Part shown: piece by piece, positions 1 to 64,000 of the stretch
Layout: each line of letters starts with the position of its first letter
How positions within the stretch are numbered: the first letter of the stretch is position 1
From: Micromonospora sp. NBC_01699
GTDB lineage: Bacteria > Actinomycetota > Actinomycetes > Mycobacteriales > Micromonosporaceae
DNA length: 64,000 nt
Assembly: GCF_036250065.1 (NCBI RefSeq)
Contig: NZ_CP109199.1
Coordinates: 6,324,001-6,388,000 of the forward strand
Direction of reading: 5' to 3'
The notes under the pieces: generated by a model
Seen by the model: the letters and a program-made list of their open reading frames with translations, nothing else
Database searches by the model: none
What the model was told of the DNA's origin: nothing
Translations under genes and position numbers: made by a program

Positions 1-46
1 AGGGCAAATACGTGCTAGTTAATCTCTAACCACACGTATTTGCCCT
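1..46. terminator. Long AT-rich inverted repeat, probable terminator
   Basis: The arms at 1-14 (AGGGCAAATACGTG) and 33-46 (CACGTATTTGCCCT) are perfect reverse complements. A second small stem (GTTA/TAAC) lies within the 18-base loop. It sits 43 bases past the stop of the minus-strand MerR gene and could terminate it. Its low GC is unusual for this genome, so a mobile-element end is an alternative. Confidence 0.5.
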
Positions 47-88
47 AGATCGCCGAGGAGAGGGGCTGGGGAGGGAGGGGGAAAGGGG

Positions 89-919
89 TTAGGGGGTTAG
101 GAGGGGGACTTGGAATTCGTGGATCCATTTTTCTGGGTCGTTGGGGACGAATTCCAGGCAGACTTCGCGGGCGTAGCCGGTCATGTGGTAGCCGTGCTCC
201 TCTACCCAGCGGGCGAGGATGTGCATGCTCCGGTCGGCGTCCTCCATCGGGCCGCGATGGATGATCGTGGCGGCCGAGTCGATGCCGGGCAGGTCGACCA
301 CGGCGAAGGTGTAGTCGTCCCGTGGCGCCACCGCGACGGGTACGGACGCGTGCACCACGATCGCCTCGCCGGAGTCGCCCGGCGCCGGCTCGTAGTACGC
401 GACCGACGATCCGGTCATCTCGACCCCGGCCGCCTCGATCCGGCGCATCAGCTCCGGGTAGAGCGGCCCGATCACCGGTGCTATGTCGACGGTCTCGTAG
501 CTGGCCGCGACCGCGCTCAGCTCCGCGACCCGGACCGGCGCGATCTTCTTGAGTACGACGTCCTCGGTGGGCATCCGCCCCTCGCTCTCGATCATCCGGA
601 GCCTCGCCTCGATCCCGGCGAGCCGGGCCGTGTCCGCGGCCAGCCGGGCGGCCAGTTCCGCCCGTTGCAGGCGCAACATGCCGCGCAGCTGCTCGACGTC
701 CAACTCGTCGTCGAGCACCGTCCGCACCTGTTCGAGGGTGAAGCCGAGATCCTTCAGGGCGATCACCCGGTTGAGCCGGCGCAGTTGGTCGGCGTGGTAC
801 GAGCGGTATCCGCTGCTGGGGTTCACCGCGGCCGGGTGCAGCAGTCCGATCGCGTCGTAGTGACGCAGCATGCGGACCGACACCCGGCCGACCTTCGCGA
901 AATCTCCGATACTGAACAT
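89..919 (-). CDS. MerR-family transcriptional regulator with GyrI-like effector domain
   Basis: This is a one-component regulator of 276 residues. The N-terminal MerR helix-turn-helix begins FSIGDFAKVGRVSVRMLRHYD, followed by the wing (YHADQLRRL), a dimerisation coiled coil around residues 80-120 and a C-terminal GyrI/SOUL-like ligand-binding domain (about 120-276), as in the BltR/TipA-like MerR branch. I chose the ATG at 919 because GGTGGGACGG lies just upstream and MerR proteins usually start two or three residues before the helix-turn-helix; an in-frame ATG at 934 is the alternative. The ligand cannot be told from sequence. No efflux pump or other obvious target gene is adjacent, so its regulon is unknown. 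Confidence 0.9.
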   Translation of the reverse strand: MFSIGDFAKVGRVSVRMLRHYDAIGLLHPAAVNPSSGYRSYHADQLRRLNRVIALKDLGFTLEQVRTVLDDELDVEQLRGMLRLQRAELAARLAADTARLAGIEARLRMIESEGRMPTEDVVLKKIAPVRVAELSAVAASYETVDIAPVIGPLYPELMRRIEAAGVEMTGSSVAYYEPAPGDSGEAIVVHASVPVAVAPRDDYTFAVVDLPGIDSAATIIHRGPMEDADRSMHILARWVEEHGYHMTGYAREVCLEFVPNDPEKWIHEFQVPLLTP

Positions 920-1053
920 GACCCGTCCCACCATGGGCCCTGACGCGGTGTCAGGGTCAACCCCACGCTACGGCGACGGAACGCCCCGGCCCCAACTCCG
1001 GTGGCAGCCGAAAAACCTGGTGGTACGGGTGGTCGGGGCGTACAACTGCTGTC

Positions 1054-1644
1054 ATGGAGACGGTCGATCCCACGCCGGTGTGGCTGCTCGACATCGACGG
1101 CGTGGTCAACGCGATCAGCCGCAAACCCGACCGGAGCGCCTGGCCCCGGGACCAGTGGGTGACCGGTACCGCCAGCTCCGCCGGTGCCGACTGGCCGATT
1201 CTCGCCGCCCAGCCGGTGCTCGATTTCATCCGGACCGTGCACGAGTCGGGTCGGGCCGAGGTCCGCTGGCACACGACCTGGCAGCACGACGCCCGGAACC
1301 TGGCCCGGCTGCTGCGGTTGCCGCGCTTCGCCACGCAGGACTCCCCCGAGTTCGGCGAGCGGGAGCAGTTGCTCGCCGGTGCCGCCCCGGTTGCCGTACA
1401 CCGGGGTTGGTGGAAATATCCGGCCGCCGAGCGGGTGGTCCGTGACGAGGGCCGGCCGCTGGTCTGGACCGACGACGACGCGACCTGGGAGCTGCGGGCG
1501 CACGACAACGGTAACGAGCTGTCCCGGCTCGCGCCGACCCTGATCGTGTCCCCGCAGACGCATCTCGGGCTCACCCCGAAGCACCTGCGCAACATCGACG
1601 CCTTCCTGTCCATCCAGGCGCCACGACCGAGTCCCCGGAGCTGA
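1054..1644 (+). CDS. HAD-like hydrolase-type protein (hypothetical)
   Basis: The protein has 196 residues and opens with VWLLDIDGVVN, which matches the DxDGV motif I of the HAD superfamily; the two aspartates (D14, D16) would be the nucleophile and the acid/base. A later VWTDDDATWEL (about residues 140-150) fits the acidic motif that binds magnesium. The middle has WHTTWQHDARNL, typical of a family of uncharacterised actinobacterial HAD-like proteins. It stands alone between the divergent MerR gene and the convergent DUF72 gene. The Shine-Dalgarno signal is weak, so the start is less certain than the frame. The substrate is unknown. Confidence 0.75.
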   Translation: METVDPTPVWLLDIDGVVNAISRKPDRSAWPRDQWVTGTASSAGADWPILAAQPVLDFIRTVHESGRAEVRWHTTWQHDARNLARLLRLPRFATQDSPEFGEREQLLAGAAPVAVHRGWWKYPAAERVVRDEGRPLVWTDDDATWELRAHDNGNELSRLAPTLIVSPQTHLGLTPKHLRNIDAFLSIQAPRPSPRS

Positions 1645-1711
1645 CCCACCGCAACCGCGACCGCCACGACCGGGTCCGCCGGGGCGGCCGGTGGGCGTGC
1701 GTGGTCAGTGG

Positions 1712-2635
1712 TCAGGAGCCGGCCGGGGTCAGGGTCAGCCGGTCCGTGCCGGGCCGGTGGCGGTCGCGGCGCAGCAGTGCCGCCAGCCGGCTCGCGTCGC
1801 GCTGTGCCTGGTCACCGCAGCAGTTGTTCATCAGCACATGCAGTTCGTCGGTTTCCCGGGCGAACTCGCGCAGCCGGTCGGCCCACCGGGCCAGCTCGCC
1901 GTCGGCGTACGCGTATCGGAACTTTTCCTGCTTGTCGCGGCCACCCCAGGCCGGACTGTGGCCGTGGAAGCGGACCACCGCCGGGTCCGCGGTGGCAAGC
2001 AAAACCGGGGGTACGGAGGACGCGTGCCCCTGCGGCATGTCCACACAGACCATCGACAGGTCGTTGCGGGCCAGGAAGCCGACGGTGTAGCGGGCGTTGT
2101 CACCGTCGAACCAGGATCCGTGGCGGAACTCGACCGCTACCCGCAGTGGCCGGCAACGCCGCGCGACCTCGATGATCCGCCGCTTGGCCGCTTCCCCGTA
2201 ACCCAGCCACGGCGGGAACTGGAGCAGCACCACGCCCAGTTTGCCGGCGGCGGCGATGGGTTCGAGGACGGCCCGGAACCTCTCCCACAGCTGTTCGTAG
2301 GTCGGCTCGGGCAGATCCCGGCGGCGTACCCGGCCGTCCGGGTCTCCGCCGGGACGCAGGTCCCGGGGTAGCGCCGAGATGGCGGTGGGATGGCCGGTGA
2401 ACAGGCTGAACGCCTTGACGTTGAATCTGAACCCCGGCGGTGTGCGGTCGACCCAGGCGGCGGCGGTCTCCACCGACGGCAGTGCGTAGTAGGTGGTGTC
2501 CACCTCGACCAGGTTGAACCGGTCCGCGTAGTACGCCAACCGGCCGGCCGGGGTGTTGGCCTCCCGGGGGTACCAGCCCGAGGCCAGCAGCAGCCGGTCC
2601 GCCCATGACGATGTGCCCACCCGAATGTCGCTCAT
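1712..2635 (-). CDS. DUF72 (YecE-like) domain protein
   Basis: This 307-residue protein matches the DUF72/YecE family from end to end: the N-terminal VGTSSWADRLL, the ADRFNLVEVDTTYYALPS segment, FRFNVKAFSLFTGH, and later VEFRHGSWF and DELHVLMNNC. The family folds as a TIM-barrel-like protein resembling endonuclease IV or sugar isomerases; its biochemical role is not established. It is a single gene, convergent with the HAD-like gene and divergent from the histidine-kinase operon. Length and motifs look intact. Confidence 0.9.
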   Translation of the reverse strand: MSDIRVGTSSWADRLLLASGWYPREANTPAGRLAYYADRFNLVEVDTTYYALPSVETAAAWVDRTPPGFRFNVKAFSLFTGHPTAISALPRDLRPGGDPDGRVRRRDLPEPTYEQLWERFRAVLEPIAAAGKLGVVLLQFPPWLGYGEAAKRRIIEVARRCRPLRVAVEFRHGSWFDGDNARYTVGFLARNDLSMVCVDMPQGHASSVPPVLLATADPAVVRFHGHSPAWGGRDKQEKFRYAYADGELARWADRLREFARETDELHVLMNNCCGDQAQRDASRLAALLRRDRHRPGTDRLTLTPAGS

Positions 2636-2870
2636 GCCCTACCGGTTTCTCCATCCCGCGTGGACTGAAACCGATCGGCGCGCTCGGCGGGCGCTATGGT
2701 CGTCAATCATGGGCGTCGACCGCCGTGCGGTCCGCCGGCCGCCCGGCTGACCCGCCCGCTTCGGTACGACCGCGCTGCTACAGAGCTGATCGGGCTATTC
2801 GTGCTATTCTCCCCCGTCGATATGCCGGACGTCCGGCCAGTGAAACGACCAGCCGCCGGGAGGGCAGGAA

Positions 2871-4112
2871 TTGACGTCGGTCACCAGCCTCGGCACCGCC
2901 CCCGATCACGGGGCCGGTGAGGACCGCCCGGCCAGTGCCGCGCTGAACCAGGTCTTCGCGATCTTCCCCGCGCTGCTCCGGCTGACCTGCGGCCTCGCCG
3001 GCGCCGCCGTGGCGCTGGCCGTACGGACCCCGCCGGTCTCCACCGCGCTGCTGGTCGGCACGGTAGTGGTGCTGACCGGCTGGTCCCTGCTGTTCACCGC
3101 GTCGACCCTGGGGCGGGGTCTGACCGCCGGCTTCATCTACGTCGACCTGACCCTGACCATCGTCTGCTGTCTGCTGATCAACCGCCTGGTCGCCGCCGAG
3201 GTGCTGCCCGGCGAGGGAAGCTGGCTGGCCATTCTCGCCAGCACGTCGATCGTCGTCGCCCACTTCGGGCTGCCGGCGTCCCGCTCGGTCCCCGCCGGAC
3301 TGGTCGTCACCGCCGCGTACGCCTACGGGGCTCATCTCGCCGACAACGACACCGAGGCGGTGTCGCACGGGGTGACCCTGCTGCTGCAAACCGTCCTCGG
3401 TGCGGGGCTGGCGGCGCTGACCCGACGCAGCAGCCGCGCCGCCGACGAGGCGTTCGCCGACTACCAGCGGGCCTCCCGCGAGGTGCTGATCGCCCGCGCC
3501 GCACGGGCGGCGGAACGCCGACACAACCGCGACCTGCACGACACCGTACTGTCCACGCTCACCGTCGTCGGGCTCGGTGGAGTCGCCGCCGGTTCCCCGC
3601 TGCTGCGCGCACGGGCAACCGCCGACCTGCGTACGCTCGCCGAGCTGGCCTCGTCCCGTAGCCGGGCGCTGTCGGCGCCGCCGGACCCCGACGTGCCGGT
3701 GGCCCTCAACGACCGGCTCCGGGCGGTCCTGGACCGTACCCCCGAACTGGCCCCGACCGTGGACCTGCAACCCTGCGCGGTGCCATCGGCCATCGCCGAC
3801 GCCCTCGCCGACAGCGCCACCGAGGCACTGTCGAACGTGGCCCGGCATGCCCCCGGCGCCGCCGTCTCGGTACGGCTGACCGCCGGGACCGGGCGCGGCG
3901 ACCGGATCGGCGCAGCTCTCGGCAGCCCGGCCGTCGCGGTCGAGGTGACCGACGACGGGCCGGGCTTCGATCCGCTGGCGGTTCCGCTGCACCGGTTCGG
4001 CCTGCGCGAGTCGGTGCACGGCCGGATGGCGGCGATCGGCGGGCGGGCCGAGGTCGACTCGGCTCCCGGTCGCGGGACCCGGGTGCGGTTGGAGTGGCCG
4101 GATGCGCGCTGA
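2871..4112 (+). CDS. Sensor histidine kinase (HisKA_3 type)
   Basis: The protein has 413 residues. About five membrane segments lie between residues 25 and 180. A cytoplasmic helix follows with the HisKA_3 box RRHNRDLHDTVLSTL near residue 220 (the phospho-acceptor is the His of DLHD). The HATPase_c part has the N box ALSNVARHA (about 320) and DDGPGFD (about 361). The start is a TTG preceded by GGGAGGGCAGG. Its stop overlaps the ATG of the next gene by 11 bases, and a LuxR-type response regulator follows, so these three genes form one signalling operon. The stimulus is unknown; no extracellular sensor domain is visible, so it may sense membrane state through its helices. Confidence 0.92.
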   Translation: MTSVTSLGTAPDHGAGEDRPASAALNQVFAIFPALLRLTCGLAGAAVALAVRTPPVSTALLVGTVVVLTGWSLLFTASTLGRGLTAGFIYVDLTLTIVCCLLINRLVAAEVLPGEGSWLAILASTSIVVAHFGLPASRSVPAGLVVTAAYAYGAHLADNDTEAVSHGVTLLLQTVLGAGLAALTRRSSRAADEAFADYQRASREVLIARAARAAERRHNRDLHDTVLSTLTVVGLGGVAAGSPLLRARATADLRTLAELASSRSRALSAPPDPDVPVALNDRLRAVLDRTPELAPTVDLQPCAVPSAIADALADSATEALSNVARHAPGAAVSVRLTAGTGRGDRIGAALGSPAVAVEVTDDGPGFDPLAVPLHRFGLRESVHGRMAAIGGRAEVDSAPGRGTRVRLEWPDAR

Positions 4113-5400
4113 ACCGCAGCTCCCGCCCGCCGGCACGATCGGACCGGCGCCCCGGCGACCCGGACCGCCCGGACGCGGCGGTGTTGTCGTCGGTCCCCGC
4201 ACCACCGACCCGTCCGTGCACACCCCCGCCGACCGGCATATCGGCGCCGAGCGGGATACCGCCAGCGACCGGGAGCCGGGCGTCGTCACGTCGAAGGATG
4301 TTGTCGCCGGGGTCGCCGCCACCGCCGACCGGGGCAGCCGGATCGCCGCCGTCCTGATCGCCTTCGGCTGGCACCTGGCGGTCAACGTGCCGGCCGTGCT
4401 CGGCAACTGGTCGGAGTACCGGCACCCGTGGCTCGTCGCCGCCGGCTGGCTGGTCTTCGTCGCGGTCGGTGCGATCTCCGCCGCCCATCTGCTGCGGGAA
4501 CGGCCCAGCCCGACCTGGCGACTGATCGGCGTGCTGCTGCTGGTCGAGACGGTGGTGTTCGTCAACACCCCGGCCGATCTGCTCTTCCTGCCGGCGAACT
4601 GGGGTTGGGGCACGCTCGGCTGGTTCGTCGTACTCGTGCTGTGGGGACGGCCGGTCACCGCGCTGGTGGCGATCTTCGCCGTCGAGGCGGCCATCGCCCT
4701 GGTCGCGGTCGTCGGCTACGGCGTCGCCGACGCCGCCGGGCTGAGCCGGTACGCCATGTACACCTACGGTACGGCGACCCTGCCGATCGCGTTCAGCCTC
4801 GCGGCCAGCGTGCTGCGTACCCTGGCCGCCCGTACGGCGGGGACGGCCGCGGCGCGCGCCGCCCTCGAAGCCGAACGGATAGCGGCCCAGCGGGCGCGGG
4901 CCGACCGGCAGGAGCGACTCGCGCTGGTCAGCCGGACCGCCGGGGCGTTGCTGGCGGAACTGGCCGACGGCTCGGCCGACCCGACCGACCCGGCGGTGCA
5001 GCGGCGCTGCGCGCTGGAGGCGGCCCGGCTGCGCCGGCTGATCGCGGAGTCCGACGACGTGCCCGATCCGCTCCTGCACGAACTGCGGGCCGCGGTGGAC
5101 ATCGCGGAACGAAACGGGCTCCCGGTCGAGTTGATCGCCGTTGGTACGCTGCCGCCGCTGCCCGTACACGTTCGCCGCGGGCTGGCCGACCCGCTCACCG
5201 CGACCCTCGCCTCCGCCCGACAGTGGGCCCGGCTGACCGTGGTCGCGCAGCCGGAGGAGGTGGTGGTCAGCGTGGTCACCCCCGACGTCGCGGCCGACCC
5301 GACCGGACCGGCCGCCCCCGACACCGACGACGAAGTCGAGTACGTCTACGAACGGGATGGGGATCAGGTATGGGCGCAGACCCGGTGGCGGGCCTCGTGA
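4102..5400 (+). CDS. Membrane protein partner of the two-component system
   Basis: This 432-residue protein has a Pro/Arg-rich N-terminus, about six hydrophobic segments between residues 75 and 245, then a charged coiled coil (AALEAERIAAQRARADRQERL) and a C-terminal cytoplasmic domain. The layout copies that of the preceding histidine kinase, but I see no H box and no HATPase N or G motifs. It may be a degenerate kinase acting as a sensor or scaffold. It overlaps the kinase gene by 11 bases and the regulator gene by 4, so the three are probably made together in fixed ratio. Confidence 0.75.
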   Translation: MRAEPQLPPAGTIGPAPRRPGPPGRGGVVVGPRTTDPSVHTPADRHIGAERDTASDREPGVVTSKDVVAGVAATADRGSRIAAVLIAFGWHLAVNVPAVLGNWSEYRHPWLVAAGWLVFVAVGAISAAHLLRERPSPTWRLIGVLLLVETVVFVNTPADLLFLPANWGWGTLGWFVVLVLWGRPVTALVAIFAVEAAIALVAVVGYGVADAAGLSRYAMYTYGTATLPIAFSLAASVLRTLAARTAGTAAARAALEAERIAAQRARADRQERLALVSRTAGALLAELADGSADPTDPAVQRRCALEAARLRRLIAESDDVPDPLLHELRAAVDIAERNGLPVELIAVGTLPPLPVHVRRGLADPLTATLASARQWARLTVVAQPEEVVVSVVTPDVAADPTGPAAPDTDDEVEYVYERDGDQVWAQTRWRAS

Positions 5401-6092
5401 GCGACGGGGAGCAGCGCTTCACCGTCGCCATCGTCGACGACCATCCGGTGGTGGTGGAGGGCGTGCGTTCCTGGCTCGCCCAGGAGCCACGGCTGACCGT
5501 GGTCGCGACCGGCGAGGATCCGGACGTGGTGCTCGGCGACGACCAGCCGACCGCCGACGTGATCATGCTGGACCTGCGGCTGCACGGCCACCTGGCGCTG
5601 GACAAGGTCGCCGAACTCGGTGCCGCCGGGCGCCGGGTGGTGGTCTACTCCGAACACACCGAGGCGGACATCATCCTGGCCGTGCTCGACGCCGGGGCGG
5701 TGGCCTTCCTGGCCAAGCACGAGGGGCGCGAACACTGCGTCGCGACGGTGCTCGCCGCCGCCAGCGACCGAGGGTACGTTCCGCCCGCGCTCGCCGGTGC
5801 GATCGTCGGCGACCGGCGGTCCGGCCGACCCGTACTGTCCGAGAAGGAACGGGAGGCGCTGCTGCTCTGGTTCCAGTCGATGTCGAAGGCGTCGGTGGCC
5901 CGGCGGATGAACATCAGCGAACACACCGTGAAGCAGTACGTCGACCGGGCCCGGATCAAGTACGCCCGCGCCGGTCGGCCGGCGGCCACCAAGGCCGCGC
6001 TGCTCGCCCGAGCGATCGAGGACGGACTCGTACGCGCGGAGGAGATCGGCGACTACCGGTCGTACGCCTCGCCCGATCAGCCGACCCCCTAA
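5397..6092 (+). CDS. LuxR-type response regulator
   Basis: The protein has 231 residues. The receiver domain has the acidic pair in AIVDDHP (residues 14-15), the phospho-acceptor D59 in VIMLDLRL and the conserved lysine in FLAKHEG. The output domain (about 147-210) is a helix-turn-helix (LSEKEREALLLWF...MNISEHTVKQYVDRAR). The GTG at 5397 gives a GTGA overlap with the upstream stop; an ATG at 5370 is also in frame and would add nine residues. It is the last gene of the kinase operon. The DNA-binding segment is somewhat divergent from classic NarL members. Target genes are not evident; the next gene could be one. Confidence 0.9.
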   Translation: MSDGEQRFTVAIVDDHPVVVEGVRSWLAQEPRLTVVATGEDPDVVLGDDQPTADVIMLDLRLHGHLALDKVAELGAAGRRVVVYSEHTEADIILAVLDAGAVAFLAKHEGREHCVATVLAAASDRGYVPPALAGAIVGDRRSGRPVLSEKEREALLLWFQSMSKASVARRMNISEHTVKQYVDRARIKYARAGRPAATKAALLARAIEDGLVRAEEIGDYRSYASPDQPTP

Positions 6093-6167
6093 CAGCTGTC
6101 ATGACGCCGGTCACAGCGTCGGCGAACCTGGACATAAGGAAGTTCGTCCACAGGAGGCCCTTCGCCG

Positions 6168-7079
6168 ATGAGCGACGACGCATCCCCGTACTTCGTGCGA
6201 CCGCACCGGTTCGACCCGGACGACCAGGACGACCGCGGCTATCCGCAGCTCGACCGGCACCACCGGGTGCTGCTCGACGCGGGTGAGCAGACCCTGTGGC
6301 GCGGCCGGGTCGAGGTGGCCGGATACCTGCTCGGCCCGTCGCTGGGCAACGGTACCCTGCACTGGTCCCTGCTCCGGCCGGCGGACGTCACGGTCACCGA
6401 CCGGCGGCTGGCGTTCGTCTGCGAGAACTGGGACTTCGAGCAGGTCACCCCGCCCGGCGAGGCCCACACCGGCCGTCCCCGGCACCGCCGCCGCCCGGAA
6501 CACGTCGGCAGCCGGACCGTTACCGGGCAGATCCGCTGGCAGTGGCCGGGCCGGCTGCACCTGCTGCCGGCCGGGACCGACACCGGCAACGGACCCGCGT
6601 CGCACCGCAGCTCGGGCGGACACCAGCAGGCCCAGCAGCAGAGCAACCAGCAGGCCCAGCAGGGCAGCCAGCCGGAGCGGCTGCTGCTGGTCTGCGACAG
6701 CCTGCGGACGATTCGGCAGCCCGGTCTGGCGCTCGGCGCCGGTGACCTCGGTGCGCCGGGTGCGGCCCGCGAGCTGCTGCATCTCGTCCGCCGGTCGATC
6801 GCCCGGTTCCGGCTCGGCCACCCCGGCACGCCGGAGCTGTCCGCGGCGGAGCGCCAGACCCTCACCGTACGGGCCGGGGCCGGGCCGTTCGCCGAGGAAC
6901 TCGCCGACCCCCGGCGGGGCATCACCCTTCCCGGTGGATTGGTCGTTGAGTTCACCCATCGCGACGACTATCACCGCCGGTCGGCGCGGGGCTCCTTCTC
7001 CGCGCGTCGGACGCCGCAGGCCGGCACCGCCGGCAGTGCCGGCCTGCGGCGCTCCCGCCACCCCGGCTCGGCCTCCTGA
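6168..7079 (+). CDS. Conserved hypothetical protein with Gln-rich linker
   Basis: This 303-residue soluble protein is not recognised. Residues 1-95 include DVTVTDRRLAFVCENWDFEQV, which resembles the strand pattern of PH-like or GRAM-like small domains. A low-complexity Gln/Ser stretch (about residues 150-168, QQAQQQSNQQAQQ) links to a C-terminal part (ARELLHLVRRSIARFRL...GGLVVEFTHRDDYHRR). The start has a strong AGGAGG 13 bases upstream. It follows the response regulator by 75 bases and could belong to the same transcript. No catalytic motif is seen. Confidence 0.7.
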   Translation: MSDDASPYFVRPHRFDPDDQDDRGYPQLDRHHRVLLDAGEQTLWRGRVEVAGYLLGPSLGNGTLHWSLLRPADVTVTDRRLAFVCENWDFEQVTPPGEAHTGRPRHRRRPEHVGSRTVTGQIRWQWPGRLHLLPAGTDTGNGPASHRSSGGHQQAQQQSNQQAQQGSQPERLLLVCDSLRTIRQPGLALGAGDLGAPGAARELLHLVRRSIARFRLGHPGTPELSAAERQTLTVRAGAGPFAEELADPRRGITLPGGLVVEFTHRDDYHRRSARGSFSARRTPQAGTAGSAGLRRSRHPGSAS

Positions 7080-7331
7080 CCAGGCCCCGAGTCGGCTGAA
7101 CAGACCGGGAGCCGGGTGCTCCCCCGGACGGCTCAAGCGGTCGTGTCCGCCGGTACGCCCGGGGCAGGGCCAGTGTCATGGCCCCGCCCGGGATTGGTCG
7201 GGACCACCCGGTCCACAAACGACTACGTATCTTTCGCGCGAAAATGCGATTGCCACCTGCATCGGCCGCGTTTATCTTGGACCAGCAAGACAAACACCCG
7301 ACACAAGCCGAATATCCAACCAGGAGCCGCC

Positions 7332-7463
7332 GTGTTGCAGCACACCTACACCGAGACCTCGCGGTTCATGCCGCGCGGTGGTGTCGCGCTGCTCCCGGTC
7401 GGGCGAGCCCTCTACTGGCCCGCGAGCGATTGTGGGCAGCACCCGGGCAGGCGACGGACGTAG
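7332..7463 (+). CDS. Candidate small ORF, 43 residues
   Basis: A GTG at 7332 is preceded by CCAGGAGCC and opens a 43-codon frame ending at 7463. The peptide begins VLQHTYTETSRFMPRGG and contains one Trp and one Cys. A strong hairpin (7484-7518) follows 20 bases later and tRNA-Trp starts at 7542. It could be a leader peptide, but it lacks the tandem Trp codons of a trp attenuator. The coding call rests only on the ribosome site and position. Confidence 0.35.
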   Translation: MLQHTYTETSRFMPRGGVALLPVGRALYWPASDCGQHPGRRRT

Positions 7464-7483
7464 CGCATAACAACGATGCGCCT

Positions 7484-7518
7484 ACGCCGCCCCTCCCACC
7501 ATCGGGAACGGGCGGCGT
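7484..7518 (+). terminator. Hairpin terminator ahead of tRNA-Trp
   Basis: The arms ACGCCGCCC (7484-7492) and GGGCGGCGT (7510-7518) pair perfectly. An inner TCCC/GGGA stem (7494-7497 with 7504-7507) extends it. TCTCGTTGT follows. It probably ends the transcript carrying the 43-codon ORF. Confidence 0.6.
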
Positions 7519-7541
7519 TCTCGTTGTACGGCCCCTTTCCC

Positions 7542-7615
7542 AGGGGCGTAGCTCAGTTGGCCAGAGCGTCGGTTTCCAAAACCGAATGTCGCAGGTTCGA
7601 TTCCTGTCGCCCCTG
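7542..7615 (+). tRNA. tRNA-Trp (CCA)
   Basis: A full cloverleaf can be folded: acceptor AGGGGCG/CGCCCCT, D stem GCTC/GAGC, anticodon stem TCGGT/ACCGA with loop TTCCAAA (anticodon CCA at 7576-7578), T stem GCAGG/CCTGT with loop TTCGATT, discriminator G. No CCA is encoded. It is the first tRNA gene of the cluster. Confidence 0.93.
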
Positions 7616-7646
7616 CTCGCCCCGGCTCCGGCCGGCGGAAACGATA

Positions 7647-7664
7647 GTTGAGAACTCCACAGCG
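7647..7664 (+). promoter_or_regulatory. NusA/boxA-like antitermination or processing motif
   Basis: GTTGAGAACTCCACAGCG closely resembles the TTTGAGAACTCAATAG element of actinobacterial rRNA leaders, which binds NusA. Here it lies between tRNA-Trp and the next tRNA-like gene, so it may keep the tRNA cluster transcript going through hairpins. This is motif similarity only. Confidence 0.5.
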
Positions 7665-7679
7665 GATGGCAAAAAACGT

Positions 7680-7743
7680 GCCCGGCCAGCGATCCACTGG
7701 TCTTAGGAACCAGTCAGTGGGGGTTCGAATCCCTCGCCGGGTA
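7680..7743 (+). tRNA. Aberrant 64-nt tRNA-Leu(TAG)-like gene lacking a D arm
   Basis: Acceptor GCCCGGC/GCCGGGT (one G-U), anticodon stem CTGGT/ACCAG with loop CTTAGGA (anticodon TAG) and T stem GGGGG/CCCTC with loop TTCGAAT all pair. Only ten bases (7687-7696) separate the acceptor from the anticodon stem, so no D arm fits, and the long variable arm of a normal tRNA-Leu is absent. It is either a decayed gene or a non-canonical tRNA. Family-based tRNA finders may miss it. Confidence 0.55.
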
Positions 7744-7755
7744 CGCAGTCTTTTC

Positions 7756-7831
7756 GGGCCCGTAGCTCATCCGGTAGAGCGCCTGTTTTGCACACAGGAA
7801 GTGGCAGGTTCGAGACCTGTCGGGTCCACCA
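7756..7831 (+). tRNA. tRNA-Ala (TGC), CCA encoded
   Basis: Acceptor GGGCCCG/CGGGTCC carries the G3-U70 wobble that identifies tRNA-Ala. The D stem is GCTC/GAGC, the anticodon stem CCTGT/ACAGG with loop TTTGCAC (anticodon TGC), and the T stem GCAGG/CCTGT. The discriminator A at 7828 is followed by encoded CCA. Confidence 0.92.
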
Positions 7832-7832
7832 T

Positions 7833-7905
7833 GCCCCTGTAGCTCAGTGGAGAGAGCGCCCGGCTACGAACCGGGAGGCCGGACGTTCAAGTCGTCCCAG
7901 GGGTA
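7833..7905 (+). tRNA. tRNA-Arg (ACG)
   Basis: Acceptor GCCCCTG/CAGGGGT (first pair G-U), D stem GCTC/GAGC, anticodon stem CCCGG/CCGGG with loop CTACGAA (anticodon ACG) and T stem GGACG/CGTCC. The T loop reads TTCAAGT. It starts one base after the encoded CCA of tRNA-Ala. Confidence 0.9.
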
Positions 7906-7920
7906 CGTTTCGGAAGCACC

Positions 7921-7950
7921 GGGGCCCGGCGAATGGTATCGCCGGGCCCC
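7921..7950. terminator. 12-bp perfect hairpin within the tRNA cluster
   Basis: GGGGCCCGGCGA (7921-7932) and TCGCCGGGCCCC (7939-7950) pair perfectly around the loop ATGGTA. There is no T run. It lies between tRNA-Arg and the Met-like gene and probably terminates or processes the transcript. Confidence 0.65.
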
Positions 7951-7967
7951 GCCGAACAGTCGTACTT

Positions 7968-8041
7968 GCGGGCGTAGTGGAGTGGGAACCACACCGGGCT
8001 CATAATCCGGAGACGCCGTTCGAGTCGGACGCCCGCCACCA
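7968..8041 (+). tRNA. tRNA-Met/Ile2-like (CAT) gene with defective T stem
   Basis: Acceptor GCGGGCG/CGCCCGC, D stem GTGG/CCAC and anticodon stem CCGGG/TCCGG with loop CTCATAA (anticodon CAT) are good. The T arm around TTCGAGT pairs at only three positions (CCG/CGG) before mismatches, and the variable region is shortened. CACCA ends the gene. It may be a degenerate or divergent copy; the functional tRNA of this anticodon is also present at 41789-41862. Confidence 0.6.
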
Positions 8042-8070
8042 ATTCCCAACCGGGGCCACCGTACCGGCGT

Positions 8071-8568
8071 TCAGGCCGTGGGCGGGGGCACGTTGGCCTC
8101 GTATTCGCCCTGCATGTTCCCGGCCGGGTGGAAGGTGGCCACGATGTAGGTCTCCCACCAGTCGGCACCCCTGCCGAACGCCCGACCGAAGCCGACCTTG
8201 GCGGTTTCCTTCCACACCAGTTGGGTGAAGTGACCGGTGGCTCCGGGCCCACTGGAGGACGGGTCGGTGAAGTTGTAGTCGGTGATTTCTCCGTACCAGC
8301 TCGACGTCGCGGCCTCGGCCCCGGCGGCCTCCTCGGTGGTGGAGGCGTGCCAGGAGAGGTTTTCGCCGTACCTGTCGTCGAGGTCGGCGTGACCACGACT
8401 CAGTCCCTCCTCCGTCGAAACCAGGCTGGCCCGGGACTTGGCGTACTCGACGAGCGTGTCGTCGAGCGTCACGGGCGGCACACCGTGTTTGGTGCGGTAC
8501 AGGTTGACGCTGGCCAGCATGCTTTCCAAGAAAGCCTGGTCGGTGGTAACCGGGAACGCTTCGCGCAT
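8071..8568 (-). CDS. CAP (SCP/PR1)-domain protein
   Basis: The 165-residue product is a single CAP domain: ESMLASVNLYRTKHGVPP, then GHADLDDRYGENLSW, GATGHFTQLVWKET (the His/Glu cavity residues of the family) and TYIVATFHPAGNMQGEY. Most bacterial CAP proteins are secreted, but no signal peptide is seen from the ATG at 8568, which has GAAGGGA upstream; a longer frame upstream is Arg-rich and unconvincing. The role is unknown. It is an isolated minus-strand gene inserted between plus-strand tRNA genes, so it may be an accessory gene. Confidence 0.85.
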   Translation of the reverse strand: MREAFPVTTDQAFLESMLASVNLYRTKHGVPPVTLDDTLVEYAKSRASLVSTEEGLSRGHADLDDRYGENLSWHASTTEEAAGAEAATSSWYGEITDYNFTDPSSSGPGATGHFTQLVWKETAKVGFGRAFGRGADWWETYIVATFHPAGNMQGEYEANVPPPTA

Positions 8569-8972
8569 CTTCCGAATCCCTTCGAGAAAAATGGACGGTC
8601 GCCCTGCGGCCCGTCTGCTTCGACATCCGGATGACCTGGGCCGCCGTGGCGCGGATCGCAACCGACGAGAGCCGGCCGAACGCAATTACAGCAGCCGTCA
8701 CCCGAACCCGCTATGAATGAATGGGGGATGAATGACTTCCTTCGCGTTTTCAGGACCCCGACACAACACCTTTGAGTGGGTTTAGTTGGCGTGACCGCCC
8801 CACGCATGTCGGCAATCCGTCAATAACGGAAACAATCCCGATCATCGACCTGCCCGGACGTTCCCGCGGGGGTCGTCCGGGCACCGGTCAGAATCAACCG
8901 CAACGCAACAAACCGCGCCGCCACCCACATTCGGCGCGGTTTGTTCAGCATGCCCGTACGACGGGCAGGCTC
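8569..8972. other. Non-coding gap with two hairpins
   Basis: There is no convincing gene. Two strong inverted repeats are present: TGCCCGGACG/CGTCCGGGCA (8851-8860 and 8874-8883) and the 14-bp repeat listed separately. The AT-rich stretch at 8695-8850 probably holds the promoter of the CAP gene. Confidence 0.5.
8907..8945. terminator. 14-bp perfect terminator hairpin
   Basis: AACAAACCGCGCCG (8907-8920) pairs perfectly with CGGCGCGGTTTGTT (8932-8945). It ends in T-rich sequence on the plus strand and lies just before tRNA-Cys. Confidence 0.7.
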
Positions 8973-9043
8973 GGCCGAATGCCCGAGTGGTGAGGGAGCC
9001 GCCTGCAAAGCGGTCTACCCGGGTTCGAATCCCGGTTCGGCCT
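8973..9043 (+). tRNA. tRNA-Cys (GCA)
   Basis: Acceptor GGCCGAA/TTCGGCC with discriminator T (U73 is a Cys identity base), anticodon loop CTGCAAA (anticodon GCA) on a CCGC/GCGG stem, and T stem CCGGG/CCCGG with loop TTCGAAT. It is 71 bases long, as usual for tRNA-Cys. No CCA is encoded. Confidence 0.93.
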
Positions 9044-9081
9044 CGATGCCATCCGCTGTGGTGCGACGCCCCTGTCGCGAC

Positions 9082-9113
9082 GTCCCGCCCGCCGACGATC
9101 CGGCGGGCGGGAC
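9082..9113. terminator. 13-bp perfect terminator hairpin after tRNA-Cys
   Basis: GTCCCGCCCGCCG (9082-9094) and CGGCGGGCGGGAC (9101-9113) pair perfectly around ACGATC. It can serve tRNA-Cys on the plus strand and the HPF-like gene on the minus strand. Confidence 0.7.
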
Positions 9114-9163
9114 GGGCGCGCGCGATGACCGACGCGCTATGACGGGGCTGACCGACGGACGGG

Positions 9164-9658
9164 TCAGGTCCGGGCGTCGAGGGGCACCGGGCCCGGGTCG
9201 ACGGTCGACTCGTCCCGGACGAGCAGGCCCTCGGCGTCCCGGACGAGCAGGTCATCGGCGTCCCGGACGAGCAGGTCATCGGCGAGGCCGGTGGTCTCCG
9301 GCGCGGGGGTTTCCCGTAGGTGACGGTTGTGGCGGGGCTCCTGCCGGGTCTTCGCGTCGTTGAGCCGCCGGCGCAGGTCGTCCCGTACGTCGTTGAGGGC
9401 GGTGTGCAGGTCCTCCTCGGCGGAGGTCGTGACGATCTTCTGTCGACCGGCGACCCAGCATTCCAGGGTGACCTTCTGTCCACGGGCAGCCCGGTCCTTG
9501 ACCGACACCTCAAGTTCGGTTCGGTCGGCGGCGAAGGTGGCCAGCCGCGCGTCCAGGGTGGCGAACTGCTCGACTATCCAGTTCCGGTCGCCCTGGGAGA
9601 AGCCGGTGCCGACGCGCAGGCAGTCGTCGACCGTTGCCGGGCTTGCCTGGGCGCTCAT
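9164..9658 (-). CDS. HPF/RaiA-like ribosome-associated protein with C-terminal octapeptide repeats
   Basis: The protein has 164 residues. Residues 20-110 match the S30AE/RaiA fold: LDARLATFAADRTELEVSVKDR, VTLECWVAGRQKIVTTSAEEDLHTALNDVRDDLRRRLND. Proteins of this family bind the 30S decoding region under stress. The usual long HPF dimerisation domain is missing. Instead, residues 126-149 carry two copies of DDLLVRDA and a diverged EGLLVRDE, encoded by 24-bp tandem DNA repeats. It is a single gene between tRNA-Cys and the pectinesterase. Whether it binds ribosomes is inferred from the family only. Confidence 0.7.
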   Translation of the reverse strand: MSAQASPATVDDCLRVGTGFSQGDRNWIVEQFATLDARLATFAADRTELEVSVKDRAARGQKVTLECWVAGRQKIVTTSAEEDLHTALNDVRDDLRRRLNDAKTRQEPRHNRHLRETPAPETTGLADDLLVRDADDLLVRDAEGLLVRDESTVDPGPVPLDART

Positions 9659-10003
9659 CGCCGTACCCCGGTCGCGGGGCGGGCGGATCCGGGAGTACGG
9701 GCCGGGCTGCTATTCAACATTTGCGTTGATCCTCCGATTCGACCACGTGTGTCGTGTCTCGCGGTTGATCGGCTCATACCCAGCCGGTGTCCCCCGGCAA
9801 ACGAATGTGGCGACCCGGGATGCCGTCACCCCGTCGGCCGCCGGGGCGGCGGCAAGGACGGATCTGCCCGATGCCTACGCGCGATGCCGACGCACGACCG
9901 GCCACATTGACAGGCTTCCATCGATGGGGTTACGGTCCGCCAGGAAAGCGCTTTCACCTGCGCTGCCGGCCTCCTCACCCCGTCCCCCGGAGGTTCAATC
10001 ACC
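9659..10003. other. Intergenic region between divergent HPF-like and pectinesterase genes
   Basis: No gene is seen. The right end contains a LacI-type palindrome and the GGAGG ribosome site of the pectinesterase gene. CCATCGATGG (near 9918-9927) is a second, shorter palindrome. Confidence 0.6.
9944..9955. promoter_or_regulatory. LacI-family-type operator palindrome
   Basis: GAAAGCGCTTTC is a perfect 12-base palindrome centred 54 bases before the pectinesterase start. Palindromes with a central CG and flanking AAA/TTT are typical LacI/GalR-family operators that control sugar catabolic genes. No LacI gene lies in the window. Confidence 0.6.
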
Positions 10004-11686
10004 ATGCCCGAACCACACCGACGAACCCTGCTCACCATCGCCACCGCCGCGATCACCGCGGCGTTGCTCGCCCTGACCCAACTCGGCGGCGCGCAGTCCG
10101 CACTCGCCGCCACCCTGTTCACCGACGACTTCTCCGATGGCGACACCGCCGGCTGGTCGAAGTCCGGCGGCACCTGGTCGGTGGTCGGCGACGACGGCCA
10201 GGCGCTGCAACAGGCCAAGGGCGACACCGACAACGCCCGGCTCTTCGCCGGCAGCACCTCCTGGACCGACTACACCGTGCAGGCCCGGGTCAAACCGGTT
10301 AGCCTGCCGGCCGACGGCGCGGTGGCCCTGCTCGCCCGCGCCGCCGGCTCGACGACCTACCTCCGGCTCGCCCTGCTCCCCGGCAACCAGGTCCGGCTGG
10401 AATCCGTACGCAGCGGCGCGGCGACCGTACTGGGCTCGGCGTCCCGGCCGGTGACGGTCGGCACGTGGTACACCCTGAAAATCGAGGTCGGTGGCTCGGC
10501 CGTACGCGGTTACCTCGACGGCGCCCTCGTCGCCAGCGGCACCGGCACGATCGGCGGCACCGGCCGGATCGGCGTGCAGACCCGCTACGCCACCGCCCGG
10601 TACGACGACGTGACGGTGACCAGCGGTGGTACCACCCCCACCACACCGCCGCCCGCCACGACCCCGCCCGGCACCCCCACCGCGACGCCGACCGTGCCCC
10701 CCACCACCGGTCCGCCGCCGACCGGGCAGTCCTCGGTGGTCGCGAAGGACGGCAGCGGAAACTTCAGCAGCGTGCAGGCGGCGGTGAACGCGGTCCCGAC
10801 CGGCAACTCCAGCCGGTACACCATCACCGTCAAGCCGGGAACCTACCGGGAACTGGTCACCATCCCGGCCGACAAGCCGTACATCTCGTTTGTCGGTTCC
10901 ACCGGTAACGCCCGGGACGTGGTGATCACCTACGACAACGCCTCCGGTACGCCCAAGCCCGGCGGCGGCACCTGGGGCACCTCGGGCAGCGCCTCGGTGA
11001 CCGTTGACGGCAACGACTTCACCGCCAGCCACCTCACCTTCTCCAACACCTTCGACGAGGCGGCGTTCGACTACAGCGCCGAGCAGGCGGTGGCGATCCT
11101 CACCCGGGCCGACCGGCTGGTCTTCGACAACGTCCGATTCCTCGGCAACCAGGACACGCTTTACCACAACAGCGCGAACAGCAGCACTATCGGCCGGGCG
11201 TACTTCCGCGACTGCTACGTCGAGGGCGACGTCGACTTCATCTTCGGTCGGGGAACGGGCGTGTTCGACCGCTGCGAGATCAAGGCGCTCAGCCGAGGAT
11301 CATCAAGCAACAACGGGTACGTCACCGCCCCGTCAACCATGATCGACAACCCGTACGGTTTCCTTTTTGTGCAGTGCACGCTGACCACCGACTCGGCCGG
11401 CCCCCAGAGCGTGCACCTCGGCCGGCCGTGGCACCCGAGCGGTGACGTCAACGCGATCGGTCAGGTGGTGTTCCGCGACAGCGTCCTGGGCGCCCACGTC
11501 AAGAACTCCCCGTGGACCGACATGTCCGGCTTCTCGTGGCGGGACGCCCGCTTTTTCGAGTACCGCAACAGCGGGCCGGGCGCGACGGTCACCGCGGACC
11601 GCCCGCAGCTCACCGACGCGCAGGCGCCGAACTACACCGCGCAGAGGTACCTGGCCGGCTCGGACAACTGGAACCCGATCCACTGA
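10004..11686 (+). CDS. Secreted pectinesterase (CE8) with N-terminal lectin-like domain
   Basis: The protein has 560 residues. A signal peptide (about 1-35, ending SALA-A) precedes a concanavalin-like domain (about 37-205, FTDDFSDGDTAGWS...RYDDVTVTS), a Pro/Thr linker (206-245) and a CE8 pectinesterase right-handed beta-helix (about 247-560). The family motifs are present: GTYRE near 280, QAVAIL near 362, NQDTLY near 383 (catalytic Asp), DVDFIFG near 408 (second catalytic Asp) and LGRPW near 472. It should remove methyl groups from pectin outside the cell. The ribosome site GGAGG lies 13 bases before the ATG. The upstream palindrome suggests LacI-type repression and the downstream hairpin suggests a single-gene transcript. 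Confidence 0.95.
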   Translation: MPEPHRRTLLTIATAAITAALLALTQLGGAQSALAATLFTDDFSDGDTAGWSKSGGTWSVVGDDGQALQQAKGDTDNARLFAGSTSWTDYTVQARVKPVSLPADGAVALLARAAGSTTYLRLALLPGNQVRLESVRSGAATVLGSASRPVTVGTWYTLKIEVGGSAVRGYLDGALVASGTGTIGGTGRIGVQTRYATARYDDVTVTSGGTTPTTPPPATTPPGTPTATPTVPPTTGPPPTGQSSVVAKDGSGNFSSVQAAVNAVPTGNSSRYTITVKPGTYRELVTIPADKPYISFVGSTGNARDVVITYDNASGTPKPGGGTWGTSGSASVTVDGNDFTASHLTFSNTFDEAAFDYSAEQAVAILTRADRLVFDNVRFLGNQDTLYHNSANSSTIGRAYFRDCYVEGDVDFIFGRGTGVFDRCEIKALSRGSSSNNGYVTAPSTMIDNPYGFLFVQCTLTTDSAGPQSVHLGRPWHPSGDVNAIGQVVFRDSVLGAHVKNSPWTDMSGFSWRDARFFEYRNSGPGATVTADRPQLTDAQAPNYTAQRYLAGSDNWNPIH

Positions 11687-11701
11687 ACCGAGCCGGAGTA
11701 C

Positions 11702-11729
11702 GGGGCGGCAGCCACAGTGCTGCCGCCCC
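11702..11729 (+). terminator. Terminator of the pectinesterase gene
   Basis: GGGGCGGCAGC (11702-11712) and GCTGCCGCCCC (11719-11729) pair perfectly around CACAGT, starting 15 bases after the stop codon. Confidence 0.75.
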
Positions 11730-11834
11730 ACACCGCGTGACGTGCGTTCGTCGGCGCCCGGAGCACCTGTGTGATGCCGCCGAAGCCGTCCTGGTAGGTT
11801 CAATCTCGCCGTTGAGTCGTGCCGACGGCTGCAT

Positions 11835-11907
11835 GCGGACGTAGCGCAGTTGGTAGCGCATCACCTTGCCAAGGTGAGGGTCGCGGGTTCGAGTCCCGTC
11901 GTCCGCT
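11835..11907 (+). tRNA. tRNA-Gly (GCC)
   Basis: Acceptor GCGGACG/CGTCCGC, anticodon stem TCACC/GGTGA with loop TTGCCAA (anticodon GCC), T stem GCGGG/CCCGT with loop TTCGAGT and discriminator T. No CCA is encoded. It lies 30 bases from the convergent arginyl-tRNA synthetase gene. Confidence 0.95.
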
Positions 11908-11936
11908 CTTCCCCACCACCGTCGCACCCGGCACCC

Positions 11937-13655
11937 CTACATGCGGTCCGGAGTGTCGATGCCGAGCAGGTAGAGGCCGTGCCGCAGGACGCGGGCGGTG
12001 AGGTCGCACAGGGCCAGTCGGCTCTCGCGTACGTCGTCTTCGGCCCGCAGGACCGGGCAGTGTTCGAAGAAACCACTGAAGGTGGCGGCGAGCGTGTGCA
12101 GGTAGCCGGCGAGTCGGTGGAATTCGAGGGATTGCTCGACGCCGGTGACGATGGTGCCGAAGTTGAGCAGTTCGAGGGCGAGGGCGTGTTCGGCCGGGTG
12201 CCCGACCGTGATCGGGGTCGCGGTGAACTGTTCGATGCCGGCGCGGCGGAAGATGGACCGGATCCGGGCGTGGGCGTACTGGAGGTACGGGGCGGTGTTG
12301 CCGTCGAGGGCGAGCATCCGTTGCCAGTCGAAGACGTAGTCCTTGATCCGGTCGGTGGACAGGTCGGCGTACTTGATCGCGCCGATGCCGACCGCCCGTG
12401 CCACCTCGGCGACGGCCGCGTCGCTGACGTCGGGGTTCTTCTGCCGGGCGAGTTCGGTGGCCCTGGTGACGGCCTCGTCGAGTAGTCCGACGAGTTTGAT
12501 CGAGCCGCCGGCCCGGCTGCGCAGCATCTTGCCGTCCGAGCCGAGGATCGAGCCGAAGCCGACGTGTTCGGCGCGGGTGGGTGGGCTCAGCCAGCCGGCT
12601 TCGCGGGCGACGGCGTACACCATCTCGAAGTGTTGGCGTTGCGGCAGGCCGACGACGTAGAGCAACCGGGTCGCGCCGAGGTCCCGGGTGCGGTGGCGGA
12701 TCGCGGCGAGGTCGGTGGCGCCGTAGCCGTAGCCGCCGTCGCGTTTACGGACGATGATCGGCAGCGGTTGGCCGTCACGCCCGGTGAAACCCTCGGGGAA
12801 GACGCAGGCGGCGTCGCCGCTGTCGGACAGCAGCCCGAGCCGGTCGAGTTCGTCGGTGACCGGGGTCAGCATGGCGTTGTAGTAGCTCTCGCCGTAGAAG
12901 TCGTTCTCGGTGAGCAGTACGCCAAGCTGGTCGTAGACGGTCAGGAAGTATTTCTCCGACTCGCCGACGAGCAGCCGCCACAGTCGCAGGGTCAGTTCGT
13001 CGCCGCCTTGCAGGGCGACGACCCGCCGTCTGGCCCGTTCCTTGAACGTGTCGTCGGCGTCGAACTTGACCCTGGCCGCCCGGTAGAACGAGTCCAGGTC
13101 GCCGACGGACAGTTCGTGGGCGGCCTCGGACTCGCCGAGGTCGAGCAGGTGCTCGATGAGCATGCCGAAGGGTGTGCCCCAGTCGCCCAGGTGGTTGGCC
13201 TTGATCACCCGGTGCCCGAGCCACTCCAGCAGCCGTACGGCGGCGTCACCGATCACCGTCGACCGAAGGTGTCCGACGTGCATCTCCTTGGCCACGTTCG
13301 GCGCCGAATAGTCGATGACCACGGTTTCCGGGTTCGCGCTCGGTGGGACGCCGAGGCGGGCGTCGGCGGCCATGTTCGACAGCAGCGAGCCGAGGGGCGG
13401 GTCGGCGACCGTCAGGTTGATGAAGCCGGGGCCGGACACCTCCACCGACGAGCACAGGTCCGCCAACGCGGCCCGGCCGACGACCTCGGTGGCGATGTCC
13501 CGGGGCGGGCGGCCGAGCCGACGCGCCAGCGACAGCGCGGCGTCGGACTGGAAGTCCGCGTGCTGCGACCGCCGCACGACCGGATCGACCGGCCCGCCGG
13601 CCACGGCCGAGAACGCCCACGCAAGCCGGTCGGCCAACAAAATCTCAAGATCCAT
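11937..13655 (-). CDS. argS: Arginyl-tRNA synthetase
   Basis: The protein has 572 residues and charges tRNA-Arg with arginine using ATP. The N-terminal Add-1 domain (about 1-105, FINLTVADP) precedes the class I catalytic core with YSAPNVAKEMHVGHLRST (HVGH = HIGH motif) and HLGDWGTPFGMLI. The KMSK loop is altered to KMLRSRAG. The C-terminal DALR anticodon-binding domain ends in LARVLRHGLYLLGIDTPDRM-type sequence. The length is normal. The ATG at 13655 has only a weak ribosome site. Actinobacteria usually carry argS beside lysA and hom; here it stands alone between tRNA-Gly and an accessory region, so it may be a second copy. Confidence 0.92.
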   Translation of the reverse strand: MDLEILLADRLAWAFSAVAGGPVDPVVRRSQHADFQSDAALSLARRLGRPPRDIATEVVGRAALADLCSSVEVSGPGFINLTVADPPLGSLLSNMAADARLGVPPSANPETVVIDYSAPNVAKEMHVGHLRSTVIGDAAVRLLEWLGHRVIKANHLGDWGTPFGMLIEHLLDLGESEAAHELSVGDLDSFYRAARVKFDADDTFKERARRRVVALQGGDELTLRLWRLLVGESEKYFLTVYDQLGVLLTENDFYGESYYNAMLTPVTDELDRLGLLSDSGDAACVFPEGFTGRDGQPLPIIVRKRDGGYGYGATDLAAIRHRTRDLGATRLLYVVGLPQRQHFEMVYAVAREAGWLSPPTRAEHVGFGSILGSDGKMLRSRAGGSIKLVGLLDEAVTRATELARQKNPDVSDAAVAEVARAVGIGAIKYADLSTDRIKDYVFDWQRMLALDGNTAPYLQYAHARIRSIFRRAGIEQFTATPITVGHPAEHALALELLNFGTIVTGVEQSLEFHRLAGYLHTLAATFSGFFEHCPVLRAEDDVRESRLALCDLTARVLRHGLYLLGIDTPDRM

Positions 13656-14215
13656 TACGGGTACGCCAATCTCGCTCCGATCCGGTCCCGCCAGGGATAC
13701 GGATCTTCCGGGAACCTGCCCAGGGAACAGATCGATCGGCAGCAGGAGTACCGGCGGATCGATCCGCCGGTGGCAAAGGGCCAGCTCAGACGGTTCGTAC
13801 GGCTCGCAGGCGAGCCACGGTTCGCTCGCGTCGCGTCGGGGCGGACGCGGAGCGAACCCGAATACCGGAACTGATCACGGAATACATCCTACCGGGCCGC
13901 AAATGATCAATTTCGAGAGTATCGCCCAGGAGATCCACTTCGAACACCACGCGCGTCCTTCGGGACCACCGCGAAAATTCGACACCCGCCGGGGCTTCCT
14001 GTCAGAGTGACACTAAGTCTATGGTGCATACATGCCCGACGATCCCCGGGGGCGCTCGCGCTTCCCGGCGGCTCCCTGAGGGCTCGTCCCCGCCGGCCCG
14101 GCCAGGACGGCCGGCATTGGCCGTCCCGCCCGGCTGTTCGGCCCTGGCTCACACAGGACGCCGCACCCCCGATGTTGCGACCGAGCGCGCAGACAGACAA
14201 GGAGAGCTTCCGAGC
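13656..14215. other. 560-bp divergent intergenic region
   Basis: No gene is supported. It must contain the promoters for argS (minus) and the two-gene effector operon (plus). Its 13860-14030 part is less GC-rich. A hairpin GGACGGCC/GGCCGTCC (14105-14112 with 14119-14126) lies in the presumed leader of the operon, and AAGGAG precedes the ATG at 14216. Confidence 0.5.
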
Positions 14216-15370
14216 ATGAACAGCAGCCTGGTCGTGATTCTCACGGCCCTGAACCTGGAGTACGAGGCGGTCCGCAGCAGGCTGACCGAGCTGCGGCCAC
14301 ACGCTCATCCCGCCGGTACCCGCTTCGAGGTCGGTCGGCTCGGCCGGCACGGCTGCCAGGTGGCGCTGGGCCTGGTGGGCAAGGGCAACCATCCCTCGGC
14401 GGTGCTTGCCGAACGCGCCATGGCCGAGTTCTCCCCGGCCGCGCTGCTCTTCGTCGGAGTCGCGGGCGCCCTGCGAGCCAAAATCCAGCTCGGGGACGTC
14501 GTGGTCGCCTCGCAGATCTACGCCTATCACGGCGGCACGAGTCAGGACGACGGTCTCAAGGCCCGGCCGAGAGTGTGGGAGATCCCGCACGGCGCCAGCC
14601 AGATCGCGCAACACCTGGCCCGCGGCGACGAATGGGCGTACGGCCTCGGTGTGAGCACCGCACCCCGCGTGCACTTCGGGCCGATCGCCGCGGGTGAGGT
14701 CGTACAGGACTCGGTGGTGTCCGAGCAGGCCGGATGGGTGCGGCAGCACTACAACGACGCGCTGGCGATCGAGATGGAGGCGGCCGGCGTCGCCCAGGCG
14801 GGCCACCTCAACCGTGCGCTACCGGTGGTCGTCGTACGCGGCATCAGCGACCGGGCCGACGGCAGCAAGACGCTCACCGACAGGGAGAGCTGGCAGCCAC
14901 GGGCGGTAGCGAACGCCGCCGCATTCGCGACCGCACTCGCACAGGAGCTGGTCGCCGACGGCACGGCCCGCCAACCGGATGCCGCGAAGAAGGACGGACG
15001 GGCGCAGATGGGCACGACAAACAGCAACATCGCCACCGGCAACGCTCGGGTGGGGGTTCAGGCCGGCCAGGTCTACGGCAACCTCATTCACGGAGCCGCA
15101 CCGGAGCGGCCGATCGACCTCTCGGCGGGACTCGCGGAACTACGAGATCTCCTCAAGCAGGCGCATCGGGACGGCCGGTTGGACGAGGCGACCTACACGG
15201 CGGCGGAGCACGAGTTGGACGCCGCGGCTGCCTGTCTCAGACAGGACACGGCGCAGAGCCGGGCCGCCGTGATGTTGCCGCTCAAACGCCTGCGCGGGCT
15301 GGTGGCTGACGTGACGGAGCTGGCGGCGAGACTGGCCGTGACAATCGACGTCGCCGGGAGTCTGTCATGA
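14216..15370 (+). CDS. Nucleoside-phosphorylase-like effector with amyloid-type motif
   Basis: The protein has 384 residues. Residues 1-250 have the purine/uridine phosphorylase fold: VVILTALNLEYEAVRSRL, LLFVGVAGALRAKIQLGDVVVA, and the nucleoside-binding AIEMEAAGVAQAGH with VVVVRGISDRADGS. This is the MTA/SAH nucleosidase-like branch used as an effector in many bacterial conflict systems. Residues 270-289 carry NSNIATGNARVGVQAGQVYGN, a short glycine/asparagine motif shared with the next gene. A helical tail follows (LAELRDLLKQAHRDGRLDEA). The ATG has AAGGAG 11 bases upstream, and the stop overlaps the next ATG (ATGA). I infer that it cleaves a nucleoside or nucleotide when triggered by its partner; no substrate is known. 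Confidence 0.8.
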   Translation: MNSSLVVILTALNLEYEAVRSRLTELRPHAHPAGTRFEVGRLGRHGCQVALGLVGKGNHPSAVLAERAMAEFSPAALLFVGVAGALRAKIQLGDVVVASQIYAYHGGTSQDDGLKARPRVWEIPHGASQIAQHLARGDEWAYGLGVSTAPRVHFGPIAAGEVVQDSVVSEQAGWVRQHYNDALAIEMEAAGVAQAGHLNRALPVVVVRGISDRADGSKTLTDRESWQPRAVANAAAFATALAQELVADGTARQPDAAKKDGRAQMGTTNSNIATGNARVGVQAGQVYGNLIHGAAPERPIDLSAGLAELRDLLKQAHRDGRLDEATYTAAEHELDAAAACLRQDTAQSRAAVMLPLKRLRGLVADVTELAARLAVTIDVAGSLS

Positions 15371-17355
15371 CGACGCCGACCTGGAACAACATCGCCCAGG
15401 ACGATGCCCATGTCGGTGTGCAGGCACAGACGATCCACGGCGACGTCGTCTACCACCTCCCGCCCGGCGCTACCGCCGAAGAGAGGTTCCGGGTCGGAGT
15501 CAGCTATCTCGACGCCCGTATGCCGGGCGAGGCACGGGAACACATCGAGAAGGCGGTGGCCCAGGGGTACGAGACCGACGAGGCGCGGTTCCACCAGCTA
15601 CTGGCCCTGTTGAGCGGACGTACGCTGCGGCAGTTGGGCAACGAGGGCTTCGACCACCTCGCGGCCATCTGCGGCCGGATCACCCGGTTGGACGGCGGCG
15701 GTGAGTGGAGGGCAGGTCTGCGGGCCGTCCTGCGACTGGTCGGCTCCGTGGACCCAAGCGAGCACGAACTGGCGGTCAAGGAGCTCGACGAACTCAGGCC
15801 GCGACAGCGCGACAAGATTCTCGATCATCTCGGGGTGCTGCTCGAAGGGACGGTGGAGGACCAAATCTGGCACCGCTCCGTCGAGCGGGCCAGGGCCGGA
15901 CAGTACGCCGTCCAGCGGCGCGAGCGAGTCTGGATCTTCTTCCAGCCGGCCCCTGCCCCGCCGCGGGTCCGTGCCGTCCGGCCGGCGTCGATTCCGCTGG
16001 CCGACTGGCTGCGAGTGGTCCTCGGCACGGCCGTCTTCGTGATCGCGATGGGCAACATCGGGTGGCTGTCGCTGCAACGGGCTGGTTGGTTGGCGTTGTT
16101 CGCGTACCTCGTCGCGATGGCGGGAGTCGCCTGCGTCGTGGTGAGTGGCGCCGATCGGCACTACCGGCGCGAGCGTCTGCGTACGAAGGACGCGGAATTC
16201 AGCCCGGCCCGCCAGCAGCCGGCGGAGGCGCCGAGCGGCGGCTTCGCCCGCAACGTGGACCGGTTGTTCGACAAATACTTCGCGCGCTACGTGCCCCGGG
16301 ACACGGACCGCTCGACCTGGCTGGCCGAGACGGCCGGGATCCGCAGACACCTGCGGGACGAACTCGTGGAGAACTACCGGGAGTCGAGGATCGGCGCGGA
16401 CAGGATCGCCTGGCTGGTCCGCCATCTCGTCGGCGACGTACGGCAGCGCTGGGAGAAGGGCACGTTGGTGGCGTATCGCGCCGAACTCCGTACCCCGATC
16501 GCGACGTTGGGTCTCTATTGGGGAGGGCTGGTAGGCGCTGCCGTGGCCGGCGCCTGGGTGGTACCGGCGGCGGTGTCGACCGCACCGTTGATCGGCGCGG
16601 CGTCGGTCCTGCTCGCCGTGATCTGCGGCGTGGTCGGCGGCAGGGCCTCGTTCCGGATCGTCGGCGAGGGACGCCGGGTGAAGGCCGACGAGGCGGAGTG
16701 GGCTCACCAGGTGGCCGCGCGGCAGGCGGCATTCGACCGCTGGAAGCAGCGGCTGTCACGCAAGCCGTCCGATGCGGAGATGGCCGCCTGGCTGGAGTGT
16801 GATCGCAAGATCCTCGTCAACGAGGTGATGCGACACTATCGGCTCAAACCGAGCCAGGTGATCTCGCACGCCTTCATCGAGGCGCCCGCGAAGTCGTACA
16901 AGCGGGCGCGGGTCCCGCACGGGCCGTGGCGTTACTCAAGGTACCGCCTGCTGCTCTTCCTGCTGACCACCGACGGGGTACGCCAGGTGGACATCGACCT
17001 CGACTTCGAGCAGGGTACGTCCAATCGGACGCAACGGCTGAACTACCGCTTCGAGGCCGTCGCCGCCGTACGCATCGACGGCGTCGCGAGCCAGCAGCTG
17101 ACGTTCGAGCTGACGCTCGTCAACGGCGACCCGATCCGGATCCGGGTGACCGAGTCGACCACCGACGACATCCAGCCGGGCGAGGATCCGCTGACCCTGT
17201 CCCAGGTCTCGCTGGACGCGTCCGGTCTCACCCACACCCTGAATGTCCTCGAAGGCGTTGCCGCCGAGGGCAAGGAGTGGATCAGGCACCAGCACCGACG
17301 GGCCGACAGGCGGCTCGACGACCTGACCGACACCGTCCGCAAACTGATCGACTGA
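15367..17355 (+). CDS. Four-helix membrane protein with matching amyloid-type motif
   Basis: The protein has 662 residues. Residues 7-26 (NNIAQDDAHVGVQAQTIHGD) match the motif in the preceding protein almost position for position. A helical repeat-like region (about 40-200, RFRVGVSYLDARMPGEAREH) follows, then two hydrophobic hairpins (about 214-261 and 380-424) and a charged cytosolic tail to 662 that includes YSRYRLLLFLLTTDGVRQVDIDLDFEQ. Membrane pore formation, or membrane anchoring of the partner, is plausible. It is translationally coupled to the effector by a 4-base overlap and ends at a strong bidirectional terminator shared with katG. I do not recognise the family by name. Confidence 0.7.
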   Translation: MTTPTWNNIAQDDAHVGVQAQTIHGDVVYHLPPGATAEERFRVGVSYLDARMPGEAREHIEKAVAQGYETDEARFHQLLALLSGRTLRQLGNEGFDHLAAICGRITRLDGGGEWRAGLRAVLRLVGSVDPSEHELAVKELDELRPRQRDKILDHLGVLLEGTVEDQIWHRSVERARAGQYAVQRRERVWIFFQPAPAPPRVRAVRPASIPLADWLRVVLGTAVFVIAMGNIGWLSLQRAGWLALFAYLVAMAGVACVVVSGADRHYRRERLRTKDAEFSPARQQPAEAPSGGFARNVDRLFDKYFARYVPRDTDRSTWLAETAGIRRHLRDELVENYRESRIGADRIAWLVRHLVGDVRQRWEKGTLVAYRAELRTPIATLGLYWGGLVGAAVAGAWVVPAAVSTAPLIGAASVLLAVICGVVGGRASFRIVGEGRRVKADEAEWAHQVAARQAAFDRWKQRLSRKPSDAEMAAWLECDRKILVNEVMRHYRLKPSQVISHAFIEAPAKSYKRARVPHGPWRYSRYRLLLFLLTTDGVRQVDIDLDFEQGTSNRTQRLNYRFEAVAAVRIDGVASQQLTFELTLVNGDPIRIRVTESTTDDIQPGEDPLTLSQVSLDASGLTHTLNVLEGVAAEGKEWIRHQHRRADRRLDDLTDTVRKLID

Positions 17356-17368
17356 CCCGCTCGCCCGG

Positions 17369-17402
17369 CGTCCGGGCCGGCCCGTGTGGGCCGGCCCGGA
17401 CG
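17369..17402. terminator. 15-bp perfect bidirectional terminator
   Basis: GTCCGGGCCGGCCC (17370-17383) pairs perfectly with GGGCCGGCCCGGAC (17388-17401), and C17369-G17402 extends it. The loop is GTGT. It sits exactly between the convergent membrane-protein and katG genes. Confidence 0.8.
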
Positions 17403-17408
17403 TCAGGA

Positions 17409-20097
<2,689 letters not shown>

Positions 20098-20104
20098 GCC
20101 CCGC

Positions 20105-20133
20105 AGTCTGGTCAGTTTTCTGGAACCAGTCAA
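20105..20133 (-). promoter_or_regulatory. Promoter/FurA operator of furA-katG
   Basis: On the minus strand TTGACT (20133-20128) and CAGACT (20110-20105) are separated by 17 bases. The -10 box ends 7 bases before the GTG start, so the start codon is about +1 (leaderless). The spacer TTCCAGAAAA resembles known FurA-binding sequence of mycobacteria. Confidence 0.6.
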
Positions 20134-20149
20134 GAATATGGGCTGGATG

Positions 20150-20410
20150 TCACTCCGGGTCAGGCGGAGCGGGTGGCGCCCCGGCGGACGGCCTCCCCCG
20201 CCAGTCGGGACCGGCGCCGGTCGTCGTTGCCGTCAGGCCGAACCTGTCGTACAGCCGGGAGAGGTGCTTCTTCACCGCGCTCTCGGTGATGTGCAGCGCC
20301 GCGGCGATCGCCCGCAGCGAGGGCGGCTCGGGAAACGGCGTGCCGCCCATCACGTACGGCCGACAGAGCACCGCGACCACGGCACCCGCCTGACGATCCC
20401 CGGCCAGGAT
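20150..20410 (-). pseudogene. C-terminal fragment of a LuxR/winged-helix regulator
   Basis: About 86 codons read AGAVVAVLCRPYV, then SLRAIAAALHITESAVKKHL and SRLYDRFGL, the C-terminal helix-turn-helix of an actinobacterial regulator family. Upstream on the same strand the frame loses all similarity and runs into sequence of the opposite-strand cell-wall-binding fragment. No start codon with a ribosome site is seen. I judge it a remnant left by a rearrangement. Confidence 0.6.
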
Positions 20411-20455
20411 CGAGCCTCGATCCGTAGGGCGGCAGGACCCCGCTCGACGGTTACG

Positions 20456-21085
20456 TCCCCGTTCCCCGGGACCGAGTGGTTCAAGGGCAGGTCGAACAGC
20501 CGCATCATCATGGCGATGGGCGTCCGGCTGGTGCAGGAGGGCTGCAACCCGTACCGGTTCGGTCCCGGCAGCCAGTGGTCCGACGTCGACCAGGACGCGT
20601 ACGCGATGTGGCAGCGCAAGCTCGGCTTCACCGGCGCCGACGCCGACGGCTGGCCCGGCGCCACCACCTGGGACCGGCTGATGGTGCCCAGTGAGGGCGG
20701 TGTCTCGGCCGGTCCGACCAGCTACGAGCCCTACCCGGGAGCGGCCCTCTCCCAGTCCAACCCGTACAGCTCGATCGTGACGGCGATGGGTGCCCGACTC
20801 GTCGCCGAGGGCTGCGGTGCGTACCTGTCGGGCCTCGGACCGAGGTGGAGCGACGCCGACCGCCAGTCCTACACCAACTGGCAGCGGAAGCTGAGCTACA
20901 CCGGCGCCAACGCCGACGGCTGGCCCGGCAAGTCCTCCTGGGACCAGCTCCGGGTGCCCCGCTACACCAACCCGCCGGACGGGGAGGGGGACCGCAGGCG
21001 ACTTGCCTGCGGTCCCCCTGGACATGGTCGGCTCAGTTACAGTCGACCGTTCCACCATTCTCGCCGCCACCGAAGAATGACATAG
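20456..21085 (+). pseudogene. Peptidoglycan-binding-like protein fragment (two repeats)
   Basis: Two homologous repeats are visible: PFPGTEWFKGRSN...GVRLVQEGC, WQRKLGFTGADADGWPG, and PYPGAALSQSNPYSS...GARLVAEGC, WQRKLSYTGANADGWPGKSS. They match the cell-wall-binding modules found at the ends of actinobacterial lysins and peptidases. There is no start codon or ribosome site before the first repeat, and the frame runs through a strong terminator (20986-21018) before stopping, so both ends appear lost. The parent enzyme's catalytic domain is absent. Confidence 0.55.
20986..21018 (+). terminator. 14-bp perfect terminator hairpin
   Basis: GGGGGACCGCAGGC (20986-20999) pairs perfectly with GCCTGCGGTCCCCC (21005-21018) around GACTT. 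It lies inside the 3' end of the open frame of the peptidoglycan-binding fragment, implying the original stop codon was upstream. Confidence 0.75.
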
Positions 21086-21344
21086 TGAACACCCGCGAAT
21101 ACCGGATCATTATTTCCACCCCTTTGATTCGTGCGCAGCGGGTCGGCTAGGCACACCCTGATTCGACTAATTACGACTATTTGCATTGGAAACAAATTTC
21201 GGTGCGCTGGCACTTCCGTCCGGGCAACACGGCTCGGCGGACCTGGGCAAAGGCACAATCGGAGACACGGTCAATGCCGCACACCCGGCCTACCGTCTCG
21301 GGCCGGCGGTTCCGATCGCAGCCTTCGACACCGGAGGGCATGAC

Positions 21345-22514
21345 CTACTCGGACGGCGGCACGGGCACCGGCCGGTACCAGGACACCGTCTGTGGTTCGG
21401 GTAGGCGGAGCAGTTGGTACATGCTCGTACGCAGGACGTACGCCGAACGTCCTGGCAGCGAGGTCAGCCGGCTCACCACCTCGGCGACGTCCGTAGGCAG
21501 TGGCGTGCCGGCGTCGGCGACCTGTCGACGGAGCGACCTGCCCGGGTCAAGGACGCCGGTCGCCGCGGCAACGGCCTCCGCCATCGAACCGGATGGGATC
21601 TCCGATCCGGGGAGGCGCACCAGCAGCACGGGCTTGCCGATCGACGCCGCGTACCCGGTGACCGGGCCGCTGTCCCCGACCACCTGGTCTGCGGCAACCA
21701 ACGCCGCCCGCCAGTCGATCCTCGGCTCGATCAGGGTGACGCGTCCCCCGGTCACACCGGTGACCCACGCACGCACCTGCCGCGAGCCGTACTCGCGCCA
21801 GGTCCGGTACGGCAGCAGACACATCACCCGGTACTCCGCTGTGGGCAGGTCGTCGACCAGGGCCCGGACCATCGAACCCCGCCCGTCGAACAACCACAGC
21901 GGGTGGCTGCCCGAACACAGCAGCACCAGTGTCTGGTCCTCCCGCACACCGAGCTTTGCCCGGTACGCGGACCGCGCCGGCAGACTCGCCGTCAGCCGGT
22001 CGTAGGTCGGGTCGCCCGCGACCAGGCTGTTGGGCGCCACTCCGGAGCGATCGCCGAGTATCCGCGGCCACTCGTGCGCGAGGGCGAGGAGCGGGGTTGC
22101 CGACGGCCGATTGTGGACCGTCGCCGAGACCACCTTCCCCACCGGAGCATCGATACCCCGCCCCTCCCCCAGCGGCTCCCGCTGCATCAGGCCGTACGGC
22201 ACGACGATCGCGGGCCCACGGAGGTCCGCCACGGCCTCCGCCTCCGTCGACAACAGCAGGTCGAAACGCGACCGTCGCGCCGTCGACCACGGAACCGTCC
22301 GGGCTCCCACATCCGTCAGGAACGCCTCGACCTCGCCGGTCATCGGTCCGGGTTTCGCGTTGAAGAACACGCGGACATTCGGGTCCGACTCCACCAGTTC
22401 GATCACGTCGAGCAGCCGACGCGCCGCTGCTGTCGCATCCACGACAACCAACGCCGCCCGCATTCGTGATCGAGATTCTCCACCCGGTTCATCGAACCGA
22501 TCTTCCGATTCCAT
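21345..22514 (-). CDS. GT-B-like glycosyltransferase family protein (putative)
   Basis: The protein has 389 residues and no signal peptide. The alternation of short hydrophobic strands (RAALVVVDATAAARRLLDVI, GPAIVVPYGL, TLVLLCSGSHPLW) and the C-terminal ADQVVGDSGPVTGYAASIGKPVLLVRLP resemble the acceptor and nucleotide halves of GT-B enzymes such as CDP-glycerol glycerophosphotransferases. Catalytic residues cannot be assigned. The start at 22514 has GGAGGTG five bases upstream. It is divergent from the SARP gene, and the region between them holds four heptamer repeats, so both may be controlled by that regulator. Confidence 0.55.
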   Translation of the reverse strand: MESEDRFDEPGGESRSRMRAALVVVDATAAARRLLDVIELVESDPNVRVFFNAKPGPMTGEVEAFLTDVGARTVPWSTARRSRFDLLLSTEAEAVADLRGPAIVVPYGLMQREPLGEGRGIDAPVGKVVSATVHNRPSATPLLALAHEWPRILGDRSGVAPNSLVAGDPTYDRLTASLPARSAYRAKLGVREDQTLVLLCSGSHPLWLFDGRGSMVRALVDDLPTAEYRVMCLLPYRTWREYGSRQVRAWVTGVTGGRVTLIEPRIDWRAALVAADQVVGDSGPVTGYAASIGKPVLLVRLPGSEIPSGSMAEAVAAATGVLDPGRSLRRQVADAGTPLPTDVAEVVSRLTSLPGRSAYVLRTSMYQLLRLPEPQTVSWYRPVPVPPSE

Positions 22515-22568
22515 CTCCACCTCCGTTGAACTGCCGTAACTCGGCAGAACAAACGTTCCCAGACAGAT

Positions 22569-22608
22569 GTGGGACGACCGTGGGAGCAGAGTGGGACAAG
22601 AGTGGGAC
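22569..22608. promoter_or_regulatory. Four GTGGGA(C/G) heptamers at exact 11-bp spacing
   Basis: The repeats start at 22569, 22580, 22591 and 22602 (GTGGGAC, GTGGGAG, GTGGGAC, GTGGGAC). Direct heptamers with one-helical-turn spacing are the classic binding site of SARP regulators. The array lies between the divergent glycosyltransferase gene and the SARP gene, so it is probably an autoregulatory operator. Confidence 0.75.
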
Positions 22609-22667
22609 AAGATCAGACTCGCAGTTCCGTGCTCGCCCTCAAAGCGCAGGTAGGCCATCATTCATCC

Positions 22668-25463
22668 GTGGACAACGGACGCGGAAACGAATTGGATATT
22701 CGCCTGCTCGGCACGGTGGAAGTGCTACGGAACGGTGAGTCACTGCGGCCGCGTTCACTCAAGGCGCTCGCCCTGCTCACCGTGCTCGCGCTCTCCCCCC
22801 ACCTGCGCGCCGGACAGCAGACCATCCAAGACCACCTCTGGATCCGGACACCGGCTACGGCCGCAACGCTCCGCACGTACGCCTACGCGCTGCGAGGACT
22901 GATCGGTCGGAACGCGATCTCGGTGACCAGAAGCGGCGGTTACCAACTCCACGTGCCGCGGGAACGGATCGACTACTGGCGTCTCCGTGACCTGTTCGAG
23001 CAGGCGAAGCAGCAAGGTCCCGATCAACGTGCACTCTCGCTACAGTCGGCACTGCGGGGCTACGACGGGGAGCCGCTGCGCGGCCTGGGCGAGGTGAACT
23101 TCAAGACGGAGATCGACAGGATCAAGGGCCTCTACGACGATGTCCGACTACTTCTCCTCGGTACGCAACTGGAACAGGGCCGCCACTCCGCAGCGCTGAC
23201 TGAACTCGAACGCCTGCGTGAAGATCGACCGTCGCACCCGAAGCTCCTGCTGCTGCACATGCAGACCCTGGTGGAGGTCGGTATGGTCGACAAAGCCAAG
23301 GCGGCCTACCAGAAGTACGAGGACTACAATCAGGAGTCACCTGACCCGTCCGCGTGGCGGTTGTACAGGGAGATTGGAGGCGGGAAAGCAGCTCAGCTCG
23401 TCGCGCGCCCGCAAACTGCCCAGTCGTACTCCACTCCGCATTTCCTTCCGATGAGCAGGGACCGCATTTTCGGCAGGGATCGAGAGTTGCGTGACCTCGA
23501 CGGCGCGCTGCTCGATGTCGCCACGCAGGCACGTATCGCTGTCGTTCACGGGCCTCCGGCCGTGGGCAAGACCCAACTGGCGCTGCACTGGGCGAACCGA
23601 GCACGGGCGCGGTTCAGCGGCGGCACTCTCCACGCGGATCTGCACGGGTACTCGGACGGCGTGGAGGAGGACCCCCGTCGGATACTGAACCTCTTCATCA
23701 ACGCGTTTCGGGAACCGAGCGCCGGATCCCCGACCGAGGTGGCCGAAAACGGTGGCTCACTTGATGGCCTGACAGCCACGTACCGCGCGATACTGGCGAA
23801 GCGATCGGTGTTGGTCGTGTTGGACAACGCTCGCGACGCGGCACAGGTTGAACGGTTGCTGGCGACGGGCCCGGGCTGCGCCACCCTCATCACCAGCCGC
23901 GACCGGATGAAGAGCCTGACCGCCGACACCGGGGCGAAGGCGCTATCGCTCGAACCGCTCGATCCGCGCGACAGCCTCAACCTGCTCAACAGCGTGATCG
24001 GCTCCTGGCCAGTCCTCAACGAGTGGGATGCGGCCCAGAATCTGGTGGAGTTGTGCGGCGGGTTCCCACTGGCGTTGCACATGCTGGCCGCCCACATCCT
24101 CGCACAGCGGACGCCACGCCTGGAGCAACTCGTCGAGGAACTCCGGCGTGCGCCGTCCCGGCTCGTCGCGTTGCGACAAAGCGCCCTGGGTTGGGATCTG
24201 TCCGCCGTGTTCTCCCTGTCCTACCGTCCACTCACACTGGAAACCGCCGAACTGTTCCGCAGGCTCGGTCTCCACCCCGGGCCGACGATCAGTGCGGCAT
24301 CCGCACTGCACCTCGCCGACCACGGAGCGGCCGAGTTGCGTAGGCGCGCCGGCAAGCTGATCGACGCGCACCTGCTCGAAGAACGGACGACCGGCACCTT
24401 CGCCTTCCACGACCTGTTGGGCGACTTCGCGCGGGAATGCGCGATCGAGATGCCTGCGGGCGAGCGCGCGGCCGCCGAGCGACGCCTGCTGGACTACCTG
24501 CTCTACGGCGCCTATACCTGCGACCGGGCGCTCGGCTCCAGCCGCACGATGCCGATCGGCACCCCGCCCGCCGGCATCGAGATGCCCCACGTGACGGACA
24601 ACGACCAGGCGTTGAAGTGGTTCGATGCCGAGTACTTGACGGCTCTCGCCGCGATAGAAACGGCCCGCCAGAGACACATGCATCCACACACGTGGATGCT
24701 GCCGGTGACACTGGTGACCTACCAGTGGCGGATCGGCCATCTAGCGGATGCGGAGCGCATCCTGACTGACGCCCTGGCGACCGCCACCGAGACGGGACGT
24801 CCCACCGATCGCGCCACCGTGGCGCTCGCTCTCGCCGGAACCCAGCGCCACCTCGGCAAGCTCCAGCCGGCCATCCAGACCGCCCAGGAGGCCATTCGGC
24901 TGGGCGAGCGCGACAGCCGCAGCGAGGCGGCGGTTCAGCAGCTACTCGGCATCCTGCACGAGGCTCGGGACGACACCGCCCTGGCGGTGCAAGCCTTCAA
25001 CCGCGCACTCGAACTGCACCGGCGGTACGAGAACCCGCGTGGTGCCGGGCACGCGTTGAACGGACTGGCCAACGCGCGGCTCGAACAGGGTGACAACGAC
25101 GCGGCACTGCGGTTCGTCAGCGAGGCGTACGAACTTCTCAGCGGCACGGAAGACCGCAACGGTACGGCCGCCGCACTACGCAAACGGGCGGAGATCTACT
25201 CCACTCTCGGCCAGCACCAACGCGCCTTCGACGACTACCAGGCGGCGATCGACCGGTACCGGGCCATGCGCTACCTACAGAACGAGGCCCGCACGCACTA
25301 TTTCCTCGGCAAGGCGCAGCAGGCGGCCGGCCTGCTCGACGAGGCATGCCGGTCGTTTCTGCGAGCAGAGCAGGTCTTCGAGGACGCGCCCGACCGCCCG
25401 AGGGACCGGTCACTGCGCATCAAGCTCAAGGCGGAGATCGAGCGATTTGGCCTTCTTTTCTGA
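22668..25463 (+). CDS. SARP-family regulator with NB-ARC and TPR domains (AfsR-like)
   Basis: The protein has about 931 residues. The OmpR-like winged helix (about 8-85, DIRLLGTVEVLRNGESLRPR) and bacterial transcriptional activation domain (about 90-235) form the SARP part. An NB-ARC ATPase follows (about 265-560) with Walker A GPPAVGKTQ, a Walker B-like SVLVVLDNARD and the ATLITSRDR sensor. TPR repeats fill 660-930. AfsR-like proteins activate secondary-metabolite or stress genes by binding heptamer repeats, and STAND ATPases can also act as immune sensors. GTG 22668 is chosen as it starts just before the winged helix; a TTG at about 22691 is possible. It precedes the kinase-helicase block by 440 bases. 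Confidence 0.88.
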   Translation: MDNGRGNELDIRLLGTVEVLRNGESLRPRSLKALALLTVLALSPHLRAGQQTIQDHLWIRTPATAATLRTYAYALRGLIGRNAISVTRSGGYQLHVPRERIDYWRLRDLFEQAKQQGPDQRALSLQSALRGYDGEPLRGLGEVNFKTEIDRIKGLYDDVRLLLLGTQLEQGRHSAALTELERLREDRPSHPKLLLLHMQTLVEVGMVDKAKAAYQKYEDYNQESPDPSAWRLYREIGGGKAAQLVARPQTAQSYSTPHFLPMSRDRIFGRDRELRDLDGALLDVATQARIAVVHGPPAVGKTQLALHWANRARARFSGGTLHADLHGYSDGVEEDPRRILNLFINAFREPSAGSPTEVAENGGSLDGLTATYRAILAKRSVLVVLDNARDAAQVERLLATGPGCATLITSRDRMKSLTADTGAKALSLEPLDPRDSLNLLNSVIGSWPVLNEWDAAQNLVELCGGFPLALHMLAAHILAQRTPRLEQLVEELRRAPSRLVALRQSALGWDLSAVFSLSYRPLTLETAELFRRLGLHPGPTISAASALHLADHGAAELRRRAGKLIDAHLLEERTTGTFAFHDLLGDFARECAIEMPAGERAAAERRLLDYLLYGAYTCDRALGSSRTMPIGTPPAGIEMPHVTDNDQALKWFDAEYLTALAAIETARQRHMHPHTWMLPVTLVTYQWRIGHLADAERILTDALATATETGRPTDRATVALALAGTQRHLGKLQPAIQTAQEAIRLGERDSRSEAAVQQLLGILHEARDDTALAVQAFNRALELHRRYENPRGAGHALNGLANARLEQGDNDAALRFVSEAYELLSGTEDRNGTAAALRKRAEIYSTLGQHQRAFDDYQAAIDRYRAMRYLQNEARTHYFLGKAQQAAGLLDEACRSFLRAEQVFEDAPDRPRDRSLRIKLKAEIERFGLLF

Positions 25464-25904
25464 CATTCCATCCGAAGCGCCCGACGTTCTCGACGAGCCG
25501 CCACCAGCGGTTTCGAGGACGTACGGCCGGGTCCACCATCGTCACGGCAGTCAAGGCGTCGAGGGCACCGTCATCACGAGACAGATTGCCCAATATCTAT
25601 GATCACCAATTCGATACAAGATCCACCTTGGGTGTTTCAACAGGCCGGGGGCCAGACACGCAAACAACGCCACCGGCCACGCCAGTCGAATCGACAAAAT
25701 CACCGACCCCGAACCTGCGGCATTTGCCCTCATAAATATAAGTGAGCCCGTTGGTGCACGAAGCGGAAACGAACGCAGCGGAACCCGACTGTCACCCAAC
25801 GGCATGTACCCTGCTTGGACGAACAAAGTTCCACTTCGGACATTTATCGACATCGATTATTTTGCGCGCGAAGCGCTGCCATTGAACGGAACCAAGGAGC
25901 GTTC
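25464..25904. other. 440-bp gap upstream of the defence block
   Basis: No gene is supported on either strand. Its GC content is clearly lower than that of the flanking genes, especially from 25600 to 25890, as expected for a promoter region of an acquired operon. AAGGAG at 25894-25899 is the ribosome site of the kinase-helicase gene. Confidence 0.5.
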
Positions 25905-28900
25905 GTGGAGAATAAGTGGGTGGCGGGCCGGTTCCGCCTCCTGGACGAGATCGGCCACGGCGGTATGGGCGTTGTGTACCGCGCCACCGACGACCGGGAA
26001 ACCGAGGACAGCAAACATCGCCTGGTCGCCGTGAAGCTGATCCTGCCCGACCTCCTGCGAACAAGCGTCGACGCCAGCGAGCGGGCGAGGCGGGTGAAGC
26101 GATTCACGCGCGAAGTACGGATCATGAAAAGGCTCCGGCACCCGAACCTGACCCAGATCATCGCCGGTGACGCCGACATCGAGCAGCCGTACCTCGCCAT
26201 GGAGTTGCTCGACGGAACCACCCTCACGGAGCTACAGAAAAACGGCAAGCAGATCCCGATCAGTTGGATCGCCGCCATCGGCGCGCAGATTGCCGAGGGC
26301 CTGTCCGAGGCGCACGCGACGGACATCATCCATCGCGACCTCAAACCCGACAACGTCATGTTGTTACGCGGCGGCTTGGTCAAGGTTCTCGACTTCGGCA
26401 TCGGCCAGATCATCGGCGACGACGCCACCCGGGTGACCAGGCCGGGCATACCGCCCGGCAGCGACCCGTACATGGCGCCCGAACAGCTACGCTCCGAAAG
26501 CCTGACCCCGGCGGCCGACCTCTTCTCCCTCGGCTGCACGCTGTACATGCTGCTCGTCGGCGCGGTTCCATTCGCCGGAGATCGTACCGAGCTCAAGGAG
26601 AGCCACGACCAGCAAACCGCGCCGCCCATCGGACCGCAACGGGCTGACTCGCCGAGCGATCTGAACCGACTCATCGAGCGGATGCTCGAACGCAAGCCGG
26701 TCGACCGCCCTCCGGATGCGGTCACCATTCGCGACGAGTTGCTGAGGTTCGCCGTCGGCGGGAACCGGCTCGCCGGCTGGGAGGAGTTCGACCCCGTACG
26801 GCAGGTCGCGGCCATGCGGGTCACGGGCCTCGGCCGGGGCGGGGCGACCGACACGGAGTCCGACGTGTCGGCCCGGCCCGCCGGGGCGGGGATGGACGTT
26901 TTCGGCGTACACCGCAGGCTCATCGACGAGTACCGCTCGTTTGCCTGGAACGGCACGATCATCCGGGACGAACGCATCGCCACCTTCGTGGAGGACGATC
27001 TCGACACCAAGTCACAGTGGCCCGACCCGTGGCTGTCGTTGAATCCGTACTTCGCCTCCGGCGGCAGTGTGAGTGAACTTGCCGCCTCCGGAGTGCTCCA
27101 CCCGGAGTGCGCACGGATCTTCCAGGCCGGCAAGACCGAGGGCGGCACGAAATGCGACGGTCGCCCGCTCACCCTGCACCGGCACCAGCGGCAGGCGATC
27201 GACATCGCCAAGACCGGCGCCTCGTACGTGCTCACCACCGGCACCGGCTCAGGCAAGTCGATGGCGTACGTGGTGCCGATCGTGGATCGGGTGCTGCGCG
27301 ACCGTGAACGGGAGGGCGCCAGCAGCCGCAAACGGGTCCGAGCAATCATCGTTTACCCCATGAATGCCCTGGCCAACAGCCAGGTGAAAGAACTCGAAAA
27401 GTACCTGCGCGACGGCTACGGCGAGGGGCATGAGCCGGTCACCTTCGCCCGGTACACGGGTCAGGAAACTCAGCCGCAGCGTAGACAGATCCACGAGAAC
27501 CCGCCGGACATCCTGCTGACCAACTACGTGATGCTGGAGCTGATGCTCACCCGTCCGGACGACCGGCGTTCCCTCATCCGGATGGCAAGAGGGCTGGACT
27601 TCCTCGTCTTCGACGAACTGCACACATACCGTGGTCGGCAGGGCGCCGACGTGGCCCTGCTCATCCGCCGGGTACGCGAGGCGTGTCGGGCGGACCGCGT
27701 CCAGTGTGTCGGCACCTCGGCCACCATCGCCGGCACGGACGGCCCCGATGGCCCCGACCAGCGCGAGGTTGTCGCGCAGATCGCGAGCACGCTCTTCGGT
27801 ACCGAGGTCGGCACGGAGAACGTGATCGGTGAGACGCTGATTCGCGCCACCGGGGAGCCGCCGGCGACAATCTCGGCACAGCGGCTGCGGACGCCGAAGG
27901 CGCCATCCGGGTTCGACGATCTGGTGGACGATCCGCTCGCCCGCTGGATCGAGGCGCGTTTTGGTCTGTTCGAGGGCCCGTCGGGACACCCAATCCGACA
28001 GCGGCCCGCGAAGATCGAGGACGCAGCAGCCGAACTCGCCCGGACGAGCGGTCTCCCCGTGGTCGAGTGCGCCGACGCGATCCGCCGTACGCTGGAAGCC
28101 GGTTCACAGGCGCGGCACCCGGTCACCGGACGGCCCCTGTTCGCCTTCCGCCTGCACCAGTTTCTCTCCAAGGGCGACACCGTCTACAGCACGGTGGAGA
28201 GCAGAGCGGATCGCTACCTGACCCGCGACTACCAGCTCGTCCGGCCCGGACCCGACCGGAAGATCCTGCTGCCGCTGGCGTTCTGCCGGGAGTGCGGACA
28301 GGACTTTCTCACCGTCTGGCGCACCGAGAAGGAGGACGGTCGGATCGTCTACGAGCCGCGTCGGGACACCGTGGCCACCGGTGGACGGACCTGGGACGGC
28401 TACCTCTACGTCGACCCCGACCGGCCCTGGCCGCACAGCCTCGACGAGGCTGTCGCCGAGCGCCGCCTGCCGGACTCGTGGCTGGACAGCGATGGCCACG
28501 GCACGGTACGCGAGGCATACCGGCGGCGGCTGCCCCGGGCCATCACCGTCGACGCGACCGGTGTGGAGGGCCGTGGCGACCTCCGGGCGGCTTTCATCCC
28601 GTCTCCCTTCCTGTTCTGCCCGCACTGCAACGTCAGCTACGAACAGACCAGACGCAGGGACTTCGCCAAACTGGCCACTCTCGGTCAGGAGGGGCGTTCG
28701 TCCGCGACCTCGCTGATCTCCGCTTCCATCGTCCGTTCGCTCCTGGCCGCACCCGCGGACGCACTGCCCGAGAGGGCTCGCAAGCTGCTTACGTTCGTCG
28801 ACAATCGACAGGATGCCTCCCTGCAAGCCGGCCATTTCAACGACTTCGTTCAGATCATCCAGCTACGCGGTGCCCTGTATCAGGCGGTCGCGAAAGCGGG

Positions 28901-31900
28901 CGACGACGGCATCAAGCACGAACAGTTGGCGAACCGGATCACGGAGGCCCTGAACCTGGAACTCGCCGACTACGCCAGCGGCGCGGACCTGCCGCCCTCG
29001 ATGACCCGCAACGCCGCCCAGACCCTGCGCGACGTCATCGCCTTCCGTCTCTACCTCGACCTGGAGCGCGGTTGGCGGGTGACCATGCCCAACCTGGAAC
29101 AGACCGGGCTGGTCACCATCGACTACGCCGACCTGCGGTGGCTGGCCGAGCAACGGACCAGGTGGTCCGGCAAGCTGACCCCGCTGCTCGACGTCGGGCC
29201 CGGCGAGCGGGTCGAGATCATGCGCACGCTGCTCGACGAGATGCGGCGTGCGCTCGCCATCGACGTGAAGCACTTCCACGACGACTTCGACTCGCTCCAG
29301 CGCGCCAGCGAGGAGCGCCTGATCAGTCCCTGGGTCCTCACCAGGGACGACCGCCCCCAGGTCGGTACCGCCTATGCCCAGTCGTCGAAGCCGGGGCTGG
29401 ACCGCTCCGGCCTATTCCTCTCCGGACGAGGCAAGTTCGGCAAGTACCTGCGCCGGGTGCACCTCGCCCACCTGAACCTGTCGATCGCCGATACCCAGGA
29501 GATCATCGAACAGCTCCTTGAGTTGCTGGTCGCGATCGGTCTGGTGAACAAGGTCGGCATGACGGCACCCCAGCGTGCCGGTCGCGCCCGTCGGGTCGCC
29601 CGACCGACCATGACCGGCTACCGCGTCCTGGCCGGCGCCCTGATCTGGCGGGTCGGTACCGGCCGGACCGGTAGCCACGACCCGCTGACCCGCACCTACG
29701 CCAGCGGCGACGGCCCGCGGGTGAACGCGTTCTTCCGCGACCTCTATCGGAAACGGGCGGGTACGTTCGGCGGGCTCACGGCTCTGGAGCACACCGCCCA
29801 GGTGGCCCCGCACGAGCGGGAGCTGCGGGAGCAGGCCTTCCGCGACGCGGAGCTGCGGCTGCTCTACTGCTCACCGACCATGGAACTGGGAGTTGACATC
29901 TCCGAGCTCAACGCGGTCCTCATGCGCAACGTGCCGCCCACGCCGGCCAACTACGCGCAGCGCAGCGGACGGGCGGGGCGGTCCGGGCAGCCCGCACTCG
30001 TGGTCACCTACTGTGCCACCGGCAGCAGCCACGACCAGTACTACTTCCGCCGCTCGGAACGGATGGTGGCGGGAGCGGTCGTACCGCCCCGGCTCGACCT
30101 CGCCAACGAGGATCTCGTCCGATCCCACGTGCAGGCCATCTGGCTCGCCGAGGCCGGGCTCAAGCTCAACCGTGCCATCCCGAGCATCATCGACATCAGC
30201 TACGCCGAGGACGCCAGATATCCCAACCCAGGGCTCGACCTGCTCGACCACATCGAGGCGGCCCTTCGCGACACCACCGCCCGGGACCGAGCGGTGTCGG
30301 CCGCCCGGCGGGTCTTCGGCGGACTGATCGCCGCCTACAGCCGTACGCCGTGGTGGGACGACCGGTGGATCGAGGAGACCGTCGCGACCGCCCCCGAGCG
30401 GTTCGATCTGGCCTTCGAGCGCTGGCGGCTCCTCTTCCGGGCGGCTCTGGTCGATCAGGCCGAGCAGAACCGACGGGTTCTGGACCACACGCTCACCGAG
30501 AAGGACCGCGAGAGCGCCGCGAAGCGCCGCCGTGAGGCCGAGACACAGCTCACCCTGCTCAAGAACGAAAGCGTGGAGAGCAGTTCCGTGCTCTCCGACT
30601 TCAATCCGTACCGGTACCTGGCCAGCGAGGGATTCCTACCCGGGTACTCGTTCCCGCGTCTACCGCTCGCCGCCTATGTCCCGACCAGCGGGCGGCGTGC
30701 CGGCGACGGTGACTATCTGCAACGACCCCGGTTCCTGGCTATCCGCGAGTTCGGGCCGGGTGCGTTGATCTACCACGAGGGAGCCCGCTACCAGGTCACC
30801 CGCATTCAACTGCCGCCGGATCCATCCGGTCACATCGTCACCAGTGAGGCCCGCAGGTGTACGAGTTGTGGATACCACCACGACGTGCGCGACCGGTGGG
30901 AAAAGTGTGAGATGTGCGGCGGCCAGCTGCCCGAGGCAACCCATGGTCTGCTGAAACTGCATACGGTCTACACTGTGCGCCGGGCGCAGATCTCCTCGGA
31001 CGAAGAGGAGCGCCGACGGGCAGGCTTCAATTTGGCCACGTCCTACCGTTTCCACGACCGTGGCATTCGCCCCGGTCGTCAGGACGCCGTGGTCGCGGAC
31101 ACCACGGGCCAGATCGCCACTCTGTCGTACGGCGACTCGGCCACGGTCCGGATCACCAACCTCAGCCGGGTCGGGGCGAAACCGGGCGAGCAAGACGGGT
31201 TCTGGCTCGATCCCGTCGACGGCCGCTGGCTGAACGAACGGGACGCCAGCGAGGCGTCGGGCGACTCCAGCGAGATGCCCCTCGTTGACGCCGACGGCAA
31301 CGAGAAACGCAGCAAGAAGCGCGTCCTGCCCTACGTCGAGGACCGCCGCAACATCCTGGTGCTCCGGCTCGACGAGCCGTTGCCGGAATCGGGCGCCGTC
31401 TCGCTCATGTACGCGCTCGAACGCGGTATCGAGGCCGCCTTCGAGTTGGAGGACTCCGAGCTGAGCAGCGAACTGCTCCGCAAGGAGGGCCCACACGACT
31501 GGATGTTGTTCACCGAGGCCGCCGAGGGCGGGGCCGGTGTGCTGCGACTCACGCAGGCCGAGCCGGGCGCTCTGGCCCGCGCCGCGGTCGTGGCACTCGC
31601 CATTTGTCACTTCAGCCCGGAGGGCGACGACCTCGGCGGTCAACACCCCGACCGTCCCTGTGCCCTGGGCTGCTACGAGTGCCTGCTGACGTACGGCAAC
31701 CAGCCCCACCATGCCCTCATCGATCGTCACCTCGCCCGCGATCTGCTGCTCCGCCTCGCCGCCGGACAGGCACGCACGATCGGCGAACGCGAGTCGCGAG
31801 CAGAGCAGTCGGAGCGGCTGACTGCGCGGTCCGGAAGCATCCTGGAGGCCACGTTGCTCGCCTGGCTCCGGGAGGGTGGCCGGCGTCTGCCGGACGAAGG

Positions 31901-32144
31901 GCGGGTTTTCGTCCACGAGGCATCGGCCCGGCCCGACTTCGTCTACCGGCTGCCCGGCGCCAACGTCGCGGTCTTCGTCGACGGCGAGGACGGTGACCGC
32001 GACAGCGACACTGAGCGCGACGACGAAGCGACGGAGCGGCTGTACAACAAGGGTTGGGATGTCGTCCGGTTCGGTCCGGAGGCGGGCTGGAGCGCCCTCG
32101 CCCAGCAGTACGAGCGCTACTTCGGCTCGGAGCCCGACGGCTGA
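25905..32144 (+). CDS. Giant Ser/Thr kinase - DEAD-like helicase - DUF1998 - nuclease fusion (DrmA/DrmB-like)
   Basis: The protein has 2079 residues. Residues 9-280 are a complete Hanks-type kinase: HGGMGVVYRA, VAVKL (K44), HRDLKPDN (143-150), DFG (163-165) and APE (191-193). Residues 420-1400 are a superfamily 2 helicase with GTGSGKS (446-452), DELH (570-573), TSAT (604-607) and a helicase C part with ELGVDIS and QRSGRAGRSGQ (about 1322-1360). Cysteine pairs (FCRECGQD, FCPHCN, CTSCGY, CEMCGG) and CALGCYECLLTYGNQ (about 1918) define the MrfA/DUF1998 (DrmB-like) part. Residues 1975-2065 (RPDFVY, VAVFVDG, GWDVVRFG) look like a VSR/PD-(D/E)XK nuclease fold. GTG 25905 follows AAGGAG. I infer an antiphage helicase-nuclease whose activity is gated by phosphorylation. 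Confidence 0.88.
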   Translation: MENKWVAGRFRLLDEIGHGGMGVVYRATDDRETEDSKHRLVAVKLILPDLLRTSVDASERARRVKRFTREVRIMKRLRHPNLTQIIAGDADIEQPYLAMELLDGTTLTELQKNGKQIPISWIAAIGAQIAEGLSEAHATDIIHRDLKPDNVMLLRGGLVKVLDFGIGQIIGDDATRVTRPGIPPGSDPYMAPEQLRSESLTPAADLFSLGCTLYMLLVGAVPFAGDRTELKESHDQQTAPPIGPQRADSPSDLNRLIERMLERKPVDRPPDAVTIRDELLRFAVGGNRLAGWEEFDPVRQVAAMRVTGLGRGGATDTESDVSARPAGAGMDVFGVHRRLIDEYRSFAWNGTIIRDERIATFVEDDLDTKSQWPDPWLSLNPYFASGGSVSELAASGVLHPECARIFQAGKTEGGTKCDGRPLTLHRHQRQAIDIAKTGASYVLTTGTGSGKSMAYVVPIVDRVLRDREREGASSRKRVRAIIVYPMNALANSQVKELEKYLRDGYGEGHEPVTFARYTGQETQPQRRQIHENPPDILLTNYVMLELMLTRPDDRRSLIRMARGLDFLVFDELHTYRGRQGADVALLIRRVREACRADRVQCVGTSATIAGTDGPDGPDQREVVAQIASTLFGTEVGTENVIGETLIRATGEPPATISAQRLRTPKAPSGFDDLVDDPLARWIEARFGLFEGPSGHPIRQRPAKIEDAAAELARTSGLPVVECADAIRRTLEAGSQARHPVTGRPLFAFRLHQFLSKGDTVYSTVESRADRYLTRDYQLVRPGPDRKILLPLAFCRECGQDFLTVWRTEKEDGRIVYEPRRDTVATGGRTWDGYLYVDPDRPWPHSLDEAVAERRLPDSWLDSDGHGTVREAYRRRLPRAITVDATGVEGRGDLRAAFIPSPFLFCPHCNVSYEQTRRRDFAKLATLGQEGRSSATSLISASIVRSLLAAPADALPERARKLLTFVDNRQDASLQAGHFNDFVQIIQLRGALYQAVAKAGDDGIKHEQLANRITEALNLELADYASGADLPPSMTRNAAQTLRDVIAFRLYLDLERGWRVTMPNLEQTGLVTIDYADLRWLAEQRTRWSGKLTPLLDVGPGERVEIMRTLLDEMRRALAIDVKHFHDDFDSLQRASEERLISPWVLTRDDRPQVGTAYAQSSKPGLDRSGLFLSGRGKFGKYLRRVHLAHLNLSIADTQEIIEQLLELLVAIGLVNKVGMTAPQRAGRARRVARPTMTGYRVLAGALIWRVGTGRTGSHDPLTRTYASGDGPRVNAFFRDLYRKRAGTFGGLTALEHTAQVAPHERELREQAFRDAELRLLYCSPTMELGVDISELNAVLMRNVPPTPANYAQRSGRAGRSGQPALVVTYCATGSSHDQYYFRRSERMVAGAVVPPRLDLANEDLVRSHVQAIWLAEAGLKLNRAIPSIIDISYAEDARYPNPGLDLLDHIEAALRDTTARDRAVSAARRVFGGLIAAYSRTPWWDDRWIEETVATAPERFDLAFERWRLLFRAALVDQAEQNRRVLDHTLTEKDRESAAKRRREAETQLTLLKNESVESSSVLSDFNPYRYLASEGFLPGYSFPRLPLAAYVPTSGRRAGDGDYLQRPRFLAIREFGPGALIYHEGARYQVTRIQLPPDPSGHIVTSEARRCTSCGYHHDVRDRWEKCEMCGGQLPEATHGLLKLHTVYTVRRAQISSDEEERRRAGFNLATSYRFHDRGIRPGRQDAVVADTTGQIATLSYGDSATVRITNLSRVGAKPGEQDGFWLDPVDGRWLNERDASEASGDSSEMPLVDADGNEKRSKKRVLPYVEDRRNILVLRLDEPLPESGAVSLMYALERGIEAAFELEDSELSSELLRKEGPHDWMLFTEAAEGGAGVLRLTQAEPGALARAAVVALAICHFSPEGDDLGGQHPDRPCALGCYECLLTYGNQPHHALIDRHLARDLLLRLAAGQARTIGERESRAEQSERLTARSGSILEATLLAWLREGGRRLPDEGRVFVHEASARPDFVYRLPGANVAVFVDGEDGDRDSDTERDDEATERLYNKGWDVVRFGPEAGWSALAQQYERYFGSEPDG

Positions 32145-32197
32145 CGGCGGCGGCGACCAGACAACCCTCATCGCCGCCGACCGGAGAGACGTCCTTG

Positions 32198-35173
32198 ATG
32201 ATCACCCCTTACGCCCCGGGTTCCCTGGTGTCCGCCCGCGACCGCGACTGGGTCGTGCTGCCGCAGAGTTCCGCCGACATGCTCGTCCTACGTCCGCTCG
32301 GCGGAGCCGACGACGAGATCGCTGCCGTCTTCCCAGCCACCGAGCAGGTACGCGGCGCCCAGTTCGCACCGCCGTCCGCCACCGATCTCGGCGATGCGCG
32401 GGCCGCCGGGCTGCTCCGCTCGGCCCTGCGCATCGGCTTCCGCTCCGGCGCCGGACCGTTTCGGTCACTTGCCGGGATCGCCGTCGAGCCCCGGGCGTAC
32501 CAGCTGGTACCGCTCATGATGGCGTTGCGACAGGCCACGGTCCGCATCCTGATCTCCGACGATGTCGGGATCGGCAAGACCGTCGAGGCCGGCCTCATCG
32601 CGGCCGAACTGCTCGCCCAGGGCAGTGCCCGAGCACTCGCCGTGCTCTGCTCGCCCGCCCTGACCGAACAGTGGCAGGCTGAGCTGCGTACCAAGTTCGG
32701 CATCGATGCCGAACTGGTTCTGTCCAGCACGGTCGCCAAGCTGGAGCGGAGCCTGGACCTGGGCCAGTCACTCTTCGACCGACACCCCCACGTGATCGTC
32801 TCCACCGATTTCATCAAGTCCGCCCGGCACCGCGACGACTTCGTCCGGCACTGCCCCGACCTGGTCATCGTCGACGAGGCACACACCTGCGTCGCGCCCG
32901 ACGACGGCGGCTCGCTCCAGAGTCAGCTCAGGTACGAGTTGCTGCAACGTGTCGCGGCCGACCCGACCCGGCACCTGCTCCTGGTGACGGCGACCCCGCA
33001 CAGCGGCAACGAGAGCGCCTTTCGTAACCTGCTCGGACTCGTCAAGCCCGAACTCGCCACGGTCGAGCTGGAGAACGATGCGGGTCGCCGGCTGCTCGCC
33101 CGCCATTTCGTGCACCGTAGACGGGCCGATGTCCGCAGGTACCTGACAACCAGCGACGGCCTCCACGACGACAACCTCGCGGAGGAGACGGTCTTCCCCT
33201 CGGACCGGCAGTTCAAGGACGAGACGTACCAGCTCTCCCCCGTTTACCGGGCGCTTCTCGACGACGCCATCGAATACACCCGCGAACGCGTCACCACGGC
33301 CGGTCAACGCAGTGGACGCGAAGGCCGGATCGCCTGGTGGTCGGCGATCGCGCTGCTTCGTTCGCTGGTTTCCTCGCCCCGCGCCGCCGCCCAGACACTG
33401 CGCACCCGCTCCGCGGCTGCGGCGGCCGGCAGTGCCGACGAGGCAGACCGGCTCGGTGCCTCTCTCGTGAGGGATGCAGCAGACGGCGACGCGCTGGAGG
33501 GGCTCGATGTCGCCCCGGGTGCCCGGACCGACGAGCCGACGACGAACGGCGGGGCGGCGAGGGCGCCGGACAGGGCGGAGAATCGACTCGGCGAGTTGGC
33601 GGATCGTGCGGCCCGGCTAGAGGGAACCACGGAGGACTGGAAGCTCGCGGCTCTGGTCACGCACGTCAAGGCCCTGCTCCGGGACGGTTATCACCCAATT
33701 GTCTTCTGCCGCTACATCCCGACCGCCGAGTACGTCGCCCAACACCTGGACGGCAACCTCGGCAAGCGCACGGTGGTGCGGGCCGTCACCGGGACTCTCT
33801 CGCCGCACCAACGCCTGGAGCGGATCGAGGAACTCGCCGAGATCGCCGGTGACGATCCACGCGCCCGACGCGTCCTGATCGCCACCGACTGCCTGTCCGA
33901 GGGCGTCAACCTGCAACACCACTTCGACGCCGTCGTCCACTACGACCTCGCTTGGAACCCGACCCGGCACGACCAGCGCGAAGGACGGGTCGACCGGTAC
34001 GGGCAGCGGCGCGACGTCGTCCGGGTCATCACCCTCTACGGCAGCGACAACGGCATCGACGGCAAGATCCTCGACGTCCTCATCCGAAAGCACCGCCAGA
34101 TCCGGAAGGACCTCGGCGTCTCCGTCTCCGTACCCGACGCGACCTCCATCGGCGTCACCGACGCGATCGTGGAATGGCTTCTGATCCACGGTCGGAAGGA
34201 CAGACAGGGCAGTCTGCTTGACCTGAAACAGGTCGGCGCCGTGGACCAGCACGCTCCACATCCGGGAATGGACTGGAACTCGGCCACGGAGCGAGAACGG
34301 AAGTCCCGGTCCCGTTTCGCCCAACGCTCGATCCGCCCGGAGCAGGTCGCCCGAGAGGTGGCCGCGATCCGCGACACGCTGGGCCGGGCATCCGAGGTGC
34401 ACGGCTTCGTCCGCCAGGCCCTCCATGCCCTCGACGGAGTCCTCCGTGATGTGGGGGGTCCTGGGGATTTCAGCGCGGACGTGAGCGGGACCCCGGCCGG
34501 ACTCCGCGACGCCCTCACCTCGGTCCTCGGTAGCCACGCCGCCGAGTCGGGCCGGCCCGTCGTCTTCCGCACCACGGCGGCGGTCGCACGAGGCGAGGCC
34601 GCGCTGGTGCGTACCGATCCGGCGGTCGTGGCGCTCGCGAGCTACGTACTCGATGCCGCCCTGGACGGCCGGACCGCCCAATCACGTCCCGCCCGGCGGT
34701 GCGGGGTCATCCGTACCCGGGCCGTCCGCGACCGGGTCACACTGCTGCTGGTTCGCTACCGTCTGCACCTCACCCTGCCATCGCGTAACGGTGTGCAGGA
34801 CCTCGTCGCCGAGGACGCGAGGCTGCTGGCGTTCGAGGGAGCAGCCGCCAACGCGCGGTGGCTAACCACCGGGGAAGCCGTCGGGCTGCTGGACACGACA
34901 ACCGCCGACGAGAACACCGATCCCATGTTCGGCGAGCGGACCGTGGGCCGGATCCTCGACGGCCTGCCCTCGGTCGCGGCGCATCTCGACGGGTACGGCG
35001 ACGAGCTCGCCGCCGAACTCCTCGCCTCGCATCGGCGGGTGCGCTATGCCTCCGGCGAGATCGTGCGCGGCCTCGCCGTCACCGCACAGAAACCCGCCGA
35101 CATCCTCGGCGTCTACGTCTACCTACCGGTGTCCGACGCAGCCTTCGGCGCACCCGCCGGAGGTGCCGCCTGA
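32198..35173 (+). CDS. drmD: SNF2-like helicase, DrmD-like (DISARM)
   Basis: The 991-residue protein is a Swi2/Snf2 ATPase: SDDVGIGKTVEAGLIAAEL near residue 120 (Walker A), VIVDEAHTCV near 225 (DEAH box), LLVTATPHSGN near 262, and a helicase C half with FCRYIPTAEYV, IATDCLSEGVNLQ and HDQREGRVDRYGQ. The N-terminal PGSLVSARDRDWVVLPQSS and the long C-terminal extension match DrmD of class 1 DISARM. The ATG has GGAGAG nine bases upstream. Its stop overlaps the start of the methyltransferase by one base (TGATG). Translocation along DNA to find foreign or unmodified sequence is the expected role. Confidence 0.88.
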   Translation: MITPYAPGSLVSARDRDWVVLPQSSADMLVLRPLGGADDEIAAVFPATEQVRGAQFAPPSATDLGDARAAGLLRSALRIGFRSGAGPFRSLAGIAVEPRAYQLVPLMMALRQATVRILISDDVGIGKTVEAGLIAAELLAQGSARALAVLCSPALTEQWQAELRTKFGIDAELVLSSTVAKLERSLDLGQSLFDRHPHVIVSTDFIKSARHRDDFVRHCPDLVIVDEAHTCVAPDDGGSLQSQLRYELLQRVAADPTRHLLLVTATPHSGNESAFRNLLGLVKPELATVELENDAGRRLLARHFVHRRRADVRRYLTTSDGLHDDNLAEETVFPSDRQFKDETYQLSPVYRALLDDAIEYTRERVTTAGQRSGREGRIAWWSAIALLRSLVSSPRAAAQTLRTRSAAAAAGSADEADRLGASLVRDAADGDALEGLDVAPGARTDEPTTNGGAARAPDRAENRLGELADRAARLEGTTEDWKLAALVTHVKALLRDGYHPIVFCRYIPTAEYVAQHLDGNLGKRTVVRAVTGTLSPHQRLERIEELAEIAGDDPRARRVLIATDCLSEGVNLQHHFDAVVHYDLAWNPTRHDQREGRVDRYGQRRDVVRVITLYGSDNGIDGKILDVLIRKHRQIRKDLGVSVSVPDATSIGVTDAIVEWLLIHGRKDRQGSLLDLKQVGAVDQHAPHPGMDWNSATERERKSRSRFAQRSIRPEQVAREVAAIRDTLGRASEVHGFVRQALHALDGVLRDVGGPGDFSADVSGTPAGLRDALTSVLGSHAAESGRPVVFRTTAAVARGEAALVRTDPAVVALASYVLDAALDGRTAQSRPARRCGVIRTRAVRDRVTLLLVRYRLHLTLPSRNGVQDLVAEDARLLAFEGAAANARWLTTGEAVGLLDTTTADENTDPMFGERTVGRILDGLPSVAAHLDGYGDELAAELLASHRRVRYASGEIVRGLAVTAQKPADILGVYVYLPVSDAAFGAPAGGAA

Positions 35174-38100
35174 TGTCCGCCATCGCGCGCAGCCAGGTCT
35201 TCACCACCGTCCACACGATCGGCGGCCTCCTACCGACCGACATGCTGGTCCGCATCAGCGACGGGCGGGACGTCGACGGCTGTACGCCCGTCGACTACCA
35301 CGTCATCGGCGCACACTCGGTACGCGACGACGCCGAACGGCACTGGGACTATCTGCGGTCCACCTGGGCGGAGCTCCGAAACCGCCTTCCCCGTCTGAGA
35401 GAGGCCGAGACACCAACCGATCCGACCGGCCTCGCGATCGCGCAATGGCTCAAGCCCTTGTTCGGGGAGCTCGGCTTCGGCCAGCTCACGACCATCAGCG
35501 CGTCGGGCATCGCCGCCGACGACAACCGGAAAATGTTCGCCATCAGCCACCGCTGGAACCACGTGCCGATCCATTTGATCCCCTGGAATGCCGCGCTTGA
35601 CCGGCGGCCCGCAAACGCCAAGGGCGTACCACCGCAGTCCCTCTTGCAGGAATGCCTAAACCGCTGCCGGGGACACCTGTGGGCGGTCCTCACCAACGGC
35701 CGCCAACTACGCCTTCTGCGCGACTCCAGTGCGCTCGCCACCGCGTCGTACATCGAATTCGACCTGGAAGCGATCTTCGACGGCGAACTTTTCAGCGAGT
35801 TCGTCCTGCTCTACCGGCTGCTGCACGTCTCCCGTTTCGAGGTGGCCGATGGCGCGGCACCGTCCACCTGCTGGTTAGAGAAATGGCGCACCGAGGCGAT
35901 CTCCTCGGGTGTGCGTGCGCTCGACCACCACCGGCAAACGGTGAAGCAGGCTATCACCATGCTAGGTTCCGGCTTTCTCAGGCACCCGGCGAACACGGTT
36001 CTTCGCGAGAATCTCGACGTCGATGCGTTTCACACGGCACTGCTCCGCCTCGTGTACCGCCTGATCTTCCTCTTCGTCATCGAGGAGCGGGACGTACTGC
36101 ACCCGCCGGGAACCACCGAGACGGTCCGGCGGCGCTACGCGGAATATTTCTCCACTTCCCGGCTCCGTCGCAGGGCAGACCGCCGCGGCACCGCGCACAC
36201 GGATATGTATCAGGCTCTACGGATTGTCCTCGACGCACTCGGCAACGAGAACGGACACCCGGAATTGGGCCTACCAGGACTCGGTGGCCTCTTCGACGAC
36301 AGCGAGGCGGATGCCCCGCTGCGTGGTCTGTCCCTGGCCAACATCGATCTCCTGGCGGCGGTGCGCCAGCTCTCCCGCGTCCGCGACAGGGGCTCGACTC
36401 GCTGGCGGTTGGTGGACTACCGCAACATGGGATCGGAGGAGATGGGTTCGATCTACGAGTCGCTGCTCGAACTCATACCCAAGCACTCCCCCAGCGACAA
36501 CAGCTTCGAGCTGGTCGAACGCCTCGGCAACAATCGCAAGAAGACCGGGTCGTACTACACACCGAGTTCGTTGATCGAGCGGCTACTCGACTCCACCCTC
36601 GACCGCGTGATCGACGACTTCGAGAAGCGCGGCGAGATACGCGCGTCAGCGTCAGGACAACCGGAATCCAGAGAGATCGTCGCCGAGGAACTGCTGTCGA
36701 TCACCGTGTGCGACCCGGCCTGCGGTTCCGGCAACTTCTTGGTCGCCGCCGCCCGCCGGATCGCGAAGCGGGTCGCCGCCGTACGGGAACGCAACCCGGA
36801 GCCGACGCTCGGTGCCGTCCGGCAGGCCCTGCACGAGGTGATTGCCCGCTGTATCTACGGCGTAGACCTCAACCCGATGGCGGTCGAACTAGCAAAGGTT
36901 TCACTCTGGCTCGAAGCCATGGAGCCAGGAAAACCACTCGGCTTCCTGGACGCGCACCTCAAGCATGGCAACACCCTGATCGGGGCCACGCCGGCCCGGA
37001 TGCGGGACGGCATCCCCAGCATGGCCTTCAAACCGATCGAAGATGACGACCCCGTGTACGCCAGACTCCTGGAGAAGCAGAACGAGGCAGAGCGGAAGGG
37101 CCAGGACACCCTATTCGACCTGTACACCGATCCGAAGGTCGTCAACACCGCCTTCGCGGCAAGCCTGCGCCGCATCGCCGACGCTCCCGTCGACACTCTC
37201 ACCGACGTCCGCAGGCAAGCCGCCGCGTACCAGGATTGGCAGAAATCCTTCACGTACGCCCTGGCGAAGCACGTAGCCGATGCTTGGTGTGCGGCGTTCG
37301 TGTGGCATAAGCGCAAGGACTTCCCGTCGCCGGTGACCCACGCGGTCTTCCGCACCCTCCAGGTTCCAACCTCCGAGGCCGCGTCGCAGGCAACCCACAC
37401 CGAGATCGTACGGCTGCGGGAGCTGCACCGATTCTTCCACTGGCACCTGGAGTTCCCGTATATCTTTTCCGTACCCGAGGATGCGTCCGCCCCGGAAGTC
37501 GATGCGGCGACCGGATGGGCGGGAGGTTTCTCCTACGTTGTCGCCAACCCACCCTGGGACAAGGTTGACTTCGAGGACAAGAAGTACTTCAGCGCAGTAG
37601 ACCAATCGATCACCGAGATCGCGGGACTGGCCCGACGGGACCGCATAGCCCGGTGGATCAAGGAAAATCCGCAGGCGGGTGCGGATTATCGAGCAGAACG
37701 CAGAAGAATCAAATCGACATTCCAATTCGCCCGAGGATCCGGCCTCTACCCACTTTGCATCAAGGGCCTAACAGTCAAGGGCGTGAATTCACTCCAATTC
37801 GATCAACTCTTCACCGAACACCTCATCTCCCTCGCCGCACCAAACGGTCATCTGGGATTCGTCATTCCGACAAACATTGCGTGGGCGGCCGGATCACAGC
37901 ACCTCTTCGGTGACATAACCAGACGTGGAGCCCTCGCCTCACTGTACGACTTCGAGAACCGAAATTCCATATTTCTCGGCATACATTCCAGCCTTAAATT
38001 CTGCCTCCTATCACTGGTTGGCCGAGGCTTAACCGAACCAAGCACCGACCTCGCATTTTACCTCCTTGACCCACACAACCTCGATGACAACGGAAAAATA

Positions 38101-39858
38101 TTTCAACTGGCCCCGGAGGAGATACAGCTATTGAATCCAACTTCGGGCGCTCTCCCCATCTTTCGTTCCCGCCGCGACGTTGACTTGACGATCGCCATAT
38201 ATCGACGCACGCCCATTATTGATAACTCATGGGAAATAACATTCAAGTATCACTTCCGCATGACAGATGACTCCGACATCTTCCACACCCGAGAGGAGCT
38301 CGAACTAACAGGCTGGGAGGCAGACGGAAACGGGTTCGGTCGGGACCAGGAGTACATGGTTCCGCTCTACGAAGGCAAGATGGCCCACCTATTCGACCAC
38401 CGATGGAGCTCCTACCCCAGCTACAACATCAAGGATCACAGACTTTTGACCACAATCGAGAAGCAGGATCCTTCTATAACCGCTCAGCCGCGGTACTGGG
38501 TGCCCGAGAGGGCACTTGATGCAACCGGGGAAGACAAGAACCGGGACGCAATCGCACGCCTGGAGGCCCTCGACTGGAACTATGAGTGGCTCTGCGGGTG
38601 GCGCGACATAGCTCGTGCGACCGACGAACGGACCGCAATTCCCGCATTCTTGCCAGTCGCCGCCGTAGGACATACGTTTCCACTCATGTTTCCCCGAGCG
38701 AAGCCGACCCTCATTGCCGCACTTGTCGCCGCACAGAGCTCCCTTGTATTCGACTTTGTGAGCCGCCAGAAGATAGGCGGCACTCACGTGTCTCTAATGA
38801 CATGGAGGCAGCTTCCAGTTCCCACGCCCACGATGCTGGAGCGCCACGTAACCTTCATCAGGCCACGAGTACTCGAACTCGTCTACACCGCGTACGACAT
38901 GACCCCGCTCGCCCGTGACCTCGATGACGGCGGTCCACCGTTCCGATGGGACGAGGATCGACGCGCCCGACTCCGAGCTGAACTCGACGCCTACTTCTTC
39001 CACCTGTACGGGATCTCGCGCGCAGACACGGACTACATTTTGGAGACCTTCCAGTCCGACTCGGGTGGTGGCCTTAAAAACAAGGAGATCGCAAAGTACG
39101 GAACCTATCGCACGAAGGATCTCGTGCTCGCCGAGTACGACCGTATGCTCGTGGCCGGCGCAAGTCTCGACACTCCGCTCATCGACGGCGAGAACTACGG
39201 CTCCCCGCTCATTCCGATTCCAGGCTTTGGACTACGACACGACCCGCACCGACTTGCCCCCCCCCCCCCCCCGCGATTTCTCGTTCCGATCATGGGGAGA
39301 TCTGATGGGGTGGTACATCCTGAGCGAATCGTGGTCACGTTGCTTGGCCTCATCAGCGGCTATCAACCCCACTCAGCGTTTTGGCTGATCGCCCTATGTG
39401 GCTTGCCGCTCAAGACAGCCGCCAGATGCCGCTGGACCGACGTAAAACCCGACACGGGCACCGGGTCGTCGGCAATCCCGCCTACTGAGGTCTACCTCCC
39501 CAACGCCCGCGAGCCCTGCTCGGCCTGGAAATGTTCCGCCACACCCAGGAAAGCGTCACCGTCTACCACGAGACCCAGGACTGCCGGCACCCGGTCATGG
39601 GGCCAGCAGCACACCCACCCCAAGCCCGGAGCCGCAGTCGAAAGCCTCATCGCCGAGGCCCGACTCACCGACCGAAGAGTCGAACTCTTCTTCAAAATTC
39701 ACAAAGATGTGGCCTCGACTGGAGCCGACGCCACATCTCGATGCCGGGCAGGTACGTTTACTACCAAGCGAATCCAGCTGGATGACCGGCCGCCCGTTGT
39801 CAGGTCTCGGACGCCGGATCAGCAGCCTCATCCGCAACGCGGCGCCGGATCTCCTTGA
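35173..39858 (+). CDS. N6-adenine DNA methyltransferase, DrmMI/PglX/Eco57I-like, with 3' poly-C tract
   Basis: As read, the frame is 1561 residues. The N-terminal target/regulatory part (1-440) precedes KKTGSYYTPSSLIERLL, motif I DPACGSGNFLVAAARR (about 512), YGVDLNPMAVELAKVSLW and the catalytic NPPW (about 790) of gamma-class adenine methyltransferases. The similarity ends around residue 1360 at a proline run. At 39257-39272 sixteen C residues occur. The frame then continues for about 195 codons with no recognisable sequence to 39858, whereas a +1 change would stop at 39303-39305 and a +2 (or -1) change at about 39388. The true end is therefore probably near 39305. Methylation would mark self DNA in a DISARM- or Pgl-like system. 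It is translationally coupled to the drmD-like gene. Confidence 0.85.
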   Translation: MSAIARSQVFTTVHTIGGLLPTDMLVRISDGRDVDGCTPVDYHVIGAHSVRDDAERHWDYLRSTWAELRNRLPRLREAETPTDPTGLAIAQWLKPLFGELGFGQLTTISASGIAADDNRKMFAISHRWNHVPIHLIPWNAALDRRPANAKGVPPQSLLQECLNRCRGHLWAVLTNGRQLRLLRDSSALATASYIEFDLEAIFDGELFSEFVLLYRLLHVSRFEVADGAAPSTCWLEKWRTEAISSGVRALDHHRQTVKQAITMLGSGFLRHPANTVLRENLDVDAFHTALLRLVYRLIFLFVIEERDVLHPPGTTETVRRRYAEYFSTSRLRRRADRRGTAHTDMYQALRIVLDALGNENGHPELGLPGLGGLFDDSEADAPLRGLSLANIDLLAAVRQLSRVRDRGSTRWRLVDYRNMGSEEMGSIYESLLELIPKHSPSDNSFELVERLGNNRKKTGSYYTPSSLIERLLDSTLDRVIDDFEKRGEIRASASGQPESREIVAEELLSITVCDPACGSGNFLVAAARRIAKRVAAVRERNPEPTLGAVRQALHEVIARCIYGVDLNPMAVELAKVSLWLEAMEPGKPLGFLDAHLKHGNTLIGATPARMRDGIPSMAFKPIEDDDPVYARLLEKQNEAERKGQDTLFDLYTDPKVVNTAFAASLRRIADAPVDTLTDVRRQAAAYQDWQKSFTYALAKHVADAWCAAFVWHKRKDFPSPVTHAVFRTLQVPTSEAASQATHTEIVRLRELHRFFHWHLEFPYIFSVPEDASAPEVDAATGWAGGFSYVVANPPWDKVDFEDKKYFSAVDQSITEIAGLARRDRIARWIKENPQAGADYRAERRRIKSTFQFARGSGLYPLCIKGLTVKGVNSLQFDQLFTEHLISLAAPNGHLGFVIPTNIAWAAGSQHLFGDITRRGALASLYDFENRNSIFLGIHSSLKFCLLSLVGRGLTEPSTDLAFYLLDPHNLDDNGKIFQLAPEEIQLLNPTSGALPIFRSRRDVDLTIAIYRRTPIIDNSWEITFKYHFRMTDDSDIFHTREELELTGWEADGNGFGRDQEYMVPLYEGKMAHLFDHRWSSYPSYNIKDHRLLTTIEKQDPSITAQPRYWVPERALDATGEDKNRDAIARLEALDWNYEWLCGWRDIARATDERTAIPAFLPVAAVGHTFPLMFPRAKPTLIAALVAAQSSLVFDFVSRQKIGGTHVSLMTWRQLPVPTPTMLERHVTFIRPRVLELVYTAYDMTPLARDLDDGGPPFRWDEDRRARLRAELDAYFFHLYGISRADTDYILETFQSDSGGGLKNKEIAKYGTYRTKDLVLAEYDRMLVAGASLDTPLIDGENYGSPLIPIPGFGLRHDPHRLAPPPPPRFLVPIMGRSDGVVHPERIVVTLLGLISGYQPHSAFWLIALCGLPLKTAARCRWTDVKPDTGTGSSAIPPTEVYLPNAREPCSAWKCSATPRKASPSTTRPRTAGTRSWGQQHTHPKPGAAVESLIAEARLTDRRVELFFKIHKDVASTGADATSRCRAGTFTTKRIQLDDRPPVVRSRTPDQQPHPQRGAGSP
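39257..39272 (+). repeat. Homopolymer of 16 C in the methyltransferase gene
   Basis: The tract follows CACCGACTTG and precedes GCGATTTC. Its length changes the frame of the C-terminus. Poly-G/C runs in phage-growth-limitation methylase pglX are known to cause phase variation. An assembly error in the run cannot be excluded. Confidence 0.9.
39306..39799. other. Low-information region between the methyltransferase and the RAMA nuclease
   Basis: The methyltransferase frame runs through here only with 16 C. None of the six frames looks like a conserved protein; short frames such as the one beginning MFRHTQESVTVYHE (39531) have no supporting ribosome site. It may be a decayed gene or a shared 3' spacer between convergent genes. 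Confidence 0.45.
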
Positions 39859-40939
39859 TAGTCACCGTGTCACCGGCATGCGCGTCTTCGGTCCGCCAGA
39901 AGTCCATGCCGTCGGTGGCGGTAACTGACGCGGGGGCGTCCGACCCGCGTACCGCAAGCTTGACGGCAGTGCCGGCCGCCGAAAGCGAGGAATGCGTCTG
40001 GCCGCCATAGCGAACCTGACCATCACGGAGCAACTCGGCCCGATACGTGCTGCCCAGATAGTCGCCGTAAAGCATGGTGCCCGGCCGCAGCCGCCCTGCC
40101 GCGATCAGGTCGGGCACCCTCAGTCTGCGTTCACCGGCGCTGACCCGCCGCCTTTGGACCGACCGTTGCCTGGGCAACGTCGGCGTCGGCTTACCAGACC
40201 GGCTCGGCGGCGGCGTTGTGAGCGGCTCGGCCCGAGCGACCGGCTGATCAGGGGAGAACGACGTGACCGCAGTCGGGAAGTCGAAGGTCGCCCTCGCGCG
40301 TACCAGGCTAGAACGGATTGCGTCGCGGCTCAGCTTCGTCAAGCGTCCATCCAGCAGCGCCACGAGTTCGACGGCAGGCTCGTCACCGGCGAAGAGGCTC
40401 GTCAACTCGGCGTGCACCTGCCGGTCGACGAAGTAGCCCTTCCACATCTCCTCGATGCGGTTCTCCCGCATATTGTCCTTGCTGAGCAGGCACAGAAGAT
40501 CCATCGCGCCGCCAGGGTCGGAGTCGATCCGGACTGCCCGGAAGAGCTTCTGCTCGACAGGAACCGGAGCGTGCGCGTTGTACACCCGCCACTCCGCGCC
40601 ATCGGTGAGTACCACCCATTCAACGCCGGCAACCGTGGCGTAGCTGATTGTCTGATTCGCCCATCGGGGGTCGTCCAGGTTCTCGCCGAGTCCCTTCGCT
40701 TCGATGAACAGGCGCGGGGTGCGGAGCAAGAGCAGAGCGTAGTCAACCGGGTTGTCGGAGGTACGGCGCCGGTACTCGCGGTGCACCTCGTCCGGGTCGT
40801 AGACATCCCACCCGAGCGCGTTGATCATTGGCTCGATCAGACTGGCCTTGGTGTTCTGCTCGCCGAGCCGCCGTGGATGCCGGCGAAATCGGTCCAGTCG
40901 TTCGACGCTCTGCTTGATCGCGTCACGCAGTTCCTGCAC
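39800..40939 (-). CDS. HsdR-N-type nuclease with C-terminal RAMA domain
   Basis: The protein has 379 residues. Residues 20-170 match the type I restriction HsdR N-terminal nuclease fold: NTKASLIEPMINALGWDV, then D66 in NPVDYALLL and E80-x-K82 in FIEAKGLGE, the PD-(D/E)XK signature. A linker (210-265) leads to a C-terminal RAMA domain (about 285-360, AGRLRPGTMLYGDYLGSTYRAELL), a module tied to adenine-methylation systems. The GTG at 40939 has GGAGG six bases upstream, a better start than the ATG at 41017. It converges on the methyltransferase gene. I infer a modification-dependent or modification-inhibited nuclease belonging to the same defence block. Confidence 0.82.
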   Translation of the reverse strand: MQELRDAIKQSVERLDRFRRHPRRLGEQNTKASLIEPMINALGWDVYDPDEVHREYRRRTSDNPVDYALLLLRTPRLFIEAKGLGENLDDPRWANQTISYATVAGVEWVVLTDGAEWRVYNAHAPVPVEQKLFRAVRIDSDPGGAMDLLCLLSKDNMRENRIEEMWKGYFVDRQVHAELTSLFAGDEPAVELVALLDGRLTKLSRDAIRSSLVRARATFDFPTAVTSFSPDQPVARAEPLTTPPPSRSGKPTPTLPRQRSVQRRRVSAGERRLRVPDLIAAGRLRPGTMLYGDYLGSTYRAELLRDGQVRYGGQTHSSLSAAGTAVKLAVRGSDAPASVTATDGMDFWRTEDAHAGDTVTIKEIRRRVADEAADPASET

Positions 40940-41181
40940 GCCCCGCCTCCAGCTTCCGGCTGCACAGATCGTAGTACCGCCGTTTCCATGGTCGGCGATG
41001 CCATCGGCGACGAACATCGGCCGTGCGTCGACAGCCGCGACTCCGTCGAGGCGGTCTCGTCTCTGATGTCACCAGGGCTGCTCGGGCTCTCTCGAACACA
41101 TCGACGAGGCGAGGTTCCCAGGTTCGTAGCCAACGAAGCCCAGCAGGCAGCTCTTTCGGATTCGACCGCGCCATCCGAGGT

Positions 41182-41479
41182 TCAGGCTGCGGCGTCCCGT
41201 GGCTCGAAACTGACGTACAGGCTCACATCCAGCGCCGCTGCCAACCGCTCCAGCACCGGCAAGGTCGGACGGTCCCGCCCGCTTCGAACCGGGCAACCGC
41301 CGACAGGGTCATTCCGAAGCCTGCGCGAGCTGCGACTGAGTCCAACCCCGACGCTCACCAAGCTCCCGGACCGCACGGCCGAGCTCAAACGCCAGCCGCG
41401 CCGCGTCGTACGCCTCCGCAGCGCCGGGCTCAGCCATGCGCCGGTCGCGCATCGCGGCCCAGTCTGCCCGTTCACCCAT
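41182..41479 (-). pseudogene. HigA-like XRE antitoxin with two frameshifts
   Basis: The first frame reads AARLAFELGRAVRELGERRG and WTQSQLAQASE and then stops. A shifted frame continues MTLSAVARFEAGGT and a second shift gives PTLPVLERLAAALD. Together they make a normal XRE antitoxin. The shifts lie near 41313-41316 (a missing G) and 41265-41272 (a missing C). The ATG at 41479 is three bases from the toxin stop, the usual toxin-antitoxin order. The gene is broken as read, unless these are sequencing errors. Confidence 0.75.
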
Positions 41480-41482
41480 GGC

Positions 41483-41786
41483 CTAGGCCCCCTCTTCGAG
41501 TCGGTGCGCCTCGTCAACACACCGAGCCAACGCCGACGCGCCCGGTCGACCTCTCGCTCGTCGCGCATGCGCGTCTTGTGGAACACCGTCAGCAAGACGA
41601 TCCGTTTGTCGGACGCGATCCGGTAGGTGACTCTCACCGCCTGCCGCTCCAGGTAGAACCGCAACTCACGCAGCTTGCCGTCAAGCTGCTTCGTGTACGG
41701 CTCACCCAACAGCGGACCCTGGTCCGCCAACAGATCGACATAGAACGCCGTCCTGGCGAACAGTGCCGTCGGCAGGTTCTCCAGCC
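41483..41786 (-). pseudogene. HigB/RelE-like toxin fragment, 5'-truncated and frameshifted
   Basis: The frame reads LENLPTALFARTAFYVDLLA, then GPLLGEPYTKQLDGKLRELR, RVTYRIASDKRIVLLTVF and HKTRMRDEREVDRARR, typical of the phage-derived Gp49/HigB toxin family. A missing base near 41530-41536 moves the last codons (ALARCVDEAHRLEEGA) out of frame. The first dozen or so residues are absent because the gene begins at the 3' end of the tRNA at 41789-41862. It appears to have been cut by recombination at the tRNA. Confidence 0.75.
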
Positions 41787-41788
41787 GG

Positions 41789-41862
41789 TGGGGCGGGCGG
41801 GACTCGAACCCGCGACCGAGGGATTATGAGTCCCCTGCTCTAACCTGCTGAGCTACCGCCCC
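41789..41862 (-). tRNA. tRNA-Met (CAT), or lysidine-type tRNA-Ile2
   Basis: On the minus strand: acceptor GGGGCGG/CCGCCCC, D stem GCTC/GAGC, anticodon stem GGGGA/TCCCT with loop CTCATAA (anticodon CAT), T stem GCGGG/CCCGC with loop TTCGAGT, discriminator A. G1-C72 rules out initiator tRNA. Elongator Met and Ile2 cannot be separated with certainty. The toxin fragment abuts its 3' end. Confidence 0.92.
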
Positions 41863-41867
41863 AAGTA

Positions 41868-41889
41868 GCGCGGGAATGGTAACCCGCGC
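41868..41889 (-). terminator. Hairpin after the FAD oxidoreductase gene
   Basis: GCGCGGG (41868-41874) pairs with CCCGCGC (41883-41889). It lies between the stop of the minus-strand oxidoreductase gene and the tRNA. Confidence 0.45.
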
Positions 41890-41999
41890 GCCACCCCGCC
41901 CAGCGACCGCCGACGGGCACCGAACGGCCCCCGCCGCGACCCCTGAAACAGGCCGGCACCGCCGAGAATAACAGCGCTCACCGACACCGTACGGAGGCG

Positions 42000-43241
42000 T
42001 CACATCTGCGGGGTCAGGTGGCGTACGACGGCGGCGCCGGCTCGCCAGCCACTGGCCAGGGCGCCCTGGATCGACGGGCTGTCCCGGTGGTCACCGGCCA
42101 CGAACACCCCCTCACCGAGGTCGACCGGCTGCCGCAGTCGGCCCCGAAGCGGCGGGGCCGCCGGCAGTGCGGCCGGCAGGCTCACCGTGGTCAGGTGCTC
42201 CCAGTCGTCGGTCCGGCAGCCGTACAGCCGGCCGAGTTCGCCCCGGACCACCGGCTCCGGCGGCGGGGTCGGTCCGGCCACCGAGCTGGCCACCAGGTGC
42301 CGCCCCGGCGGGGCGTACGTGGGTGCCGCTCGGCTGATCACGACGGTGTTCGCCACGAGTTCACGGCGGTCGCCGTCGAGCAGCAGGATCGGCTCACCCA
42401 GTGGCGGCTGGTCGACCGAGTGGTAGTAGGTGGTCAGGGTGCGGGTGCGTACGGCTCCGAGGGCGGGTAGGAGGCGGGTTGCCGTACCCGGATCGGTGGC
42501 GACGAGGACGGCCCGGCAGCGGAGGTCGCCGGCCGGGGTGCGGACCAGGCCGGGGCCGATCCCGGTGACCGGGGTGCCGAGTCGCAGCAGGGTACGGGGC
42601 AGCGGCGCGGCGATCGCCGCCGGTAGTGCGCCCATCCCGCCCGCCGGCACCCCGATTTTGCCGCGTACGAAGGATCGGGCGATCATGGCACTGACGTGGC
42701 TGGAGGTGTCCAGGGCCCGGTCGGCAAGTACGCCGGACAGGAACGGCCGGAGCAGTTCCTCGATGATCCGGTCGGAGAGACCGGCCCGGTGCAGGGCCTG
42801 TTCCGTGCTGACCTCCGGGGCGTCGAGCAGCCGGTGTACCGGAATGGTGGCGCAGTTCGCGGCGAGGGCGGCCAGCCGGAGCCGGTCGCGGAGGGTGCCG
42901 ACGTCGGCCGACGCCGACAGGGGCGCGGCGATCGGGTCGCGCAGCGGGTTGGCGAGCCGGTGCAGCTGGCCGTTGCGGCGCACCAGCACCCCCGCGCTGA
43001 AGTAGCCCAGCTTCAGGGTGTCCACGTCGAGCAGGGTGCCGAGCCGGGGATAGGCGGTGTTGAGCACCTGGAATCCCCGGTCGAGCAGGTACCCGTCGAC
43101 CCGGTCGGTGGCCACCCGTCCGCCGAGCCGGTCGGCCGCCTCGACAAGCAGCCACGGCACGCCGGCCCGGTGCAGCCGCCGGGCGGCGGCGAGCCCGGCA
43201 AGACCACCACCGACGACCACCACATCGGTGTCAGCGAACAT
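42000..43241 (-). CDS. FAD-dependent oxidoreductase (protoporphyrinogen-oxidase/phytoene-desaturase-like)
   Basis: The protein has 413 residues. The N-terminal dinucleotide-binding motif DVVVVGGGLAGLAAARRL is followed by the acidic end of strand two (LLVEAADRLGGRV), the hallmark of the amine-oxidase superfamily. The C-terminus has GVFVAGDHRDSPSIQGALAS, which closes the FAD site and contains the family's late GD box. The middle (GVLADRALDTSSHVSAMIARSF) matches uncharacterised actinobacterial desaturase-like proteins. The substrate is unknown. It precedes no obvious isoprenoid gene here; the MMPL gene lies upstream on the same strand. Confidence 0.88.
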   Translation of the reverse strand: MFADTDVVVVGGGLAGLAAARRLHRAGVPWLLVEAADRLGGRVATDRVDGYLLDRGFQVLNTAYPRLGTLLDVDTLKLGYFSAGVLVRRNGQLHRLANPLRDPIAAPLSASADVGTLRDRLRLAALAANCATIPVHRLLDAPEVSTEQALHRAGLSDRIIEELLRPFLSGVLADRALDTSSHVSAMIARSFVRGKIGVPAGGMGALPAAIAAPLPRTLLRLGTPVTGIGPGLVRTPAGDLRCRAVLVATDPGTATRLLPALGAVRTRTLTTYYHSVDQPPLGEPILLLDGDRRELVANTVVISRAAPTYAPPGRHLVASSVAGPTPPPEPVVRGELGRLYGCRTDDWEHLTTVSLPAALPAAPPLRGRLRQPVDLGEGVFVAGDHRDSPSIQGALASGWRAGAAVVRHLTPQM

Positions 43242-43249
43242 GGCAGTCC

Positions 43250-43386
43250 GAGTATCCGGGTGGCTCGCCGACGACAACCACCACGTCGAGGTCAGCGAAC
43301 ATGACGAGGGGCTCGCCGCCGACAACCACCACGTCAGCGAACATGACGGGCGGCTCGCCACCGACGACCGCGACGTCAGCGGGCAT
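43250..43386. repeat. Imperfect tandem copies of the oxidoreductase gene start
   Basis: Upstream of the ATG at 43241, segments near 43262-43305, 43308-43345 and 43348-43386 repeat the pattern GGCTCGCC..CGAC..CCACGTC followed by AGCG(A/G)(A/G)CATG. On the minus strand each copy re-creates the start ATGTTCGCTGA and a valine-rich stretch. The last copy reaches the stop of the MMPL gene. Confidence 0.65.
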
Positions 43387-45535
43387 GGCGGGCGCGGTAG
43401 TCGGGGTCGTCGGGAGGCTCCCCCTCCGCGACCCGGCCGAGTCGGCTCGGCCACCAGATCGCCGGTCCGATGTGGTAAGCCAGCGCCGGGACGAGCAGGG
43501 AACGCACGATGATGGTGTCGATGAGGACGCCGAGGGCGACCGCGAGGCCGAGTTCCACCAGGATCACCAACGGGAGTACGGCGAGCGCCGAGAACGTGGC
43601 GGCCAGTACGAACCCGGCGGAGGTGATGACGCCGCCGGTGACGCAGAGTCCGCGCAGTACGCCCTGGCGGGTGCCGTACTTGGCGGATTCCTCGCGTACC
43701 CGGGTCATCAGGAAGATGTTGTAGTCGACGCCGAGGGCGACCAGGAAGACGAAGGCGAACAGCGGGAACGAGGCGTCCACCCCGGGGAAGTCGAAGCCGT
43801 GGGTGAACAGGACCGCGCAGAGTCCCAGGGTGGCGGCGAACGAGAGCACCACGGTGACGATGAGCAGCAGCGGGGCGAGCAGCGAGCGCAGCAGCAGGGC
43901 CAGGATGACGGCGATCACGCCGAGCACGGTGGGGATGATGACGTTCTGGTCGCGGTCGGCGGCGTCGCTGGTGTCGATGTTGATCGCGGTGAAGCCGCCG
44001 ACCACCGCCCCGGCGTCGGGAACCGCGTGTACGGCTTCGCGCAGCCGCCGTACGGTGTCCCGGGCGGCCAGGCTGTCGGCCTCCTCGGCGAGGGTCGCCT
44101 CCAGCTGGATCCGCCCGTCGACGACCTTGGGCGCGGCCTGTGGACCGGCTGCCGGGTCGGCCTGGCCGCCCGCGCCGGGCGCGACCGTCAGGGGCTGTAC
44201 CTGTACCACTCCGGGGACGGCTCGGGCGACGTCGGCCACCCGGTCGGCGCTGCCCTCGGCGACGAAGATCGTGGCGGGGCTGCCGAGGCCGCCGGGGAAG
44301 TGTCGGTCGATGATGCGCTGGCCGTCGACGGCGTCGGTCTGCTCGGTGAACAGGTCGGCCTGGCCGAGGGTGGTGCCGCCGAGTTGGGTCAGGCCGGCGG
44401 CCAGCGCGATCAGCGCGGCGGCGGTGAGCGGCCAGACCAGTCGGGCGCGGCGGCCGATGAAGCGGCCGGTGGCCCGCCAGACGGCGCCGGAGCGGTCGGT
44501 GGTGCCGGCGTGCGGAACCCGGGGCCAGAATGCCCACCGGCCGCCGAGCAGGAGCAGCGCCGGCAGGAAGGTGAGCATGACGACCAGGGTGACGCCGACG
44601 CCGACGGCGGTGACCGGGCCGAGGGCCCGGTTGGAGTTGAGGTCGGACAGGAGCAGGCAGAGCAGCCCGGCGATGACCGTACTCCCGGAGGCGATGATGG
44701 CCGGTCCGGCGCCGCGCCAGGCGGCGATGATCGCGTCCAGCGTACGGGGGTGGTGGTGCAGTTCCTCCCGGTAGCGGGCGATGAGCAGGAGCGCGTAGTC
44801 GGTGCCGGCGCCGAAGACGAGCACGGTGAGGATGCCCTGCGCCTGCCCGTTGAGTTTGATCACCTCGTTCTGGGCGAGGACGTAGACGAGCAGGGTGGCG
44901 ACGACGTACGAGACGCCGGCGGCCAGCAGCGGGATGATCCAGAGCACCGGGCTGCGGTAGACGATGAGCAGGATGACCAGCACCACGACGAGGGTGACCA
45001 GCAGCAGTGGCCCATCGATCGAGGAGAAGACGGCGACCAGGTCGGCGAGCAGCCCGGCCGGGCCGGCGACCTCCACGAGCAGGCCGTCGGCGCCCGGTCC
45101 GGTGATGTCCCGCATGGCGTCGACGACCCGGTGGATCCGGTCGCCGCCGTCGCCGCTGGAGTCCAGCGGCACGATGAGCTGGATGGCCTGGCCGTCCTGG
45201 CTGGGTACCGGTGGTGGCAGCGGGGTGATGACGCCGGGGACGCGGGTGAACCGGTCGGCGTCGGCGGCCACCCGCTGCCGGTCGGCGTCGGTGATGCCGC
45301 TGGTCCGCTCGTAGACGACCAGGGCCGGGGTGGTCGGCCGGTCGATGAAGCCGGTGGCCAGCCGGTCGGCCCGGGTCGCCTCGGCGTCGGCCGGCAGGAA
45401 CGCGGCGTTGTCGTTGTTCGCCACCGCGTCGAGCCGCCCGGCGTACGGGGCGGCGATGCCGGCGACCACCAGCCAGCCGATCACCATCGCGACGGCGACC
45501 AGCGTGCCGACGGTCCGGTTGCGGATTCCCCTCAT
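43376..45535 (-). CDS. MMPL/RND-family membrane transporter
   Basis: The protein has 719 residues with the MMPL layout: a first transmembrane helix (TVGTLVAVAMVIGWLVVAG), a large outer loop, five or so clustered helices with GAGTDYALLLIARYREELHH (the family proton-relay/Asp-Tyr region), a seventh helix (LVWPLTAAALIALAAGLTQL), a second outer loop and a second helix cluster with LGVDYNIFLMTRVREE. Members export lipids or drugs using the proton gradient. ATG 45535 with GGGGGTG upstream is chosen over longer in-frame starts that would read into tRNA-Asn. The cargo is unknown. Confidence 0.93.
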   Translation of the reverse strand: MRGIRNRTVGTLVAVAMVIGWLVVAGIAAPYAGRLDAVANNDNAAFLPADAEATRADRLATGFIDRPTTPALVVYERTSGITDADRQRVAADADRFTRVPGVITPLPPPVPSQDGQAIQLIVPLDSSGDGGDRIHRVVDAMRDITGPGADGLLVEVAGPAGLLADLVAVFSSIDGPLLLVTLVVVLVILLIVYRSPVLWIIPLLAAGVSYVVATLLVYVLAQNEVIKLNGQAQGILTVLVFGAGTDYALLLIARYREELHHHPRTLDAIIAAWRGAGPAIIASGSTVIAGLLCLLLSDLNSNRALGPVTAVGVGVTLVVMLTFLPALLLLGGRWAFWPRVPHAGTTDRSGAVWRATGRFIGRRARLVWPLTAAALIALAAGLTQLGGTTLGQADLFTEQTDAVDGQRIIDRHFPGGLGSPATIFVAEGSADRVADVARAVPGVVQVQPLTVAPGAGGQADPAAGPQAAPKVVDGRIQLEATLAEEADSLAARDTVRRLREAVHAVPDAGAVVGGFTAINIDTSDAADRDQNVIIPTVLGVIAVILALLLRSLLAPLLLIVTVVLSFAATLGLCAVLFTHGFDFPGVDASFPLFAFVFLVALGVDYNIFLMTRVREESAKYGTRQGVLRGLCVTGGVITSAGFVLAATFSALAVLPLVILVELGLAVALGVLIDTIIVRSLLVPALAYHIGPAIWWPSRLGRVAEGEPPDDPDYRARHAR

Positions 45536-45610
45536 TTTCACCCCCGCCGCATCTCCGTTGGATACGACGATGCCCGCCGGCGGGGCCGACGGGCGGGTTT
45601 GTGGGGAAAG

Positions 45611-45683
45611 CTCCCCCGTTTGGACTCGAACCAAAAACCTGCCGGTTAACAGCCGGCTGCTCTGCCAATTGAGCTACGGGGGA
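45611..45683 (-). tRNA. tRNA-Asn (GTT)
   Basis: On the minus strand: acceptor TCCCCCG/CGGGGGA, D stem GCTC/GAGC, anticodon stem GCCGG/CCGGC-type with loop CTGTTAA (anticodon GTT), T loop TTCGAGT, discriminator G. No CCA is encoded. It lies just upstream of the MMPL gene. Confidence 0.93.
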
Positions 45684-45943
45684 TCGTTAGTTGCCGGTTA
45701 CTGGATCTCCCCGGCGCCTCGCGACGGCATAAGAGTACAGGACTTCCGCAGGGTCTGCGCTACGGGGTTCTCGGCCAAACCGTGCACCCCGATATCCAGG
45801 CAAAATGTCGTGCCTGCGGCGGACAGGCATGGACTTCCGGGAGGATGGGTAGGTACCTGAGCACAGACGACGCAGGCGCGACGCGGTTGCCCATCCGGTT
45901 CCTCGGCGGGCGCAACGGCGCGTCAGGCACGAAAGGAGCCGCC

Positions 45944-46279
45944 ATGCGCGGAAAGCTGTGGTTCATCGGCGGGCTGGCTGCGGGTTTCGTCCTAGGCGCC
46001 CGCGCCGGCCGGGAGAAGTACGACGAGCTGGTCGTCAAGGGCCGCAAGGTCCTCGACCACCCGACGGTGCAGGAGGCGGCCGGGGTTGCCCAGGCCCAGG
46101 CCAATCGGCTCTACGCCGAGGGCAGGGACCGGCTGAGCCACACCCGGCTGGGCGAGAAGCTGAGCCCGGGTACCAACGGCAGCACCACCGAGTTGACCTC
46201 CACGGGCGTCGGGTCCACGACGACCTCGCCGACCCGGAGTACCCCGCCCAGCAACGGAACGGGCAGCGCCTCGTTCTGA
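45944..46279 (+). CDS. YtxH-like small membrane-associated protein
   Basis: The 111-residue protein begins MRGKLWFIGGLAAGFVLGARAGREKYDEL, the signature of YtxH-domain proteins: one short Gly/Ala-rich membrane helix followed by an amphipathic helix (KVLDHPTVQEAAGVAQAQANRL). The C-terminal 40 residues are a Thr/Ser-rich disordered tail. AAAGGAG lies six bases before the ATG. Family members are linked to general stress in Firmicutes; the role in actinobacteria is unknown. It is a single gene bounded by a convergent isomerase gene. Confidence 0.85.
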   Translation: MRGKLWFIGGLAAGFVLGARAGREKYDELVVKGRKVLDHPTVQEAAGVAQAQANRLYAEGRDRLSHTRLGEKLSPGTNGSTTELTSTGVGSTTTSPTRSTPPSNGTGSASF

Positions 46280-46323
46280 CCCCGGACGGATAACACCCGG
46301 ACGGATAACACCCCGGTACGGCA

Positions 46324-46353
46324 CGGGCCGGCCGCCGTGAGGCGACCGGCCCG
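46324..46353. terminator. Bidirectional terminator between YtxH-like and isomerase genes
   Basis: CGGGCCGG (46324-46331) pairs with CCGGCCCG (46346-46353), with additional inner pairing of CCGCC and GGCG. A 15-base direct repeat (CGGACGGATAACACC twice, about 46280-46313) precedes it. Confidence 0.6.
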
Positions 46354-46380
46354 ACGCCGTGGCCGGATGGGCCCGTACGG

Positions 46381-47388
46381 TCAGTCCTTGCTGGCGAAGG
46401 CGGCGTCGAAGGCCGCGGCCGGTGCGTCGAAGGCGAGCCGGCGGACGAACTGCAACGCCTCGGGGGCGCCGACGAGGCGGTCCATGCCGGCGTCCTCCCA
46501 CTCGATCGAGATCGGGCCGTCGTAGCCGATCGCGTTCAGTGCCCGGAAGCTGTCCTCCCACGGCACGTCGCCGTGGCCGGTGGAGACGAAGTCCCAGCCC
46601 CGGCGGCCGTCGGCCCAGGGCAGGTGGGACGCGAGCCGGCCGCGACGACCGTCGCCGGTGCGTACCTTGGCGTCCTTGCAGTCGACGTGGTAGATCCGGT
46701 CGGCGAAGTCGTAGATGAAGTTCACCGGGTCGAGTTCCTGCCAGACGAAGTGCGACGGGTCCCAGTTGAGCCCGAACGCCTCCCGGTGGCCGATCGCCTC
46801 CAGGGTCCGCTTGGTGGTGTAGTAGTCGTACGCGATCTCGCTGGGGTGGACCTCGTGCGCGAACCGTACGCCGACCTCGTCGAAGACGTCGAGGATCGGG
46901 TTGAACCGGTTGGCGAAGTCCTCGTACCCCTTCTCGATCATCGACGGCGGGACCGGCGGGAACATGGCCAGGGTGTGCCAGATCGACGAGCCGGTGAAGC
47001 CGACGACCGTCTTCACCCCGAGCTTCGCCGCGGCCCGCGCGGTGTCCTTGAGTTCCTCGGCGGCCCGCTGGCGGACCCCCTCGGGTTCCCCGTCGCCCCA
47101 GATCCGGCCCGGCAGGATGCCCTGGTGCCGCTCGTCGATCGGGTGGTCGCAGACCGCCTGGCTGAGCAGGTGGTTGGAGATCGTGAAGACCTGGAGGTTG
47201 TACTTGGCCAGGGTCTCCTTCTTGCGCTCGATGTACGACTCGTCGGCGAGCGCCTTGTCGACCTCGAAGTGATCGCCCCAGCAGGCGATCTCCAGGCCGT
47301 CGTAGCCCCACTCGGAGGCGAGCCGGCAGACCTCCTCGAACGGAAGGTCGGCCCACTGGCCGGTGAAGAGCGTGATGGGTCGCGCCAT
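46381..47388 (-). CDS. Sugar phosphate isomerase/epimerase family protein
   Basis: The protein has 335 residues of AP-endonuclease-2/xylose-isomerase-like TIM-barrel type: [27 protein letters not shown] at the start, then [40 protein letters not shown] and [12 protein letters not shown], which supply metal-binding His/Glu/Asp residues. Such enzymes interconvert keto sugars or inositol intermediates. GGAGAAGGA precedes the ATG. It follows the two large secreted sugar-acting genes on the same strand after a terminator, so it may act on the sugars they release. Confidence 0.88.
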
Positions 47389-47610
47389 TGTCCTTCTCCC
47401 CTGTTGGATACCTGGGATTCCCGACGGGCACCGCGGCGGCGGTGTCCGTGGACGGGCGCGAGGGAGACCGGTCCGGGCGTACGGCGGACCGGTGGAGGCG
47501 GGACCGGTGCGTGCGTACGCACCCTGGGCGAGCGGGTTGCGCCTCCCGCTGCTCACCGGTGGTCTCCAAAGGTCGCCAGGAGCCACTCTAGGCCCCGCCC
47601 CCGGACACAA

Positions 47611-47642
47611 GGAAGGGCCCCTCGACAACGAGGAGCCCTTCC
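47611..47642 (-). terminator. Terminator of the ThuA-domain gene
   Basis: GGAAGGGCCCCTCG (47611-47624) and CGAGGAGCCCTTCC (47629-47642) pair with a single C-A mismatch around ACAA, 35 bases beyond the stop codon. Confidence 0.7.
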
Positions 47643-47676
47643 CCGACTCGCTGCGGCCGGAAGGATCCGGCGTCAC

Positions 47677-49812
47677 TCAGGCCGGCAGGGTCCAGCGCTG
47701 GCTGGCGACGCCGAGGCAGTCCCAGAGGTGCACGTTCTGGCCGTCGGCGGAGCTGCTGTTCAACACGTCCAGGCACTTGCCCGACGCCGGGTTGCGCAGC
47801 GAACTGTCGGCGGCGTTGCGGACCCAGTTCTGCGCCCCGGTGCCGTTGCAGGTCCAGAGCTGGATCTTGGTGCCGTTCGCGGTGCCGCTGCCGGAGATGT
47901 CCAGGCACTTGCCCAGCGTCCGCAGCGTCTGGCCCTGCACGGTCCAGGTCTGGCGGGGCGTACCGGTGCAGGTGTTGATCTGGGCCTGGCTGCCGTCGGC
48001 GGTGCCGCCGCCGTCGATCTCCAGGCACTTGTTCGCCAGGCCGACGATCGCGCCGGTGCCCGGCGTCGGGCCGGGGCCGCCACCGCCGCGGACCAGGGTG
48101 AAGTCGTCCACGTCGAACAGGCCGGTACCGCCGCCGGTGAAGGTCAGGTACAGGTTCTGCGTGCTGGCGGGGACGTTCGACAGGGTGGTGGTGACATCGG
48201 CGTACGTCTCCCAGCCGCCGGTGTTGGGCACCGCCACCGTGCCGAGGATCGGGCCGGTGGTCGAACCGGTACGGACCTGGATGGCGCCGCCGGCACCGCC
48301 GGAGACGACCCGGGACCGGAACGAGGTGACCCCGGTCAGGTTCTGCCCGTTGTACGCGGCCCAGTCACCGCTGTCGATGTAGCCGATGGTCGAGCCGCCG
48401 TTGGCGCCGGCCTTGCCGACCACCTGCACGCCACCGGTCGAGTTGAACGCCTCGGCCTGGACCGTGGTGTTGCCGCCCGGCGGCGGGTCCGTCGGCGGGG
48501 TGCCGAGTTCCTTGATCCGTACGTTGCGGAACGACGCGTCGTCGCCCGTACCGTGGTTTTGCAGGCCGATGTAGCCGGCCAGCGAGCGGACCGGGTTGGT
48601 GTTGGTGAAGTCGTTGATCAGCACACCGTTGAGGTAGATCCGCAGCCGCTCGCCCTCGACCAGCAGCTCGTAGTTGTTCCACTCCCCCGCCGGGTTCAGC
48701 GCCGCGTCGCGGGCGGCGATGTCGGCCGACTTGAAGGTGTAGACGGCACCGGTGGTGCGGTCGGCCGCGTCGGTGGCGTCGATCTGGATCTCGTAGCCGT
48801 TGTCGACCGCCGACCACGGGTCGGTCGAGGCCGGGAAGCCGATGAAGACACCGGAGTTGTCGTCACCGGCCAGGCGCCAGTCCAGCTTCAGCGAGTACGA
48901 CGAGAACTGCTTGGCGCTGTACCAGTACAGCCCCATCCCGCCGACCGAGGTGAGGGTGGCGTCGGTGTTGGTGAAGTTGCCCGGTCCGGCCTGCGACCAG
49001 CCGGTGGTGGAGCCGTTGAACAGGGCGGTGTAGCCGCTCTCGGGCCGGCAGTCGGCCTTGGAGGTGCCGGCCGCGTACCGGATGCCGCCGAGCAGGTGCG
49101 CCCGGAACGCCGGCTCCGCGTACGTCGACTGGGTGTGGCCGGCACCGGTGTAGAACGACCGGCCGCCCTCGTAGGTCTTGCACCAGGAGTGCGGGTGGTC
49201 CGCGCCCATCCCGCCGCCGGAGTACGACGACTCGTCGAGCGTGGCCAGCACCCGCGCGGTGGACCGGACGTTGGTCCGGTAGTTGTACCACTCGTCGGTG
49301 CGGGTCCAGGTCTGCGGCAGGGTGGCGGTGGCCGCGGTGGCCCGGTTCTCCACCTTGACGTTGGCCTGCTGGATCGCCGGGTGCGAGGCGAACCAGGCGC
49401 CGACCAGGTTGCCGTAGAACGGCCAGTCGTACTCGGTGTCGGAGGCGGCGTGCACCCCGACGTAGCCCTTGCCGCTGCGGATGTAGGACTCGAAAGCGGT
49501 CTGCTGGGCGGCGTTGAGCGCGTCACCGGTGGTGTTGAGGAAGATCACCGCCTCGTACTGGGCGAGGTTGGCGGTGGTGAACGCGTTTGCGTCCTCGGTG
49601 GCGGCGACGGTGAAGTTGTTCGCCGCGCCGAGGTCGCGGATGGCCTGGGTGCCGACCGCTATCGAGTCGTGCCGGAAGCCGGCGGTCTTGGAGAAGACCA
49701 GCACGTCGTACGGGGCGTCGGCGGCACTGGCCGGGGTGGCGGGGGTGGTACAGGCGATGACGGCGAGCGCCGCCATGGCCGTACCGAGGACGGGACGCAG
49801 GAGTCTGCGCAT
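47677..49812 (-). CDS. Secreted ThuA - DUF1080 - CBM6 - ricin B lectin protein
   Basis: The protein has 711 residues. The signal peptide (about 1-32) carries a lipobox-like VIAC but ends in ASAADAP. A ThuA/glutamine-amidotransferase-like domain (33-255, VLVFSKTAGFRHDSI, SGKGYVGVHAASDTEYDW), a DUF1080 sugar-hydrolase-like domain (258-425), a CBM6 module (about 435-560) and a ricin B lectin with QxW repeats (TWTVQGQ, CLDISG, CLDVLN; 570-711) follow. ThuA proteins act in disaccharide metabolism, and the carbohydrate modules suggest polysaccharide binding outside the cell. The ATG at 49812 has GGGAGAG upstream. Its lectin half is nearly identical to that of the neighbouring gene. Confidence 0.9.
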   Translation of the reverse strand: MRRLLRPVLGTAMAALAVIACTTPATPASAADAPYDVLVFSKTAGFRHDSIAVGTQAIRDLGAANNFTVAATEDANAFTTANLAQYEAVIFLNTTGDALNAAQQTAFESYIRSGKGYVGVHAASDTEYDWPFYGNLVGAWFASHPAIQQANVKVENRATAATATLPQTWTRTDEWYNYRTNVRSTARVLATLDESSYSGGGMGADHPHSWCKTYEGGRSFYTGAGHTQSTYAEPAFRAHLLGGIRYAAGTSKADCRPESGYTALFNGSTTGWSQAGPGNFTNTDATLTSVGGMGLYWYSAKQFSSYSLKLDWRLAGDDNSGVFIGFPASTDPWSAVDNGYEIQIDATDAADRTTGAVYTFKSADIAARDAALNPAGEWNNYELLVEGERLRIYLNGVLINDFTNTNPVRSLAGYIGLQNHGTGDDASFRNVRIKELGTPPTDPPPGGNTTVQAEAFNSTGGVQVVGKAGANGGSTIGYIDSGDWAAYNGQNLTGVTSFRSRVVSGGAGGAIQVRTGSTTGPILGTVAVPNTGGWETYADVTTTLSNVPASTQNLYLTFTGGGTGLFDVDDFTLVRGGGGPGPTPGTGAIVGLANKCLEIDGGGTADGSQAQINTCTGTPRQTWTVQGQTLRTLGKCLDISGSGTANGTKIQLWTCNGTGAQNWVRNAADSSLRNPASGKCLDVLNSSSADGQNVHLWDCLGVASQRWTLPA

Positions 49813-49836
49813 CGGTGCTCTCCCTAGGGCGAGTCG

Positions 49837-49878
49837 GGAAGGGCCCTTCCGTCGGACAACGATCGGAAGGGCCCTTCC
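49837..49878 (-). terminator. 15-bp perfect hairpin between the two lectin-tailed genes
   Basis: GGAAGGGCCCTTCCG (49837-49851) pairs perfectly with CGGAAGGGCCCTTCC (49864-49878). Each arm is itself nearly palindromic. It lies between the stop at 49907 and the next start at 49812. Confidence 0.75.
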
Positions 49879-49906
49879 CTCCATCAGGGGTGGGGGTGGG
49901 GTGCGG

Positions 49907-52765
49907 TTACGGGAGGGTCCACTTCTGGCTGGCGACGGTGGTGATGCAGTCCCAGAGGTGGGCGTCCTGACCGTCTGCCGAACTGCCGTTCAACACGTCC
50001 AGGCACTTGGCCGTGGTCGGGTTGCGCAGCGTGCCGTCGGCCTGCGGGACCCAGTTCTGCGCGCCGGTGGCGTTGCAGGTCCAGAGCTGGATCTTGGTGC
50101 CGTTGGCGGTCCCGCCGCCGGAGATGTCCAGGCACTTGCCCAGCGTCCGCAGGGTCTGGCCCTGCACGGTCCAGGTCTGCCGTGGCGTACCGGCGCAGGT
50201 GTTGATCTGGACCTGGGTGCCGTCGGCGGTGGCGCCGCCGTCGACCTCCAGGCACTTGCCGGCCAGGCCCTTGATCGGGCCGGTGCCACCGCCGCCGCCA
50301 CCACCGGTGCCGGTGGTGAAGGTGAAGGCGTCCAGGTCGTAGAGCGCCCCGGTGCCGGTGCCGGCGAAGGTCAGGTAGAGCGTGGTGGTGCCGGCCGGCG
50401 GGCTGGTGATGGCGCCGGTGACGTTGACGAACGTCTCCCAGCCGCCGGTCACCGGGACGGTCGCCGAGCCGAGCACGGTGCCGGTCGCGGAGCCGGCCCG
50501 CACCTGGAGGGTGCCGCCGGCGCCGCCGGAGGAGACCCGGGCGCTGAACGAGGTGGCGTTGGCGAGCCGGTACGGCTCGAACGCGATCCAGTCGCCGTTG
50601 TTGATGTCGCCGACGGTCCGACCACCCTCGGCCGGGGTCTTGGTGTACGTCGCGATCCCGGACGAGGTCTTGTAGTGCTCGGCCTGCCGGTGCTTGGGCT
50701 GCAACGTGTGCTGGGTGTGCGTGGTCAGCCCGCCGTTGTCGGTGTACTCGGCGTCGAAGATCGGGAAGATGTTCGCCGCGTCGTCGTGCTCACCGTCGGT
50801 CGGGATGGTGATGGTGCCGGTGCAGCCGTTGGCCGAGGTGATCTGGTGGCCGTGGGTGTCGTGGCCGAGCACGTAGGTCATCTTGACCCGGGAGCAGGCG
50901 ATCGTCCCGTCCTCCGGGTCGGTGACCGTGATCTGGAACGGCACCGCGTCACCGAAGGCGACCAGCTGCCCGTTGGCCGGACTGTTGATCGTCACCACGG
51001 GGGCGGTGTTGCCGACGCTGATGATCACACTGGCACTGCCGGTCGCGCCGGCCGTGTCCCGTACGGTCAGGGTCGCGTTGTAGGTGCCGTTCGCGGTGTA
51101 CGTCTTGGTCGGGTTCGCCGCCGTCGACGTGGTCCCGTCACCGAACGCCCAGGAGTACGTCAGCGCGCTGCCCTCGGGGTCGGACGAGCCGGCCGAGGAG
51201 AAGGTCACCGCGAGCGGTGCCGCGCCGGAGGTGCGGTTGGCCGAGGCGACGGCGGTCGGGGCCCGGTTGCCACCGGCGATGTAGTCGAACCGGTACAGGG
51301 CCGAGTTCGCGTCGCCGTTGAAGTAGCCGGTGCCGTAGTCGAGCACGTAGAGCGAGCCGTCCGGGCCGAACGCCTGGTCCATGACCTGCTTGCCGACCCA
51401 GGGGAAGGCGTCGATGGTGCCGACCGAGCCGTCGGTGTTGACGTGGATCGGCTTGATCCAACCCCGGCCCAGCTCACCGGCGAAGAACTGTCCCTCGAAG
51501 GACTGCGGGAACTTGGTGGTGGAGGGGTTCGAGGCGTCGTAGCGGTAGACCGGGCCGCCCATCGGGGACTCGGAGCCGCCGCCGAAGGCGGGCGGGGTGC
51601 CGGCGTCACCGGCGTACCGGATCCAGGCCGGGCGGGCGGCGGGCAGGGTGCCCTGGCCGGTGTTGCGGAACGAGTTGTTCGTCGGGCCGCCGGTGCAGTT
51701 GTACTTGGCCGCGCCGGGTCCGTCCGGGAAGGTCCACTCGTTGTACGTCTCGCTGCTGGTGTTCGTCCCGGTGCAGTACGGCCAGCCGTAGTTGCCGGCG
51801 GAGGTGACCCGGTTGAACTCGACCTGTCCGCTCGGTCCCCGGTTGGCGTTGGTGGAGCCGGCGTCCGGCCCGTAGTCGCCGACGTAGACGTAGCCGGTGG
51901 CCTTGTCGACGCTCATCCGGAACGGGTTGCGGAAGCCCATCGCGTAGATCTCCGGGCGGGTGTTCGCCGTACCGGGGGCGAACAGGTTGCCGGCCGGGAT
52001 CGAGTACGTCCCGTTGGCGTTCACCTTGATCCGCAGGATCTTGCCGCGCAGGTCGTTGGTGTTGCCGGCGGAGCGCTGGGCGTCGTACACCGGGTTGCGG
52101 TTGGTCCGCTCGTCGATCGGCGAGTAGCCGGCCGAGTCGAACGGGTTGGAGTCGTCACCGGTGGACAGGTAGAGGTTGCCGGCCGCGTCGAAGTCGATGT
52201 CGCCACCGACGTGGCAGCACATGCCCCGGTCGGCGGCCACGTCGAGGACGTTGATCTGGCTGGCCATGTTCAGCGTCCAGTTGGCGTTGACGGTGAACCG
52301 GGACAGCCGGTTCACGCCCTGCCAGGCGGTCCAGCTCGTGCCGGTGGCGGGGGCGTCACCGGCCGGAGTGGACAGCGGCGGGGCGTAGTAGAGGTAGATG
52401 AAGCGGTTGGTGGCAAAACCGGGGTCGACCCCGACGCCCTGCAACCCTTCCTCGTCGTGGGTGTAGACGGGCAGGGTGCCGACGACGGCCGTGGTCCCGT
52501 TCGCGTCCGTACGCCGCAGCGTGCCGTTGCGGGCGGTGTGCAGGACCGAGCGGTCGGGCAGGACCGCGATGGTCATCGGTTCGCCGACCTCGGCTTCGCC
52601 GCGGGCCAGGGTGACCTGCTGGAAGTCGGCGGCGTTGATGGTGTGGGCCTGGGCCGGCGCCGCGGTGGTGGTGACCACGGTGAGGGTCGCGGCGACGAGG
52701 AGCAGGACCGATCCCGCTGTCTGCCAGCGTCCGGGTCGGATTCTTGGTGCGTCCAATATGGACAT
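49907..52765 (-). CDS. Secreted PQQ-type sugar dehydrogenase with PKD, CBM6 and ricin B lectin domains
   Basis: The protein has 952 residues. After a signal peptide (about 1-41, ending APAQAH) comes a six-bladed glucose/sorbosone dehydrogenase propeller (45-465) with DDEEGLQGVGVDP-like sequence (here HDEEGLQGVGVDP), YLSTGDDSNPFD, LRGKILRI and GFRNPFRMSVDK. A PKD domain (about 470-560, SWAFGDGTTS), a CBM6-like module (about 655-800) and a ricin B lectin (810-952) follow. It should oxidise sugars at the cell surface or in the medium. AGGAGGG lies 12 bases before the ATG. ThuA and DUF1080 genes commonly neighbour such dehydrogenases. Confidence 0.9.
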   Translation of the reverse strand: MSILDAPRIRPGRWQTAGSVLLLVAATLTVVTTTAAPAQAHTINAADFQQVTLARGEAEVGEPMTIAVLPDRSVLHTARNGTLRRTDANGTTAVVGTLPVYTHDEEGLQGVGVDPGFATNRFIYLYYAPPLSTPAGDAPATGTSWTAWQGVNRLSRFTVNANWTLNMASQINVLDVAADRGMCCHVGGDIDFDAAGNLYLSTGDDSNPFDSAGYSPIDERTNRNPVYDAQRSAGNTNDLRGKILRIKVNANGTYSIPAGNLFAPGTANTRPEIYAMGFRNPFRMSVDKATGYVYVGDYGPDAGSTNANRGPSGQVEFNRVTSAGNYGWPYCTGTNTSSETYNEWTFPDGPGAAKYNCTGGPTNNSFRNTGQGTLPAARPAWIRYAGDAGTPPAFGGGSESPMGGPVYRYDASNPSTTKFPQSFEGQFFAGELGRGWIKPIHVNTDGSVGTIDAFPWVGKQVMDQAFGPDGSLYVLDYGTGYFNGDANSALYRFDYIAGGNRAPTAVASANRTSGAAPLAVTFSSAGSSDPEGSALTYSWAFGDGTTSTAANPTKTYTANGTYNATLTVRDTAGATGSASVIISVGNTAPVVTINSPANGQLVAFGDAVPFQITVTDPEDGTIACSRVKMTYVLGHDTHGHQITSANGCTGTITIPTDGEHDDAANIFPIFDAEYTDNGGLTTHTQHTLQPKHRQAEHYKTSSGIATYTKTPAEGGRTVGDINNGDWIAFEPYRLANATSFSARVSSGGAGGTLQVRAGSATGTVLGSATVPVTGGWETFVNVTGAITSPPAGTTTLYLTFAGTGTGALYDLDAFTFTTGTGGGGGGGTGPIKGLAGKCLEVDGGATADGTQVQINTCAGTPRQTWTVQGQTLRTLGKCLDISGGGTANGTKIQLWTCNATGAQNWVPQADGTLRNPTTAKCLDVLNGSSADGQDAHLWDCITTVASQKWTLP

Positions 52766-52936
52766 ATTGATGCTTTCCCTCCTGCGCAGTTGACTGCCAG
52801 GCAGGGCGCGCGCCGTCGCGCCGGATGCCGTAGCCGGTTGAACCCGACCCGAGGGGATGTCACTCCCCGCCGGGTAGCGGCCCCGTTCGGTGCAGGGCAC
52901 CGGGGGTCACCGGTCGATGGGTTAACCGCGCCGCCG

Positions 52937-52952
52937 GTTACATCGACGTAAC
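52937..52952. promoter_or_regulatory. Palindrome upstream of the sugar dehydrogenase gene
   Basis: GTTAC (52937-52941) and GTAAC (52948-52952) form an inverted repeat with a six-base spacer, 170 bases before the start at 52765. GGTTAACC (52920-52927) lies beside it. An operator is possible; no regulator is known. Confidence 0.3.
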
Positions 52953-53051
52953 AACTTCGTGTTCAGGATGACACTAATTTCTATAGATAGATGTGTCCAT
53001 AGCTTCTGGGTTCCGGAACTAAACTTTTGCTCGGTTAGAAAAAAGTTACTG

Positions 53052-54119
53052 TCAGTGGCGTCGGTCGGTCGCCTCGGCGGCCAGCGCCGCCAGCTGCGCC
53101 TTCGCCTGCGCCGACACCGGGGCGTCCACCAGGGCCGTCAGTGCGGCGTCCGTACGGACCCGGATCATCTGCTCGATCCGGTCCAAGGTCCCCGTGTCGA
53201 GGATTATCCCGCGCAGCTCCGCGGCCCCCTCCGGATCCAGGTCCGGATTGCCGAACAGCTCCTTCAACCGCAGCGCCTGCTCCCGGTCGGCACTACCCCG
53301 GGCCAACGCCATCATCACCGTGGGCTTGCCCTCCCGCAAATCGTCGAGCACCGACTTGCCGGTCACCGCCGGATCCCCGAACACCCCGAGCACGTCGTCA
53401 CGCAGCTGGAACGCGTCCCCGAGCGGGTCACCGAAGGCGGCGAACGCCGACAGCAGCTCCGGCCCGGCACCGGCCAGCGCCGCCCCGATCTGCAACGGCC
53501 GGGTCACCGTGTACCTGGCCCCCTTCATCCTTATCACCGTCAAGGCGCTCGCCACCGAACCGTCCCCGACCCCGGAAACCAGGTCCAGGTACTGCCCGGC
53601 GATCACCTCCGTACGCATGTTCGCGAACACGCCGTACCCCTGGTGCACCTGGTCGGCGGAGAGGCCGCACTCGTGGAACATCTGGTCCGCCCAGGCGGCA
53701 CAGAGGTCCCCGCAGAGCAGCGCGGTGCTGCGCCCGTACGAGGCAGGGTCGCCCCGCCACGACGAGCGGGTGTGCAGGTCGGCGAAGAGCCGGTGCACCG
53801 AGGGCTCGCCCCGGCGCCGGTCGCTGCCGTCCATGATGTCGTCGTGGATCAGCGCGAACGCGTGGAACAGTTCCAGCGCCGCCGCCGCGACCACGATCGG
53901 GGTGTCGTCCACCCCGCCCGCCCCGCGCCAGCCCCAGTAGCAGAACATCGGCCGCAGCCGCTTGCCGCCGGCCAGCACGAACCGGTGCAGGGTGGTGAAG
54001 ACGCCGCGCGGCGCCCCGTCCGGCCAGTCCGGGTCCTGTCGTTCCAGGAACGCCGACAACTGGGCGTCGAACCGCTTCCGCAACTCCGCCGCGTCGGTCA
54101 GCGGCGCCGTCGCGGTCAC
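53052..54119 (-). CDS. Polyprenyl (geranylgeranyl-type) diphosphate synthase
   Basis: The 355-residue protein condenses isopentenyl diphosphate with an allylic diphosphate. It has GGKRLRPMFCYW, the first Asp-rich motif LIHDDIMDGSDRRRG and the second region QLRDDVLGVFGDPAVTGKSVLDDL, where the last Asp of the motif is Gly, as in several actinobacterial GGPP synthases. The GTG start overlaps the stop of the EboF-like gene (GTGA). It is the last gene of the Ebo-type operon and would supply the prenyl donor for the UbiA-like enzyme. The chain length cannot be assigned from sequence alone. Confidence 0.92.
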   Translation of the reverse strand: MTATAPLTDAAELRKRFDAQLSAFLERQDPDWPDGAPRGVFTTLHRFVLAGGKRLRPMFCYWGWRGAGGVDDTPIVVAAAALELFHAFALIHDDIMDGSDRRRGEPSVHRLFADLHTRSSWRGDPASYGRSTALLCGDLCAAWADQMFHECGLSADQVHQGYGVFANMRTEVIAGQYLDLVSGVGDGSVASALTVIRMKGARYTVTRPLQIGAALAGAGPELLSAFAAFGDPLGDAFQLRDDVLGVFGDPAVTGKSVLDDLREGKPTVMMALARGSADREQALRLKELFGNPDLDPEGAAELRGIILDTGTLDRIEQMIRVRTDAALTALVDAPVSAQAKAQLAALAAEATDRRH

Positions 54120-55510
54120 GACTCCTCCCGCGTGCCGAGCCCGGCCAACTCCAGCAGCAGGCCCTTGACCTCGGTCGCCGCGATCTTCTCGCGGGCCGCG
54201 CCGGGGGCCGAGCAGAGCAGCACCGGGGCGTCTGCCGGATCCTCGGGCAACCGGCCGTGCGAACCCTTCACCGCACGCGCCCCGGCATCCAGCCCGACCA
54301 CGCTCATCATGTACCGCATGCCGAGCTTCTTGCGGGCCAGCGCCACCCCGGCCCGCCGCTTCGCCGCACCGGGCGCCTCCGGGTCGAAGAACAGCTCGGC
54401 CGGGTCGTAGCCGGGTTTGCGGTGGATCTCGACCAGCCGGGCGAAGTCCGGTGCGCTCTCGTCGTCCAACCAGTAGTAGTACGTGAACCAGGCGTCCGGC
54501 TCGGCCACCAGCACCAGCTCACCGCTGCGCTCGTGGTCCAGGCCGTACCGGGCCTTGCCCTCGGCGTCGAGCACCTCGGCCACCCCGGGCAGGGCGGCGC
54601 AGAGCTTCGCCACCGCCGGGATGTCGGCCGGGTCCTTCACGTACACGTGGGCGATCTGGTGGTCGGCGACCGCGAACGCCTTCGACGTCCACGGGTCCAG
54701 GTATTCCATCCCGTCCTGGGTGTAGACCCGCAGCAGGCCCTCGGAGCGCAGCAGCCGGTTGATGTCGACCGGCCGGGACACGTCGGTGATGCCGTATTCG
54801 GAGAGCGCCACAATGGTGGCGTTACGGGCCCTGGCGGCGTCCAGCAGCGGGCCGAGCACCCCGTCCAGCTTCGCGGCGGCAGCCGCCGCCTCCGCCGAGC
54901 CCGGTCCGAACCGTTGCAGGTCGTAGTCCAGGTGCGGCACGTAGACCAGGGTCAGGTCCGGGTTGTGGGTGGCCATCACCTGCTGCGCCGCCTGGCAGAT
55001 CCAGCGCGACGACGGCAGCCCCGCCCCCGGCCCCCAGTACGTGAACAGCGGGAACCCGCCCAGCTTCGCGGTCAGCTCGTCGTGCAGCTCCGGCGGGTCG
55101 GTGTAGCAGTCCGGCTCCTTGCGCCCGTCGGCGTAGTAGATCGGCCGGGGCGTCACGGTCCAGTTGACGTCCGCGCCCATCGCGTACCACCAGCAGATGT
55201 TCGCCACCGTGTAGTCCGGTCGCTGCGCTCGGGCCGCCTGCCACACCTTCTCCCCGCCCATCAGGGCGTGGTGCTGGCGCCACAGGAAAACCTCGCCCAG
55301 GTCGCGGAAATACCAGCCGTTGCCGACGATGCCGTGCTCCGTCGGCGGCGCACCGGTCAGGAACGTGGCCTGCGCCGAACAGGTGACCGCCGGCAGCACC
55401 GTACCCAGTTCCGCCTCGAACCCGGCCTGCGCCACCGCCCGCAACCGGGGCATGTGGGCGAGCAGTCGCGGGGTCAACCCCACCACGTCGATCACGACCA
55501 GCGGTGCCAT
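54116..55510 (-). CDS. Alkaline-phosphatase-superfamily nucleotide pyrophosphatase, EboF-like
   Basis: The protein has 464 residues. The nucleophile region TVLPAVTCSAQATFLTGAPPTEHGIVGN (active-site Thr or Ser), metal ligands in YVPHLDYDLQRFG, ALSEYGITDV and ADHQIAHVYV, all match the phosphodiesterase/pyrophosphatase branch of the alkaline phosphatase superfamily. In Ebo clusters this is the last conserved member. The ATG at 55510 has TTAGGAGAGAAG directly upstream. No signal peptide is present, so it should act in the cytoplasm. It lies between the EboE and polyprenyl synthase genes with overlapping or near-overlapping ends. Confidence 0.85.
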   Translation of the reverse strand: MAPLVVIDVVGLTPRLLAHMPRLRAVAQAGFEAELGTVLPAVTCSAQATFLTGAPPTEHGIVGNGWYFRDLGEVFLWRQHHALMGGEKVWQAARAQRPDYTVANICWWYAMGADVNWTVTPRPIYYADGRKEPDCYTDPPELHDELTAKLGGFPLFTYWGPGAGLPSSRWICQAAQQVMATHNPDLTLVYVPHLDYDLQRFGPGSAEAAAAAAKLDGVLGPLLDAARARNATIVALSEYGITDVSRPVDINRLLRSEGLLRVYTQDGMEYLDPWTSKAFAVADHQIAHVYVKDPADIPAVAKLCAALPGVAEVLDAEGKARYGLDHERSGELVLVAEPDAWFTYYYWLDDESAPDFARLVEIHRKPGYDPAELFFDPEAPGAAKRRAGVALARKKLGMRYMMSVVGLDAGARAVKGSHGRLPEDPADAPVLLCSAPGAAREKIAATEVKGLLLELAGLGTREES

Positions 55511-55524
55511 CTTCTCTCCTAAGG

Positions 55525-56715
55525 TCATGCCGTCACCGGGGCGGGCACCGGGGTCAGGCCGAGGTCGACCAGTTCGTCCCGGGCGTACGCCAGCTCGGCC
55601 GCGATGCCGCCGACGAGTTCGGCGTCCGAGTTCGGCCGCCGGGCCGCCGGCAACACCCCCCAGGTGTACGTCTCCACGTCGAAGTGGTCACACCCGGCGC
55701 TGTCCCCGCCGAGCAGTTCCCGCAGCGCGCCGCGCAGCACCGGGGTGGTCGCCCGCAGCGGCGGCTCCGGCTCGGCGTGCAGCGGCACGTGGTAGTGCAC
55801 CCGCCACGGCCCCGGCAGCCCGTCGGCCAGCGCCTGGTCGAGGTCGTCGGTGGCGTACGCCGGATCGGCCGGGTCGGCCGCACCGGCACAGCCGGCGCCC
55901 CTGGTCTGGTGCAGGAAACGCGGCTCGACGTAGCCGTCGAGCTGCTGCCCGGCGGCGACCGGGTCGTCGGCCTGCAACGCGGCCGACACCTGCACCTTCA
56001 CCACCGGCAGCCCGGCCCGGCGCAGCCGCTCCAGGGCGTCGGCCGGCTCCTCCCAGGCGCAGGCGAGGTGGGCCAGGTCGAGGCAGATGCCGAGCCGGTC
56101 GGTGTCGATCCGGGCGAGTTGGGCGGCGGCCTGCGCGGTGCTCTCCACCACGCAGCCGGGTTCCGGTTCGAAGCCGACCCGGACCGCCCGCCCGGTCTGC
56201 CAGGCGATCGAGGTCAGGCCGGCGGCGAGCTGTTCGAGCGTACGGGCGGCGGCGCCGGCCTGCGCGGGTGTCCACGGCGTACGCCAGGCCAGCGGCAGGG
56301 TGGAGATGGAACCTCGGGCGGCGTCGTCGGGCAGCAGGTCGACCAGCACCCGGGCCAGGTCGAGGGTGTACTCCAGCCGTTCCGGGGCGGTCCAGTCCGG
56401 ATGGTAGACGCCGAGTTTCACCACCGGTGCCTGGAAGGACCGGTACGGGAACCCGTTGAGCGTCACCACCTCCAGCCCCCGCGCGTCGAGTTCCGTACGC
56501 AGTTTGCGGCGCAGTGTCGCGTCGGCGGCCAAGCCGGCGGCGACCGGTGCGGCCAGCCACAGCCCCAACCCGAGTACGTCGGTGTCGAGCCGGCGGCGAA
56601 TCGGTTCGGCGAACGTGTCGAGCTGGCTGATCACCCCGGTCAGGTCCTCGGCCGGGTGGACGTTGGTGCAGTAGCTCAGGTGGACGGTCTGCCCGTCCGG
56701 ATGTCGCAGCCGCAT
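55525..56715 (-). CDS. eboE: Metabolite traffic protein EboE
   Basis: This 396-residue protein is a TIM-barrel of the xylose-isomerase-like type. The start (HLSYCTNVHPAEDL) and LEVVTLNGFPYRSF, GFEPEPGCVVES and LGICLDLAHLACAWEEP are characteristic of EboE, a cluster-specific protein needed for moving a precursor across the membrane in cyanobacterial ebo systems. Its stop is 14 bases before the EboF-like start and its ATG overlaps the EboB stop by one base (TGATG). Whether it is an enzyme or a carrier is not settled. Confidence 0.88.
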   Translation of the reverse strand: MRLRHPDGQTVHLSYCTNVHPAEDLTGVISQLDTFAEPIRRRLDTDVLGLGLWLAAPVAAGLAADATLRRKLRTELDARGLEVVTLNGFPYRSFQAPVVKLGVYHPDWTAPERLEYTLDLARVLVDLLPDDAARGSISTLPLAWRTPWTPAQAGAAARTLEQLAAGLTSIAWQTGRAVRVGFEPEPGCVVESTAQAAAQLARIDTDRLGICLDLAHLACAWEEPADALERLRRAGLPVVKVQVSAALQADDPVAAGQQLDGYVEPRFLHQTRGAGCAGAADPADPAYATDDLDQALADGLPGPWRVHYHVPLHAEPEPPLRATTPVLRGALRELLGGDSAGCDHFDVETYTWGVLPAARRPNSDAELVGGIAAELAYARDELVDLGLTPVPAPVTA

Positions 56716-57578
56716 CAGCTACCGCCCCGCAGGATGGAGTTGCCCTCGAAGGTCGGCTCGGCCCCGGTCGCCGAACCCTCCAGTTCGGCCGGGTCGAGTC
56801 GGCCGGACTGGCCGTAGAACTCGATCGGGTTGCGCCACAGCACCCGGTCGACGTCGTCGTCGCTGAAGCCGGCTTCGAGCATCGCCTCGCCGGTGGTCCG
56901 GGTCAGCAGCGGGTCGGACCGGCCCCAGTCGGCGGCCGAGTTGACCAGCATCCGTTCGGTGCCGTACTTGCGCAGGATCTCCACCATCCGGGGCGGGGAC
57001 ATCTTGGTGTCCGGGTAGATGGAGAAGCCGGCCCAGCAGCCGGAGTCGCGTACCTGCTCGACGGTGACCTCGTTCAGGTGGTCGATCACCACCCGACCGG
57101 GGTCGATGCCGGACTCGACCACCACGGCGATGCTCCGGGCGGTGCCACGCGCCTTGTCCCGGTGCGGGGTGTGCACCAGCGCCGGCAGGTCGTACGCGAC
57201 CGCCAGGGCGAGTTGGGCGGCGAAGACCTCGTCCTCGGCCGGGGTGGTGGAGTCGTACCCGATTTCGCCGACCGCCACCACGTTGTCCTTGTCGAGGTAG
57301 CGCGGCACCAGGTCCAGCACCTCACGGCAGCGCGGGTCGTTGGCTTCCTTCGGGTTCAGCGCGATGGTGGCGTAGTGCTTGATGCCGAACTGGCTGGCCC
57401 GGAACGGCTCCCAGCCGACGAGCGAGTCGAAGTAGTCGGCGAACGACCCGGCGCCGGTACGCGGCTGACCGAGCCAGAACGCCGGCTCGACCAGGGCCCG
57501 GACCCCGGCGGCGGCCATCCGCTCGTAGTCGTCGGTGGTCCGCGAGGTCATGTGGATGTGCGGGTCGAAGATGCGCAT
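56715..57578 (-). CDS. eboB: EboB, TatD-like metal-dependent hydrolase
   Basis: The 287-residue protein has the amidohydrolase/TatD signature: MRIFDPHIHM at the N-terminus (HxH metal ligands), VVAVGEIGYDS (Glu), ALVHTPHRDK (His), VIDHLNE and a late NSAADWGRSDP (Asp). It follows the EboA gene by one base and overlaps EboE. In Ebo clusters this is the conserved hydrolase of unknown substrate. No signal peptide is seen. Confidence 0.9.
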   Translation of the reverse strand: MRIFDPHIHMTSRTTDDYERMAAAGVRALVEPAFWLGQPRTGAGSFADYFDSLVGWEPFRASQFGIKHYATIALNPKEANDPRCREVLDLVPRYLDKDNVVAVGEIGYDSTTPAEDEVFAAQLALAVAYDLPALVHTPHRDKARGTARSIAVVVESGIDPGRVVIDHLNEVTVEQVRDSGCWAGFSIYPDTKMSPPRMVEILRKYGTERMLVNSAADWGRSDPLLTRTTGEAMLEAGFSDDDVDRVLWRNPIEFYGQSGRLDPAELEGSATGAEPTFEGNSILRGGS

Positions 57579-57579
57579 G

Positions 57580-58188
57580 TCACGCCTCTTTCGTGGTGAG
57601 TCGGAGCCGGTCGAGCAGGGCGGTGGCGTCGGCCGGGATGGAACGGCCGGCGGCGCGGCGTTCCTCGTCCAGCCCGGCGAGCATGATTTCCAGCTCGCCG
57701 TCGGCCCGCTCGTCGAGCCGGTCGACCACGGCCAGCGGCACCTCCATGAAGACGCACTTGAGCACCGCCTGACGCCAGGTGGCGGCGTCGAGGTGGCCGG
57801 CGTACGGGCCGAGGGCGGCGGCGACCAGTCGGGTGTCGTTGGTCCGGATCGCGTCGTGCAGCAGCGGTACGGCGGCGGCACCGATCGGCAGCCACGGCAG
57901 GGCCCGCAGCACCGCCCGTTTCTCGGCCGCGTCGCCGTACCGGTAGAGGGTTTCGACCTGGCCGACCACCCGGTCGGCCGGCAGCATGGTCAGCAGCAGC
58001 ACCCGGGCCGCGTCGTCGGCGGTCCAGTCGGGCGCGGCCGGCAGTGGTGCCCGGCCGCAGCGCCGGCCGGCGGCGGCGAAGAGCCGCCCGACCGCGTCCG
58101 GTTCGTCTGCGACCCGCCGGACCGCCTGGTCCAGCCAGTCCGGTTCGGGTACGGCCGACAGCGCCGCCCGTAGTTCGTCGGGTTCCAT
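57580..58188 (-). CDS. eboA: EboA-domain protein
   Basis: The 202-residue all-helical protein matches EboA: ADDAARVLLLTMLPADRVVGQVETLYRYGDAAEKRAVLRALPWLP followed by LLHDAIRTNDTRLVAAALGPY and WRQAVLKCVFMEVPL. The family has HEAT-like helices and no known catalytic residues. Its ATG overlaps the stop of the isomerase gene by one base (TAATG). It is specific to Ebo clusters, and together with EboB and EboE it fixes the identity of the operon. Confidence 0.88.
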   Translation of the reverse strand: MEPDELRAALSAVPEPDWLDQAVRRVADEPDAVGRLFAAAGRRCGRAPLPAAPDWTADDAARVLLLTMLPADRVVGQVETLYRYGDAAEKRAVLRALPWLPIGAAAVPLLHDAIRTNDTRLVAAALGPYAGHLDAATWRQAVLKCVFMEVPLAVVDRLDERADGELEIMLAGLDEERRAAGRSIPADATALLDRLRLTTKEA

Positions 58189-59171
58189 TACGCCTCCCCT
58201 TCCAGACCGGCCGGTCGCGCCACGGTGGTGGCCGCGCCGACCGGCTCGATGGTTGCCCCGGCGTGCGCGCCGCCGCCTGCCGGCTCCGCGGAGTCCCGTC
58301 CGGTGATCCGGCCGACCTGCTCCACGGCGACCCCGGCCTGCCAGGCGGCGGTGTGCAGGAAGTCGACCGAGCGGGACGCGACGGCCGGTGCCGCGTGCGA
58401 GTCGCGGGGCAGTTCGACCGCGACCAGGCCGGTGTAGCCGGCGTCGGCCAGGGCCCGCAGCACCGGCGGGAAGTCGATCTCGCCGGTGCCGAACTCCAGA
58501 TGTTCGTGCACGTCCCGGCGCATGTCGTCGATCTGCACGTTGACCAGATGCGCGGCCACCTCGGCGACGCAGTCGGGCACCGGCAGCGGCTCCAGGCACC
58601 GGCAGTGTCCGATGTCGAGGGTGATGCCGAAGCCGGGCGGTGCGCCGAGCGCCTGCCGCAGCCGCCACCAGGCGGCGATGTCCGGCACCAGCATGCCCGG
58701 CTCCGGTTCGAAGCCGAGGGTGACGCCGGCCGCGTCGGCCACATCGACCACCTCGGCGCAGCCGGCGACGAGCCGGTCCCAGGCGCTGGTCTCGTCCACG
58801 GCGCTCGGGCGTACCCCGGCCCAGAACGAGACCGCCTCGGCGCCGAGGTCGGCGCCGACCGCGACCGCCCGGCGCAGGAACTCGATCCGCAGCGCCGGGT
58901 CGTCGTCCAGCAGGGTCGGGGCGTGCTTGCGCCACGGGTCGAGCAGGTAGCGGGCCCCGGTCTCGATCACCAGCCCCAGGTCCAGTTCGGCGAGCCGGTT
59001 GCCGAGTGCCGCCACCCGGGCCGCCAGCGCGGGCGCGAACGGGTCCAGGTGGTCGTGGTCGAGGGTCAGCGCCACCCCCTGGTAGCCCAGGTCGGCGATG
59101 ACCCGCAGGGCGTCGTCGAGCCGGTGGTTGGCGAAGCCGTTGGTGCCGTAGCCGAACCGCAGGCCGGTCAT
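58188..59171 (-). CDS. Sugar phosphate isomerase/epimerase in the Ebo operon
   Basis: The 327-residue TIM-barrel protein begins LRFGYGTNGFANHRLDDALRV and has VIETGARYLLDPWRKH, LGFEPEPGM, FGITLDIGHCRCLEP and VNVQIDDMRRDVHEHLEFGTG, which supply the metal ligands of the AP-endonuclease-2 superfamily. It is not one of the usual Ebo members but lies inside the operon with tight spacing (overlapping the EboA start). It may epimerise or isomerise the cyclitol or sugar intermediate. The C-terminal 40 residues are low complexity. Confidence 0.85.
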   Translation of the reverse strand: MTGLRFGYGTNGFANHRLDDALRVIADLGYQGVALTLDHDHLDPFAPALAARVAALGNRLAELDLGLVIETGARYLLDPWRKHAPTLLDDDPALRIEFLRRAVAVGADLGAEAVSFWAGVRPSAVDETSAWDRLVAGCAEVVDVADAAGVTLGFEPEPGMLVPDIAAWWRLRQALGAPPGFGITLDIGHCRCLEPLPVPDCVAEVAAHLVNVQIDDMRRDVHEHLEFGTGEIDFPPVLRALADAGYTGLVAVELPRDSHAAPAVASRSVDFLHTAAWQAGVAVEQVGRITGRDSAEPAGGGAHAGATIEPVGAATTVARPAGLEGEA

Positions 59172-59223
59172 CGTCGGCTCCCCCGTCGTACCGGAGCGGC
59201 CGACCGCCACCTTGCGGCGGTGC

Positions 59224-60087
59224 TCATGTCGGGGACAGCTTCCGGGCCAGCCGGCGGCCGAGCGGTGCCGCCGCGGCGACCGCCATCCCGAGCATCCCGG
59301 CGCCGGTCCGGGCGACCAGGGCGCCCTGGAGCGCCGGCAGGCCCATGATGCCGGCGCCGACGGCGGCGCGTACCCGGTCGGCGGCCGGGTCGGCGGCGAC
59401 CCGGGCCTGCGCGGTGCCGTACTGGCCGACGTACCAGGCGGTCAGCGCGGCCGGGATCCAGCCGCGCCAGCCGGTGCGGCGGGGGCCGGCGACGGCGGCG
59501 GCGGCCACCGCGGCGGTCCCGGCCAAGGTCAACTTCGGCAGGGTACGGTCGGCGCCGCTGACCTCGCGGCGGGACAGCTCGGTCACCGTGTACGTGTGCG
59601 CGGCCACCGTCACCGCCGCCGGCAGGGCCCGCAGTGGCCTTTTGCCGCCGGTCGCGCCGAGCAGCACGTCCAGCCCCCGGCAGGCGGCCATCACGGCCGG
59701 ACCGGCGGCGGTGTTCTTGGCCTTCACGTCGTACGCCCAGATCGCGCCGGCCAGCGGCACCGCCACGGCGAGCGCCCGGCGCCCACCGGTGAGACCGGCG
59801 ACGGCGAGGCCGGCGGCGGTCAGGCCGGCGGAGACGCCGAGCGCGGTGCCGGGTGAGATCCGGCCGCTGGGGATCGGCCGCTCGGGTCGTTCGATCGCGT
59901 CGAGTTCGCGGTCAGCCCAGTCGTTGGCGGCCATCCCGGCCCAGTAGAGCAGCACCGAGGCGCCGGCCAGCCCCGGCACCCGCCGGCCCAGCGCACCGGC
60001 CGCGGCGGCACCGGCCACCACGTCGCCGGGTACGGAGAGCGCGGCCGGTGCCCGGACCAGCTCGGCGAAGTCACCCAGGGAGGGCAT
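59224..60087 (-). CDS. EboC-like UbiA-family prenyltransferase
   Basis: The protein has 287 residues and seven to nine membrane segments. The first Asp-rich motif of UbiA enzymes is NDWADRELDAIERPERPI (about residues 60-77), and the second lies in AYDVKAKNTA. Such enzymes join a polyprenyl diphosphate to a soluble acceptor. In Ebo systems EboC is the prenyltransferase. It follows the inositol-phosphate synthase gene by 11 bases, so the acceptor could be an inositol phosphate or derived cyclitol. This substrate pairing is inference from gene order. Confidence 0.88.
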   Translation of the reverse strand: MPSLGDFAELVRAPAALSVPGDVVAGAAAAGALGRRVPGLAGASVLLYWAGMAANDWADRELDAIERPERPIPSGRISPGTALGVSAGLTAAGLAVAGLTGGRRALAVAVPLAGAIWAYDVKAKNTAAGPAVMAACRGLDVLLGATGGKRPLRALPAAVTVAAHTYTVTELSRREVSGADRTLPKLTLAGTAAVAAAAVAGPRRTGWRGWIPAALTAWYVGQYGTAQARVAADPAADRVRAAVGAGIMGLPALQGALVARTGAGMLGMAVAAAAPLGRRLARKLSPT

Positions 60088-60098
60088 GTTCGCGCACC

Positions 60099-61292
60099 TC
60101 AGCCCTGCGCCGCGTCGGACGGCTCGGCCTCGGCGGGCACGGACGGTCCGGCCGCGTCGGCGTCGAGCTGGCGGACGAAGGCGCACAGGGTGGCCCACTG
60201 CTCGGGCAGCGAGTGCGAGCCCTCGCCGAGTGGGTCCTTGAAGAAGAACGCCAGCTCACCGAGGGGTCCGCCGCGCCCGGTCCGGTGTGCGGTGGCGGTC
60301 AGCCGGGCCAGGTCCAGCACCAGCGGCGCGGCGAGTGCCGAGTCGCACCCGTGCCAGGTGAACTCCATCCGCATCGCGGTGCCGAGGAAGCCGGAGAAGG
60401 TGATCAGGTCCCAGGCGGTCTTGAAGTCGCCGATGTCGTCGACGTACTCGATTCGGGTGTTGCCCTGCGGCACGTAGCCGAGGGTTTCGCCGAGCACCCG
60501 CTGCTTGCTGGCGGCCTTGGCGGCGTTCGCGGCTGGTTCGGCCAGGTTCGCGCCGTCGCCGCCGCCGAGCAGGTTGACACCGGACCAGGTACGCACCTTC
60601 AGGTTGCGCAGCGCGAACATCGGTGCCAGCACCGACTTGACCAGCGTCTCGCCGGTCTTGCCGTCGTGTCCGGCGTACGGCAGGTTCTCGCGCTCGGCGA
60701 GTTCGGCCAGGGCCGGCAGCCGGGCACCGGTCGACGGGGTGAAGTCCACGAAGGAGCAGCCGGCGGTGAACGCCGCGTACGCGTACGCGGAGCTGTTCGG
60801 CAGCACGGTCGCCTCGGTGGCCAGCGCGTGTTCGAGCGCGGCCAGGGTGGCGTGTGCGGGGTTCGGTGGCGGGGCGGGTTCGGTGGCGGAGACGTTCACC
60901 AGCACCACCCGGTCGAGGTTGTTGCGTTGTTTGAAGTTGGTGAGGTCGGCGACCAGGGCGGCGATGACGTCGGCCTGCCGGTCGGCGGTGGGGACGGGGC
61001 GGATTTCGCGTTCGACCGCGGCCAGCTCGTCGGGGAGTGCGGTCACCAGCCGGGCCGGCAGTACGCCGGCGGCGGCGAGCGCCTCCGCTTTTTTCACCAC
61101 CGGGGTGGGGACGAGGTCGTGGCCGCCGAAGACGAGATCGGCGTAGCCCGGTAGGGCCGGGCTGCGCAGTTGGGGCAGTTCGGTGACGCAGCCGGTCGGC
61201 TCGACGAGCCCGGCTCGCAGGGCCAAAGCCCCGACCACGCTGGTGACGGCGACCGAGCCGCGTGCGCCCACCAGCCAGATTCCCGTACGCAT
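60099..61292 (-). CDS. Inositol-3-phosphate synthase family protein
   Basis: The 397-residue protein has the NAD-binding GIWLVGARGSVAVTSVVG at the N-terminus, then FVDFTPSTGA, HDGKTGETLVKSVLAPMF, SGVNLLGGGDG and TFSGFLGTAMRMEFTWHGCDSALAAPLVLDL, matching the myo-inositol-1-phosphate synthase family; the KTGETL and lysine-rich FKQRNNLDRV regions are active-site parts. It would cyclise glucose 6-phosphate. AAGGAG precedes the ATG. As first gene of the operon it takes the place of EboD (a sedoheptulose 7-phosphate cyclase) found in other ebo clusters. A paralogue for cell-wall inositol is expected elsewhere. Confidence 0.88.
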   Translation of the reverse strand: MRTGIWLVGARGSVAVTSVVGALALRAGLVEPTGCVTELPQLRSPALPGYADLVFGGHDLVPTPVVKKAEALAAAGVLPARLVTALPDELAAVEREIRPVPTADRQADVIAALVADLTNFKQRNNLDRVVLVNVSATEPAPPPNPAHATLAALEHALATEATVLPNSSAYAYAAFTAGCSFVDFTPSTGARLPALAELAERENLPYAGHDGKTGETLVKSVLAPMFALRNLKVRTWSGVNLLGGGDGANLAEPAANAAKAASKQRVLGETLGYVPQGNTRIEYVDDIGDFKTAWDLITFSGFLGTAMRMEFTWHGCDSALAAPLVLDLARLTATAHRTGRGGPLGELAFFFKDPLGEGSHSLPEQWATLCAFVRQLDADAAGPSVPAEAEPSDAAQG

Positions 61293-62044
61293 GTTGTGCT
61301 CCTTCCTCGCGCGGGGAACTGCTCGGCGGCATCCGTGGGGGTTGTACGGATCCACCGGTGTAGATACTGGCGTGCTGGAAAGTCAACGGCGTGGTGGAAG
61401 AGCACCCCGCCCGCCCGACCTGGTCGGATTACGTTCCTCGCACAGCGCCGGAGTCGGCGGCAACGGCGTTGTTCGTGGAACCCGGCAGGTACGGGCGGAC
61501 GGGGCTGGCAGGCAAGGTCGGTCGGCGTCGCGACCTTGCCTCCCCCGCGTCGTGCCGGCTGGTGCGGCGGCGATTTCGCAGCGCCGCGCCAGCCGGAGTC
61601 CTTCCCTGATTGAGTTGTCATCGGATGCGGTCCGGGACGGGGGCCCCGGGCCGTACCCGCGGCTACGGCGTAGCCATCGGGAATGTCGTCCGGTTCGTTC
61701 GTTCGTGCGCCCCGGGGGTCGGGGCGGGTGGTGGTGGTTGGACAGCCCCGGGGGTCGGGGCCGTGGGCGGTGGATCGGCGACCCCGGGGGTCGGGGCCGG
61801 TGGTGCTACTGGGCGTCCGGTACGACCGGGGAATCCCGGTCCGGCCGTACCGGACGACCGCGTTACTTCCGTACGCCGCCGTGGTCCTGGCGGACCGTGA
61901 CGCGTACGCCCTCCGGGTGACCCTGCTCCGGCCGCGGGGCGCAACCGCGACCGGACCCTCGCTGATCGATCCGGAAAGCTGGTCGGGTGGTGGTGTTGGC
62001 GCACCACCACGGATGGATGTTGACGGGTGTCGGGTGGTGCCGGG
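61293..62044. other. 750-bp intergenic region with GC-rich tandem repeats
   Basis: No gene is supported on either strand. The part up to 61400 should hold the promoter of the Ebo operon. A three-copy tandem repeat lies at 61710-61797. A short minus-strand frame over the repeats would encode Pro-rich dodecapeptides, but it has no ribosome site. Confidence 0.5.
61710..61797. repeat. Three CCCCGGGGGTCGGGGC repeats at 36-bp period
   Basis: Exact copies start at 61710, 61746 and 61782, each spaced by 36 bases. The 20 bases between them differ. The units are partly self-complementary. Confidence 0.85.
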
Positions 62045-63262
62045 TCAGGCGGCGACCGTGACGAGCGCGGGCTCGACCTCGGTCCACGACGAGCCCAGCT
62101 CCGCCGAGCGCACCACCGCGTCCAGCACGAGCTGGACCTGGAGGGCGTCGGCGAACGACGGGGTCGGATCGTTCCCGGTGGCGATGGCCTCCAGGAAGTC
62201 GCGCATCTCGTGCGTGAACGAGTGCTCGTACCCGATGATGTGTCCCGGCGGCCACCACGCGGACATGTACGGGTGGTCGCCCTCGGTCACCAGGATCCGG
62301 TTGAAGCCCTGCTCGGCGGTTGGCCCGCTGGCCTCGTAGAACTCCAGTTCGTTGAGGCGTTCGAGGTCGAACACCACCGTGCCGAGCGATCCGTTGATCT
62401 CGACCCGCAGCGCGTTCTTGCGCCCGGTCGCGAACCGGCTCGCCTCGTACGTGGCCAGGGCCCCGCCGTCGAGCCGCGCCACGAAGACGGCGGCGTCGTC
62501 GACGGTCACCTCTCCGGTGGCGACGGCTTCGACGGATCCGTTACCGGTGGAGGCGGCCAACCCGCTGGACTCCGCCGGCAACGGCCGCTCCTTGACGAAC
62601 GTCTCGGTGATCGCGCTGACCCCGGTGATCCGTTGTCCGGTCACGTACTGGGTCAGGTCGATGATGTGCGCGCCGATGTCACCCAGCGCCCCGGAACCCG
62701 CCCTGTCCCGCTGCAACCGCCAGACCAGCGGGAACTGCGGGTCAACAATCCAGTCCTGAAGGTAGACCGCACGTACGTGCCGGATGACGCCGAGCCGGCC
62801 GGATTCGACCAGCTTCCGCATGAGGGTGACCGCGGGGACCCGGCGGTAGTTGAACCCGCACATGGACCGTACGCCCACCGCCTGTGCCTTGGCCGCGGCG
62901 GCGACCATCGCACGAGCCTCGTCGACGGTGTTGGCCAGCGGCTTCTCGCACAGTACGTGCTTGCCCGCCGCCAACGCCGCGATCGTGATCTCGGCGTGGC
63001 TGTCGCCCGGGGTGCAGACGTCGATCACGTCGATGTCGTCCCGGTTGATCAGGTCACGCCAGTCGGTGGTGTACCCGTCCCAGCCGAGCCGATCGGCGGC
63101 CGTGGCCACCTTCGACTCGTCCCGGCCGCAGATCAGGGCCATCCGGGCTCGTGTCGGCAGGTCGAACACGCGGTTCACGGTGCGCCACGCCTGTGAGTGC
63201 GCGGCGCCCATGAACGCGTAGCCGACCATGCCGACCCGCAGCTCGCTATCTACAGTGGACAA
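62045..63262 (-). CDS. Gfo/Idh/MocA-family NAD-dependent dehydrogenase
   Basis: The 405-residue protein has an N-terminal Rossmann domain (VGMVGYAFMGAAHSQAW), IDVIDVCTPGDSH and the family EKP motif in HVLCEKPLANT, then the C-terminal substrate domain with GALGDIGAHIIDLTQYVTG (Asp and His of the active site). Members oxidise sugars, inositols or their acids. The start is a TTG with AAGGGGAGG upstream. It is followed upstream on the same strand by a sugar-binding protein gene, so both probably belong to one sugar or inositol uptake and use operon. Confidence 0.9.
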   Translation of the reverse strand: MSTVDSELRVGMVGYAFMGAAHSQAWRTVNRVFDLPTRARMALICGRDESKVATAADRLGWDGYTTDWRDLINRDDIDVIDVCTPGDSHAEITIAALAAGKHVLCEKPLANTVDEARAMVAAAAKAQAVGVRSMCGFNYRRVPAVTLMRKLVESGRLGVIRHVRAVYLQDWIVDPQFPLVWRLQRDRAGSGALGDIGAHIIDLTQYVTGQRITGVSAITETFVKERPLPAESSGLAASTGNGSVEAVATGEVTVDDAAVFVARLDGGALATYEASRFATGRKNALRVEINGSLGTVVFDLERLNELEFYEASGPTAEQGFNRILVTEGDHPYMSAWWPPGHIIGYEHSFTHEMRDFLEAIATGNDPTPSFADALQVQLVLDAVVRSAELGSSWTEVEPALVTVAA

Positions 63263-63280
63263 GGTGGGCCTCCCCTTAGA

Positions 63281-64000
63281 TCAGAACCCGAGCTTGCTGT
63301 AAGTGCTCGCGTTCTCCTTGGTGATGGTCTCCGAAGTGAGAGTGATCTCCTTCGGGACCTGCAACTCGACCAGGTCGGACATGCCCTTGCCCTGTCCGAT
63401 CAGGCGAGCCAGCGTGATCGCCGAGGATGCCATCGAGGGGCTGTAGGTGACGGTCGCCTTCAGCACGCCGCTGTCGGCCGCGATCGCGTCGATCGCCGCC
63501 TTGGAGCCGGCGCCGCCGACCATGAAGAACTCCTTGCGCCCGGCCTGCGTGATCGCGGCGAGCACCCCGATGCCCTGGTCGTCGTCGTGGTTCCAGATCG
63601 CGTCGATCTTCGGCTGCGCCTGGAGCAGCTGCGACGCCGCCTTCTGGCCGCTGTCCGCGGTGAACTCGGCCGGGATCCGGCTGGCCACGGTGAAGCCGAA
63701 GGTGGCGAGCTCGGCCTTGAAGCCGGCCGAGCGCTCCTGGGTCAGCTCCAGCGAGTCGATACCCGGAATCTCGGCGATGATCGGGTTTGCGATGCCCTTG
63801 GCCTTCATCTGCTCGCCGATGTACTTGCCGGCGGAGACGCCCATGCCGTAGTTGTCGCCCTTGATCTGCAACCGGTAGGCCAGCGCGTCCGGGAACGCCC
63901 GGTCCAGGTTGACCACCGGGATGCCGGCCTTCATGGCCTCCAGGCCGAAGGCGTTGAGCTCCTTGCCGTCGTGCGGGAGCAGGACGATGACGTCCGGCTT
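63281..64000 (-). CDS. Sugar ABC transporter substrate-binding protein (partial)
   Basis: Only the last 239 codons are in the window; the gene runs off its end. The sequence (GIPVVNLDRAFP, YGMGVSAGKYIGEQM, SLELTQERSAGFKAEL, DAIWNHDDDQGIGVLAAI) is that of a RbsB-like periplasmic sugar-binding protein with two alpha/beta lobes. The N-terminal signal and lipobox are outside the window. The stop lies 18 bases before the dehydrogenase TTG. The ligand could be inositol or a pentose; it cannot be told here. Confidence 0.9.
   Translation of the reverse strand, partial: KPDVIVLLPHDGKELNAFGLEAMKAGIPVVNLDRAFPDALAYRLQIKGDNYGMGVSAGKYIGEQMKAKGIANPIIAEIPGIDSLELTQERSAGFKAELATFGFTVASRIPAEFTADSGQKAASQLLQAQPKIDAIWNHDDDQGIGVLAAITQAGRKEFFMVGGAGSKAAIDAIAADSGVLKATVTYSPSMASSAITLARLIGQGKGMSDLVELQVPKEITLTSETITKENASTYSKLGF

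Follow-up and report, generated by a model that had tools for sequence, protein, structure and literature searches.

A PknB-type kinase fused to the helicase of a probable ARMADA Type I operon in Micromonospora sp. NBC_01699

A stretch of 64,000 nucleotides of the Micromonospora sp. NBC_01699 genome (NZ_CP109199.1, positions 6,324,001 to 6,388,000; hereafter the window) contains three plus-strand genes, the first of which joins a Ser/Thr kinase to a helicase and a nuclease-like domain. To which defence system do these genes belong, and what is a kinase doing in it? The initial annotation had proposed a new DISARM/Pgl hybrid. We consider it rather probable that these genes form an anti-phage system of ARMADA Type I, and that its ArmC is gated by a PknB-type Ser/Thr kinase of its own.

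Assignment of the operon among known defence systems

ARMADA was described in 2025 (Bell et al., bioRxiv 2025.09.15.676423, PMC12458937), and in this description Type I systems encode, in this order, a YprA/MrfA-like helicase with a C-terminal nuclease, a BrxHII/RapA-like helicase and a PglX-like methylase, with the helicase and DUF1998 parts generally joined in one protein that ends in a Vsr-like nuclease. Judged by their sequences, the three plus-strand genes are an ARMADA Type I system in the published order (Table 1), as a YprA helicase is followed by a BrxHII/RapA-like helicase and a PglX-like methylase (Pfam Eco57I methylase match, 1.5e-14). The fused OB-CON-DUF1998 region, the putative C-terminal Vsr-like nuclease and the abundance in Actinomycetota are further likenesses, whereas the N-terminal PknB-type kinase of the window ArmC is a difference.

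Table 1. Features of the operon and its neighbours, in window coordinates
Feature	Position	Strand	Description
SARP/AfsR-type BTAD-NB-ARC-TPR regulator	22569..25463	+	Upstream neighbour, divergent to 21345-22661 (-)
ArmC-like gene	25905..32144	+	YprA-family helicase, 2,079 aa, preceded by a Ser/Thr kinase domain and ending in a putative PD-(D/E)xK (Vsr/DUF559-like) nuclease domain
PknB-like kinase domain	25938..26711	+	Pfam Pkinase 4e-42; P-loop, VAVK lysine, HRD, DFG and APE present
Kinase-helicase linker	26805..26894	+	Poorly conserved, low-confidence: majority-residue share averages 0.34 (residues 301-330); pLDDT <50 at 308-330
First RecA-like domain (DEAD)	27180..27731	+	Pfam DEAD 1e-26; TGTGSGK and DELH motifs
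Second RecA-like domain	29772..29987	+	Pfam Helicase_C 3.8e-12
MZB/DUF1998 zinc domain	31404..31685	+	Pfam MZB 26.6 bits, cut-off 24.2
C-terminal nuclease-like domain (ARPD...FVDG)	31797..32141	+	Mostly sub-threshold DUF559/MTES_1575/Vsr matches; pLDDT mostly 70-90
ArmA-like gene	32198..35173	+	SNF2/RapA (BrxHII-like) helicase, 991 aa; GIGKT and DEAH motifs
ArmB-like gene	35173..39858	+	PglX/Eco57I-family adenine methylase; DPACGSGNF at 36712, NPPW at 37546; conserved part stops near 39250
16-C tract	39257..39272	+	Lies in the methylase frame at the limit of conservation; depending on the reading phase, 195, 38 or 10 residues follow
HSDR_N + RAMA protein	39800..41017	-	Convergent neighbour; Pfam RAMA 1.6e-13, HSDR_N 29.8 bits, cut-off 25.1

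The open frame of the ArmC-like gene spans 25815-32144 (+), and its start was taken at 25905, where the alignment begins at residue 1-6 in most of 80 relatives. An OB-CON-DUF1998 canopy fused to the helicase, with an extra zinc module in the OB region, is borne out by the MZB match, the cysteine sets and a fold match to MrfA. MZB is the zinc domain of the DUF1998 region. Cysteines 1901, 1919, 1923 and 1926 of DUF1998 are kept in at least 95% of 77 rows, and other conserved sets are 794/797 and 905/908 (zinc module of RecA2) and 1652/1655/1668/1671 (OB region), all sets being allotted to their modules by position. In the predicted model, a helical extension precedes the canopy region, and this extension and the cysteine sets match what is described for ARMADA Type I (PMC12458937). 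ARMADA Type I has a BrxA-like helical domain behind RecA1; residues 617-735, at this place, are mostly helical and well modelled, and the best 50 fold matches of the N-terminal model are kinases. At the C-terminus, the ARPD and FVDG stretches are conserved, and DUF559, MTES_1575 or Vsr was matched in 10/10 proteins (the window protein and nine relatives), though above the Pfam cut-off in only two; the window domain stays under it (MTES_1575 E 0.051, DUF559 0.11), and the Vsr fold was absent among the best 50 Foldseek matches of the C-terminal model. Pfam, with the nuclease mostly sub-threshold, supports the domain reading of the initial annotation (a kinase-helicase-DUF1998-nuclease fusion, an SNF2 helicase and an Eco57I methylase), and the one-base stop/start overlap that it saw between the last two genes is confirmed (TGATG, methylase ATG at 35173).

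The C-terminal model matches the MrfA structure 6znp (E 1.1e-5), and the MrfA branch is described as a repair helicase (PMC12458937), so that the genes could be a housekeeping MrfA-like DNA-repair helicase set under a DNA-damage kinase, outside phage defence. We regard this as very improbable, as the distribution is patchy (a match in 22 of 396 phylum genomes at E<=1e-200), relatives are found on plasmids (72 records), the helicase is coupled to a methylase, and other defence genes adjoin, as in locus L118, where DISARM drmA/drmB lie beside an ARMADA-type locus. An antiphage role, as first annotated, is likely.

The likeness to class 1 DISARM is real: the DrmD-like helicase and the DrmMI-like methylase are related, and DrmA- and DrmB-like parts do occur in one protein, as had been stated together with the DISARM-like flavour of the locus. 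However, class 1 DISARM has separate DrmA and DrmB genes plus DrmC, whereas the window has one fused protein with its own nuclease domain, and the SNF2 protein reaches 314 bits on the NCBIfam DISARM DrmD model with a cut-off of 610. Pgl/BREX-2 likewise combines a Hanks kinase and a PglX-type methylase within one defence system, and a possible further parallel is homopolymer-tract phase variation, reported there for a G tract in pglX (PMC4365076), but the window kinase is joined to a YprA helicase, and none of PglZ, PglY and PglW, the last with NERD and kinase domains, exceeds its model cut-off among the proteins scanned; the kinase protein obtains 51.6 bits on PglW (cut-off 990) and the methylase 47.6 on PglX (cut-off 400). 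A composite of the two systems, with the HsdR-N/RAMA protein as nuclease, would account for the domains that the window proteins share with DrmD and DrmMI and for the weak resemblance to PglW/PglX, but it is extremely improbable, as ARMADA fits gene order and architecture and neither separate DrmA/DrmB nor a PLD (DrmC) or PglZ match was found in the 17 window proteins scanned by Pfam.

It is the co-occurrence data that largely refute the composite. Both partner genes follow the kinase-helicase in 77 of 80 named loci, and the remaining three end at contig ends, so the three-gene arrangement is not due to chance. The HsdR-N/RAMA gene exists as annotated, but its membership in the system was rejected, since no homologue flanks the operon in any of the 80 named loci (E 1e-10) or occurs in the other loci searched (E 1e-8); its relatives, in this genome and four others among 150 of the family, never adjoin relatives of the operon. 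A constant fourth gene was not found: the most frequent family in the flanks, located downstream and HTH-like by eye, occurs in 31 loci, and 71 loci have a downstream flank >1.5 kb. Membership of the SARP regulator was attractive, AfsR being a known kinase substrate, but was rejected as well. A SARP match adjoins its divergent partner P0006 in 17 of 20 P0006 loci, the window and genome G036 included, and this divergent pair recurs away from Type I operons: among the genomes that hold the 18 other P0006 loci, only G001 has a Type I match, and it lies far from its P0006. Among the loci searched, a SARP stands near ARMADA only in the window and G036 (48%), and L155 has a distant one (30%).

Two further names are attached to the genes by profile searches. 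The window ArmA scores 1,562 bits across nearly the full length of the PADLOC 'DpdE' profile PDLC02853 and remains under the NCBIfam DpdE cut-off (179 vs 500), and a Pfam scan of 17 window proteins showed no product of 7-deazaguanine DNA modification genes; PDLC02853 seems to consist of ArmA proteins from ARMADA that were given a different name. Druantia DruE models match the helicase with 329 bits, but Druantia is defined by DruE together with DruH or other Dru proteins; the partner genes best match DpdE/DrmD and DrmMI/type IIG models, DruH is not among the matches listed (the best 25 of 43 to 69 for the three long proteins), and this assignment was rejected.

Conservation and descent of the kinases

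The kinase is present in 77 of the 80 named relatives, the model predicted for the window kinase is PknB-like (5u94, target TM-score 0.90), and K44, E70, H143-R144-D145, K147, N150, DFG, T178, P192 and E193, a set that comprises catalytic residues and one activation-loop Thr, are invariant in 88/88 aligned kinase domains. On the helicase tree, all kinase-bearing ArmC rows fall within one 92-row clade, and the three changes that the kinase label requires are accounted for by a gain, a loss in L082 and a broken frame in L093; the kinase-ArmC fusion has a single origin on this tree, which left out six loci with incomplete helicases (L062, which bears a kinase, L102, L139, L141, L142 and L143) and two window duplicates (L004 and L088). 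Type I kinases are not one clade on a quick tree of the kinase domains (two changes; the early rows L096, L097 and L099 stand separately), so that the kinase domain may have been replaced in the course of Type I evolution. The window kinase itself is unusually divergent, at 51-54% to five other Type I kinases that are 65-72% alike (eight pairs computed). Clade-specific Ser/Thr sites of the helicase clade were considered as phospho-acceptors and dismissed, as 39 of the 630 columns invariant in the kinase clade are clade-specific, and 4 of these 39 are S or T versus 49 of all 630, which is no clear excess.

Kinase-less Type I systems are common, as judged from 20 of the 22 matching phylum-sample genomes in which the kinase is absent from the fetched frame, two of the 20 being cut before the helicase start. 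Since such systems are common and clade member L082 has lost its kinase, the ARMADA core does not depend on one. The word "kinase" occurs 0 times in the main text of PMC12458937, and no description of a kinase-ArmC fusion was found in the literature listings and passages searched. The core that had been annotated as a new hybrid is published as Type I. The kinase is the real novelty of the locus, and it is more general than had been seen.

Kinases also occur in ARMADA Type II, which has the same three core families and, in the sampled actinomycetes, often a Ser/Thr kinase gene in first position; it differs from the window operon in its order ArmA-ArmB-ArmC-ArmD, in its GajB-like fourth protein, and in that the kinase is a separate gene of another lineage. 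The window operon has no GajB-like ArmD as a fourth gene, the next gene being the convergent HSDR_N/RAMA gene; two ARMADA Type II sets with ArmD-like UvrD proteins lie elsewhere in the window genome. Of the 38 Type II loci examined, 25 have a Ser/Thr kinase gene immediately ahead of ArmA and in its orientation, which is not an unbiased rate, because the loci are the best scorers to the ArmA of a kinase-bearing operon (30 of 37 listed ArmA-II matches were examined as loci, and two more of the 37, G003 and the second operon of the window genome, were added). The distance from kinase stop to ArmA start is -4 to 283 bases in the 21 Type II loci with a start found, with a four-base overlap in six. 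Loci with and without the kinase are separated by one clean split of the ArmA tree, and on the quick tree the kinases of Type II group in a separate clade, of another lineage than those of Type I.

Poly-C tracts in the operon and its sister locus

Most relatives of the ArmB-like methylase terminate near residue 1,340-1,390 of the aligned protein, but the window frame continues to 39858, and its last ~200 codons, which have no match in any fetched locus, begin at the 16-C tract at 39257. In the sister locus of G036, the linker between kinase and helicase contains a run of 26 C. These tracts suggest that phase variation may act on the operon in the sub-lineage of the window. Misreading of homopolymer lengths is frequent, the window tract sits behind the conserved part of the methylase, and the tracts are known from two genomes only and were noticed after the fact, and we see an even chance that they are assembly errors or neutral slippage without regulatory role, an objection that touches only the phase-variation part. 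Against this, runs of at least 14 C/G number just two per genome in the window genome and G036, with one of each pair inside the operon, whereas across the 80 named loci (1.95 Mb) no G/C run is longer than nine, a length reached three times and never within the operon.

A proposed phosphorylation control of ARMADA

ARMADA II protects E. coli from phages, and the tested system was a Type II from E. coli with four proteins and without a kinase (PMC12458937). For the window locus we infer DNA restriction, the phosphorylation targets and the direction of the switch. The ArmB methylase would mark or scan DNA sites, and ArmA, a RapA-like translocase, and ArmC, a helicase-nuclease, would attack DNA judged foreign. 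The kinase on its flexible linker would gate this attack by phosphorylating itself and ArmC, ArmA or ArmB, and it would probably release the complex upon infection and restrain it at other times, in the manner suggested for PglW of the Pgl system, in which resistance needs the PglW kinase (PMC4365076).

As an alternative to helicase gating, the kinase could be a second-line effector, a backup toxin that phosphorylates host proteins and stops growth when restriction has failed or is blocked, as proposed for Ser/Thr kinases fused to DndF and in PglW (PMC10853773, PMC12839542). We hold this to be unlikely, because a kinase that is fused to ArmC, or that in Type II operons lies directly upstream of ArmA, suggests a target inside the complex, and because ARMADA II is reported to be non-abortive, albeit in a kinase-less system (PMC12458937). 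Gating from within the complex is the reading that we prefer, and the sequence data suggest a defence controlled by phosphorylation.

A broader reading, which we put forward tentatively and at somewhat less than even chance, is that actinobacterial ARMADA is phospho-switched by two kinase lineages that were captured separately, one as the Type I ArmC fusion and one as the first gene of Type II, that the window's sub-lineage is also phase-variable via poly-C tracts in different genes of sister loci, with the G036 tract at the kinase-helicase joint, and that YprA-based defence in general takes the kinase as a control input, much as Pgl does with PglW. A control step in ARMADA is suggested by the conservation of the kinase, by its intact catalytic residues and by its capture on more than one occasion. 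If true, this control would link ARMADA with Pgl and DndF, whose defence complexes are likewise joined by kinases, and would suggest phosphorylation as a recurrent restraint on helicase-nuclease machines in actinobacteria. The poly-C tracts, if they are true switches, would add a second, population-level control of the ARMADA operon.

Identity and anatomy of the operon

The core of the window operon is very probably an ARMADA Type I system, a recently described anti-phage gene set (Bell et al., PMC12458937). In that paper, Type I generally runs from a YprA homologue to a BrxHII-like helicase and a PglX-like methylase, the first helicase bearing fused canopy domains and, at its C-terminus, a Vsr-type nuclease; the window operon is alike in gene order and cysteine pattern. 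The matching cysteines of gene 1, the ArmC-like protein, are the pairs 794/797 and 905/908, a set at 1652-1671 and the DUF1998 set at 1901-1926, and the top fold match of its C-terminal model, whose mean pLDDT is only 66.8, was MrfA (6znp, E 1.1e-5). The initial annotation had proposed a DISARM/Pgl-like hybrid, but in the profile search the window proteins stayed below the cut-offs of the DISARM and BREX-2 models, and as order and cysteines fit ARMADA Type I, this label had to be abandoned. The one-base overlap it described for the last two genes was confirmed, with the gene 2 stop and the gene 3 start meeting at 35173. Motif reading of the operon proteins found TGTGSGK, DELH, GIGKT and DEAH, which we take to be ATPase motifs, and DPACGSGNF and NPPW, presumably methylase motifs. 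NPPW and Walker motifs are also treated in PMC12458937.

Features of the window (6,324,001-6,388,000 of a single-contig genome of 8.28 Mb) and two further sets in the same genome (contig positions marked G000:C1)
Feature	Position	Strand	Content or context
Epimerase_2-like protein (weak, under cut-off)	21345-22661	-	divergent from SARP gene
SARP-NB-ARC-TPR regulator	22569-25463	+	divergent from Epimerase_2-like gene
Gene 1	25905-32144	+	kinase, DEAD helicase, Helicase_C, MZB/DUF1998, C-terminal nuclease-like domain
Gene 2	32198-35173	+	SNF2/RapA-type helicase
Gene 3	from 35173	+	Eco57I-family adenine methylase
HSDR_N + RAMA protein	39800-41017	-	adjoining gene
Further ARMADA II-like operon (L005, L160)	G000:C1 about 5,052,164-5,068,488		no upstream kinase
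Second ARMADA II-like set (L006, L161)	G000:C1 about 5,405,383-5,428,700		first gene Ser/Thr kinase

The convergent HSDR_N/RAMA nuclease, initially counted as a member of the system, was dropped from the operon because no homologue was found in the ARMADA loci searched and relatives occur in 5/150 family genomes, the window genome counted. It is possibly a small modification-related nuclease; the copy of genome G064 contains two in-frame TAG. The SARP gene and the gene divergent from it were also dropped, as the pair forms a unit of its own that recurs in family genomes without Type I ARMADA nearby. Elsewhere in the window, a PNP_UDP_1 phosphorylase-family gene overlaps the next gene (14021-15370 and 15367-17355, +), whose 662-aa product has no Pfam match, and a Gp49-like (PF05973) protein (41182-41730, -), possibly half of a toxin-antitoxin pair, adjoins tRNA-Met (41787-41862).

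The fused kinase of Type I

The kinase domain model of gene 1 resembles PknB (target TM-score 0.90 to 5u94). A scan of genome contigs gave 203 relatives, and in the best 80 of these both partner genes lie downstream of the helicase in 77/80, the other three loci (L013, L014, L062) stopping at contig ends. The kinase is likewise present in 77 of these 80; L056 and L070 are cut at a contig end, and L082 is without it. In a wider alignment of 88 kinase domains that includes the window, K44, E70, H143-R144-D145, K147, N150, D163-F164-G165, T178, P192 and E193 are kept in 88/88. In a midpoint-rooted FastTree phylogeny of 115 helicase parts, every kinase row falls inside one starred 92-row clade, with three changes of the kinase label. 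The exceptions inside this clade are L082, which is a loss of the kinase, and L093/L148 of G036, where the kinase frame is there but, at a 26-C tract, out of step with that of the helicase.

Near-full-length Type I helicase loci numbered 15 in 150 genomes of the window's family (10 kinase-fused, 1 out of register, 4 without kinase), a count that omits split or partial copies (G001, G025, G124 and others). At E<=1e-200, 22/396 phylum genomes give a match; the kinase was seen in just two of them, the window genome and G172, and 2 of the 20 other matches end before the helicase start. Going by these counts, the fusion would seem to be a single Type I branch in the class to which the window genome belongs. 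For nine Type I loci without the kinase (L118, L119, L120, L122, L153, L155, L156, L158, L159), wider flanks were searched at E 1e-8, and no kinase was found nearby.

On the Nocardioides plasmid pNOCA01 (L118), a kinase-less ARMADA I is flanked by annotated DISARM drmA/drmB and an AAA ATPase/McrC pair, and in L152 (genome G068) the top ArmB-family match (2277-6287) lies upstream of the Type I kinase-helicase gene, with two pieces given by tblastn for this locus.

Type II kinases and a proposed role

Both further ARMADA sets in the window genome consist of ArmA, a methylase, a YprA helicase and a GajB-like UvrD helicase, and one has a kinase gene immediately upstream of ArmA. In this set, about 6 kb with EcsC-family and GmrSD_N (PF03235) genes separates the methylase from the YprA helicase; near the other, a partial Pkinase match lies on the opposite strand (5,071,358-5,071,732). 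With the kinase-bearing operon's ArmA as query, 22/30 family loci had an upstream kinase, and a phylum search added 8 loci, 3 of them with the kinase, giving 25/38 in a sample biased to the query's own branch. A quick tree of the 38 ArmA proteins cleanly separates the 25 that have the kinase from the 13 that lack it, and kinase-ArmA spacing ranges from -4 to 283 bases (21 loci with a start found), with a 4-base overlap in six. As the 8.28 Mb window genome has 18 Pkinase matches over the cut-off and the position is kept in 25 diverged operons, chance does not account for the kinase before ArmA. In a quick tree of 61 kinases, with long branches flagged, the 25 Type II kinases group together in a single long-branched clade, and the Type I kinases are closer than these to the genome's other kinases but are themselves split (2 changes), with L096, L097 and L099 set apart. 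The simplest reading is at least two separate kinase recruitments into ARMADA.

According to PMC12458937, Type II defence in E. coli is direct, and all four genes as well as most tested ATPase and methylase motif changes matter. Beyond the observed anatomy, conservation and tree origins, we infer that at the window locus ArmA and ArmC would attack DNA, guided by methylation. In PMC4365076, the kinase lysine of PglW is required for resistance, and the authors view PglW as signalling through phosphorylation. By analogy with PglW, the kinase would most plausibly act as a gate, and with fair probability it would be a regulator of the complex; possibly, it is a backup effector.

Poly-C tracts and database naming

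A 16-C run at 39257 lies within the window methylase frame, which stays open past it for another 195 codons, a tail without a match in any fetched locus. In the helicase tree, the window and G036 are sister rows, and among 96 relative loci whose matched operon was scanned, L148 of G036 alone contains a run at least 9 long. The longest G/C runs in 1.95 Mb of 80 named loci were three of 9, none within the operon, and no such runs were present in another seven stretches, taken downstream in family loci. Genome-wide, the window genome and G036 each have two sites with C/G runs of 14 or more, G010 has one, and G130 and G092 have none. One site of each pair falls within this operon, and the other three look intergenic or ambiguous in ORF reading. 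The Pgl switch is a G tract in pglX, as stated in PMC4365076. The tract lengths may be assembly length errors, and the pattern was spotted after the fact; we offer phase variation of the operon through its poly-C tracts as a tentative though real possibility.

The PADLOC profile PDLC02853 is named DpdE, but almost all of its length matches ARMADA ArmA, and automated Dpd calls in actinobacteria may be ARMADA.
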